The notes under the pieces: generated by a model
Database searches by the model: none
Seen by the model: only the letters and a program-made list of their open reading frames with translations
Told to the model about the DNA's origin: nothing
Shown here: positions 1 to 64,000 of the stretch, piece after piece
How positions within the stretch are numbered: the first letter of the stretch is position 1
Layout of the letters: every line of letters starts with the position of its first letter
Position numbers and translations under genes: made by a program
Origin: Zygnema cylindricum
Taxonomy: Eukaryota > Streptophyta > Zygnematophyceae > Zygnematales > Zygnemataceae
Assembly: GCA_037447655.1 (NCBI GenBank)
Contig: JBBHKE010001258.1
Span: 450,327-514,326 of the forward strand
DNA: 64,000 nucleotides
Reading direction: 5' to 3'

Positions 1-1746
1 GGAGGAAAACGACAGTTACTTTAGCACATGCGAAAGTACCCTAAGTCAAAGTTGTTCGACGGATTGACAGTCAAATCTAAACTCAACAGGACGTAACTTG
101 TACTAATTTGTACATAAAATGTACAGTTTCTGACAAGCTGACGCAACTACCTGCGCGTAGCAAAAATTGTCATAGCGTTAGCAATTTATTTGTTTCTATT
201 GAAATATTTATCACACTCTTTGTGTGAGTCAGAACTTCTACATCAACTCCTTAGTAACAATTCTTAGATAGGCTGCAACGGTAACATATAGCTAGCTAAC
301 GCGGTTATTTTGTCAATCTGTCACTTTGAATTTGGCGTTAGTAATGGTACCTTCCTTGAAGATTTATTTTCTTGGCGGCTTATTTGAAAAAAAAACGAAG
401 AAGGCGTTCGTAAAGATTTCAAACTTACTGCGAACAAATAGTGTAGCAATGCAACGTCCCTTTTCGTAAATGTCACAACGATAACATCTAGCGCCAGGTT
501 CAAATCCTAACTAACACGATTATTTTCTCACGGTCTGTCTCTTTGAATTTGGCGTTAGTAATTGCAGCCTCCTTGAAGATTTGTTTTTATGGCGGCTTCT
601 TTGAAAAAAAATCGAAGAAGACGTTTGTACAGGTTTCAAACTTACCGTGCACAAATAGTATGGCACTGCAACGTCTCTTTTTGTAAATGTCTGTACGGTT
701 CTGATAAAATTTCGTACTTTTTTCGTGATATTTCTGTTCACTTTACTGGCCAGAAATCTTTTCGTCAAAGTTCGTACATTTTCCGTGATAAACCGTTCAT
801 TTCCCGTAAAATACCGTACATTTCCCGTTAAATACCGTACATTTCCCGTAAATTTTCCGTTCAGTTTATCGGACAGAAAGTACTCCGCGTTTTTTTGCGA
901 TTTTTTCAAAAGTCACGAATTATACGTAGAAATCGGAAAAAATGTAAAAATCGCACGATTTGAACAATAGCGGTTGAGACCCATCGAACAAGAAAACGAG
1001 TCTACAGCTGGTACACTGAACATGTTTTATGCTTTATACGTATAGCGGTATGTTTGAGTAGGATTTCGTACATGTAAATAGTCAAAAGTTTCATGTAATG
1101 TAGGTGTTATCGATAGTTCTCACAATTTCACCCTTGGACAGCCAGTTTTGAACATATTCGTCGGTGATCGAGAAGCTTAAAAAAGTAGGCCGCACCCGCT
1201 CATTCGAGGGGGCGAAAATAGTTCCACATTTTTACAATGTGTCGTTTTGCTAAGTACGGCCAATACTTGCTATTGCGTCATACTTATAGGTATGTCCCCA
1301 TCTACTTGTAACTTAGCGAACTTATTTTGTTTTTTAGCGCAAATCCGGCGGACTCGGATTCCAAGTATCCCTATGTGTAACAAAAGTGTTACTTAAAGAT
1401 GTGACGATTGTATACGTCGACAGTGCCCGTGACGGCTGTCAACATCTACAATCTGCGATGACGCACGTTATTTTTTGTAAATCGCTTGTAGACGTACCGC
1501 CTTCCAGCCTGTGTCGTTTCACGGTTGGAGGAGATGCGCTTTGTCTTTGCATCTCCTATGCGGTCGACGTAAAATGGCATTGAAATCTTGAGTTCCCTGC
1601 GAAAAAATATGTGTTCCTATTTTTTTTAGAGAAAATACTTTGTTTTAAAACACATCACCGATGTGTTTTAAAGAAAAGTTTGAAGATGACGTTTCTTATC
1701 GTGGCCATGGGACGAAAAACACAAAACTACAACATGTAGTACATTC
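1..1746. other. Repeat-rich non-coding stretch
   Basis: No convincing exon is seen on either strand. The stretch is AT-rich. Positions 1-50 resemble 2790-2840, sharing AGGAAAACGACAG followed by an ACATG...CCCTAAG motif, so the window opens inside a repeat. A direct duplication lies at about 272-695. Positions 760-870 carry four or five diverged copies of a ~22 bp unit with cores such as CCGTACATTTCCCGTAAA. The short open frames here follow these repeats and have no recognisable domain. Confidence 0.6.
272..695. repeat. Direct duplication, ~217 bp offset
   Basis: Two adjacent copies share the same order of landmarks: CTTTGAATTTGGCGTTAGTA (about 324 and 541), CCTTGAAGATTT, GGCGGCTT, an A-tract followed by CGAAGAAG, CAAACTTAC, and GCAACGTC near 450 and 668. 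The offset is about 217 bp and copies differ by scattered substitutions and small gaps. It looks like an old tandem duplication of unclassified repeat DNA, not a gene. Confidence 0.75.
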
Positions 1747-2704
1747 TAAGGGCACTTTCTCATGTAACCAAAACTTAGTTTTGTAACTTTGCTTTTTAGC
1801 GAAGATTCTCCGTACTACTTTCAGTGCATTTTTAAGTAAAGAAATGAAATCGTTAGTTTAGATTGTGACGGATGTAGACGTGGGTGTAATTTGTGACGGT
1901 TGTAGACGACCACCAAACTCGCGACAATTAATGACATTTACAAAATAGTGACGGTTGTAGACGTCTAGCTACTTGTGACATTGTAGATGTTTAGGGTTTG
2001 TGACATTTTGACGTCACACTCAATTATGACAGCGTCGACGTCACAAATTCTAACACGTTCCGCCATGGTTTCCTGATATTTTTTTCAGTCCTTTTCACTC
2101 TACTTGCCATCAAAATACGCCCAAATATAGTAAAAAGAAATCGTTTTTAGGGATCTTTTATTTGACACCATTATTGACGTTTTTCATTGCAAGAATTGTG
2201 ATGTAGACGCGGTGGTGGGAGAGGGAGAGAGAGAGAGAGGGGCCCTTTGATGGACTTTGTTTTTTGCAAAATGGCGTCCGTTAGTCGAGACCCCTCCACG
2301 GCCCCTGTACGGAAAAAAGCGAACGGAAAAAAGTCACACACAGGTTGGAATCGTGCAGTGGGTTTTTATTTTGGTACTCCGCGCACAAAAGTTGTCAAAA
2401 ACTTCCGACACGTGCGACAACATTTGCCTATTCGCTCACATCATGGAACTTTATTTAAAATCACCTCGGGCGAGGTGATTTTATATAAAGTTTGAAGATG
2501 AGATGGAAGGACGCGAAAGTGGGTCAAAGCGCTATACGACAAACTGCATCACGCTAGACGACAAAGTGCAGTACATATAAAGTTTCAAGGTAACGCAACT
2601 TGTACGGTGGTAATTTCAATTTTTTGGTACAGCTGCAGATTTTTTCGTTGAGGGGCTACATTATGGAAATAAATGTAACTTTAGTACATGGGAAAGTGCC
2701 CTAA
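1747..2704 (+). mobile_element. ~958 bp transposon-like element, copy 1
   Basis: The left edge reads TAAGGGCACTTTCTCATGTA. The right edge is its imperfect inverse, TACATGGGAAAGTGCCCTAA, giving terminal inverted repeats of about 20 bp. The interior matches, in reverse orientation, the element at 13410-14363: GATTCTCCGTACTACTTT, repeated GTGACGGTTGTAGACG units, a shared GTGACGTC-type stretch, GCCATGGTTT, a GA-rich run, and a shared hairpin (AAAATCACC...GGTGATTTT). No transposase is visible, so it is probably non-autonomous. ATTC occurs on both sides (1743-1746 and 2705-2708), a possible target duplication, unproven. Confidence 0.65.
2457..2482. repeat. Near-perfect palindrome inside element copy 1
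   Basis: AAAATCACCTCG is followed by GG and then by its exact reverse complement. With one mismatch the arms extend to about 21 bp (ACTTTAT... to ...ATAAAGT). A related palindrome with the same AAAATCACC arms sits near 13648-13672 in the inverted copy, so the hairpin is a conserved internal part of the family. Confidence 0.8.
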
Positions 2705-5006
2705 ATTCGACGAAGATGCAAAAGGTACTTCTCCATTTTTCGATTTTTTTGTACGGTTGAAACTTATGCGCTACGGCGCTAAGTTTTAGAGGAAAACGAC
2801 AGGAAAAATCCTTGCTTTGGCACATGGAGACATACCCTTAAGTTCGTAAATAATTCGATCACTTTGTTCAATGCTGGCGTGAGTCAAAACGCTTACTTTT
2901 TGAGATAAAATACATCCTTTGAATGACAAACATCTCGACATTGTCACTTCGATCCTTGCTCCTCCGATATTTCTAAACATCATCGACCATGACAAATAGA
3001 CCAACGAAGCAACAGAGAAAAAACGAACAAAAACGAAGGGGACGGTCACTGATTATCCGTAAACTACGGACACGTTAGTGTACGATCAAATCGCGATTTG
3101 CGGACGTTCACGTCTAACAGGTTTGCACTTTGCAACTTTCGCTCCATACGCAATCTAAAATGTTGTAGTTCTAGGCACGACAAAACGTCACTGAAAAACA
3201 TCGTAGCCGTCCAAGTTTAATCCATAGTCGTCCAAGTTTAATCTTGACGGTCAGAGATTGTTAGCGGCAACCCTAAATGCGGTACGCCTTAGCTACAGTT
3301 TTGTAGTTTTTCGTGCGCTTGTTCAGTTCGTTTGGCCCAGTGGACCTGTGCCTCTTCCAGGAAACAATATTTTTGGTACTTCAATTTGGTTTGAAAATTA
3401 ATAAATTATGATTGCCTATAATGCATCTGTTCTCCACATCTTAAAGTGACTATGAAGAGAGGGGAGGGAAAGTGCGTGGATTGCAGAAGAGGAATGGAGC
3501 TAGGGAGAGGGAGAGAAAAGTTGAGAGAGGAGAGATGGGAGTGGGAGGGAGAGAGGGTTAGAGGGATATGGAATGTTGTTTGAAGGGTGTGTGTGTCTAG
3601 AAGGGTGTGTACACAATATGGGTGTAAAACAAAAAAATTAAGACTTTAATGTGATGCCTTAATCTAATACAGACACAACAATTGAGTGCAACACTTCGAC
3701 GAATAGTGGTATCTCAATGATAAGTTTCCAGTTCCATTTTCAGTCACGGTTTTTAGTTCCATGTAGAGGATAAGCTTTCTATGGACAACGCAATTTTAAA
3801 CAATAACATTTTGTCCTTTTCGGTTCTACTTATATATTTTTTTCGTTTCCATCTCCGTCTCCATTCTAGGATTCGCAAATTATCAAGTTTTTTTTCTCAA
3901 ACAATAGTAATTTGTTGATTCACGGGTGCTTTAGCCACAAACCCTAAACCCTGACACGAATATTCTTTCAAAATTGTTGAAACTTTTACTATTTCTTTGA
4001 ATAAATGTTCCCAATGTTGTGGATAATGAATATCTTTGATAATACTTTTATGTAAATACGTAAATTAAGACCTATCGAGATATTTAATCATTTAGCAATT
4101 CCATTTCCTGTTAAAATGGACGAATTCTTACTCTGGAATGGCCTAAAAAGTTCCATAATAAGAAACCTACCGGGATACCTGACACCTACATTATGACCTT
4201 ATCGGAACAGGAAACGGGCGCATAGAACAGGGATATGATGGTACAGTCCATACATTGTACAACCTTTATGTTTTTAAGGACACAATGGAGTTCAGAGAGC
4301 GTTAGTTGCTCAGAATTCTTTCCTAGTGACATTTCAGTATGTAGAATAAAAATTAAAACAAAACAAAAAACATGTTGATAAAATTTGACAGAATACTCCA
4401 CTTAAACAACAAATAACCAACTGGACCAGAGCAAGCGACTAAACAATATAAAACTGTTTCAATGATTCAGTTACTTTCTCATGAAGTTACACAATGGCAT
4501 TCAGACTGCCACAACAGTGCAAAAACATTTTCTATCTTTGTTCAAATCATCCGCATTTGCAGGGTTTAAAACAATTATATCCATTCTACCAATGAATCAC
4601 AATATATTGTCCGCTTGATCCAAGTCATCGAAAACCAATTCTCTATACCACTCCATTGTAAAACAAATAAAGATGTGATCTAACACTTGGGACATGCATC
4701 ATACATTCAAATTGTTCCAATGATTGGCTATTTCTGAAATTGGAAAAACCTTTATTTATAGACGAAACAGCAAAAGACACAGGTTTTAGACATTAAAAAG
4801 AAAAAAACGATTTGGGTTGGTAATTATATAAACTCATCACAAATGGTGTGGCTAAATTTGAAAAATGAGAGCGCCAGGAAAAACAAAGAGGTATACGGTT
4901 TATTTTCTGATTCCACATAATATTGCACAAATGGTGACATTTATCCTGCAAAGCAAACAGAGTCTACATCACAAAGTTGGTCCTACTTAAACATACCTGA
5001 TTGAGT
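2705..5006. other. Gene-free stretch
   Basis: No supported exon. Position 2790-2841 carries another copy of the ACATGG...CCCTTAAG edge motif. Positions 3450-3620 are purine-rich (GAGAGGGAG runs). The rest is AT-rich sequence of no recognised class up to the last recognisable exon of the CHD pseudogene. Confidence 0.5.
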
Positions 5007-12394
<7,388 letters not shown>

Positions 12395-12409
12395 GGAAAT
12401 TTAGGAGAG

Positions 12410-12525
12410 AGAAAGAGAGAGAGAGAGGGAGAGGGAGAGGGGAGGGAGAGGGAGAGGGAGAGGGAGAGGGAGAGGGAGAGGGAGAGGGAGAGGGAGAGGA
12501 AGAGAGGGAGAGAGAGAGAGAGAGA
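12410..12525. repeat. (GGGAGA)n purine tract just upstream of an ATG
   Basis: Almost pure GGGAGA/GAGAGG repeats lie on the plus strand, starting ~16 bases upstream of the ATG at 12394. In the minus-strand transcript this is a CT-rich leader or core promoter, like the pyrimidine patches common in plant promoters. Any promoter role is inferred. Confidence 0.7.
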
Positions 12526-12785
12526 TGAAACTACCAAAGGGAAGAAAGAGGGGAAGAGAGGAGGCCAGCAAACGGAAGGGGAGAGGAGGAGCGTCAGCAG
12601 AAGTAGAGAGACTGCGGAGTGAGGAGGAGTGGAGAGAGAATGGCTATCGATTATGGCTCAGCCAGCTCTTATTGCCATAACTGGCAACCGAGTTCTGGCG
12701 GGAAAAAGGGTGCCGCACTTTTTCACATTTTTGAATTTAATTTTTAACACTGAAATTTCAAATTTGAGCGGAAATTTGAAATTCA

Positions 12786-13003
12786 ATCGTGTATCGCTAT
12801 TAGTGTTTTTTTTTGTCGGCGCTTTTAAACATATTTTTCCGTGCACACTTTTCCGACTGCTCATCTGACGGTTGGGAATGAAAAGTAAGATTCTACACAT
12901 TCCGATTTACCACCTCCAATCAGAAATCGCACGTGTGCACGGAAAACGATGCTTTATGTGGCGAAAAAAATAATCACACTAATACTGTAGCGATACAGTG
13001 CGT
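12786..13003. mobile_element. ~220 bp MITE, copy 1 of the 'TATCGCTATTAG' family
   Basis: The left end has GTGTATCGCTATTAGTGTT and a T-run. The right end has the inverse, A-run CACACTAAT...AGCGATACAGTG. The interior has TTTTTCCGTGCACACTT on the left and GTGTGCACGGAAAA on the right, a second inverted pair. The same layout recurs at 48564-48779, 52045-52268 and 54347-54566. It carries no open frame and is a non-autonomous DNA element by structure. Confidence 0.7.
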
Positions 13004-13170
13004 ACTGTTGGTTTGAGAGAAACGCCTCCGAAAAAGTGAAAAGTTGGCGGGGAAATTCAAAATTTCATATTTGACGCCCGTGAAATTTCAGTTTCCACTT
13101 TTGCACTTTTGCAAAATCGCCCCAGCCGCAATTTTAAATTTTTACGCGCGCAAAATTTGTCGTAAAAATT

Positions 13171-13228
13171 AAGAACAGGAATACCGTACATCTTGTGACA
13201 AGATGGATGTACGGTATTCCTGTTCTTT
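13171..13228. repeat. Hairpin 1 (21-bp perfect arms plus bulge)
   Basis: AAGAACAGGAATACCGTACA... pairs with ...TGTACGGTATTCCTGTTCTT. The 21 outer pairs are perfect, followed by a 3-nt bulge and five more pairs around a tiny loop. It is followed after 3 nt by hairpin 2. It could be a young foldback element or a small-RNA precursor; no transcript evidence is available. Confidence 0.8.
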
Positions 13229-13231
13229 AAT

Positions 13232-13318
13232 TTCCAACAAATGTGACATGCTCACGGACGGTGTTCACACAATATTCTTGTGTGAACATCGTCCGTGGGC
13301 ATGTCACATTTGTTGGAA
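13232..13318. repeat. Hairpin 2 (41-bp arms, 5-nt loop)
   Basis: The left arm 13232-13272 begins TTCCAACAAATGTGACATG and the right arm 13278-13318 is its complement. The only differences are two positions that become G-U pairs in a plus-strand RNA. The loop is TATTC. Such a long, nearly perfect stem is what a Dicer substrate looks like, but a recent inverted duplication would look the same. Confidence 0.8.
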
Positions 13319-13409
13319 TCTTAAAATAAATTGTAGATTTGGATTTTACCCGCCCGACTTTGCGAAATATATGCTGACCGGCAGGAGTTGCCTTATATTT
13401 GATTATTTG

Positions 13410-14363
13410 TTAGGGTATGTCCCCATGTATTAAAGTATCTACTTTTCTCTGTCTTTTTGCCTTGAAATTCAGGGAACTTTGACAAAAACTTTAGCCGTAC
13501 GAAAAAATCATTTTTACCAAAGTAAAGTAAACGTCAATTCATACTTTGAATGTACAGCGTGTTTGTCGTCATGTGAACGCATTTTGGCGTTTTCCCCTTT
13601 TCGACCCCCGGGCAAGAGAATCCAGCCCAAAAAAAAACTTCATCCAAAATCACCTCGAGGGGGTGATTTTAGTTCAAGTACCGCTCAAACAGCGAATGAG
13701 AAATGACCCACGGACGCGCCACAAGAGTGTGAAAAATTTAGGACGAGGGAGAGTCCTCGCTATTTTTCTCCGTGCCGTCACGCGCATGTACGGAAAAAAA
13801 TCTGCAGGGGTCTCCAACCTTCACTTTCATTTATGGGGTCCTTTGCAAAATTTTGCGCCGTCGTCGCCTCTCCCCTCTCCCTCTCACACCATCGCTTTTA
13901 TCTCACACTGTTTAGAATGAGAGACGACAATATTGGTATAAAATGAAAGATATTTTAAAAATATTATTTTTGACAATTTTTAGGTTTTTTTTTAATGGCA
14001 AGTCGAGCGAGAAAAGTAGAAAAAACGAAATCGGAAAACCATGGCAGAAAGTTATTGAATCAGTGACGTTGACGTTGTCATAAGTGAGCGTGACGTCACA
14101 ATATCACCAAACCCTAAACATCTACGATTTCACAAAAATCTAGACGTCTACAACTGTCGCTGTTTTTGTTGCGTCACCAATCGTCGGAAGTTTCGTAGTC
14201 GCCTTCAATCGTCACAAGTTGTACCTACGTCTACAACCGTCACATTCCAAAGTTCCGATTTCATTTTCGCACATAGGGACGCTCTTCAAAGTAGTACGGA
14301 GAATCCTTCCTACAGTCCAAAATACTTTATCAAAGTACCGATTACATGGGGACGTACCTTTAA
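13410..14363 (-). mobile_element. ~954 bp transposon-like element, inverted copy 2
   Basis: The edges read TTAGGGTATGTCCCCATGTA and, inverted, TACATGGGGACGTACCTTTAA. The interior aligns in reverse to 1747-2704 over its whole length, including the AAAATCACC...GGTGATTTT hairpin (about 13648-13672), the GA/CT-rich run and the repeated TCTACAACYGTC units. Length is within a few bases of copy 1. Together the two copies bracket the CHD pseudogene in opposite orientation. No transposase is present. Confidence 0.65.
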
Positions 14364-14469
14364 TCATGGAAGGTACGTGAACGGCTGCAATTCCTTTTTT
14401 CGACGTGGCTGACTATATCTAAACTCTGAAGAACGAGACATCGTTATCGCTATTAGCTCAAATAGCAAA

Positions 14470-14503
14470 CGGCCGGCCGGCCAGATGGCCGGTTAGGCCG
14501 GTT
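14470..14503. repeat. GGCCGG-rich palindromic cluster
   Basis: GGCCGGCCGGCCAGATGGCCGG and a following TTAGGCCGG form overlapping self-complementary GC blocks in an AT-rich setting. No function is assigned. Confidence 0.6.
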
Positions 14504-15118
14504 TCACACGTTATCTAAAGTTCAAGTTGATAGGACGGAAACTCATTCTTGTCGTGGATCTCGTGGTAGACGAGACGTGCCCTGTTACAGAAACAAAGTA
14601 AAAAGGAAAAAAAGCAATCGTGCATTTCATAACCACAAACCGGTGACGCTTTCACATTAATGGATTTTTGTTGATTGCACAACCGGATGATTAGAGATGA
14701 GCGGCTTAAATGACAAGTTAGAAAAGGCAGGCTCTGCATCGACATATTAGTCAAATTAGGCTCTCCGAACTACATATTTAACTAAATTTAGAGAGCTACA
14801 ATCCTCCAACACTTCACGGTTTCATCGACCACATTGTTCGAAAACTCAAATGCGTCAATGTTAACTACTTGAGTTCTTTACTATACATAATCATGTATTA
14901 CTACAAGTGACACGGTTTCACCAACCACGATGTTTGAAAACTCAAATGCATATGAAGGTCTCTTACATGAGGCTTAACAACTGAAGAGATAAAAGTGAAA
15001 TCCTCGTGGACGAGAGATCCTTGTATCCTCAACTATCCTTGGACGACAATTTCTCGACCTATCTCCATCTTGCGGATATTCACAAAATATTTGTTCGATG
15101 TCGATGTTTGACCACAAT

Positions 15119-15965
15119 AATAAATAAGATGCAAGGAGATGAATTAATTTGGCTAGACATTTGATATAATCCTTATTTCATGACCAAAACGTGCTAAATT
15201 TTGTCATCTGGACCAAACATGGAGTCATATAAAGACATTAATTTGGCTCCTTCTTCACATCATATTCCTTTTACAAGAGTATAAGATTTGTTTTTATTGC
15301 TTTGTCATTTTTTCCGAAAATACATCTGTTAAACCATCTTATGTACAAGCATGATGAAAATGTAGAATTGTGGAGGACGATTAAAAGAGAAAGGAAAAAA
15401 AGAAAACACGTGACAACTGATTCTCGAGAACATTCAAGAACATTTATTACTTTGTGATGCTGATCGGACAAAATACACCGCATATCGCAATTAGTGTGAT
15501 GTTTGACACTAATAGCGTTACATGGTGTAGTTTCTCAAGCAAACCAAAGAATCCGCAGATCAATGTTTCCATGTGAGTCCACAAAAAGGTATACGTATGG
15601 CACAGTTAGTACAACTTTTACGGAAAAATGTTACAAAAAGTATACGTGTGGTACAGTTTGTACAATTTTACAGAAAAATGTTTGTAAGTGGTGAAACAAA
15701 CATTAACACTAATAGTGATTTACGATCTAGTTTCTCAAGCAAACCAAAGTCTAGTCTTCATAGACTAATATTTCCAAGTGATTTCACAAAAAGTATACTT
15801 ACAATACAGTTCGTACAGTTTTGCAGATCAGTATATCATAGTAAACTATGAGTACAGTTTATACGCCAATTAGTCTAATTGTCTAATACACTTCACACAA
15901 ATCGTACAATGATGAGTACAGTTCGTACATCTAGCATACATTCAATCAGTCCGTATAATACCGAA
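15119..15965 (+). repeat. ~0.85 kb dispersed direct repeat, copy A
   Basis: It matches 20135-20850 in the same orientation. Shared landmarks include AATAAGATGCAAGGAG, ATCTGGACCAAAC, TGGAGTCATAT, ATTGCTTT-TCATTTTTTCC, GTGACAACTGATTC, TTTGTGATGCTGATCGGACA, GCAAACCAAAG-type text, TGAGTACAGTTCGTACATCTA and TCCGTATAATACCGAACA. Both copies contain MITE-like ends (ACACTAATAGCG). The pair flanks the universal stress protein gene. No coding capacity is seen. Confidence 0.75.
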
Positions 15966-16151
15966 CAATTTACTACTGTACGCTGGTACGGATATGAGAG
16001 TCGTGGCTGAATCAATCTAAAATTGACGGCGTAAAAGTTTTTTGAGATCACGATTTTGAGATGTTTGGGTTTTGCGAAGATTTCGGAAGAGTTTCGGAGA
16101 TGTTTTAAGCACTGGCTCTTTCGGCCTTTTATTTTTTTCTCCCCCTCTCCC

Positions 16152-19100
16152 TCATCCCTCTCTCCTTTTCTTCTCCTTGTCTCTTTCTTCTCTCATCTCA
16201 CTCTCTGACCGCACCAACCGTCCATTACCGACTGGAACGGAGCTATGGTTGACCAGCCAATGACTGACGCTTCCCAGAAGCATTCTGCACAACATTTCCA
16301 TGCGGAAAAATCAGTTAAAATTTGTTATTCTTGAACAATAGTCAAAGCAAAAAACCAGTTCTCACTCTCTCGCCGTTTTTCTTATTTTTGTAAATCGGTT
16401 CCATGAGGAAAATACTGTTGAATATCATTTTGTTTTTGGACAGGGGTTACATGTGCTCTTATCATGTACTTCTTTTCTTTTCTCTACGTTTCCATGTAAA
16501 AAACTATGCAATGCAATTTAGTTTAAGCATGGTACAAAACAGTTCAGTGAAGTACAGAACACTACAGTACAGTATAATACAAACTGTTCAGTAAGGTATG
16601 GCATGATAAAGTACAGTACTGTACAGTACAGTACAGACAGTACAGTAAAGTAGAAACTGTTCCAAGTTTAAAAACTGATAGATCATCATATTACGATTTT
16701 CATTTCCTAAGAAAATCATGAAAATTCACAAGACCTCAAACCTAGATTCTCATAGATACAGTTAGAACGAAAAGCATTTTGTCTCCTTCTAAAAATCACA
16801 AATGATAATAAGACCATTTCCTGGGTAACATTTTAAAAGAAAAGATGTTTAACTTAGAATTGTGTCCATTTTTTTCAATAAAATCTTTATCTTTCATGAA
16901 CCAAACCGACCTCTTCATATTCCCAAGTCCCCGACTCCCGACGATAATCATGGCCACGTTCTCCGCCTCAGAAGCTTCCAAAATCTGCGTCCGGGCATCT
17001 CCTTTCATCACCATACCGGAAAAATTCACCTGCCACGTGGCACTTTCGAAATGTGTCAGCTTGCCAAGTGGCACCTTCGAATCTCAGTTACCACATGAAA
17101 CGCTAAAATGTCAGCTTATTGTCACCTGGCACCTTCAGATCTTAGCTAGCCAGCTGGAGGTCTCAGATTGCCACGTGGCACTTTGAGATGTCACTTTGCC
17201 ACGTGGCACCTTCAGATGTTAACTTGCCATGCGGAACCGTTAAATGTCAGCTGGCAAATAGAGATCTCAACTTGTTGCATGGCACTTAGAGATGTGAGCT
17301 TCATACGTGGCAGTTTGAAATGCCAGCTTGCCACCTGGGAATTGTAAAAGCTTGCGATGTAGCACTTTGAGATGTGAGTTTGACACGTGTCACCTTCAGG
17401 TATTAGCTTACCACGTGGCACCTTCAGATGTTTACTTGTCATGCGTCACTGTCAAATGTCAGCTAGCCACGTGGAAATTTGAGATCTCAACTTGTTGCAA
17501 GTCAACTTTCCACGTGGCAATTATAAACGCGAGTTTGCCACATGTCACTTTGAGATGTGAGCTTGCCACGTGTCATCCAATCAGATCAATAAGCTCTAAA
17601 TATTTCCAACAGCCTCCATCAAAATTCAAATCTCTTCTTTAACCTTTTCTCCAACGAGACAAATCAAAATCAAAACATAAGATAAACTCTTTATAATAAA
17701 CCTTTAGTATGGATGAAAACCAAAAATTTTTCAGCAAAATCTTCAACATCCTGTAACTTCCCCTCCGTTTGAAAAATAATCACACCGTCAAACAAGCAAA
17801 AAAGAAAAAAAGTAAAAGGAAAAAAAACAACCAATTTTTTCTCTGAAAAGCATAAGAGACAATTAGAAAATGAACAGCTCAAAAGAACTTTTTCAAAATA
17901 ACCTTAAGAAGCTCTAGAAAAAACCTAAAAAATCCTAAAATCTCCCAAAAAATCGTATATGACAAAAGAGAAACCTATTCAAAGCAGTATTTACCCTTTT
18001 TTCCCGCGCCTCGGCCTCCAATTCTGCCAGTAGCTTCTCACTTTTCCGGCCCTGCTCGGCCTCCCACTGCACCAGAGCCTCTGACGTCAGCATCCCTGTC
18101 AGCCCTGCAAAGCAAATGCCATGCTGATGTCAGCATCCCTGCTTAAAACGCTGATCCCTGAAAGTCAATGCCATGCTGAATGTCAGCAACAGTGCTTATA
18201 ACTGTCGTCCCTGCAAAGTCAATACCACGATGACGTCAGCAATCCTGTTATTACGCTTACGTCAGCATGCATGGCAGCCATGCAAAGAAGTTCGTGGTGG
18301 AATGACATCAGCATGCTTGTCAAGATTGATAATCGATAACATGCTGACGTCAGCAACCCTGTTTTCTTTCCGATGGTAGGGCTGACATCATCATTGTGAA
18401 CCATCTGACGCTGATTCAGTACTGTGGTGACGTCATCGTATATGTCACCAAGCCAACACGGGGACCGTGCTGACATCAGCATGCCGGTCAGTGCAGGCTT
18501 GGCGTCAGCAATGCCTGTTACTTCTCCGTAATTAGCGTCATAATGACGTCAGCATGGTTATCATCCCAAGAGTCCAGCTATGCCAAAATAACAATCTCAT
18601 TGCTCCCTCTCCATCTCCCTCCCTCCCTCCTTCCCTCCCCCTTCCCCTTTATTTCTCCGCTTCTCCCACTCTTATCCCTTCCCTGTTCCCCTTCCCCCCT
18701 TCCTCCCTTTTCCCCTTCAACCCTCCCCCAACCCCTTCCTAATTCCTTTCCCGTCCCTTCCCTTCCCTTCCCCCTTTTGTTCCCCTGCTCTCTCTTCCCC
18801 CTCTCCCTTCCCCCCTCCGCCCACACCCACCCCGCCCACCATAGTCCTGTCCTCTCTCCACGTGGAGCGCCACCAGTGTGTCACCCGGGTGCACTACAGA
18901 CAAAGCCGTACGGAAAGCCTGCAATCCGTACAAAACGTACCGTTGAAATGAGTAGTGCATTTTGGCAGGACGGTCCAAAAAAAAGTACGATTGAAAAGGA
19001 CAATAACATAGTCCTTAAAAAAATGCACGGCTGAAATGTACGTTACGTTCGTATGAGAAGCCAACCGAATATTCGTTTTTGGACAAAGAAAGGCTGGAAG

Positions 19101-19200
19101 AACGTTTTTGATTCACGGATGGGGCCAGATTTTTTACCTTTTTGGCTCCTTCTGACTCGTCTACCGCCACAAGAATCTTCCTTCCCTGTGTTGTCGCCAT
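16152..19200 (-). CDS. Universal stress protein (USP) family, five exons, 164 aa
   Basis: Exons 19138-19200, 18840-18918, 17995-18095, 16911-17029 and 16152-16284 join in frame with GT-AG introns, from ATG (MATTQGRKILVAVDESEGAKK) to TGA. Known USP A domains bind ATP. Seen here: strand 1 KILVAVDESEGAKKA, then VVHPGDTLVALHVE, the helix LLAELEAEAREKR, MVMKGDARTQILEASE, and the nucleotide-binding signature G-2X-G-9X-G-S split over the last two exons (VGSRGLGNMKR + MLLGSVS). Length suits a single-domain USP. The end is odd: after NHSSVPV the usual hydrophobic last strand is replaced by GNGRLVRSESEM and a Lys/Arg/Glu-rich tail. No transit peptide is evident, so it is probably cytosolic. Introns 2 and 3 contain TGACGTCA and CACGTG repeat arrays. 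The gene looks intact. Confidence 0.88.
16540..16660. repeat. GTACAGTA-rich simple repeat
   Basis: Many overlapping ACAGTAC/GTACAGT units lie in intron 4 of the USP gene. The same short word recurs at the edges of MITEs near 20.8 and 21.6-22.1 kb. Confidence 0.7.
17028..17580. repeat. G-box (CACGTG) minisatellite in USP intron 3
   Basis: About 18 diverged copies of a ~28-30 bp unit, consensus TTGCCACGTGGCACCTTCAG then ATGTYAGC. Exact CACGTG occurs at 17034, 17172, 17200, 17384, 17412, 17468, 17511 and 17567. The array runs up to, and supplies, the 3' splice site of exon 4 (CCACGTGGCAG before 17029). CACGTG is the known core bound by plant bZIP and bHLH factors. That the array binds such factors is inferred. 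Confidence 0.85.
18081..18560. repeat. TGACGTCA minisatellite in USP intron 2
   Basis: About 12 diverged copies of a ~40 bp unit centred on TGACGTCAGCA, often followed by TCCTG or TGC. Exact TGACGTCA occurs at 18082, 18231, 18345, 18428 and 18544; others are TGACATCA or TGATGTCA. The array covers the start of exon 3 and most of intron 2. TGACGTCA is the palindromic C-box/CRE core of bZIP factors. Regulatory activity is inferred. Confidence 0.8.
18600..18830. repeat. CT-rich low-complexity tract
   Basis: Runs of CCCTCCCT/TTCCCC lie on the plus strand within USP intron 2, just downstream (in the transcript) of exon 2. Long open frames on both strands here are by-products of composition. Confidence 0.75.
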
Positions 19201-20134
19201 GGATTTTCTAACTTTTTTATTTTTGCCGGGACAGGGAAAGAGGAAAGCCGGAAATTAGAAGGGGGAAAGTCCGAATTTTGAATGGAAATTCAACAAAGGG
19301 AGAGGGAAATATCCATTTTATTTTCCGTCTAACTTGGAAAATTATTGTCGGTGGAAAGAGGTAAGCTTTGCAAAGTCAGCTGCCACGTGCCGCTACTTTA
19401 CGTCGCATGGGAAAAGTTGCCCTCGTTTCCAGAGCTTTTTAGATCTTCCAAAACTTCTTTAAATTTGCTGACGTGTCCGGCAGATGTTGAAAGCTCAAAA
19501 TGTTCACCAATCCCATGACAGCCTGGGGACCGCTGCCACAAAAGTATCTACTCGGACGGTCAGATATTGCGCCATAGATTCTCGAGTCGATGCACTTTTT
19601 TTTCATGCAGTCAACAATGGTAAAGAGTCAAAGGTACGTACGTTGCTCTAAAATAAAGTACGTTAGCGTACGAAATCTAAAACACGAAGAGTACGTACTG
19701 CTGAGAAGTACGACCTCAGCAGTAAGAACTCCTGGTTCCTTTTTAGTTTTTACTGTTTTAGGATGCTCTTTAACCACAAACAAGGTAATGCTCTTTAACA
19801 ACGACAGGTGAGAAAAGGGCATACAATATAATGCGGTATTACTGGCAGAGTGACACCTAAAATCCTTTCACGATGCAAATATAATAGACGTTTGCTCCTT
19901 AATCTAATACAGCAAGCAGTTTTTTCTTGCATCTTATGTAGCTTTTGTCGTTTTCTTGGCATTTTGAGAGAATATCATGTTAAGCCATTAACAAACTTTA
20001 ATGATATTAAAAATTGTCTAATGGTTGTCACAGTTAGAGCTATAACAACATAGCCTTAAAGAGTGATATAATCTTTCCAAAATTTTGAATTGGAAAAAGG
20101 TACGAGAATGCGCTTCAAAATCTGAAAAAGATGA
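19201..20134. other. Upstream region of the USP gene, no gene seen
   Basis: AT-rich. Positions 19380-19395 hold one more CCACGTG close to the USP start. Positions 19630-19710 have repeated GTACGTA/GTACG words. No exon is supported on either strand. Confidence 0.5.
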
Positions 20135-20850
20135 CAGAGAGGATGAATAAGATGCAAGGAGGTTAATTGACTTGGCTGCACATTTGCTATAATTCCTATT
20201 AATGATAAAAATGTGCTAAACTTTGTTATCTGGACCAAACCTGGAGTCATATTAAGACATCAATCTGGCTCATTCTTAACCTCACATTCCTGCACTAGAG
20301 TAGAAGATTTTCTTTTTATTGCTTTTTCATTTTTTCCAAAACCAGCGATGGTTAAACCACCTGCGTACTAGCATAATTGAAATGTAGAATTGCTGACGAC
20401 CATTGAAAACAGGGAAAGAAAAAAAAGAAAACATGTGACAACTGATTCCCAAACACATTCACGGAGATATATTATTTTGTGATGCTGATCGGACAAAGTA
20501 CACCGCATATAACTGTTAGTGTTGATGTTTAATAACGATACAAAAGTATAAGTACGGTACAGTTAATACAATTTGACGAAAAAAAATGCATCAAGAGGCA
20601 AAAAAACTTAAACACGAATAGCGATAACTAGGTGTAGATTCAAGCGAACCAAAGACTTCACAGTAATATATCCAGCAGGTTCACAAAAAGACTATGCATA
20701 GTACAGTTTGTACAATTTTGCAGGACAGTATATCATGTAGCACCCTATGAGCATAGGCTGTACGCCTAGTACAGTACACTTGAGGTACCGTACAATGCTG
20801 AGTACAGTTCGTACATCTAACATACTTTGAACAAGTCCGTATAATACCGA
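20135..20850 (+). repeat. ~0.75 kb dispersed direct repeat, copy B
   Basis: Same family and orientation as 15119-15965 (see the shared landmarks there), with an internal indel near 20520-20640 where MITE-type ends (TACACCGCATAT and ACACGAATAGCGATA) occur. It ends against the MITE cluster at 20861. Confidence 0.75.
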
Positions 20851-20860
20851 ACAGTTAAGT

Positions 20861-21600
20861 ACACCGCCAATCGCTATTAGCGTGTAGGTTTCATTACACC
20901 GCCAATCGCTATTAGAGTATATAACGCCAATTCGGTGCCCTTTTTTCAAAAAAAAAAACCTGAAATACAATTAATAACGCTATTTAAGTACGTGGACCAT
21001 AATCTGCCACGTCTCAGGTACTAAATTAGAATCAATAACGCTAATTGTTTTTTGACGCTATTTAATCCTTGACTCTAATAGCGATTGGCGGTGTAGCGTA
21101 TACAAATAATTACCGTGGTGTACGCTATTTAAGAATTTGAAAATTTTGGAAAAAATCATACATTCTAATTGTTTGATTATGGTAATTTGGATCTTTGAAA
21201 AAACAAATGTCGGTCGCAAACATGCTTACACTAATATAAGTTTTCGTACAAAATCTGACAAATCGTACACAAATCGTACATTCACACGTCTAAACGCGGC
21301 TGTCGGACGAATATGTGCGAGCGGGATTTTTTACGACCTGGTTTTTTTCCTTTTTAGAACGCACATTCTCATGCGTCCGCGATTACTAAAACTAATTTAT
21401 TGTAATTTTTAACTTAAAAAGGTACATTTATGTACGGTCTGACACTGACCGTACACCACTCTATTTAAGAAACAACGTACTGAATATAACCCTAAATAGA
21501 ATAAAGAAAAAAATAGAATAAACTACGCTATTTGAGAATAAAACAAAAAAAAAGCGGGACGGGATTAGCGTACACAACGCTAATAGCGATTGGCGGTGTA
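20861..21600. mobile_element. ~740 bp MITE (outer element)
   Basis: The left end ACACCGCCAATCGCTATTAG + CGT (20861-20883) is matched exactly in inverse by ACG + CTAATAGCGATTGGCGGTGT near 21577-21599. A second smaller element with the same end is nested inside it. TA flanks both ends, which suggests a TA target. No transposase frame is present. Confidence 0.75.
20895..21095. mobile_element. 201 bp MITE nested in the outer element
   Basis: Perfect 24-bp terminal inverted repeats: TACACCGCCAATCGCTATTA then GAGT on the left, and the exact complement at 21072-21095. They differ from the outer pair only after TATTAG (AGT against CGT), so each left end pairs with its own right end. This supports a real nested insertion rather than a duplicated edge. 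Confidence 0.8.
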
Positions 21601-21609
21601 CTGTACTAT

Positions 21610-22132
21610 ACAGTACAGTACACCGCGCATCGTAATTAGAGTAATGAAAAAATTAGAGTATAAAAACTGAAAAAAACAATTAGAGTAATTTACGCTAATT
21701 TATGTGATAGAGCCTTTTCAACGATGAAGTTTACTCTAATTTATTTAAGTACTCTAATTTGGCACACTAATATCATCTACTGTAAATAGGGTATTCGTAC
21801 AGAATTTGGCAAAACGTACAGTTTATCGTCACTATGACGTTTGCACTACGCGGTTTGTTATAACGCAGATACATGATAACGGCCTGTATTTCATCATTAT
21901 TTGTACTTTTTTACTTAATAAAGTACAATTTTGCACGGTCTGACACCGTCCGTACTCCACACTATTTAAATCGAACCTATAATAGAATGAAAAACGCTAA
22001 TTAAACTTTACCTTAAATAGAATAATGAAAAAATTAGAATCATTTACTCTATTTCATGTGAAAGAGTCGAAATTTCGAGCGACCGAATTAGAGTAATTTA
22101 CTCTAATTACGATGCGCGGTGTACTGTACTGT
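21610..22132. mobile_element. 523 bp MITE with 35-bp perfect inverted ends
   Basis: 21610-21644 (ACAGTACAGTACACCGCGCA then TCGTAATTAGAGTAA) and 22098-22132 are exact inverse complements. Internal sequence has several TTAGAGTAA / TTACTCTAA words. It abuts the outer MITE and ends 149 bp before the ATG of the Dicer-like gene, so it forms much of that gene's upstream region. Confidence 0.82.
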
Positions 22133-22280
22133 ACTGTAGTATGTACTGTAGGACGTCCGGGCTGAAAAGTTTGAAACCTAAACAAAGTTTCGGCCATTTG
22201 AAATATAAGTGCTCCTGTAGTTTGGCAGATTGCATGGGCGAGTCAGCTTCTCGACCTTTCTTGCATCATCTGCAGTAGCC

Positions 22281-25200
22281 ATGGCCTCTCTTCCCAAAAA
22301 GTTAGGTGTCTCACAAAATACGTTCTACAAGAGACTCTGGCCAGTGGAGTTTACAGGCAGCAGGATTGCGGAATCAGGAACAGAAGAAGAGTCAAAAAGA
22401 GCCCCACAAGACGAACGTTTTTCTGCAGATTCGAAAATCGACGCCGTTAGTGTTAAACTCCATGCCTACGCCATTCGGTTTCAAGCCCTTGACTGCTCTT
22501 CAGATGCGTTGCAGGCTGACGCAGAAGATTTTGTCCTTCTGGTGGAGCAGTCTCTTGACAACGAAATCAGTTCTTGTCCAATAGACCTGTTTCTTCCTCA
22601 CAGCTGTAGAGTACGAGCTTGCATTCATCCTCTCACGCCTTTATTACTCAGTTTGATGCAACTCGAAAAAGCGAAAAAGTTTCATAACTCCATGCTCAGA
22701 GCCATTCACTCTTTCCGCGAAACTGAAACTGAACTCTCGACCAATGAACCTGCCTTGCAACTTGCACCTGAAGGTTTTTGCAACACGGGTTTAGAGAAAC
22801 CCGGAGTATGGTCCTCTCATAAAGCTTATCTTCTCCTCAGCAACAAAGAACTGAATAAGATTATTATTGCTGGGGAAGGGAAACCTTCCGTTTGCAATCA
22901 TGTCTTTGCACAAGGCGACGCTAAAAGAATTTTTCCTGAAGGTAATCAGGAGAGAGCGGGCTCCAACCCTTCAATATCCATTTTGAATGAGAGACCACCT
23001 GCCAGTCAATCATCGATACAGGAGTTAAAAGATACACATTTTACACTTGAATCTGATTCCACCTCAAAGGTGAAGACCGCTGACACAGACAACCAGCTCA
23101 TTTTAAACGGCGGAAAAATCCCTGTTTCGGAATTAATGGACACTTTTGTCACTGCTGTTCACAACCGAGTTACTTATGTGGTGCTGTCTGTGTCTCCGGA
23201 TTTGACAAGCGAAAGCCGCTTTCCTGTCTCAAAATATCACAGTTTTGCAGAGTATTTTAAAATAAAACACGGTTTGGAACTCAAGTTTGTTAAACAGCCC
23301 CTCCTTGTGTTGAGGCGTCCCATGCAGGTATGTAACGACCGATGGACATATTTTGACTTTTCTTTTTCTACATTTTATGGCATTGCGGTTCAGACATAAA
23401 CTTCACAATATGTATGAAACGGTGAATACGAGTCGAATGCGTTTTGTGTTTTCTATTTCTCCATTTTATGGCATTGTGGTTCAGACATAGCCTTCAGAGT
23501 GTGCACGAAACGTATGAAATTTGCCGTGCATAAGATGAATAAAAATATTACTCGTTCTCAAAGTACAGAATACATTTGCATGTAATATTTATAGTTTTTG
23601 AAGATGTATTTACGCAGGCTGCCAACTTTCTCCATCAAAAACCTGTAGAATCTGCTTCTGGGCGTAGCTTGTCGATAGCGTTGATGCCTCCTGAGCTCTG
23701 TATGCTTTGCAATAGTTTGGATGGGAGGACAATCAGAGGAGCTGTTCGCCTTCCTTCTATTATGCACCGGATACACTGCCTACTTCTGGCGTCGGAGCTG
23801 AGACAACGGTTTAGGATTTCTGGAGTTCCTCTGATGAGCGTTTTGGAGGTCAGTCTGTTGCCGTTGGTCCATGAATAACTCTTTTTTGACCGCAATGGTA
23901 GATGGTACTCTAAAACTCCTTGTTTTTTTGGGAACTCCTTGTTGCAGACATTGCACAATTTTGCAACTATTCTCACTCGTACAATGCACCACTGCGGAAA
24001 GGGTTATTGCTATTGTCATTTGTACATTCGCCATTAAATATTGAAGCGTTTCTTTTCCTCACGATGGTTTTGTCCGTGGTTTGAGTCAGTGCTGTTACTA
24101 TTATTAACAGTCTTACTAATATTGATGTTAAAGTGATGGAAAAAAGAATGGTATTGAAACGACACACCATTGCAAAATTGATACCAAAGGCTTTTCCTAG
24201 GAGAATACTTTTCCGCGGAGAATACTTTTCTGCGGAGAATACTTTTCCGCAGAGAATAGAGAATACTTTTCCGCGGAGAATAGTGAATACTTTTCCGCGG
24301 AGAATAGAGAATACTTTTCCTCGGAGAATACTTTTACTAGGAGAATACTTTTCCTCGGAGAATACTTTTACTAGGAGAATACTTTTCCTCGGAGAATACT
24401 TTTCCTCGGAGAATACTTTTCCTCGGAGAATACTTTTTCCTCGGAGAATACTTTTCCTAGGAGGATACTAGGACGTTTTTTTGTCTTATTCACCTGTGAT
24501 ATTTATGTTAAGATGTTAGATGTGACGATGTTAGATGTGAAGATGTTAAGATGGTGTTTTTTGCAGGCCCTAACTGCCAGTGGTTGCGTGGAGGGATATT
24601 CCTACGAGCGTTATGAATTTCTGGGCGATGCTTACTTAAGATATGCTGTGGCACTCTCCCTCTTTTTGACACATTTGGAGGCAGACGAGATAGTTCTTTC
24701 GAACCTGTTAATGGTTTGGTGCAATCTCCTTTCCATTTTTTGGCGAGAGTGAGGGAGAGGGAGGGAGGAGAGGGAGTGGGAGAGGTAGAGGGATAGGGAG
24801 AGGGAGTGCGGGAGGGAGGCAGGGGGAGAGGGAGAGGGAGTGAGGGAGGGAGGCAGGGGGGGAGGGGGAGAGAGGGGGAGGGGGGGGGAGAGGAGGAGAG
24901 AGGGAGAGGGAGATTGCAATGCATTGAAGTGTAAGCTCTATCTGTCAAATCCGCCCTTCAACAAACAACTCCAGACGAGGAGGTTCAGGTGGACATTGTG
25001 ATTATTACTTTCTTCTTGTCTTATGCCTCATTTCTACTACTCTTTTGTTCACGTGATTGGGGCACTAGAAAAATGTGAATTGTAACCTGTAGCACAGAGA
25101 CTATCTGGACTATTGTGAAATCTTGGAATGATATGTCTTATGCAAATCTCATCCGATTACAACTAATTGGGTTTCATTTACTCCTTAGCTATATGCAATT

Positions 25201-28200
25201 AGCAAGTTACAAAAACATCAGCAACACATTATTTCTTCGAATATTGGAGACAAAATTGGTGTAAACCAGTATCTAAAAACTCAGATGGTAGCACATTCTT
25301 TCACACGGCACTTTGCACTTTCTTACGTCACTTTCGGTTTTGTCTATTTATTTATTTTTATATACAGGAACAAGTCAACAATAAAATGCTTAAAAAATTG
25401 GCGGTTGAAGCTGGTATACCTCAATATATTGTTTCAGAGGCATTTGATGTCACCTCATGGGAAGCTCCAGGGGAACTGGTTAATCTCGAAAATCAAGTAC
25501 CTGAGTTTTCAACAGGTCATAATGAGTCTGAAAATGAAAAGAATGGAAGGTTACTGAGTCGATTTTTTGTTCAAAAACAACAGTCGATTTCGGTTAAGCA
25601 AATTGCAGATGTGGTAGAAGCAATCGTAGGGTTGTTCGTTTCAGGACGAGGTGGTGAAACTGAAACTCTTCAATTCTTGGCGTCTATTGGCATGAAAGTT
25701 GTGGAGCTCGCCCTCTCCCATTCTGTAAATATTTTTCAAAACTCAAATTTGGGTTGTACCATAGATAATGTATCTCAGAATGAGAGCATAGTTGTGGTAG
25801 AATGTGGTACAGAAGTAAAACACTTGGAGATAGGTGAAGGAGTTGGAGACCAGTCATTATTGGTAGCAAACCCTGAAACCAATGGGGGAAATTTCACCGA
25901 ACAACATTCAAACGTTTCCAGTCACTCAGCGGTTCCAGTTGTTAACAACTTCACATTTCCAGATCGACCACAAAAAATTGTGGATTTATCATCTCACCTC
26001 TTGAATCTCAGTGAACCAGAAAATCAGACCTTTATTCTTGGAGTGAGAGAAATTGAAAGTGTATTTGCTTACAAATTTAAAAGACCGTGGTTGTTGAAGG
26101 GAGCTCTAATGCATCCTTCCTGTAATTATTCCAACGGAAAGTTTTCCTTTGAGAGATTACAATTTCTTGGCGGTGCAGTTCTCGACTATTTGGTATCACA
26201 CCAGTTATTTTTTCTCAACCCCAATGTGGGTCCTGGTACTATAACCATTTTGAGGCAGGTAAATCTTATTTCTTTCAATCCTAGTTCGGGCTCCTTTTCT
26301 CAAATAAAAAAGTAGTGCTTGATCCTTTCTTGATAAATATAACTTTTGGCATTTGTAATCAACTTCGATATCTAATCAACTTATGGCTTTTATTTTTCTG
26401 CACCATTTGAGGTATTTCTATTTGTATACAATTCAACAATATTACGTGAATATCGAGGAACATCAAAGGCTTTTATAACTCAGCTATTTTTTTTTTTGTA
26501 AATGAATCTGCCATTATAGTTGGTAACTTGGGCATCTCTGCAAGATAATCCGTAATCTGTACTATTTCTATTTTAGCTGAAGGGTCACGCATGGAGGCTT
26601 ACAACCACTGGAACGGTTTGTGTCAATCCCTACAACATACTCTTAAAGAGTCTGTGAAATGTACAATTTCATTTGGAACTTGAATATTGTCGGTCTTTGG
26701 CTTGACGTTCAAAAGCTTCTGATCGTTATCTTTTGCAATTTAAACACCTTTGAACATTTTGTGTCTTTTTTCTTTGCTTCGGAAATTGTGTGTCTCTTCT
26801 ACCAACAAAACTCTTGTGGAGTTCTTTCACTTTTTCTCTATCTGGACAGGCTGCTGTCAACAACGAACAATGTGCCTGTATAATTGTCCGTCACAATTTA
26901 CAGAAATACCTCCGTGTTGGGAGCCCCTCATTGGAGAAACGAATCTCTGACTTTGCAATGGCTGTACAAGAGGAGGGTTTAAAAGCAAATGAGGCAAAAG
27001 ACGAGGGAGGTGATAACGGTCTTCCCAAACACACCTTTGGAACTGTGGCAACAAGTGCTCCAAAGGCTCTATCAGAAATGGCGGCTTCTCTCGCAGGAGC
27101 TATATTTCTTGACTGTGGACTTAATACACAGCGGTTATGGCAGGTGAAGTTTTTTTTTTAATTTCTTTAGAATCCTCTTTAAGTGTTTCGGATGTAACAA
27201 AGATACTTCGGCTCACTATTACATCCTTGTACCCTGTTTCTTTCACACTCCATCACATACGAATATCTTGTTTCTTTCTCAGCCCATCAATGCAAATATT
27301 ATGTTTCTCATCCCATCCTATCCTGTTTCTTTCTCATCCCGTCACATACAAATATCCTGTTTCTCATTCCTGTCAAGTATGGATATCGTTTCATCTCATC
27401 CCATCGCATTCAAATATCCTGTTTCTTACAGGTTTTTGAACCCCTACTTTCACCGTTGCCAGAACCTCAAAGTACAGTACAACACCCTATGCAGCGGCTC
27501 CACATAAACTGCCAAAAGGAGGCACGCAGCTTGGAGGTCGGTTTTCTCAATTATTGTTTGTTTCTCAATCATTGTTTCGCCTGTATGACTGAAGTTATGA
27601 TGTTAGCACATAACAAACGACTCTGTGAAGTTCTATTTTAAGTTGCTGCTTTTGGCTTATCCTAAGCAATAATCGTTTGATATACTTGGTTAGTCTTATT
27701 AGCGTATATTTTTCTTACCCTGATACCTGTGTTGTCGTTGCAAAGATAAGTTAAGGCTATGCAATTATCGTTAAATCCATAAAAGTTATGCTGATAGTGT
27801 CCACTAGTGTCACATGGTCCTTCATCTGATGGAATGACCAATTTTGTTGGGTAGGACCCATCTATCTTTTTTTCTCAAATTTGATTCCCCAGTTTTTTGC
27901 TTCTTTGTTGCCAATAGCTCATTGAAGTTCATTATTCAGTTCATCAGTAGGAAAAGACTTTTGATCTCCAGACGTCCCCTTCTTTCAGTTCAAGTGAATT
28001 TTGTTTTCCGGACTAAAGCATGTCTTCAGTTTTGACTCAATTTTATCCTCTCATGGTCGGAAAAGAATACGACAAAGTCCGTTTCAACTTCCCAACTAAG
28101 GTATTCGACCAGTACGCCGTTAATCGCCATTAGCGTTAATGACAGTAGTTTGAATCCGGTTTTTTTTGCCCTCCACAAAATAGGTCACTCAATTTTTTTT

Positions 28201-29572
28201 TGTCCTTAACGCTTTTCTATAAATTGTTCAAAATTAGCCCCACCCATCTTTTGGAAACGCATTAGACTCAATAACGGTAAATTACAAACCTCGCGCTAAT
28301 CTTTAACTAATGGCAATGGTGGTGGAATCTTGCTCCATAATAATACAGGTTCCAAACAGGAGATGTGTACATTGTCGGGAATATATCGTGGAAATCTGGA
28401 TTAACGGTCAACTGTTTTCTCGAGCCCAAAGCTTCAGTGTTCAAACCTCTCGTCGTTTAGCTGCGACTTTTGCTCTAGGAAACATGTCCGTGGAAGGCAA
28501 TAAAAAAAATGAAGTGCTCGATATTCATTGTGGACCTTCAGGTTGTCAAAAATTGGGGGTCGGTGAAAATATTAGTATTACCGAGAAGAAGAAGAGTGAC
28601 CAGGCAATTGAAAATGTCCGCCGGATTGATGTCTCTTTAACATCCGAAGGGAGGGAAAGTTCCTCAAAAGGAGTTAAGGCAGTGGCAGAAGAATGCTTGT
28701 TTGAGAAAAAGAGAGGGAAGGAAGAAGCTTACGGCGACGGACGTGAGGGAAAGAGGAAATGGTGGAGAGAGTGTGTTTTGGCAAAAGGGGGGACCGGAAT
28801 ATGGGAACCTAACACGAAGGGGGTTATTGAAAATCTCCTTAAGCTGCTTGCGGGAACCTCAGACGAACTACAGGTACCTACCTATTTTTCTTGCAAAGAA
28901 AATTTGTAGTAAACGATGCGAGTAATCTGGGTATAGAAGATTTTGTAAATAGTATGAAATAAATCTGAAGTCAATCAGGCGATTATCATCTAAAATTCCA
29001 ATTTATTTATACAGATTCTCAATTTTAAAACACTTGCTGTCTTGTCCTCAAAATTTGGATAATTTTCTTTCTGGACAGAAAGTCAGACTTTGTTTCAATA
29101 GACCACTAGCGTTTCTCATAGTCACGCCTATGAAAAGGAAGTTGTTTTTGATGTTTACACGCTCGAGGACTTTGTGTCTGATAGTTACACACACTTAGGG
29201 AGTTTTTTCTAATAATTATGCACTCAAGAAGTAACTATATAATTATACATTGCTAATTCATTTACCAGCTGGGAAACTTGTATACAGCGAAAAGGTATGG
29301 GGCGTAAGATCCTTAATGAAATTTGCTCCACAAATGGTTGGATACAACCGGTGTACGAACTCGTGAAGGGAGAGGGACCTTTACACTTGCAACAGTTCAG
29401 TTTTCTCGGTCGCATAACTTTTGAAGGTAAGGAGATTTGTGCAACGGGGGATTTTTGTTCAAGTCATGCACAAGCGAAGGATTCAGTGGCTCTCAAAATA
29501 GTGAAGCAACTGTTACTTGAACATAATATACTTAATGAAAGGCATCTCGGATATGATTATATTGTACGGTAG
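22281..29572 (+). CDS. Dicer-like protein, helicase-less, with degenerate RNase IIIb; eight exons, 1174 aa
   Basis: Exons 22281-23327, 23618-23848, 24567-24713, 25368-26258, 26850-27143, 27432-27536, 28349-28873 and 29288-29572 join in frame; all seven introns are phase 0 and GT-AG. The ATG has context GCCATGG. Residues ~1-130 match the region before PAZ (LHAYAIRFQAL, LLVEQSLDN, LEKAKKFHNSMLRA). PAZ ends at EYFKIKHGLELKFVKQPLL (~325-345). RNase IIIa: YERYEFLGD (E443, D447) and IADVVEAIVG (D556, E559), intact. RNase IIIb: FERLQFLGGAVLDYL has Q740 and G744 where E and D belong, and LSEMAASLAGAIF has E848 and A851 for D and E. A dsRNA-binding domain spans exons 6-7 with a ~130-residue insertion; a second ends the protein (KILNEICSTNGWIQPVYEL). 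Dicers cut dsRNA with the paired IIIa/IIIb centres; here one is predicted inactive. No helicase exon lies upstream, where only MITEs are found. Confidence 0.9.
24197..24470. repeat. 17-bp minisatellite (AGAATACTTTTCCTCGG)n
   Basis: About 14 tandem copies of AGAATACTTTTCCKCGG, with variants ACTAGG and CCGCGG and three units extended by AGAATAG. It lies in intron 2 of the Dicer-like gene, between exons 2 and 3. The open frame across it results from the 17-bp period and is not a protein. Confidence 0.9.
24745..24915. repeat. GA-rich low-complexity tract
   Basis: GAGAGGGAGGG runs lie in intron 3 of the Dicer-like gene, starting about 30 bases after the donor of exon 3. Confidence 0.8.
28110..28320. 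repeat. Possible decayed MITE in Dicer intron 6
   Basis: GTACGCCGTTAATCGCCATTAGCGTTAAT resembles the left end of the ATCGCTATTAG family, and GCGCTAATCTTTAACTAATGGC near 28295-28315 is a poor inverse. The ends are too diverged to be sure. Confidence 0.35.
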
Positions 29573-31735
29573 GAAAGATAATCCTTTACAGGACAAGGGG
29601 CATAATCTCGCCGTTTTTTTTTTGGGAGTTCCGTCGAACTTGTTTACGTACGTTAAAACTGACTTTGACAGTGTCGATGTTTATGAACATGAGAAATGCA
29701 TGTAGATGACAGTTAATACTTGGATAGTCCATGTGCTCTTCTACGCCTATTTTACTCCTTTTGTACGTATAGTACAGGGAAAAATGCGATACTTTTCACA
29801 TTTATACCTTGTACCAAATGTCGAAAATATCACCTGTTGATGTGCACCGATTTCCCACCAAAGTTCAAATGGTTAAAAAATCGGTAGGCAAATTTTTCTA
29901 GACTCTCCTACCTTTAGGTCCCTACCTACCTACAGTTCCTATAGATGCCTATGGTTCCCTTAGGACCCTGCCTATCATCTACGTTTCCTATGGTTACCCT
30001 CCGGCCCTACCTATGGTTCCCCTAGGACACTATCAACGGTTTATGGTATAGTAAACAATGTTACCTTTTTTTTTTTTTAATGCGTGACATATTGTAGCTG
30101 GTTAAGGTATGCAGTAGGCACTGAAAAAGAATGAAGGGTCGGAATATGATGTTCAATTGGTGAGATAAAGATGGTAGGGTTGTTAAACTTGCAGGGAAAC
30201 CGAACACTAACTGTTCAAATTGATTAACACTAGAAATTTCATTTGGTCCTCAAAATGATTCATTAGTATGGTTCATTAGTATGGGTATTACAGTACTGTG
30301 GGCCTAAGAATGGAGGGAAAGTACGGAGTAAATTGTCTCTGTGTTCCGTATTGTTAATACTTGAGAGCACGATTTCCTAGCAATATTGTAATGTTCGAGA
30401 GTACAATATCCCAACAATGCAATATAATACAATATCCGTACAATAGTGTAATGAGGTTGCAAAAACAAAATTCAAGGAAATCATATGCACATGCCTCATT
30501 TTGAAATCGGTGCAAACTTTTACGTCAACTAGTGCTGACTTGTACAATGACGTACATAAGAGTATAAATTTGGTGCTATTTTGTGAGGATTTGACGACCT
30601 ATCATCGACTCTCTCTAACCTATGAAATGATGTAAGCAACTGGTTAGATTTTTGACGTTAACCGTCATAAAACAACGATCAACACGTCCGCGTGCAACCA
30701 CCACCAATAAATGAAGGTGTTGAGCGAAAGCCACATTAATCATCGAGTGCCAAATGATGTGGCTTGTTTTGAACAGAAAAAAACAATTAGTCTTATCAAC
30801 ACTAGTTTGTGGTCAGAGGCAGGAAAAAACCGGCGCCAAATTAGCGTCACTACTTATAATAGTGATTCACTGTTTAACATGTAACTATGAAACTGTTTGT
30901 TTGCCATAACTTGCTTTATAAACTAATTGCCTCTAAGAAAAAGAAGACATTAGGGTTCAGACACATCATCTCACAGTTATAAATGCGAAGACAATTGAAG
31001 ACGCTCTCTCCTGTAATCCAGTACTGTACACGTATTAGACAATATAATAAACATATATTATGGATAATGCATGTATTGTTTCCAATTGCTTTGCCACGTT
31101 CGAGCTATGCATCATCTTGCTCATCATCCCTACCTTTTGAATTGACAATCGAGGGACAATTCTGAGGGCCACTACCAACATCCGATCGTGCCATGCCACA
31201 CAAATTGTTGCAAGCACACCATTCAATTTCAAAGAGAGACCGACGCCAAGAATGGTAGAGCCTTGTATTTGTGTTTGTGAAGACCAAAAAGGTAGCGACA
31301 AATGAGAGGATTTTAATTCAGTTGACAGTGTAAGAACTCCCCTTCAAGTTTTGAAAATATTAGGCTGGAGCAGCGCTAAAAAACCCCTAAAAAACTGTAA
31401 ATACATAATATACTGAAATAAAGTCATATTGATCTACCCAAGGAAGCTACTTATTCGCTGCCAAATTTTTAAATCCAACCTCATATTCCAAAAGATCCTC
31501 CTTTGTTACATGTTTATAGTATTAAGGCAGCTTTTTGCTGCAAATTTACAATAGAAATAGTACTGCAACATATACATATGCAAAAAAATAAGAAAGATTC
31601 CCAGCTGTACTATTTCGTGGTTCATGAAAATACTTCCATTTTATGTCCTCTATTATAAAACCCGTAGGAACGGGCAAAAAACACCTTTAGTCACTTCAGT
31701 ACTTTTGAAAGCCCAAAAGAACCTCAGAGGTTGAT
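29573..31735. other. Intergenic stretch between Dicer-like and LCIB-like genes
   Basis: Mostly AT-rich sequence without a clear gene. Positions 29890-30035 hold a degenerate minisatellite (CCTATGGTTCCCCTAGGAC-like units, ~25-30 bp). On the minus strand 31130-31250 reads STILGVGLSLKLNGVLATI and on through VALRIVP to a GT donor, with an AG before it. This could be a stray exon but matches no family I recognise and joins nothing nearby. Confidence 0.45.
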
Positions 31736-34700
31736 TTATTGCTCCGGAGTAAATCCTTTGACTTCCACTCCTCTTTCAGCAGAAACGACATGGAAATCGT
31801 GTCGATGTCCTTTCACAAAGGCGTACATTGTGCCCGGGCAGACGTAGTCCACCACGCGGTCGTGACGGAAAGGCTCTCCCGGAACCTGCCGACAAAAAAG
31901 TGGAAGTACCGACACTTCATCAGAGGACAGTTCCTTCCAAACCTGCAATGGACGTACAATAACCTCTAAACAGTAGAACTGCTTCCAATAGGTAATTAGA
32001 TATGACGAAAATACTGGCAATCGAAGTAACCCCGGTGCTTCCGATCTACAGAAAACACTGCACATGCCGGGATTACTGAAAAACCACAATTGCAGAAGAT
32101 TTTGCTTTTAACGGCGGTGACGACAATTGCTAGGGTTACTTTCAGTAACCACAGTATTTTTATCGTATGTAATTACCCTATGATCATTGGTTAACCTTCA
32201 AAGACAGTTACGGCACAAATGATTACGAGAGATGAGAGATTGGCGTTGTGCTGTACCTGATGGCCCGAATGAATTTGAATGCCGGTGATCACCGCATAAT
32301 CCGCCGTTGCACAATCCACCGTCTTCGAAATTAAATGCTCGAGATCGTTAGTAATCACCTGCAAAAAAACGTGCAAACAAATAAATAAACAGACAAAACG
32401 GAAACACAATTTCTCCTCTCCCCAGCCATCAAGAACCCTCAGGGTTTCCGCAGCAAAAAGCAGTAAACAGTAAAATGTATAAGTAAAAAATAGTCATACC
32501 TTGAGAGCTGCTTTTGTCACGTCAACCAGACTGGGAGACTTCGACCCGCAGTCCGCTGTCTACAGGCCCACAAACAAATTGACAAGCCATAAGCACCACT
32601 TTACCAAACAAACGAATAAGCTAAAAGATTTCCATAAAAAAAAAAAAATGCGAAAAAGAGAAACAACCAGCAAGAAAAAGATGAAGTGGAAACAACATAA
32701 AACATACCTCAGACAAAACCTTTCTTTTCAAAGTCACGTATTCAAAATCATCTCCATCATCAGCCGTGTCGAGACCTGACTTGGCGTCTCCTTGAATGGC
32801 GATGAGGGCTCCACAGGCATGGGAGGGCTTCCCTCGGCCTCTTCTTAAAAGAGAACCGACCTCCCCACTCTCCCCCACCGACACATGAGGGAATGCAAAA
32901 AAGACATCTGCAAAACAACAAACAAACACCTCAGCTTACAGAATTTTGAAAACCATAATCCTGCGTCCCTGGAGAAACAGTTATTCCCTTGTAGATCATA
33001 TAAAAACCATAGGTCAAATGTGCAAAAACCATTGAAAACACTGTATACGGTTTTCCTGTAGTATACGCATACTATAATCCAGAAAACTACGTAATATGCA
33101 TACAATACAGCCAAATCAGATAATAGCGTTTCCAATTGTTTACGCCCATTTGAACAATTGATGAAAAAAGGAACTTTAGAAATTCAAAACACTAATAACC
33201 AAAAAGCTTACATCTTTCCCGAGGCTGTCCCTCCTCATGCTTGATCACCGGACTGTGGGACATGGCGGCTTTCAATCCCGTCTTTCCGCAGTTGACGAGG
33301 CCGCCCAATCCGGAGATGTTGAAGGATAAGCCGAAGTGCTTATCGATGAATGTGGCAATAGGGCGACATACCTGCAAAATTGTGCAGAAAAAAAAAATCA
33401 GATAGAATCACAGCACAGCATTGGAACTTTAGGGTAAGTACTACCGATCTTGTAATAAAAAAGACAACTTCAACTCAAAATATCTTGACCACTCACCCTT
33501 TTTTGTTCTTTGATCTTTCTTCAATCAATGGTATTGCACAGAAAAGGACTCTTTAGTGAGTACAAATTATGGCCACTATTGACTTAGTTTTAATGGCAAC
33601 CTTTGCCCCATTACATTACATGGAAAAAGAAAATAAAGGGGACACATTTTACGCGTTGAATGCAGCTAGAGGGAGAGGGCGAGGGGGAGAGGGAGAGGAG
33701 GGGAGAGAGAGAAGACAATTCCTTACCTCATCCCGGCAAGTATTTACAAGAGCAATGCAGTTATCCCTGCAATTCCAATGACCATCCAAAACATAAATAT
33801 GAGGTCTCATCCCAAAGCTTTCATCCCAAAGCCAGTCACGCGAACCATAGGTTTAATGTACGGAAACAATTGGGAACACTATACGGGATATAGTAGCGTA
33901 CTATGCGATATAGAGTACACTTATAATACGTGAAAGAACCTTAAAATAAGCATAATATACGGGGTTACAAAGTTTCAACAGATAAAATTTATGCTACAAA
34001 CCCGAGCAGCAAAATCAGACTCTAAGAGCTAAATTGGCAACAAGTTATTGTCAAATTTGACACTGCTGATTTGCGGCTAATTTTCTGAAGCAGATCAGTT
34101 CCATTCATCTCTATACACACATAGACGTCAACAATAACGAATTTAAAACCGTTTAAACATGCATAGGTTTCAAAAAAAACGTTACATGCACATATTTCAA
34201 AACTTTAAAAGACCCTACAAAGCTCAAAACAGATCTATGTTAAGAAAGCAGGGTGGATTAAAGGTTTTTCTCTTCAAATCAAATAGATTTCTCAAAATTT
34301 GTATTAATTTGCACTGATTCCCCTACAACATGAACATATTTCATCTTTTATGCAAAACGACAAAATACAGGTGTCACTCAACGACACCAAGAAATATACA
34401 AACTTCGCCTTCAAATCCCCCAACCGTAACCTAAAGTACAAAATGTCTCAAAATTATAAAAAATGATACAAAATAACTTTACTGCGAATGAACCAAACAC
34501 CACAAGAAAAAAAAAAAAAAAAATTGTTGAAATTGTTTCTGCAGAAAACCGCCATGCCAGCCAAGACAAGCTTTCCCGATCCAACACCTCTCTTCCACAC
34601 AAAATAGAGTCACATGTTATTAAGAAAAAATAAGACTTAATAAATATTATTTATACTTAATATTAATAATTACTTTGTGAAGCCGAGAGGGCGAAGATGG

Positions 34701-34897
34701 CGAGAAATATCTCCGATAAAAGATTCGTCGTGCAAGGAGTTCGGAAAGTGCTCCCGCATGGCGACAAGCGCGGCTGGCGCCGCCTCTTCCGCGCGCTTCT
34801 GCAAATAAAAAGACGGCACGCGGTACAGAGGACTGCGCCGATTCGTCAGATCCTCCATGGCGCCTACGGACAGCCACGTCTCACCAATCGTAGGCAT
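31736..34897 (-). CDS. LCIB/LCIC-type carbonic anhydrase homologue, seven exons, 330 aa
   Basis: Exons 34674-34897, 33727-33766, 33212-33371, 32708-32907, 32500-32559, 32257-32358 and 31736-31942 join in frame with GT-AG introns, from ATG (MPTIGETWLSVG) to TAA. The order of motifs follows Chlamydomonas LCIB: HLRPLGFTK-DNCIALVNTCRDE, then FNISGLGGLVNCGKTG, a conserved SHSP, RERYVFFAFPHV, SHACGALIAI, LVDVTKAALKVITNDLEHLI, and TVDCATADYAVITGIQIHSG. LCIB-family proteins belong to a zinc carbonic anhydrase family and serve CO2 concentration around the pyrenoid. Cys of CRDE, His of SHSP and Cys of ACGAL are the likely zinc ligands, and all are kept. CRDE is encoded by a 40-nt microexon. The N-terminus lacks an obvious transit peptide, so plastid targeting is unproven; a further upstream exon is possible. 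Confidence 0.88.
33660..33715. repeat. GA microsatellite next to the microexon
   Basis: GAGAGGGCGAGGGGGAGAGG-type sequence starts within about 12 bases of the microexon's donor, so the sense transcript has a CT-rich intron start there. Any effect on microexon splicing is conjecture. Confidence 0.7.
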
Positions 34898-35289
34898 GTT
34901 GAGTTCACACGTGCGGACGGAGTTATGGCGGTTAGCTTGATTGTTATTTTCTTTTCTTTGCTTTTCTTTCCTTAGCAATTTATTGTTGCTCGATTCCGAG
35001 AATCCGGCTTCGGGAGATATTGCAGCAGCTCAGGGAGATTCAAATTATTGGAAGGAGTTGGAAAGAATTGCAGAATTTTCTGCAATATGCACTTTTTGTT
35101 ATCTCATATCCTAGGGAGAGAGAGGGGTCCAGAACGAGACTTTTATAGAATGAGTACTATGAAAGAGGTCCATGTCACATACTTTGGCAGAGCCGTGTAC
35201 CGATGTTTAAATGGGAATTGATATCCTGGCTGGCGACGCGCTGAAAAGTACGCTGAAAAGTACAGTACGTCCCCCTTTAAAAAGCAAAA

Positions 35290-35465
35290 AGCGCAAACCG
35301 TCATCCACTTCAGCGCCTTCGCCAGTTCCGTACAGCGGCCTTTCCATTCTCGAGACATTCCATAGCCCCATGTCAGCCAATGGCGTGCCCTGTCAGAAAT
35401 AGGATTGTACGGATCGTCTATAGCCTTTAAAAACGGTGTCCAATGGGAGCATATTGTCACGTCAT
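35290..35465 (-). CDS. Orphan exon candidate of unknown function
   Basis: The minus strand reads VTICSHWTPFLKAIDDPYNP then ISDRARHWLTWGYGMSREW then KGRCTELAKALKWM, followed by a GT (ACG-GTTTGC). Amino-acid use is protein-like and richer in Trp than surrounding frames. It lies just upstream of the LCIB-like gene on the same strand and may be part of an unrecognised 5' exon or a separate gene fragment. No family is recognised. Confidence 0.3.
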
Positions 35466-35514
35466 CAAAGTATATTAATTCACAACCGACATACCAAAAA
35501 AACAAAAACAACAA

Positions 35515-38400
35515 ATAACAACATACCTCACAGACAAATACAACTTTTCGTACATACGAATTAAATCAGGACAAGAGCTACATCCAATGGGAATTATTTT
35601 TTGCATCCCTCTCAAATCACGTGGCAGATTTTCCAAATCAGATTTTATCAGTTCGCATGTTCGTACATAGAATCCAACAAGAGCTAGCTACAGCTTGACA
35701 CCTGTCTAGTATCTTGTATCCGAAGCCGGCCGTCACGTGACGCACGTGCCAAAGGCTGCCGCAATGGCCTTACAATTGCTTGATAGCCAGCGAAGAACCA
35801 TTAAACCACCAAATGACCAATTAGGGTAACGTTCCATCAGACGTTTCTGTAATCGTACGGCCAACTCTACGGGCCGGGTTAATTGAGTCGATGTTACATC
35901 ACGAAGAGTTTACATTGAGTGGCACCACGTGGGTTTTGATCGGATATTCAAAATCTTTTAAGAATCTCACACCGACAAATTTAAGTTCAAATCTTCACTT
36001 GCAAGTACCTGCGCAACCAAATCATAATACGACAGAACTTTTGTACTTTTTGCAAACGCCAGTCTTTTGCGCCAGCTCATTTTTTAAGGTTCCTGTTTTC
36101 GAACATGACGAAAATCCTTTGCCGGAAATAGTATGACGAACGAGCGTTGCCAGAAATAGCGCGACGAAGGACAGAGAAAAATGAAGCGAACGCCTCGCGG
36201 ATGAACATCCGCCGGTCAGTATTACCTCCCAGACCTCAGTATTACCTCCCAGACCATCGGAGAGTATTACCAAGATTCTCTGTAATGTTGTTTTTCTCAT
36301 AAAAACAAAATAAGCGGTACGGTTTGGTACGGATAGTCTCGGATTTTTGTAAACTACACCGTGAATCGTTATTAGCGTACTGTACGCTATATCGGCACCC
36401 CGAAATTTTGACATTGATACACGAAATACAGTGATTGAATCTAATTTATCTTTGACATTAAATGCGGTACTTGTAAATTAGCGTCAATGGTATGACCGTA
36501 CTGAATGCATGAATAGTGTGGTGTACGGAAGTAGTTCGATAGTACAACATTGTACTTCTTTACCGGAATCCGTACGGAATTTGTGGTTATCTTATGTCGG
36601 TCACATACATAGCTGCGCTTACAAAAATTGTTGAGTCGAGTTTGCAAAATAAACGTTCGCATACATTCAGACGTTCGTTTTTGTGTGTTATAGTGTGAAC
36701 GGATAACATGTGCACATGGTAAAAACTGTCCATGTTACGTAAGCGTAATGTTGCGTACTTACACATGTTCATCGTCGCGTTAGAGTTAAGTCTAATACGT
36801 TGCCGTATTAACTCTATTTGAGATATTGCAAAAATAATAGTGTATATATTTACACTATTACAGGGTCAAAAAGAAACATAAGGGTAATACCAGACCTTTA
36901 AACCAAAGAGACGCTTATTAGAGTTACGTTTGACCCTAAAATGGGTAATGTTTCACAAAACAACAACAAATTACTGTCACATTATAAATAAAATAGAGTA
37001 AAGTTAAAAAATTAGGATTGAAGAAAAGCGGCGCCTAGAAAACGGCAATTGATATCAAACCAACGGCAAATGCGGAGAGAACACAAAAACTAGATTTTGT
37101 GTTCTGACTAATCCTAACCACATCTTCGTCCTCTATTGGGTGAATTCACAATCTCGCAGAGCCATTTTCACATGACGCCGCCATTTTTTCGGCAAGATAC
37201 GGATCGTCTCCCCGCCGCCTCGTTGAGTCTCGCGACATCCATCGACTCCATACCTCATTTTAGGGTTTACAACAGTATTAGGGTACACAACAATATGCCG
37301 AAAGAAAAAGAGGAATCGCGCCATTACCATCGCTATAAATTATAGGGTTTATGAAGGGTTTTTTGGTAAGTGCACATTTCACCATGTTTTTTCATATCTT
37401 TCGCTCTCTCTACCTTATTATTCTTCCACCTTTTTCATTCTCTATCTCTTTTTATCCCCTTACCTCTTCATTTTCGCATTGCCTATCTCTCACATTCTTT
37501 CCCATTTCATTTGCTTACCTTTCTCCCTCTCTCTCTTCTCCCCTCTCTCTCTCACCCATTTTGTCCCATACCCTTTCTCTAATCTTCTCTCTCGTTCCCT
37601 TCTTCTCACTGTTCCGTCTCTCTCTGTCCGTCATTTTTCTCGTTTTATTTGTTTAGCCCATATACCCCCTACTAATCCGTTATCTTCCTCTCTCTTTCGT
37701 ATGTAAAACTGTCATCTTTGATCAACTTTTATCCGACAACCGTTGTATTTGGGAGCACCCTACGGCAACATGTGATCGTAGGGAAGAAGAAAGCCTCATT
37801 TTGAAGGTGTTGGACAGGATGAAAGTTTCGGGAGTAAACCTTTAAGAGCTTTGCATAGATTTGTATTTGTCATCACCGATCGTTGCTAATTAGTTAGTGT
37901 GTGTAATATTACCAAGTTGTTAAATTATTTTTAAGGGGATTTTCAAGCTAGAGGTAGAAACGTTAAGAATTATGTTAGTACATAGAGCTTTGTTGAATAT
38001 TGTAGATTAATAGGTATATATTTTTGTTTTAGTTTAACGTTGTGAAAACGATATCATCGTGAAATATACATATTTTGTATTTTTTTTCCCATTGTTGTTA
38101 ATCAATGATTTTATTAGTGTCAACTTAGTATATATATTTTTATTAATTGTGTTTTTTTTTAATTGATTTCATGTTGTACCGATGACTTTTTCGCATTGGA
38201 ATATATTAATTCTCAGTGTCTTTTCGTTTGTGTATCATCTGTATATGTTGAAAATATGCATTAATCTTTCTTATCACCGCGTATATTACTTGAATTGTGC
38301 GTTTCCTACATGGAAGATTCTGCTTACATCATTCAATCCAGTTTTATGGTTTCAGCCTTGTCAAAATTGGTATTTTTGCCATGGTAAAGACCTTCTTACT
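35515..38400. other. Gene-free stretch
   Basis: No supported exon. Positions 36190-36265 have a short duplicated unit (CAGTATTACCTCCCAGACC twice). Position 36355 has a lone ACACCGTGAATCGTTATTAG end of the MITE family. Positions 36880-37010 and 37260-37290 have TTAGGG-like words. Positions 37385-37700 are CT-rich low complexity. From 37850 on the sequence is very AT-rich. Confidence 0.5.
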
Positions 38401-38635
38401 TGTTCAGAGCTTTAATAATATCCACCTCATATGTAAACTGACGGTTCACGGACCAGCGACGAACAAACTCGCAACTGTAAAGCCATGCGATCAGACAAAC
38501 AACGTTACAATGAATTCCATGATTAGCATTCAGCTACGAGGCAATGTCTGCTTTGTCGGAGATAATGATGATTCACTTTCGCCGCTGGAATTCCATCCAG
38601 CGACGAGACAGCCTTTGTTTTGTCGAAGATGATGC

Positions 38636-39130
38636 AGAAATTGTTTCAAAGCTGGATTTCCATCCAGCGATGAGACAAACTGTTTCAAAGCTGGATTTCC
38701 ATCCAACAACGAGACAAACTGTTTCAAAGCTGGATTTCCATCCAGCGACGAGACACTCTCTACATCGTCGAAGATGTTGCAGAAAATGTTTCAAAGCTGG
38801 ATTTCCATCCAGCAACGAGACAAACTGTTTCAAAGCTGGATTTCCATCCAGCGACGAGACAAACTGTTTCAAAGCTGGATTTCCATCCAGCGACGAGACA
38901 AACTGTTTCAAAGCTGGATTTCCATCCAGCGACGAGACACTCTCTGCATCGTTGAAGATGATACAGAAACTGTTTCAAAGTTGGATTTCCATCCAGCGAC
39001 GAGACAGTCTCTGCTTTGTCGAAGATGATGCAGAAGCAATTTCGATCCTGGGTTTCCATCCAGCGACGACAGAGTCTCTACATTGTCGAAGGTCATGCTG
39101 AAGCAGTTTTAAAGCTGGATCTCCATCTAG
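38636..39130. repeat. 39-bp tandem satellite (CAAAGCTGGATTTCCATCCA...)
   Basis: About ten to twelve units of 39 bp: AACTGTTTCAAAGCTGGATT then TCCATCCAGCGACGAGACA. Some units are replaced by a longer variant containing TTGTCGAAGATGATGCAGAA. Each unit carries a small inverted pair, CTGGAT..ATCCAG. Several central units are identical, pointing to recent homogenisation. The frames through it on both strands are open only because 39 is a multiple of 3. Confidence 0.9.
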
Positions 39131-39766
39131 CGACGAGAAATTCTCGCCGCTGAAAGGGCAATCATTAACTATGTACGTGAAAATGCTGTACAAATTATGA
39201 ACTTCCTCGATGGATGATGAATCAGCGACGAAATATACTCATCGCTGATAAGTTTAGGGTGTACAATGCAGCAATATATATAATTCCATACTACACGTAC
39301 ACTCAAATATTTAACACCACATTAACATCATCTCAAGGTAAATACATAATAAATTTCATAAATACATCCAATTCCACATTAAGCCAAACATGTAAACTTC
39401 TGAAATACCGAAATTGTATTATCCCATAATAAAACCATACACACATATAAAATTTGTTTTTTCCCAAGAAGTGAATTAATACTAAACTTCATGGACCGTC
39501 TACATTATTTTGCCACGAGTATGACTACTACTCCCGCTATAATTAAACTACCATTCTCAAACTAACATTTAAAACAAAAAAAGACAATACGTAGTCATAT
39601 TACATCTTTAAAACTCGTTGCCGCTCATCCCTCCCTCGCTGAAAATGCTATCTTGCTGACTGTCGGCATCTTCAATATTTCGGAGGAATTCTCTTGCCCT
39701 TGGGCAAGGAGGTTCCACAACCTCTCCTTCGAAGTGGTTGCGATACTTGGTGATTCTGTCATGCAA

Positions 39767-41480
39767 TTAATGTGTGAGCATGTTTTCTTCCCACCGTCCG
39801 TCACGTAAAGACATGCCACATTGAATCATTTCTTTTCGCGCGTAACTCATCCCATTTTTGTCTCGCATCGCGTTAGCCTCTCGGATAGAATCCCGTGCCA
39901 ATTTTAGAAAAAATGCTTTACCGGGTCCCACCAATTTTCCGGACCATCGACGGCTCGAAGGTTTAGCCCATTGCCCGTTTTCAATTCCTTTCGCTTTCCA
40001 GTTGTCCCATATACGGCTCCACACGTCCTTGATTTTAGAGATGACAAAAGAGTCCGCCGGTTGAACAAGATGCGTAGCATTAGGTGGAAAATAGTGTAAA
40101 ACGGTGTTTTTGGCCTGTAGGACTCGCTCCAACTCATCGGACGTATTATGACCTCCACAGTTATCCAAGAACATGATTTTTTGTCGTCCTTCCCAATCCC
40201 CTTGATAAGACCTTGTCTCTTCGAACCACTGTGGGAACACCGTTTTGTCGTTCCAACCCTTTGGACCGGTCCGGTAACAAACACCTGAAAATATAAGAAA
40301 TCAACAAAAAGAAGACAAAATTAACTTTTTATTTTGCTTGTGTAAATTTGCCTTATGGGGAAAGTAATCTACGTGTACTATAGGTAGCTTGTAATAGGAG
40401 TCATTGTTTGAGATAAGAGAAGTTAGAGAGCTAATGAACGAAAATAACGTAAATTTGTAGTGGGAGAGAGAGGGAGGAGGTATGAGAGGGCGAAGTAGAG
40501 AGATATACATATAAGATTATACACTAATATGAGATGGAGATAAATAGAGAGACCTTCATCAAAGACAAACATACATCAAAATAAAAATGAAAACATTAGA
40601 TTTGGGAGAAAAAACTCACCCGGGACGGTGTCCGGTAAACCTTGTATCGGGTAACTCCTCCCTCGATTTGCAAAAAATATCATCGGGTTTTCGATACGAG
40701 CGTTCACCCCACCAGTTATTCGCACCATGAGAGTCATGGATTCACCTCCTCCCGCGACGTCGGCGTATTTCACCACATCATCCCCTCGAAATCCCAAAGT
40801 CTTTCCATTGTCGGTGTTGACGATCACGTGTGTTTCATCCATGCTTTCCACAAGGTCTTCGTTGAAAATTCCTAGTATACATGCAACGGCAAACCAAAAC
40901 AAGCAAATTTCATACTTTTTTAGTATATGTCGTTAAGTAGGGAATACAACGAAAACAAAACACATTTCAAAAAAAGGAACCATCATTATAATATTTTCAT
41001 AATGTAGAGTGACTCACCGGATTCAAACCCTCGCTTCAGCACGCCCATGTGGAAGGCCACGGTACGCTCAATGTATTCCTCTTTCTCGGGTGAGCATTGT
41101 AGTTTACCCTTTTGTGCCCGCACAACGATGTTGTGCTTCTCTTGACACCTTTGCACCCACCTTTTATTTATTACCGGATGTATTTCGAACCCGTCCTTGT
41201 TGAACCATTCCGGTCCGTACTCTTTCCTACTTTCCCTTATAATGTCCCTAGCGATGTCCCCGAGAATTGTGGTGGACATCTTCATACCCGCTTTCTTAAA
41301 ACGTTCAAAATCGGAAAGTAACTCTTCGTGTATAACTGTCACCCAAGGGGCTTCCTTCCTTCCTCGTCCCGGCAAAGCCTTGGTAACCGCCACCGATCTC
41401 CTCCCGAAACTAGAAGAAGAGAATGTTTGGGTTGTCTCTAGTAGTATTCCTCCTCTCTATCCACCATCGCTTGGCCTTTT
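39767..41480 (-). pseudogene. DDE-superfamily transposase (pogo/CENP-B-like), probably broken
   Basis: Exons ~41018-41400, 40620-40871 and 39767-40283 join in frame. The N-terminal part (GRGRKEAPWVTVIHEEL, HPVINKRWVQRCQEKHNIVV) resembles a CENP-B/Tc5-type helix-turn-helix. The catalytic part has MDETHVIVNTDNGKT (first Asp), FLDNCGGHNTSDELER (second Asp) and LVQPADSFVISKIKDVW (third Asp), the DDD set of DDE_1 endonucleases, ending at TAA. Upstream of 41400 a related frame (KAKRWWIERRNTTRDNPN) reads into a stop while the transposase frame is offset by one, which suggests a frameshift near 41430, unless an intron explains it. It belongs to a DNA transposon whose ends were not fixed. Confidence 0.75.
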
Positions 41481-41599
41481 GATACTCTGTACACAATACA
41501 CAATGTAAAAGATTAAATGAGTTTCATTATGTGTGTCACTTCATTAGTCACAATGGTAAGCAATACAACAAATTAAAGTGACAGTAAAGAGATGCGGGA

Positions 41600-41765
41600 A
41601 TGTTTAGCGACGAAGTGCTACTCTCGTTGAATCAGCGACGACAGAAAGTCGTCGTTAGATCAACGAATTGACAACTTTTTTCGTAAACGACGTTGAGACG
41701 TAGTCGTTTGCTGACCACCAATGAAAATTCGACAGTTCAGCGACGACCCTGTCTCGTCGTTAAAC
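41600..41765. repeat. CAGCGACGA-containing sequence flanking the transposase
   Basis: AGCGACGA occurs near 41608, 41633 and 41740, the last followed by its inverse TCGTCGTTAAA, making a short hairpin. The same word CAGCGACGA is the core of the satellite at 38.6-39.1 kb and occurs again at 38455 and 39223, on the other side of the transposase. It may be a subterminal repeat of the transposon (inferred). Confidence 0.55.
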
Positions 41766-42125
41766 CGGGAATGAGAACTATCAAACACAATGCCGACATC
41801 AGCAAATCCAAAGGTAAGAGTTAAAGTTAAATTTACATTCACAAGGCTAGAAAATGGAAGAGATATATTAAATTTAGAAAATGGAAGAGATATATTAAAT
41901 TTATACACGTATGGAAAAAATAAAAAACAAACAAAACATTGGGACATGCAATGTAGGGTGAGGGAGAAATCGGGATACCTCTTTGTCGAATGAAGGCCAT
42001 GAAATTGACCTTCATCATCTCGCATCAACGCGCCTAATTCGTGCAAGCTCTCGCGTGAGATTATTAATTAAGCGGCGAACCTCTCTCATCGCTAATTCTT
42101 GAGCCTCGACCCGACGATTGAGATT

Positions 42126-42787
42126 TTAAACTTCATTCCTCAATTGCTCCAATTTTGGCGGTGGAGGGGGCTCATCGACATGTGGTACCCTCGGAATTTC
42201 CCAAAGGTACGTACGCCTCACTTGCACATTTCGGAAGCGTTGTAAAACCGCACTTCGAGCCTCTAAAAATTCGTTTAGCTCCGGAGTACGAGTTGCACGA
42301 CGTAGAATGGTGAATAACCGTGGATCCCAAGGGTGATAATGCCGCATTAATTCCGGCACATCGATTTAGAATCCGATCGGTCGATGTACAATCCATGTAA
42401 AACGTTCATCATTAGGCTGAAAATGCCTAATGTAAGGGAAATTTGAAGCATGGTTGTACGATGCGATGTACAACCATGTTGGGTGGGCGGGGACATCTGG
42501 AGGGATGTCTAGAATTTCCGGGACGGGGTTCAAATTCCGTACGAGAGGCCGAGCCTCCCCATAACGCCAATAGTCCGGCCACTCCTCGACCGGGATATAG
42601 TGGGCCGCCGATGGTCGGAAGCCATCCATGGCCTCATCTCCGACGGGAGGCGGAAAAAACCAATCGGGTTCTTCCTCTCGAACGGGAACATCATGGTCGG
42701 CCGGAATTTGAGGTGGTTGTACCGCCACGATAGCTCTTTCGCGGTTCGGTGAAGGAGGAAAAGCAACGACCTCGTTTATGACTTATT
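42126..42787 (-). pseudogene. Second ORF near the transposase, interrupted by one stop
   Basis: One frame runs from about 42787 (VAFPPSPNRERAIVAVQPP) through DHDVPVREEEPDWFFPPP, HYIPVEEWPDYWRYGEARPL and RHFQPNDERFTWIVHRPIGF. It meets TAA at 42366 and continues in the same frame as IDVPELMRHYHPWDPRLFTI to NEV and a stop. It is proline- and tryptophan-rich with no known domain. It lies upstream of the transposase on the same strand and is probably a second transposon protein. Confidence 0.45.
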
Positions 42788-43570
42788 AATACCTTTTCAC
42801 TCATTTAATGATATAAAAGAAAGAATTTAAAGAAAGAATTTGCTTCCACCTTCTCTGTTTAATTCACTGTGGAAATCCATAAGTGCTGGGCATATTATAT
42901 TATTTTTGGTATCAAAGGTAAATACTCCACTTCAAGATAAAAAATCGAAAATAATATAATCTCGAGGGGATCTGATTCAACGCTATTTGAGGAATCTATG
43001 GAGGACCAATGGAGAGGGGAGGATTAGGGGAGGATGTCATGAATTAAGTCATCGTAGGAGGATTTTTTTTTCAATCTCCTAGATTTTGAAACGGTAATAA
43101 ACCTAAATTTTGAGATCTGACAGGATCTCACCAGAAAATCTCATACACATCTTAGAGATTAACTTCAGAGAAAGAATGATTCTATGATGCAAGTACAACA
43201 ATTAGTGTTGCCACAGGCGCAACAGACGATGCATTTCTCTAGACTCTAGTATTCTTTAAATGTTCTTTCAAACAAAACATCAAATTACTATTTTTTACTC
43301 ATTTTGTACCCGATAGCTTTTCCATCGCAAGTTTTGCAAGAAAGTTTTGGTAACTATCAATGCACGTCATGTGCAGTCAAAGTCTTCTCACTTACCATTC
43401 AAAATATATAGTATATTGGAGTATATCGAAGTATTTGTATATGTATATAGTAAATAGGAGTATATCCGTGCATCATTAAGTCACAGGCCACATTTTCCTA
43501 CAATCTTTCACTAACCCTAGTGAGTGCGGTACGAGATGACTAAATTGGGAGGATGAACATTCTCATAGTA
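42788..43570. other. Gene-free stretch
   Basis: AT-rich, with no repeat family or exon recognised. Positions 43385-43470 have short TATAGTATA-type repeats. Confidence 0.5.
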
Positions 43571-44560
43571 TAGCAGTGACCTTGAGAGATGCAGTGGTAA
43601 AGGAGTTTTTTTCGAAATTCACAATACCATGTGAGAAAAGTGTCGTCCTTGTATGCCAGATAAGGGTTTTTTACTATCAACGGCGCGTGTTGCTCTCGTT
43701 GCCTATTTGGGAAGTTGGTGCCTTGTTGCCTCCACTATTGTCTCTCGTTTTTTGGCTAGGGTCAGTCATATTTTTACTACTGTTGTCCCTCGTATTTCGG
43801 TTGGTTTGCTCGCTTTCGCCTTCCAACGATCCATTTTGGACACGTCATGTTCTCATCCTGCTGTTGTCATCAACATGTCAGTTCTTTCCAATATTTTCAC
43901 AACATTAGTTGCGCGTGTTGAGGAATTTCTTTCTGATCAGGTTGTCGTCGCCATTAAGACTGAGCTTCTCGAGGCGCTTCCTTACGATTCTTCCCGTGCA
44001 CGCTTTCTCTCTCGTAGTGGACCTCATTCCGGAGCTTGGCTATTGGCTACCCCTATTTCATCCACCCTCCGTTTCACGCTAGCTTAATTCACCATGGCCT
44101 TCAAGTTTCGGCTTGGCCTCCTTCATCCACCATTGCTTGGCTCTCTTGTTTGCTTGTCTGACAGCGTTTTTTGAGCTCGACGGCATCCATTTGTGTCGTT
44201 GCTACTACGAGGGCGAGTTGATTCGGGTGCAGGACATTATTCGTGACACCATTGCGACTATCACTTCGGAGGGGGGATTTTCACTTCGTCGGAAAGTTTC
44301 CCACATTATTCCTCCCCGTCGGATTGACATTGTATTACTTGATGGTGCGCGTCGCATATTCGGTGACGTTGTTTTGGCGAACCCTACCTAGGATACAGTC
44401 GTGAGTCAAGCAGCTCGGCATGTTGGTGTCACCGCTCGTGACGCGATTAGAAAAGGAGGAACGCGATAACTGTGGATGGCTTTATTCCAATGGTCGTTGA
44501 GATATTTGGTTGTTAGGGTATGGCTTTGGACGAGTTTCTCCGTGCTTGTGGTCGGCGTTC
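43571..44560 (+). pseudogene. Retroelement remnant (post-RT C-terminal region)
   Basis: Plus-strand frames keep pieces in the right order: SRSGPHSGAWLLATPISSTL (about 44010-44070), then FELDGIHLCRCYYEGELIRV with QDIIRDTIATI, then PRRIDIVLLDG and GDVVLANPT (44170-44390). After a stop come GFIPMVVEIFG and ALDEFLRACG in shifted frames near 44476-44560. From memory this resembles the tail after reverse transcriptase in some LINE-like elements (GAW-LxAxPxSS, a Cys/His-like knuckle, and a DVxxxxP motif). Several frameshifts and stops show decay. The class is tentative. Confidence 0.45.
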
Positions 44561-45563
44561 ATTCTAGCAAACTAGCAACTAGGACTTGGGAGCCCTCTTG
44601 CTTCACTCCTTGCTTCTTTTTATCGCCAACGTTTATTTGTTGCCCTACAACAAGTGCAAGCTTCTATCCTCCTTCGGTCGTCTATTGCAGTTATGGATCA
44701 TCGGGGTTCCGAAGCTCCCTTTCCGTGCTCCTCTGAGATTCGGGAACATACGCTGTTGCTTTTCCTATATTTTTAGTTATGCTAGGGTTTTGTTGAGTCA
44801 TTTTCGTTTTCCCACTCTATTGGATGTTTCTTTACGTGTTTCATTAGGTGTTTGTTGCTTCTTTGGGTGTTTTTGTTTTACCTGCCATTTTTCCGTAACT
44901 TCGTCGCTTTTACCTTGCTTATCTTTTATGTTTTCCCTCCCAATGTAGTATTTCAGTATTAGAATTGCTGACCGGTTTGTTCCCATGGACTCACATGGTT
45001 TACCACCGCGCTTTTTTAAAAAGTCAGCCGTTTACTTGCAAAGTACATTCATCTTCAAGTTTTCATAAACCTAAACATCGCATGAACTGCAAAATAACAA
45101 TTACAAATTCGAGATTGCTTTGTTGTTTCAAATAGCTGAAAGCTTGAGAATGGCGATTGCACAAATGCAACAAATATGGGAAGATTGTACTATTATTAAA
45201 AATTTGAGTAAAAGTCAATAAATACAACAAACACAAATGATGATACCCACTTCAAAAAACAAAAAACTAATCAAAAAATCGAAATACACATTACCAATAT
45301 GAGAGAAACACAATAAGCAATCACAACTTTCCAAATTTAAACAAATTCAGATCAACATCTCAAATTCTACTAAATTTCGAGATACCGTTTACAATAAAAG
45401 TCAAAACAGAAAGAGACAAATACTAAACCATTCGTTTATTGTCACATCACACCAGTACGGACCAACCGACGCTCCAATCCCTAAAGACTCTAAAAACCCA
45501 AAAACCCTAAAAACTTTAAAACCCTAAAACCCTTTAAAACTCTAAAAACAGCAAAAATAGATA
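44561..45563. other. Gene-free stretch with telomere-like words
   Basis: No exon. Positions 45481-45545 contain five or six AAACCCTAAA/AAAACCCTTTAAA words, a degenerate plant-telomere-like run just downstream of the CGI121 stop codon. Confidence 0.5.
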
Positions 45564-45999
45564 TTAAAGGGATTCCCTTGATGCAATTCGAGAAACAATA
45601 GCATTTTCTAAAGAAGACGATTCAAGTTCCAAAGCTCCAATTTTGTAATTCTGTGTCCCCATCCAAAAAACAATTGTGTACTTGAAGAGGCATAATAGTC
45701 ACAAAATATAAGCAGAAAAAACCAATCGAAATTCAATTTACAAAAGAAAAAAATCCATTTATTTAAATGAAGTGCATTGATTCAATTGCGGGGTTGAGCT
45801 CCGTCTTAGAGGGAATTACTGGGTTATGGGTTAGAGTTTATAATAGGTTTAAATGTTTGGATTGGGTAGCTTTAACAGGATTTGTTGGTTTGATTTTTAT
45901 ACTTTGTTACGATTTAGTTATGTTTTTGTTTTGTCCATTCTAGTTTGTCATTTTTGGTGTTCTTAGATCCAATGTTTAATTGATCTTGTTGTCCATCTT

Positions 46000-46105
46000 C
46001 AATATCATTATATATATACATATAAATATACATATATATACATATATATACATATATGCAAAATGATAGACACACACACACACACACACACACACCCACA
46101 CACAC
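46000..46105. repeat. (TATATACA)n and (CA)n microsatellites
   Basis: TATACATA units are followed by a run of CACACACA from about 46070 to 46108, in the last intron of the CGI121-like gene. Confidence 0.9.
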
Positions 46106-46799
46106 ACAATCAATCCTTTTTTTTCTTTATGCACCATTTCCATCACACAAGAATGCATTCCATTGAACGCATAATATTGTGTTTAGTTATTAACATATTC
46201 CCAACAGTGGCATTAACGAATACATAACAATAATAATCTTTATTAAAAAACGTTCAAGATTCTTCAAATTTTGTTTTCCTAGTCGTCGTTTCCTTTAATC
46301 ACACAACCAGGAGATCCATTTTTTTCCTCATTATTACTATTGAAATTAATTAGTAATATTCAACATATTACTGGTTTTCTTTGACTTTCTAGGGATGAAT
46401 TGTGGTCCACACGTTCTTACCTTTTGAATTAAATCGGTATTTGCTCGAACTTTTAACTCGGAAAGGTTTACTTCCTTTCCTTTTACAAGAAGCCTCGCTT
46501 TTTCCAACTGCCATTCATTGAATTCAAACACACGCATAATGAAACGGGAATGAGTTTATGGGGCATTTTAGGAATTCGGGTTTTCTAGGGTTTTTTAAGG
46601 TATTTCTGATAAAAATATATGAGTTTTAGCACTCAATTATAACAAATAATTAAAGTGAAGACTGTAAGTAAGAATGAATACATTTAAGCACCCAATTTGA
46701 ACAAACAATTATAACAACAAATAACAGCAACAATATAACAAATAACAATAACTAGATTAAATTAACCGGGAAAATAAAAAGCCTCTAGATTCCGATTCG

Positions 46800-47095
46800 A
46801 GTACTATATTTTTTGATTCTATATTAGAATTATTTTCTCGTTTTCTAATGTAGTACTAAAGTCTGGTATTCTATTCTAGTAAAATATTCTCGTATTCTAT
46901 TCTCAAAGTATATTCTCGTATTCTATTATAGTATTCGATTCTTGTGTTACATTCTAGTATTCTAATCTAGTATGCCATTCTGGCATCCTATTCCAGTATT
47001 CTATTCTAGTATACTATATTCTCGTATTTTTAGTATTCTATTAAACTATCCTATTCTTGTATTCTATTCTGGTATTAGATTCTCGTATTTTAGCT
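46800..47095. repeat. TATTCTAGTATTC degenerate minisatellite
   Basis: About 20 loose copies of an ~11-15 bp unit (TATTCTCGTATTC, TATTCTAGTATTC), in the intron between exons 4 and 5 of the CGI121-like gene. Confidence 0.8.
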
Positions 47096-47499
47096 TATGA
47101 TTGGTTAAACAAAATTACTGTTAATTAAACATTTACTTACCTCTTCACATGCCGCGTCAAATCGGGACACCAAAACATAAGTAGAGTCCGTAGAGATACC
47201 CCATTTCCTCAACGATTCGGATATCTGAATAAAGCATTTATTTAAACAAATAAACAAGAAACACTAGATAAAGCCACAAATATATCCCACCCCTCCTCTT
47301 CCTCTGTTCCACAACAGACAAGTACTGTGATATTTTCTCTCTCTCTCCCCCTCTACCTTACATGCTTTGACGCTGAGTAGTTGTACGTTCAGAATGAGCC
47401 GCGCCACGAATTCCGTGACTGTGACAGCAAAGCCTTGTGGGCCGCGGCAAGGAGAGGGAAGACGCTGACTACCTGGACCGAACTAAAACAAGTAGTGAA

Positions 47500-47785
47500 G
47501 GGAGGGAGGAGGAGGGAGGGAGGAGAGGGAGGAGGAGGAGGGGGGAGGGGAGGAGGGAGGAGGGTGGGAGGGAGGGAGGAGAGAGGAAAGGACACCTGGT
47601 ATTGAACAATGGAGGGGACAAGGAAGAGAGTGAGAGGAAGGGGAAGGGGAATATGCTCACAACCTAAAACAAAAGTAAAGGAATAGGAACAAAGGGAGAT
47701 GGAGATAGAAGGTGGAAAAGGAACGGAGAGGGCAGAAGGAAAGAGGGAGAGAGGGAGAGAGGAAGAGAGGGAGGGAGAGGAGAGA
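47500..47785. repeat. GGAGGAGGG / GAGAGGGA purine tract
   Basis: Plus-strand purine-rich low complexity, CT-rich in the CGI121 sense strand, just upstream of exon 3 (intron 2). Confidence 0.85.
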
Positions 47786-48176
47786 GGAATTCTGGCGATG
47801 AAGTATACGGACTTAATTTTTAAATGCCAAAACAATGTATCACCATACAAACAAGGAGTAAACAATCCCGTGATGTATAGATTGAAACCTTTTATCTTTC
47901 TTCCATCAAACAGTTGCCCATCCTCCTACAAAATTTTCAAGTTTTTGAATGAATATTTGGTTTAAGAACGATGTGAAGCACAAAATACCCTTCCACAAAT
48001 TTCTTCAGTTTTGCTAAGAATATGGAAAACAAAACGTAAAGAACAAAAGATTGTAAATTCTTACCAGGGCAGCATTCATGAACCCCAACTCTGGTTCCAG
48101 TGAACCATCTTGAAGTTGCTTCAAGAGTTCCCTGACTTTCCCAATGGACCCTCCGTCCACATTAACTGTCAGCTAT

Positions 48177-48310
48177 GATACAATACAATACAATAATATA
48201 ATATAATATAATAAAGAGCAATACAATACAATACAATATAATACGATACAATATAATACAGTGCCATACAATACAATGCCATACAATGCGACTCAATGTC
48301 ATATGATAAA
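48177..48310. repeat. (ATACA)n pentanucleotide repeat
   Basis: Alternating ATACAATACAAT and ATAATATAAT units lie immediately 5' (in the transcript) of exon 2 of the CGI121-like gene. Confidence 0.9.
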
Positions 48311-48563
48311 ATGCAATATAATATAAGTATGGATGCTTGAATGCAGAAAATGCATTGCTTTGTTTTCTCTCTAATTTGATCTCACGATAACACCATAGTT
48401 TGTGTGGATCAACCTAATGTTAAATGCGGGTATTTTTATGGTTGCATATTGATTGAGGTGAACCATAGCCATTACCAAATCTAAAATTTGTGAATCACGA
48501 GCGTCAATGCTAGTCCTTTTTTTGCATACATGATATAACGTGTACTAAACAATCCATGATTTT

Positions 48564-48779
48564 ACAGCGTGCATCACTATTAGCGTTAATGTTTTTTTTG
48601 GTCTTTAAACTCATTTTCTCCTGCACACTTGTCAGACTATAAATTCGATAGTTGCAATGGAAACATAAGATTTTGATCTTTCAAATAATGGTCTCTAAAC
48701 TACAATCGGGCACCTGTGCACGGAAAAAAGTTGCTTTAAGTGCGAAAAAAACATTAACACTAATAGCGACACACGGTGA
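48564..48779. mobile_element. ~216 bp MITE, copy 2 of the 'TATCGCTATTAG' family
   Basis: Ends ACAGCGTGCATCACTATTAG + CGTTAATG and inverse CATTAACACTAATAGCGACA + CACGGTG. Internal CTCCTGCACACTTGTC pairs loosely with CACCTGTGCACGG. Inserted in the presumed intron 1 of the CGI121-like gene. Confidence 0.75.
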
Positions 48780-49309
48780 AGTTCATTCACACTAGCAAGG
48801 TGCTATCACAAGAGATAACGTATCCTAAAAAGACCCAAAAAAAAAAAGTACACACAAAAATAATGTGCATTTGGAGATACTACGCATTAACTTGTCACCA
48901 ACAAGACTTTCGGTATTGTCCCGCACATTACAAAATAAAAACATTACGACACAAAAGAGGTTTTGATGTATCTTGTTGCGTTTAGATATTATTCTTATGA
49001 TTATATCTCCTGTAGTAGTAAACGTCTAAATGTTGGCCTTTTCAGCAACGTTTAGCAATTCTCAACCACTTCATAAACTTGGAGCACACATTTCCAATAA
49101 CGTATCTACATAACTACAAACATTTTTTCCTTTCCAATATTTTTTTCAATTTTAGGGTTCAATTTTAGATGCTGTCAAAACATAACTGTAGTTTCCTCAA
49201 TAGAATCTGAATAGTAAAAAGAGTAACATTCGACATAAAAAGCAAAAAATTGTCTGTGAGTGAACTGCTTACGATGTGTTCGTCACTGCTTCAAAGAGAA
49301 GAAGATGAA

Positions 49310-49870
49310 GAGTTCGACCAGGATGGCCTTCAAATGTGAAACTGGTCATCTCCGGCGCTTACAATTCAGGACAGTTTAGGGTTATATTACGGCTTATTTA
49401 CTATTTATGGTATGGCGTTAAAATGTGAGATGCTCATGTCCGACGCTTAAGGTCTAGGGAATTTTATGGTCATAATAGTGTTTTAGAAGTTATGGCCTTC
49501 TATTATAAAACTGGTCAACACTAAGTCAACACTAATGTCCAACACTAAGGATTCATGGCAGTTTAGGGTTTTGGTACGGCTTATTAGTTACGGAATTTCA
49601 AATGTGAAATTGGTCGTGTTCAATACTTAGAGTTCACGGAAGTAAAACATTTCATGCCAAACGTTAGGTGTTCAGGATGATGTAGGATTTGATTAGGTTT
49701 TGACATCTATGGCCTTCAAATGTAATTGGTCGTGAGCAAAGACAAGGGTTCAGGGCAATTTAGGGTTTGACTAAGGCTTGGACGCTTTGGCCTGGACTGT
49801 GAATTTGGTCATGTCCAATTCCCAAGGTTGAAGGCGCTTTAGACTGTAATTAGGGTTTGGATTTTGGAAG
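49310..49870. repeat. Diverged tandem unit carrying TTTAGGGTTT (telo-box)
   Basis: Six or seven loose copies of an 80-90 bp unit: AAACTGGTCATGTCCRACRC then TTAGGGTTCA, GGGCAGTTTAGGGTTT and ACGGCTTA. It covers the start of the presumed first exon of CGI121 and its upstream side, in the ~1 kb between this gene and the divergent PORR gene. AAACCCTA boxes are known elements of plant housekeeping promoters. Here they may just belong to the repeat. Confidence 0.65.
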
Positions 49871-50374
49871 TTCTTCAACAGACTTCTGGAATAAAGATTG
49901 CTCCACTTCAACGCAAGCGAATTCAAGAGAATTGTAGTTAAAATTTTTAAACGAGTGAACCAAAAGTACAATCGTACTATTCGTTCACCACAATTCCATA
50001 AACAACAATTATTTTGTTACTCGTGACGACTAATAAGAGTTTTAGTACGAAGTCGACTTCACAGATCGGACGGACAGCTGATTCTACAGTACAGTACTTT
50101 AGTATTCTCCGGTACAATAGAGTACAGAACTTTATTGTATTTTTTAATTATGGGAAAATTACAAAATTTCCGTTTACATATGTGCGAACTCCGCACGAAT
50201 AATTGCACGTTTAGAACATAGTACGCTGTTTTTCAAGAATATTGGAGAACAGAGAAAAAAGCCTTTTCAAGAGTATCTAATCATTCTCTCTCTCCAAAAT
50301 TTGTGCAACAAAATCCTATTATACGTTAGTTTGTGGAGAGGGAAACATTTTTTTTTTTTTAGCGCCTTTCCTTA

Positions 50375-53300
50375 ATGTCCGCCATGGCTGGCACATTGTT
50401 AAGTTCACTTCCTTCTTTCACTTGTTTAAGCCTTCAGGAGAGCAAATGTTCTGCTTATCCTACGACTGCAGGATGTCCTAAGTCTAATTTCTGGGGCGAA
50501 GTCTTCCTTCGGAGGGACTCAAATTCTACAAAATATCATCTGCAGACTGTTAAGGTACACACAAGCAATAATTCTGGTTTACTTTGAAGCCTTAAAAATT
50601 TCTTGAACATGGTAACTTAGAAACTAAGTTATGTCATCGTTTTTCCTTTTTCTTTTTTCTCTTTTCTCTTTTCTCTTTTTCTTTACATTTATTTTTTGCA
50701 TCTTTATCCAGTCTTTGACAAAAATGAGTGGTTTGTCATCTTACTCTATTGGAAGGGACTGTTATGTGAGTCTTTACATTTTTGCATCATTTTATGTATA
50801 TTGTAACGGCTGAAAGTTCTCCCAATCACACAAGACCCGATACTTTCATGTCGCACGTGTTTTATCTTCAACTAAAAGTTCAAAATTATCATACGTATTT
50901 GCTTGCAAGACTTGGCTTTTCAGTTTTTCAACAATACTAGGGAAGAATAACACCAATTTCACATGCTCTTCAGAAAATTCCGGGTTTAGGTCTTCCGGTG
51001 GCGAGGATAAAACGACGAAAAGATCCACAGTTGGACATTGTCATAGAACGTGACAAGAAATTACGGATTGTAACTAAGATTAAGGAGCTTCTTTGCAAAC
51101 AGGTACAGTGCCCATCGCTATGCTGTGAAAAGACGAATGACGAATTCGGTCGCGAATGTTTTTGGTCAAAACTCACAAAAAATAGTGTTAATTACATAAT
51201 GTAAGGGAGTGGACTGAAATTGGCCACGTCTCCCTACCCTAAATAGGTGATTAGTATTATTGATTGAATTTGTTAGTATTTTTAATTTCACTTCAATACT
51301 ACTATTTTATTTTTACTTATAACAATGGGCAGTTTACTCTAGTTTGGTGATTCCCTTTCGCGACACCTTTTTTTTTTCCTACAGATGCTCCAGTTTGCAA
51401 ACTGTTTAATGTTAACTGTTAACTTGTTAACAAATGAGCAATTTTTGTGCAGATGTTTAAGTTTGGTAACTGTTAAGTTATTGTTATTTGTTAACTGTTA
51501 GCGGTTAACAGTTAACTTTTGACTTGTTAATCAATGAGCAATTTCTTGTCTTTTGCAGGAACGACGAGTAATGACTTTGAAGCAGCTTGGACTCTACCGA
51601 CGAATGCTTGGCTTGAATGGAAAAAGAAGGTGTATTGTTTTGCTTCGGAGGTACGGCTATGTACACAATTTTTTTGATCTTACAGGCTGTGAAAATCTCA
51701 AAGGCATCTATTAGAACTTTTGAACACAATAATGTACTTTTATCCGGAAAATTTCGAAAATGCCTATAAAAATTTTAAACTTGATTATGACCGGGCTTAT
51801 AAACATAACTGCTTTTTGCCAGCTCAAGTTTGTGTGTTTATGCATTTACGGGATTAGTATTAGTGTATGATTAGTGTTTTTCACTGGATTTGTGTTAGGG
51901 CGCTTGGAGGATAAGTAACATGGACGTTTTTAGGGTGGCCAAAAAGGTAGCAATACTGATGTTTTTGAAATAGCTGTATCTTAGTGACAAGGACGGATTA
52001 AGAATGCTTTAATTGTTTAGTCTGCTGTCAGATACAAACTACTGAACGCCGTGTATGGCTATTAGCGTTCATATTTTTTTCACCACTTCATTTTTTCCGT
52101 GCACACCTGTCCAGTTTTCCTTCAGGGCTTGCCAGTTGGAAGGTAAGATTTTTGCCTTTCCATCGCAACCAACCGGCGGATTAATGAAGCTGACAAGTGT
52201 GCACTGTGAAAAATGAGTTCAAACTTTGATGGCCGAAAAAAACATCAACGCTGAAGCGGTATGGTGTACTTTTTGTCTCATTTGATACCGACATTAATTT
52301 ATAATAATGGTCCTTAAACAGTCCAGGCAGATACTTGAGGTTATATGCCCGTTTTTCAGGGTTTGTTAGGGGCCAACGGGGGTGCAGGTTTCCGGCTGTA
52401 TTTGAGGTGCATGATGAGGGTGCAGGGCAGATATGGTTTCGTTTCACAAGGGCGGCTGAGGAACAACTTCTTAAAGAGCTTTATTTCAAGGAGAAAATGG
52501 AGGGCATATTGGTTGACAAGGTGAGGAAAAAAGTGTCTCTTTGCTTTGATATATTCAGGTTGGTGGGACTTTAGTTACATGACTGGACAGTTAAACAGGT
52601 CTTTGCAAATAAATTTTTGAAAAACCTCGCAAGTATGGATGAACTTGCTTATCATTATTGAACCATAGTCAAGGCATTGCGATTGAAATCAGAAGTGAAA
52701 TGAGATGACATATGCTTTCTTTAAACAATGTAAACACAAATCTAATCGCCGTTTGCTCGTAAGTGACCAGCCACGCCGAGCTTTATCCATCTCGGTAATG
52801 CTTACAACACATTTTGGCGACAAGTGTCTGTGTACAAGAGTGAGCAATGCTGAATTGGGTTGTTGTGTCACTAACTGCCTCTTCTTTCTTATGTGGTCTT
52901 TTGCAGATCCGGAAGTTGCTTATGATGTCCACTGAAAAACGATTGGTGGTACAAAAGCTTACTCATTTACGGCGAGACTTGGGATTGCCTCTCGATTTTA
53001 TAACAGTAAGTTTGTTGCCTTTATGGAAGAGCATTAGAGCATTCAACTTCTATTGAAATTAGGCATATGAGAGATTTTGAGAATTGAGGGATAAGTAAGA
53101 ATAACTCTGCGCAAAGAACTCTGAAACGTTTTATGAAACTGTTACCACACTGATCGACTCTTTTTGGTGGTCTGGTTAATGGCCGATTTTTGCACACAAA
53201 CAGTGTATGTGTAAAACCTTTACTGGGAGCCTGTGGTTCCTTGTCACACATAAAAATGAATATGTGTTTCAATACTGAGCCCTTTGCTGGGAAGTAATTA

Positions 53301-55404
53301 TGTCATTTTTTACGGGTTTTACAGAGCATCCTACCAGGATATCCACAGTATTTTGAGGAAGTATTGATGTTATTTCTTATTCTATTTTATACCAAAATAT
53401 TCACGAAGTGATTATGGTATTCTTTACGGTGTTTACAAATCAATTTTACCAAAGCATCCGTTGTATTGTGAGAATGTACTTATGTTATTGTTTATGGCGC
53501 AGAGCATTCTACCAAAGTATCCACAGTATTTCCGACTTAAGGACTCGCTTGAGGGATCAGTACTGGAACTGACTTCCTGGGATCCCTGTCTCGCTGTCTC
53601 AGCCTTAGAGCATCAAGCCGCTAAAGATGCCGCAAGATTAAAGGCAAAAGAAGATTTTGACGGGTCACAAAAGCTTCCTGTTGAGAGCAATACAACCAGT
53701 TTAGAGCACGAAGTAGATGAAATTTCGCGGACTGAGGATGATAAACAAACGCAAGCTCAACAAAGTGAAGAATTTTTCGGAGAAGAAGCGGCCATGGCTG
53801 CAATAGCGAGGGGAAAGGCGGCAGTTGGAGCAGGAAAGTATGGATCTTCGACAGATCCTGCGAGGCACGCAAGAGTTAAACGGGTTAATCTTAACTTTCC
53901 GGCCGGATATAGTGTCTCGCGGAAAGATTTGCAACGGCTTCAAATGTTTTTAGATTTGCCATTTGTTTCTCCTTATTCCGACGCCACTCGTATAAATCCG
54001 TCGTCTCCCACGGCAGAAAAACGGAGTGTCGCTATTGTTCATGAGATGTTATCGTTAACAATCGAAAAAAGGCTACTATGTGATCATTTCACTCACTTCC
54101 GAAAAGACTACAGGTATGTCCAACGTGTCAGATAAAGTGAGAATAGCACTTTTGATAAGGCGTCTGTAAACCCTAAAAAACCCTAGAAACGTATTTGGTT
54201 GTTATTGTCTTAGACGATGTAAAGATAACAATAATGTAAAATAATCATAGTGAAAAGTAAAGTAAGCAGCTATATAAGGGAACCTCGTGCATTAAATGAG
54301 CAATGAAACTGAGGATGTGAAAGGAGATTTGAAGAAGTGGCAAAGGTACACTGTGTATCGCTATTATTGTCAATGTTTTTTTCCCCACTTAAAACATCTT
54401 TTCTACGTATACACGTGTCCGATTTTTGATTGGAGACCGCCAATCAAAAGGTGAGAATCTTACCTTTCAATCACAACCATCAGATTAACAATCCGACAAA
54501 TGTGCACGGAGAAAAGATGACTGAAGTGGCAAAAAAATATTAACACTAATAGCAATACATGGTGTAGTTTGGTGACTCCTGTGAATTTTCTGTTGACAGT
54601 TGGTGGTAGTTTCAATCATATTGTCCATCATTTTTTTTTAGGGAAAGTGTTCTATGAGTTGCAAGGCAGGTGATCCTTGCATTCATTTTTTCTTTCCATT
54701 TCTTTGGCCTAAGGTTCTACCGTGGCAAAAGAAAGTTCATTCAAAAAAATATAATTGGTTTAATTGACTCTGTTTTTGACTCAGTTTTTTGACTAATTTT
54801 CGACTCAATTTTTTTTCTCAGTTTTTGGCTCAGTTTTTGTCTCAGTTTTTTGACTCAGTTTTTGACTAGATTTTTTGTAATATCTCGTGGACTTGACGTG
54901 TACAGGCTGACTCAGCGACTTCGAGGGATGATTATCCGTCATCCCGAGTTATTTTATGTATCTGAAAAAGGTCATCGAGATTCGGTCTTCCTTCGAGAGG
55001 CTTACAATGGTCCTCATCTGATTAACAAAGACCCTCTTGTGGAAGTCGGTGATTCCCTCCGGGAATTAGTGTTACTCGGTAAAAAGGTCCAAAAATTAGA
55101 GTCGGACGACGAAGAAGAGTGGGACGATGATTATAGCGATGATGAGGATGATGATGATAGTTGGAGTGATGATGATGATGGTGAGGATGATGTTGTTGAT
55201 GCAATTGATGATGATGATGATGATGATGACAGTACTATCCGAAAAAAAATTGTCCCTATAAGTGGATATAAAGGAACACAAAGTTCGCAAAGATCTCCTT
55301 CAGTTCTTAGTAGAGTGAAGAGGAGTGTCTCTTCAGCCCCGTGGCGAAGACAAGAGCCGGAAAAATTGGAAACGTCTAGTGCCCCGGTGAAAGAAAGATG
55401 GTAG
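50375..55404 (+). CDS. PORR-domain organelle RNA-recognition protein (WTF1-like), seven exons, ~580 aa
   Basis: Exons 50375-50554, 50974-51102, 51559-51650, 52388-52520, 52907-53005, 53503-54113 and 54906-55404 join in frame with GT-AG introns. The first 60 residues (MSAMAGTLLSSLPSFTCLSL) look like a Ser-rich organelle transit peptide. The PORR domain starts ARIKRRKDPQLDIVIERDKK and includes LLRRFPAVFEV, RFTRAAEEQLLKEL, RKLLMMSTEKRL and ILPKYPQYFRL. It resumes with RLRGMIIRHPELFYVSEKG and DSVFLREAYNGPHLINKDPL. Known PORR proteins bind group II intron RNA in plastids or mitochondria and aid splicing. A central insertion (KDAARLKAKEDF to about TDPARHARV) and an acidic tail (~45 residues, largely Asp, from GAT repeats) followed by a basic end are extra. 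Introns 3 and 6 each hold a MITE. The gene looks intact. Confidence 0.9.
52045..52268. mobile_element. ~224 bp MITE, copy 3, in PORR intron 3
   Basis: Left GCCGTGTATGGCTATTAGCG, right CAACGCTGAAGCGGTATGGT, with internal TTTTTCCGTGCACACCTGTC and GACAAGTGTGCACTGTGAAA as an inner inverted pair. Same layout as the other copies, more diverged at the right end. Confidence 0.7.
53291..53540. repeat. ~62-bp repeat that includes the 5' edge of PORR exon 6
   Basis: About four units of the form AAGTNATTATG...TTTACRG-AGCATYCTACCAAAGTATCCACAG. The first unit (about 53321-53360) contains an AG followed by a near copy of the exon start (SILPGYPQYFEE against the real SILPKYPQYFRL). The last unit is the real acceptor and exon 6 start at 53503. 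Confidence 0.7.
54347..54566. mobile_element. 220 bp MITE, copy 4, in PORR intron 6
   Basis: TACACTGTGTATCGCTATTA on the left and the inverse TAATAGCAATACATGGTGTA on the right. Inner pair ACGTATACACGTGTCCGAT and ATCCGACAAATGTGCACGG. TA is at both outer edges, consistent with a TA target. This is the best-preserved copy. Confidence 0.8.
54770..54872. repeat. (TTTTTGACTCAG)n tract before PORR exon 7
   Basis: Eight or so copies of TTTTTGACTCAGT/TTTTTGTCTCAG lie about 35 bp upstream of the exon 7 acceptor. The T-rich repeat would serve as polypyrimidine tract. Confidence 0.75.
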
Positions 55405-57363
55405 ATCTTTTGGTCTTAAGTTGCTGCAATAGTTACGTATTTAGTTTGTAATTTATAGTATCTAATGTGATGGTTTTGTGGCGAAGGTCATCATGTGTTG
55501 TGTGTGTTTTTTTTTTGGGGTTTGGGGGAGGTTCCTTCGTTTATGTGAAAACATGTGTCCCGAACGTCTTTTGTGTATGGCTTTGATGTATGATTATTTC
55601 ATGTACTGATCATTGTCATAAGATATTATTGTTCTGAATTGGAAAATGTGGCAGATATTCTAAATTCAGCTGGTACTATTTATGGTTCAGCGCATTCTGG
55701 AGGTTTCCAGTTTTAGTTGTGTTACGAATCACACATTTGCATTGTGATCAGAATTGATATTTTTTTGTATAGCTCTTTACCTCATCCTGTAACACTGATA
55801 CCACAGTATTTTTTGCAGTCAAATGACTTAGTATGCCTTGGAACAGCCAAAGCTGAACATCAATCAACACTTATCTGCAGGTGACAGCCTCTTTCATACT
55901 ATTATTAGTTGTGACTAATCTACCATGATGGGAACGGAGAATAGATGAAAATTAACCTTGTGAGGCTTGCGAACAGAGAATCAGTAACAGAAAACAACCT
56001 GAAGAGTTCCAATTGATTGAACTAAGCATCTTTATCAGTTAAAGAAACAACATCTGAATCTTGCAACTTTTTGGCCCCCCGGGGTGCCGAAGACGTCTGC
56101 GACCGCTCGTTTAGGGTTTATTTTTTCTCTTTTTGTTTTTTTTTTATTAAAAAAACAACCCAAAACACAAAACCCTATTTCGCATACCCGATCCCGAGAG
56201 GGGCCAAATGTCGGCGCGAGGTGCCGCGAGGTGCCGAAGGTCCCACACTTGTATGGGGGCTTGTTCGATACCCATACTGTATTATGGATGACAACCATAG
56301 GCAAAACAATTTCAAACAAAAATAATAAAACCAGATCGTATCAAAAGACACTATGAAAAGATTTTTAAAGGGATAATTTAAAGAAACCATTATCCCAATT
56401 GCTAGCTCAATGGAAAATTGAGCCCTTTTTATATTAGTGAGTCAGCCCGACTAGCATTTATTAGTTGTATCTCTCCGTTCGGTATCTTAAAGTTTTTTTT
56501 CCCTCCCTCTCCTGTCCTCTCTTCCCCTTGTCCTCTCCCCTCCCCCGTCCCCTCTCTCCCTTGTCCTGCCTCCTCCCTCTCTCCCCTGTCATCTCGCCTC
56601 CCTTTCTCCCCCCTCCTCCCTCTCTTCCCCATATAATAATATTTCGGATCATCCACGTCAAAAACGACAACAAACTCTCACATTCACAACTACCTTCCCT
56701 CTCTCTCCCTCTCTTTGTGAGCAACTATTATTATATAACATTATAATATAACACATTTACTAACGTGTCAAGATCTCTTGTAAAAATTTATTTCCGTTTC
56801 TCATTTACAAAATTGTACCACTTTTTATTTTAAATTTGGGTACGGATTACCAGCCTCATTACCGATATTACAAAAGAAACCTAATACTGACTCTAAAACC
56901 AAAACTGAAACCAGTACCTACGATTCTCCTTAGTAAGAAGAGACGAAAGAGAAAACGCTGACCTTCTAGTATTTTCCAATCTCTCCTTTAATCATAGGAT
57001 TGCCAAACGTCCAGAGTTTTTCTTCAAATATTTGTCCAATCTATCTGTTCAAATATTTGTTCAAGTTTTTATTCAAAAATTTGTTCAAATATTCTCCAAC
57101 ATTAACAAAAGTTTCTACCAGAGAGTGTCACATAACACCATCCTATTCGACCATCTCACATCATATTCCCTTAGAATTGATTTTGATTTTTTTTTCTTTT
57201 CGTGTTTTTTTTTTTCGTTTAACATCACATCGTTTCGAAAAATAATTATGTCGTGGATCATTAAACCCTAGATTTACGCTTTTCCGGACCACTACATCGA
57301 CATGACATGATGTCACACCAACTTCTATTTCTCCACACATACCAAAATTAGAGTGGTAAGATC
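55405..57363. other. Intergenic stretch between the convergent PORR and DEG genes
   Basis: The PORR 3' flank is AT-rich. Positions 56070-56270 are a GC-richer islet with GGCCCCCCGGGGTGCCGAAG and the repeated word GAGGTGCCG, of unknown nature. Positions 56500-56635 are a CT-rich tract. Positions 57005-57090 repeat CAAATATTTGTTCAA. No exon is supported. Confidence 0.5.
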
Positions 57364-60300
57364 TTAAAGATCGGCGCTCGCTTCTTCCGTTATCACTTTC
57401 AGTTTAACGGTTTTATCGGAAGCTCGTTTCACTGTCACATGGAACTCATGTCCCACTTTGTCGTCCAAAATGTCAAAAATCTGATGGAAGCGATAAAACC
57501 CGTCATAAATATATATCGAAAAGAGTACAAAAAAGTACAAAGGTACAAAAAAGTACAAAAGAATAACAATATTAAAGGGAGGATGTTGAGAGGAGGCAAA
57601 CGAGCTTATAAAAAAGGGATTGGGAACTGTTTTGATGAACCTTGTTTTAAAAGGGAAATTTTAGTTTGTCCTAGTAAAAAGTAAAAAGTCCACAACTTAA
57701 GAATTGAAACGGAAGTAAAAGACAGTTCAAGAAAGGCCGTTTACATTCCAGTTTCTGTTTGTGTTTCCGTTTCAGTTTTCGAGCACAGAATATTAGGTTT
57801 TGTAATGTGTCAAAGGAAGAAAAAGAAAAAGAAAACAGTAAAATATAATTCTACACCACTTGAGAGAGAGAGAGGGAGGAGGAAGGGGAGGGGGAGTGGG
57901 AGTGGGAGGGGAGAGAGAGAGAGCGAGAGAGAGAGGGAGAGAGAGAGAGAGACCTGTCTTGTTGACGTCACATTTTGACCTCCAAATTCAATGATGACAT
58001 CACCCGGTTGAATGCCGCCCCGGGCAGCTGGGGACCCAGGAGTCACCTGAAAAAAAAAAAAAAAAAAAAAAATGAACGTTTTTTTAATGTTGTTTGAATA
58101 AATTCATGATTTTATATGATTCTTGTCCAGAGTGGGGATAGGAAGAGAGTTGGAATAGGAGGAGAGAGGGAATGTGAGGGGAATGGGAGGAGAGAGGAGG
58201 AGAGAGGAGGAGAGAGGGAATGGGGGGAGAGAGGGAATGGGAGGAGAGAGGAATGGGGGGAGAAAGGGAATGGGAGGAAATGGGAGCAGAGAGGAGATAG
58301 GAGGAGAGAGGGAATGTCCCGAGAGGAGGAATGGGAGGAAAGATGGAACGGGAGGAGAAAGAGAATGGCAGGAGAGGACGAGAGGAGAGAGGGAAGGGGA
58401 GGAGAGAGAGAATAGGACGAGAGAGGGAATGGGAGGAGAGAGGGAACAGGAGGAGAGAGGGAATGGGATGAGAGAAAGTATGGGACGAGAGAGGGAATGG
58501 GAGAAGAGAAGGAATAGAAGAAGAAAGGGAATCGGAGGAGAGAGGGAACGGGAGAAGAGAAGAAATGGGAAATCGCAGGAGAGAGGGAACGGGAGAAGAG
58601 AAGGAATGGGACGAGAGAGGGAATGGGAAAAGAGAGGGAATGGGAGAAGACAAGGAATGGGAGGAGAGAGGGAACGGGAGAGAGGGAATGGGATGAGAGA
58701 GGGAATAGGAGGAGAGAGAGGGAGGAGATGAAGTATTACCTGAATGACTAATATTCCTGCATCCACGTTTGGAAACGTCACGTCACGTTCCTTTAATTGT
58801 GGCAAAACTGCCTTGTTGAGTTCCAACATTTTCATTCCCACATACGGACGAACAACTCTCCTGAAAAAAACAAAAAAAAGAAGATTATGCGGAAAAAACA
58901 AACAAAAAAATTAGGTTAAGAAAAAACAAACGCAAAAACAAGATCATGGGAAAAAACAAACAAAAAAACAAGATTATGGAAAAAAAACAAACGGAAAAAC
59001 AAGGTTATGGGAAAAGACTAACTTCAACTTTTAAACAAAAACGAGTGGAAGTCTAAGGGAGAGGGGGTTGAGGAGAGGGGAGGAGAGGGAACCACAGAAA
59101 AGACGAAGCCTCTCATAAAAAGACAAAAGGTATGTAAAAAATTAAAGTAAAAAACATAAGTGTGCAAAACTAACTCAAATTTTTTAAAAAATAGAGTGAT
59201 GAATCTAAGGGTTGGAGATATAAAACTACGCAAGAGAAATGAAAAAGGGAAGAGGCCAAGGGAGGGAGAGATGGGAGGAGGGCGAGGGAGACAGGGAGGA
59301 GAGAGGGGAGGAGAGGGACTGACATATGGACGAACGAATCTTCTTTAAAAGATAAAATAGCGAGATTATGTAGAAAATCTAGCTTAAATTTAAACAAAAA
59401 AGAGTGAAAAAGTCTAAGGGGTGGAGAGATAAAACAATGAGGGAAAAAAAAAAGAAAGGGAAAGAAACATGGACTTCCGTAATTTCGATAAAATTGAAAT
59501 AGGGGCAGGAGAAATGAAAATACATAGAGGGAGAGAGGAACAGAAAGAGAGAGGGTGAGAGGGAGAGAGGGAGAGAGAGGAGTGGGAGAGAGAGGAAGGG
59601 AAAACGAGGGAGAGAGAGGAGAGGGGAGACGGAGAGAGAGGAAGAGGGAGAGGAGGAGAGGGAAAGAGAGGGAGAGTCTGCCTTACCCATGCTTCGCTAA
59701 CTGAACGACGACCTTTACGGCCGTATCTATGGGAATAGCGAAACCGACTCCGTCGGCAGCAACGGCTTTCATGCAGTTGACTCCCACTACCTCTCCATCC
59801 AGATTCACTAGTGGACCGCCTGAGTTTCCCTGTCAAAAAGAGTAGATAATTGATAACTTGTTTTAGTTAATGTCGTTTGTTAATTGCTTGTTATTTCATA
59901 TTAATTGATATTGTTTGTTGATTGATATTGTTTGCTAATCGATTTCTCGTTGCCCAAATTGCATTTGATAGTTTTTGTCAATTGACAATTCTTTGTTAAT
60001 TGCTAATTCATTTTTCAGTTTCCCTGTCAAGAAGGGATATTTGATGTTGTTTGTTAATCGGTAATTCTTCGTTAATTAATAATTACTTGTTTGTTAATTG
60101 ATAGTTCTTTGTTAATCAACAATTCTTTGTTAATCGAAAATTCTGTGTTTCTTTGTTAATTGATTCGATAATTCTTTGTTGATGGATAATCTTTTGTTAA
60201 TTGATAATCCTTCACCAATCAATTTATGATTCTGGGTTAAAATAACATTTGCTCGAATTAGAGTTATCAACTCTAAAAGCGATGTGCAATGTAATGTACC

Positions 60301-63300
60301 TGTACGTTGTAACAGTTACGCACTTCCCAGTATTACTGTAATTTTAATTAGTGTGGCAAGCGTATTGTTTATTAATGTATTAACTGTATACTGTAGACTA
60401 TATAACTGTTTATTACTGTAAATGTGTATATAGAGTGAGGACCATATTTATGAGTGATATAGGTTTGAAAACTACCTGGTTGATAGCTGCATCTGTTTGC
60501 AAATAATCATTTCTTCCTCCTCGAAGACCGAGTTCACTACTTTTTCGGTCTACACAACTAAACATTCCTCCAATCCCAAAAACCAACAAAGAAAATTAAC
60601 ATCCAAAATTAATGACCGCAGGACAAAATTACACTCCACATTGAATGAATCCACCTGAAAAAAAAAAATGACATGTTTTACTGAACCATGGTTCAAATGT
60701 GCGAAAACAATCGGAAACGTTATGGTAACCCCATGCTATACGTGTATTAGAAGTATGATAAGCGTATAGTATGGGGGAACTGCATATAGTGTTTCCAATT
60801 GTTTTTGTACTTCAGAACTATGGACCAAGTCGGATGGACAAATCAACAACTCCTTACAAGTATTCCTGAATTGATGAAGGCTCTTTATAAGTTTACTGAA
60901 AATGATGATGCGATAAAAATGGATGGTGTGTTTTATAATGGAATTACCTAAAAAGATTTTCAATTTTAAACCCAAACAGTTCTCTGGGTCAATTTAAAAT
61001 TGTTGTGAATGCAACAATTTGGACGAGATTATATGCTTTGAGAAATGCTTAGAAATGGGACTTCTTGACTAAATATTCCTTCTTTTGTTCCATTTTTTTC
61101 ACTGGTCCCCATGTTTATCTCTTCATTTGAAAATCTGCTCCGATAACAAATTTGCATAACTGTAGACCACTATTTCCTTTGTAAAAGTGAACCAAACATT
61201 GATCGATAACGCTTCATATGCTTTAGTTAGTGACCGAATTAGATATCGACTCTTTCGTTTAAAATTTACTCAAGAGTTATAACATTTCTTAGTCTTATTT
61301 ATCAAGAGTCCATCGTCATTTTGGACTTTCTAACCTCGACTTTTCTCAAAAGTCACCAGTGAATCCCGAAATTTTCATTCGTTCTTTCGTTTATTCATTT
61401 TTTCCTTTGCCAGCGAGTCTCTCAAATTCCTTACTAACCTTATGATTCCGGAAGTCACAGTATTGGATAAATGTAGAGGACTCCCAAGAGCGAGAACCCA
61501 TTCTCCCGGCCTTAAATTTTTGGAGGTTCCCAATTTTGCAACTGGAAGAGGCGTTTTTGACTCTATTTTCACAACAGCGATATCGGTAAGTGTATCAAAA
61601 CTGAGAACTTCTCCATCAAATGACCTCCCATCTTGCATAGTTACCAAAAGCTGCCCTCCTCCCATTTTGCTAAAATCAGAAATCTGGAGTTTCCAAAACG
61701 TTTATGAGACCTTGGGAATTTTTTTCGGGTTTTAGGATTTTAGAGGGTTTTTTGAGGCAAGGAGAAGCTGCCTCTCCATTTCGCTAACATCAGAGACCTG
61801 GCCTTCAAATTGGAAATTAAAATTCAAATGGTGAGTTTATAAAAGTAAATATTTCTTTCTCAACTTCCCAGCTACTCTCCCTTCTCCTATGGGAATTAGA
61901 ATTCAAATGAGATTTATACCAGTTTGTAAAGAAGACATGTCTCCCTCACCTGTAAGTTTGAAAAAAAAGACACGTCTCTCTCACCTGTGAGTTTGCCAAA
62001 AAAAGATATGTCCTTATCACTTGCGAATTCGTTAAAAAAAAAAAATCTCTCTTACCTTCCCAGCTAGCCTTCCTTCTCCCATGGCTTCTACGACCACATG
62101 AGCGTTTGTAAGAATAATACCATCTGGATGAATAAGTGCTCCAGATCCCTCTGATTGGCTGAGAAACATGCCTCTACCTGCAATCGACAAACGTAGAGAA
62201 GAAACAAAAACATTGAGAAGGTAGAAACAAACATAGAGCAGAGAAAAGGCAAACAGTAGAGAAGAGGAGAAAAAAGCAAACATAGTGAAGAGAAGAAAAA
62301 AAAAAGCATATGAAAGAGGGAAAAAAAACACACATAGAGACGGGAAGTAAGACACAAACATGGAGAAGAAGAAAAACACATACAGAAGAAAAAAACAAAC
62401 CTAGGGAAGTAAGAAACAAACATAGAGAAGAAGTAAAACACATAGAGAAGAAAAAAACAAACTCAGAGACGAAAAGAAAAAAAACACAGAGACCAGGAGA
62501 AAGAAACAAACATAGAGAGGAGAAAAACGAACAAACATAGAGAAGAAAAAGAGAAACGTAGAGAAGAAAACAAGCAAAGGTATAAAAGAAAAGAAATAAA
62601 CATATTGAAGAAAAAACAAAAATAGAGAATAAAACCGAACATACAGAAGAAAAAATAAGCATGAAGAAAAACATTCCACCCAAAGCTCCTACAGGGAAGT
62701 CATTCCCATAATCATGTTCAACTCTCCTTTTTAACATTCACAAGAAAAGACGTTTGGGATTTGACAAAATTTTGTGACAAAAAGACAACTCAAGTCACTC
62801 TTCAGTGCATACTATGGAGGGATAAAACGAAGTCTCAACATTCAGCAAAAGGACAAATTCGACAGTTTTTCTACCAACATTTTTTGACAGCTTCTTTGAC
62901 ACTTGATTTTATTTATTTTTGTTTATTTTACTCATTTATTTTTAACTCCTTTTTTTTTTCGATTTTTATTACACACCAAAAGTTAAAGTGAGATGCAGCA
63001 CAGCTGGTGACACTTTCCAACAATTTTTCTACCGACTTTTTTGACACTTCCTTCGACGTTTCCTTTGACCTTTTTTTGTTTTTCTTGTTTTTCTTGTTTT
63101 TCTTGTTTTTCTGGTTTTTCTTGTTTTTTTTTTGTTTTCGAAATTTAGTGCACACCGAAAGTTGAAGTGACACTTTTCGACAATTTCTTTGACACTTTCT
63201 TAGAAACTTCATTTGACAACGCTTTTTTATGTTTTAGAGTTTTGGAAAGTTGTAGAACAAACCAAAAGTTAAAGTGAGATGAACCACAGCCGGTGCCACT

Positions 63301-63975
63301 TTTGCTACAGCTTCGGCCATGGAATAGCGAGAGAGAGGCTTATCTTCTTGGACCCCATGGGTAGGAGGAGAGGGAGGAGGGAGGAGTTCAGGAAGAGCTT
63401 TAAGGAGGTCAGCAGATTGAGGTGGTGGCCGGCTCAGGCCCAATTGGACCAATCGTAAATCATTTCCCCTGTTTCTTATCTCCTTGAATTGTGAATGCCT
63501 TTCTGAAAAGAGCAATAGAAAAGGAAGAAGCATCCATTCAATTAAGACAGGAACAGGCAAATTCACCGTTGTCAAAACCCTAAAAGTATCAAGCTAAAAA
63601 AACTGTCTTTTAATCACCATTAGAAAAATAGCATTTTATCTTAAATTTTAAAATACAGAATACAAAGGAAGTATACACTTTAAAAATAAAAAATAGCTTG
63701 ACAGGGAAGCAAAGAACCAGAGTACATAAGGAAAGTAAATTATAGAAGAAAACCGTGAAATTTATAAAAAAACTCTAAGAGAAATCCAGTGAGCATTTAT
63801 GAATTACAACACTGCCCAGCGCTATTAGAGTTAAAAAATCTAATTCAGATTGGTGCTTTTTTTACCCAATAACATAAATAAGTGTCCGTAACACTATTTA
63901 GTTAAGTGGCTCATAATGTGCCACATGGCAAAACGTATTTAGAGTAGTTGATTCGAAAAGCGGTGTGGTCTTACC
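57364..63975 (-). CDS. DEG/HtrA-type serine protease with PDZ domain (DEG14/HTRA2-like), 5' end outside window
   Basis: Exons ~63290-63502 ([13 protein letters not shown]), 62680-62726, 62056-62177, 61439-61650, 60476-60557, 59687-59829, 58740-58860, 57954-58046 and 57364-57480 join in frame from 62726 on. The catalytic triad is complete: His in [15 protein letters not shown], Asp in [13 protein letters not shown], Ser in [18 protein letters not shown]. The PDZ domain follows ([40 protein letters not shown]) and ends EEASADL, TAA. HtrA proteases degrade misfolded proteins; DEG14-type members are organellar. The first exon seen begins at an AG acceptor (63502), so the start lies upstream. A GT donor at 63974 after LVTLCFSM may end the previous exon. 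The join of 63290 to 62726 is not settled. Introns are packed with purine-rich minisatellites. Confidence 0.88.
57855..57953. repeat. (GAGA)n / (GGGAGT)n tract
   Basis: GAGAGAGAGGGAGG runs directly follow the donor of a DEG exon (57954), CT-rich in the sense strand. Confidence 0.85.
58120..58735. repeat. ~17-bp purine minisatellite (GGGAATGGGAGGAGAGA)n
   Basis: More than 30 diverged copies of a 15-18 bp all-purine/T unit fill the DEG intron between exons 58740 and 58046. On the DEG sense strand it reads as CCCATTCCCTCTC. Long open frames on both strands are compositional. Confidence 0.9.
59255..59690. repeat. GA-rich tracts in a DEG intron
   Basis: GGGAGGAGAGGG-type sequence occurs at 59255-59325 and GAGAGGGAGAGAG at 59525-59680, the latter ending against the donor of exon 59687-59829. 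The intervening text repeats AAAACAAACG...AAGATTATGG upstream (58870-59010). Confidence 0.8.
62190..62665. repeat. ~20-bp minisatellite (GAAACAAACATAGAGAAGAA)n
   Basis: About 22 diverged copies fill the DEG intron between 62177 and 62680. On the transcript strand it is a TTCTTCTCTATGTTTGTTTC pyrimidine-rich array. Confidence 0.85.
63060..63135. repeat. (TTTTTCTTG)n simple repeat
   Basis: Six or more copies of TTTTTCTTG within a DEG intron; the flanks (62980-63060 and 63140-63230) are loose duplicates of each other (CAATTTCT..GACACTTTCTT). Confidence 0.8.
63806..63967. mobile_element. Possible ~160 bp MITE near the DEG 5' region
   Basis: ACTGCCCAGCGCTATTAGAG on the left and TTTAGAGTAGTTGATTCGAAAAGCGGTGTGG on the right resemble the ATCGCTATTAGAGT-type ends. 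The interior TATTTAGTTAAGTGGCTCAT + AATGTGCCACATGG also occurs near 5565-5620. Ends are imperfect. Confidence 0.45.
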
Positions 63976-64000
63976 ATAGAAAAACACAAAGTGACAAGGT

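Follow-up and report, generated by a model that had tools for sequence, protein, structure and literature searches.

A minimal Dicer-like gene of Zygnema cylindricum with intact RNase IIIa and altered RNase IIIb motifs: a candidate one-strand nicking Dicer

A Dicer-like gene of eight exons lies on the + strand at positions 22281-29572 of the window, the 64,000-nucleotide stretch of Zygnema cylindricum contig JBBHKE010001258.1 analysed here. Its predicted protein has the domain order platform-PAZ-IIIa-IIIb-dsRBD-dsRBD. RNase IIIa keeps the acids E443, D447, D556 and E559, and RNase IIIb carries Q740, G744, E848 and A851 at the metal-binding positions. This intact-looking, minimal gene may work as a Dicer that nicks only one strand, a reading to which we assign a probability of about 0.5.

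The exons (Table 1) are separated by seven introns, all of which have GT-AG ends and are in phase 0. Joined, they encode 1,174 amino acids followed by a TAG stop codon, with no stop inside the frame. Each exon is open in the reading frame used and is interrupted by one or more stops in either of the other two frames. At this base composition, the probability of 1,174 codons without a stop is about 4e-32, so the Dicer-like reading frame is not due to chance. An alternative start of exon 8 at 29269 was rejected, as it breaks the frame; the start at 29288 keeps the frame and yields the second dsRBD. The open exons, canonical splice sites and seven phase-0 introns described in the initial annotation were thereby re-derived, and the gene looks intact and, as was claimed, not obviously dead.

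Table 1. Exons of the Dicer-like gene and the features they encode, in positions of the 64,000-nucleotide window
Exon	Features encoded	Position	Strand	Pfam E-values
1	N-terminus (helicase, DUF283 not found), platform region, most of PAZ	22281..23327	+	
2	PAZ end and connector (RLPSIM...)	23618..23848	+	
3	RNase IIIa first motif YEFLGD, acids kept	24567..24713	+	
4	RNase IIIa second motif ADVVEA, linker, RNase IIIb first motif LQFLGG (E and D replaced)	25368..26258	+	
5	Remaining RNase IIIb, second motif SEMAAS (D to E, E to A)	26850..27143	+	
6	RNase IIIb end and dsRBD1 start	27432..27536	+	
7	Remaining dsRBD1 (weak) and charged linker	28349..28873	+	
8	dsRBD2 (aa 1085-1155) and stop	29288..29572	+	DND1_DSRM 9.4e-10, dsrm 2.6e-07

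The gene may extend further upstream than the annotated ATG, since the sequence CTGCAG just ahead of it could serve as a splice acceptor. Against a longer gene, the ATG is in a GCCATGG context, and a Dicer helicase was not found upstream. Domains encoded in the neighbourhood are chromo and SNF2 (CHD-like), LCIB/C carbonic anhydrase, DDE_1, PORR and Trypsin_2, a set in keeping with a green alga and perhaps a streptophyte. A tRNA scan found no tRNA genes.

Pfam matches to the protein comprise PAZ (amino acids 284-382, E = 1.8e-13), Ribonuclease_3 in two stretches (E = 2.2e-32) and dsRBDs, the best at amino acids 1085-1155. The best relative among solved structures is Dicer homolog 1 (7eld, E = 1.8e-94), and this DCL1 alignment starts at residue 59 of the query and residue 984 of DCL1, which we take to be the platform region. 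Other solved relatives are Endoribonuclease Dicer, presumably the human protein (best E = 5.4e-58), Dicer-like 3 (7vg2, 1.7e-57) and Dicer-like protein 4 (9kby, 1.2e-49). The Ribonuclease_3 and Dicer homolog 1 matches bear out the original description of the product as a Dicer-like protein. PAZ is followed by tandem RNase III domains, as in a Dicer-type RNase III, but the two competent catalytic sites of that type are not both present, as judged by motif alone. The N-terminal DExD/H helicase of canonical plant DCL1-4 was not found with Pfam or tblastn. On its sequence, the protein is a Dicer-like homologue, not a canonical Dicer.

Helicase and DUF283, on which the initial annotation was silent, were sought both in the protein and in the surrounding DNA. 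Pfam matched neither domain in the 1,174-amino-acid protein, nor in the three + frames of 14001-22280 and 4101-14003; this frame scan covered the + strand at 4101-22280. As a positive control, the frame-wise scan was applied to the DNA of the gene, where it recovers the RNase III, PAZ and dsRBD domains in split form. When ten Dicers were compared with the whole 64-kb window by tblastn, allowing E-values up to 1, no helicase match was found upstream. The three matches outside the exons (at 16976, 27265 and 56318, E 0.70-0.95) are taken as chance. A helicase hidden upstream was rejected on the Pfam scans of 4101-22280 together with the whole-window tblastn.

The motifs YEFLGD, ADVVEA, LQFLGG and SEMAAS were recovered starting at amino acids 442, 555, 739 and 847, so the residue numbering given previously is right, as is the statement that RNase IIIa is intact. 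The RNase IIIa codons are at 24615-24617 (E443), 24627-24629 (D447), 25608-25610 (D556) and 25617-25619 (E559). Those at the equivalent RNase IIIb positions are CAA at 26160-26162 (Q740), GGT at 26172-26174 (G744), GAA at 27075-27077 (E848) and GCT at 27084-27086 (A851), and at least five base substitutions separate these four codons from codons for the usual acids. The initial annotation held that RNase IIIb had lost all four catalytic acids. All four positions are indeed changed, but D848E exchanges acid for acid, so strictly three acids are lost and one is swapped.

Two ways in which the acids might be restored were considered. RNA editing of the C-to-U or A-to-I type cannot, by reasoning from the codons, turn CAA, GGT or GCT into a codon for E or D. 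An alternative exon restoring the acids had been named as a possible objection. A scan of the window for the first RNase III motif, as an LEFLGD-like pattern in six frames, matches the RNase IIIa copy alone, which rejects such an exon for the first RNase IIIb motif.

Protein searches for relatives returned 122 (120 listed), 5 and 3 matches. In the 120 listed homologues, the aligned portion spans 18-53% of the part searched and is 24-37% identical to the query. Most of them are DCL2 and DCL4 of flowering plants, a few are animal proteins, and algae are not represented. All four RNase IIIb acids are kept in 116/120 aligned homologues, and the other four have either one change (P0033, P0119) or gaps (P0105, P0106). 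Position by position, the acids occur in 119/120 (E), 120/120 (D), 117/118 (D) and 118/118 (E) homologues. All four RNase IIIa acids are kept in 109/120, and seven of the other 11 have gaps. The RNase IIIb pattern of the query is absent from all 120 of these mostly flowering-plant DCL2 and DCL4 sequences, which within this sample is in keeping with the initial annotation, where no plant Dicer of this kind was known. One homologue, a Stylosanthes gene model (P0108), has the opposite pattern, with three RNase IIIa positions changed. The homologue set therefore does include individual gene models whose RNase III site is poor. The eight acids are intact in 18/18 comparators spanning DCL1-4 and animal Dicers; these comprise 10 of the 120 homologues, six of the eight later matches and two fragments of solved structures.

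The largest search required exact shared words and scored the 7,994 candidates sharing the most words, so algal orthologues and moss mDCL may be missed. No close relative, and no protein named mDCL or DCL-New, is among the matches listed in these word-based searches, and the comparison set holds no sequences of moss mDCL or of the streptophyte DCL-New or DCL-Algae clades. The DCL-New clade is described from Klebsormidium, Mesotaenium and land plants from bryophytes to gymnosperms, and algal-type DCLs are described in Mesostigmatophyceae (PMC7994812). In a maximum-likelihood tree of 19 sequences and 461 columns, the query falls between plant DCLs and animal Dicers on a branch of length 1.31, with backbone supports of 29-36. 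In this weakly supported tree, the query does not fall within DCL1, for which the set contains a single fragment plus an unnamed Acorus protein clustering with that fragment (support 100), and we assign the query to no DCL class.

Residual RNase IIIb activity may persist, because the branch of the query is long and D848E leaves one acid. A live RNase IIIb, with an unusual site in which E848 or other residues bind metal, could draw on the same retained acid, but Q, G and A occupy the remaining three ligand positions. We take A851 to correspond to E1813 of human Dicer. The RNase IIIb mutant in a human rescue experiment has the single change E1813G (PMC12700799), which also speaks against a live domain, and we regard this reading as scarcely credible.

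Outside its catalytic positions, RNase IIIb is well preserved. Among near-invariant columns, defined as those at least 95% conserved among homologues, the query keeps 27/32 in RNase IIIa and 29/37 in RNase IIIb. The RNase IIIb losses take in 4/4 catalytic columns and 4/33 others (Fisher p = 0.001, for a test picked post hoc with the motifs already seen). Identity to the consensus columns is 0.63 for RNase IIIa, the second lowest in the set, and 0.69 for RNase IIIb without the catalytic sites. Pairwise identity of the query to six comparators is 0.31-0.39 in RNase IIIa and 0.32-0.43 in RNase IIIb, compared with 0.32-0.54 and 0.37-0.51 among the comparators themselves. The query is thus somewhat more divergent than is usual in both domains, and in RNase IIIb no more than in RNase IIIa. 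A conserved sequence with changed metal ligands is what defines a non-catalytic RNase III domain, and RNase IIIb has both. It does not look to be visibly decaying; its body appears to have been held while the metal ligands changed, in the manner of a pseudoenzyme.

These observations bear on a possible origin as a recent pseudogene, or as a shortened duplicate of a full Dicer, with RNase IIIb the first part to decay. Such an origin would fit the failure to find helicase and DUF283 (in the protein, on the + strand at 4101-22280 and by whole-window tblastn), the transposase domain nearby and the repeat arrays in the introns. However, the 1,174 codons are free of stops, the splice ends are canonical, the losses cluster at catalytic positions instead of being scattered, and the RNase IIIa motifs are intact, which together make decay very unlikely. 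The preserved RNase IIIb body also weighs on the idea that both strands are cut by intermolecular pairing, either of two RNase IIIa domains or of RNase IIIa with another RNase III protein. Action as a dimer is described for Dicers that have one RNase III domain (PMC7827160), but RNase IIIb of the query is conserved as if it were still the intramolecular partner, and we think such pairing distinctly improbable.

The PAZ domain also retains features consistent with end recognition. Residues F314, Y325, F326 and H330 of the query align with human F960, Y971, Y972 and Y976, presumably the residues of the PAZ pocket. F326 is also found in 23/120 homologues and H330 in 45/120, and a working 3'-end pocket is plausible.

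We infer the fold, the pseudo-dimer pairing, the nicking and the expression of the protein. In the proposed mechanism, PAZ would hold the 3' end of a dsRNA or hairpin, while the dsRBDs and the RNase IIIa/IIIb pseudo-dimer would hold the duplex. The RNase IIIa site alone would then cut, at a measured distance, the strand that RNase IIIa of Dicer normally cuts (the 3p arm), and RNase IIIb would be retained for its structural contribution, as one half of the RNase III valley. Nicking, as the initial annotation anticipated, would be the natural prediction from an intact RNase IIIa and an altered RNase IIIb. In human Dicer, RNase IIIa is reported to cut the 3p arm and RNase IIIb the 5p arm; RNase IIIb mutants cut the 3p arm only, and nicked precursors were detected for some miRNAs (PMC12700799). 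A single measured RNase IIIa cut would be expected because these human mutants behave in this way. Single-strand cutting is likewise supposed for RNase III pairs of trypanosome editing complexes in which one member is non-catalytic (PMC9508840). Possible uses would include a small RNA from the 3p arm only, a nicked precursor that a second nuclease completes, or regulation of a full Dicer.

The human RNase IIIb hotspot mutants resemble the query in having an intact RNase IIIa with an RNase IIIb that is inactive in the mutants and altered by motif in the query. Unlike the query, they are described as tumour mutations in full-length Dicer, not a natural gene (PMC12700799). Plant DCL1 (7eld/7ele) has the same order of domains as the query from the platform to the second dsRBD, and 75/174 RNase IIIb residues are identical, but DCL1 keeps its RNase IIIb acids and is described as having a helicase and DUF283 (PMC11905391). 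Chlamydomonas DCLs are described as lacking PAZ and dsRBD, the reverse of the query layout (PMC11905391).

Motif variation in one RNase III domain of a Dicer has been described elsewhere. Both motifs of one domain vary in Thalassiosira DCR (IIIb) and in Trichoplax DCL2b (IIIb) and DCL1b (IIIa), so that one domain departs from ExxGD and DxxE, as in the query (PMC4791657). These proteins differ from the query in not being of the green lineage, and are listed as motif variants. Phaeodactylum DCR1 and Albugo DCL2 show a different pattern, with both RNase III domains varying (PMC4791657). The half-altered Dicer pattern thus has precedent outside plants, and is not new as a pattern. In the accessible text of open-licence papers, we found no green-lineage Dicer with a dead RNase IIIb; the sections available of PMC2877743, PMC5569507 and PMC11905391 contain nothing on a dead RNase IIIb.

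The query layout adjoins that of a known minimal DCL, resembling Physcomitrium patens mDCL, which is described as having PAZ and RNase III and lacking the N-terminal helicase (PMC10721683, PMC5144951) and the Dicer dimerisation domain (PMC10721683). The query has two dsRBDs, whereas the moss protein is described as only PAZ and RNase III (PMC5144951). Loss of RNase IIIb acids is not mentioned in the available descriptions of mDCL, with which the query is compared by description, not sequence. The moss protein is reported to cluster with DCL1, although the resolution is unclear (PMC5144951). Accounts of the mdcl mutant conflict: 23-nt siRNAs need mDCL in one (PMC5144951), whereas 23-nt siRNAs go up and 24-nt siRNAs go down in the other (PMC10721683).

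The Zygnema product may be used without any cutting. As a pseudo-Dicer, it would mainly bind dsRNA as a ruler, or would regulate or partner a full Dicer, and its RNase IIIa site would be incidental. This reading is consistent with the retention of PAZ and two dsRBDs while half of the catalysis is altered, and with the report that moss mDCL, which has no helicase, works alongside DCL3 on 23/24-nt siRNAs (PMC10721683, PMC5144951). Non-catalytic RNase III partners also exist (PMC9508840). The trypanosome pairs of KREPB6-8 with KREN1-3 are like the query in having one catalysis-competent RNase III member, but are described as separate proteins of RNA editing complexes, in which zinc fingers take the place of the dsRBDs of Rnt1p (PMC9508840). 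All four RNase IIIa acids are nevertheless kept in the query despite its strong divergence, which suggests selection for RNase IIIa cutting, and we consider a pseudo-Dicer unlikely.

Under the nicking reading, a green-algal lineage could have fixed a dedicated nicking Dicer that is helicase-free and PAZ-anchored, has RNase IIIb permanently disarmed and makes measured single-strand cuts; we offer this broader proposal only tentatively. If it is true, one arm would be released and the other would stay joined to the precursor, placing strand choice before Argonaute. A natural Dicer with one altered site would be a ready test of the purpose of the second cut. If the gene is conserved and expressed, it would show that nicking or measuring can be reason enough to retain a small-RNA enzyme, and the Zygnema protein would be a natural counterpart to the tumour mutants of human RNase IIIb and to the one-sided Dicers of a diatom and Trichoplax.

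Among the 120 listed homologues aligned with the Dicer-like protein is a predicted Dicer-like protein of 921 amino acids from Stylosanthes scabra (P0108), in which three of the four RNase IIIa acids are changed and RNase IIIb is intact. These changes in RNase IIIa could be a fault of the gene model or of the alignment.

The Dicer-like gene itself carries tandem arrays in two of its introns, and it is adjoined by an LCIB/C-type gene, which is of the algal CO2-concentrating type. Elsewhere in the window, one SNF2 piece of the CHD-like gene scores slightly below the Pfam cut-off, and the PORR domain is matched in a single frame with an E-value of 2.3e-55, with weaker pieces in the other two frames. 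Open frames near the DDE_1 domain, seen by eye and extending up to ~41.5 kb, may belong to the same element as that domain, and the peptide repeats at 38523-39101 may represent satellite DNA and not a gene. The Trypsin_2 domain, judged by eye, is Deg/HtrA-like.

Features located within and around the Dicer-like gene
Feature	Position	Strand	Remarks
CHD-like gene	5827-9355	-	chromodomain and SNF2 pieces
Helicase-C-like open frame (part of CHD-like gene)	5827-6159	-	by eye
Tandem array, 17-base unit CTTTTCCGCGGAGAATA	24191-24469		intron 2 of Dicer-like gene
Tandem array, GAGGGA-type purine run	24743-24913		intron 3 of Dicer-like gene
LCIB/C-type carbonic anhydrase domain	32242-33371	-	PF18599, 3 pieces across 3 frames
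FKAGFPSSDET... peptide repeats	38523-39101		several frames open; by eye
DDE_1 transposase domain	39971-40285	-	domain match
Gene with a PORR domain (plant organelle RNA recognition)	52386-54132	+	domain match
Trypsin_2 domain	61426-61644	-	domain match
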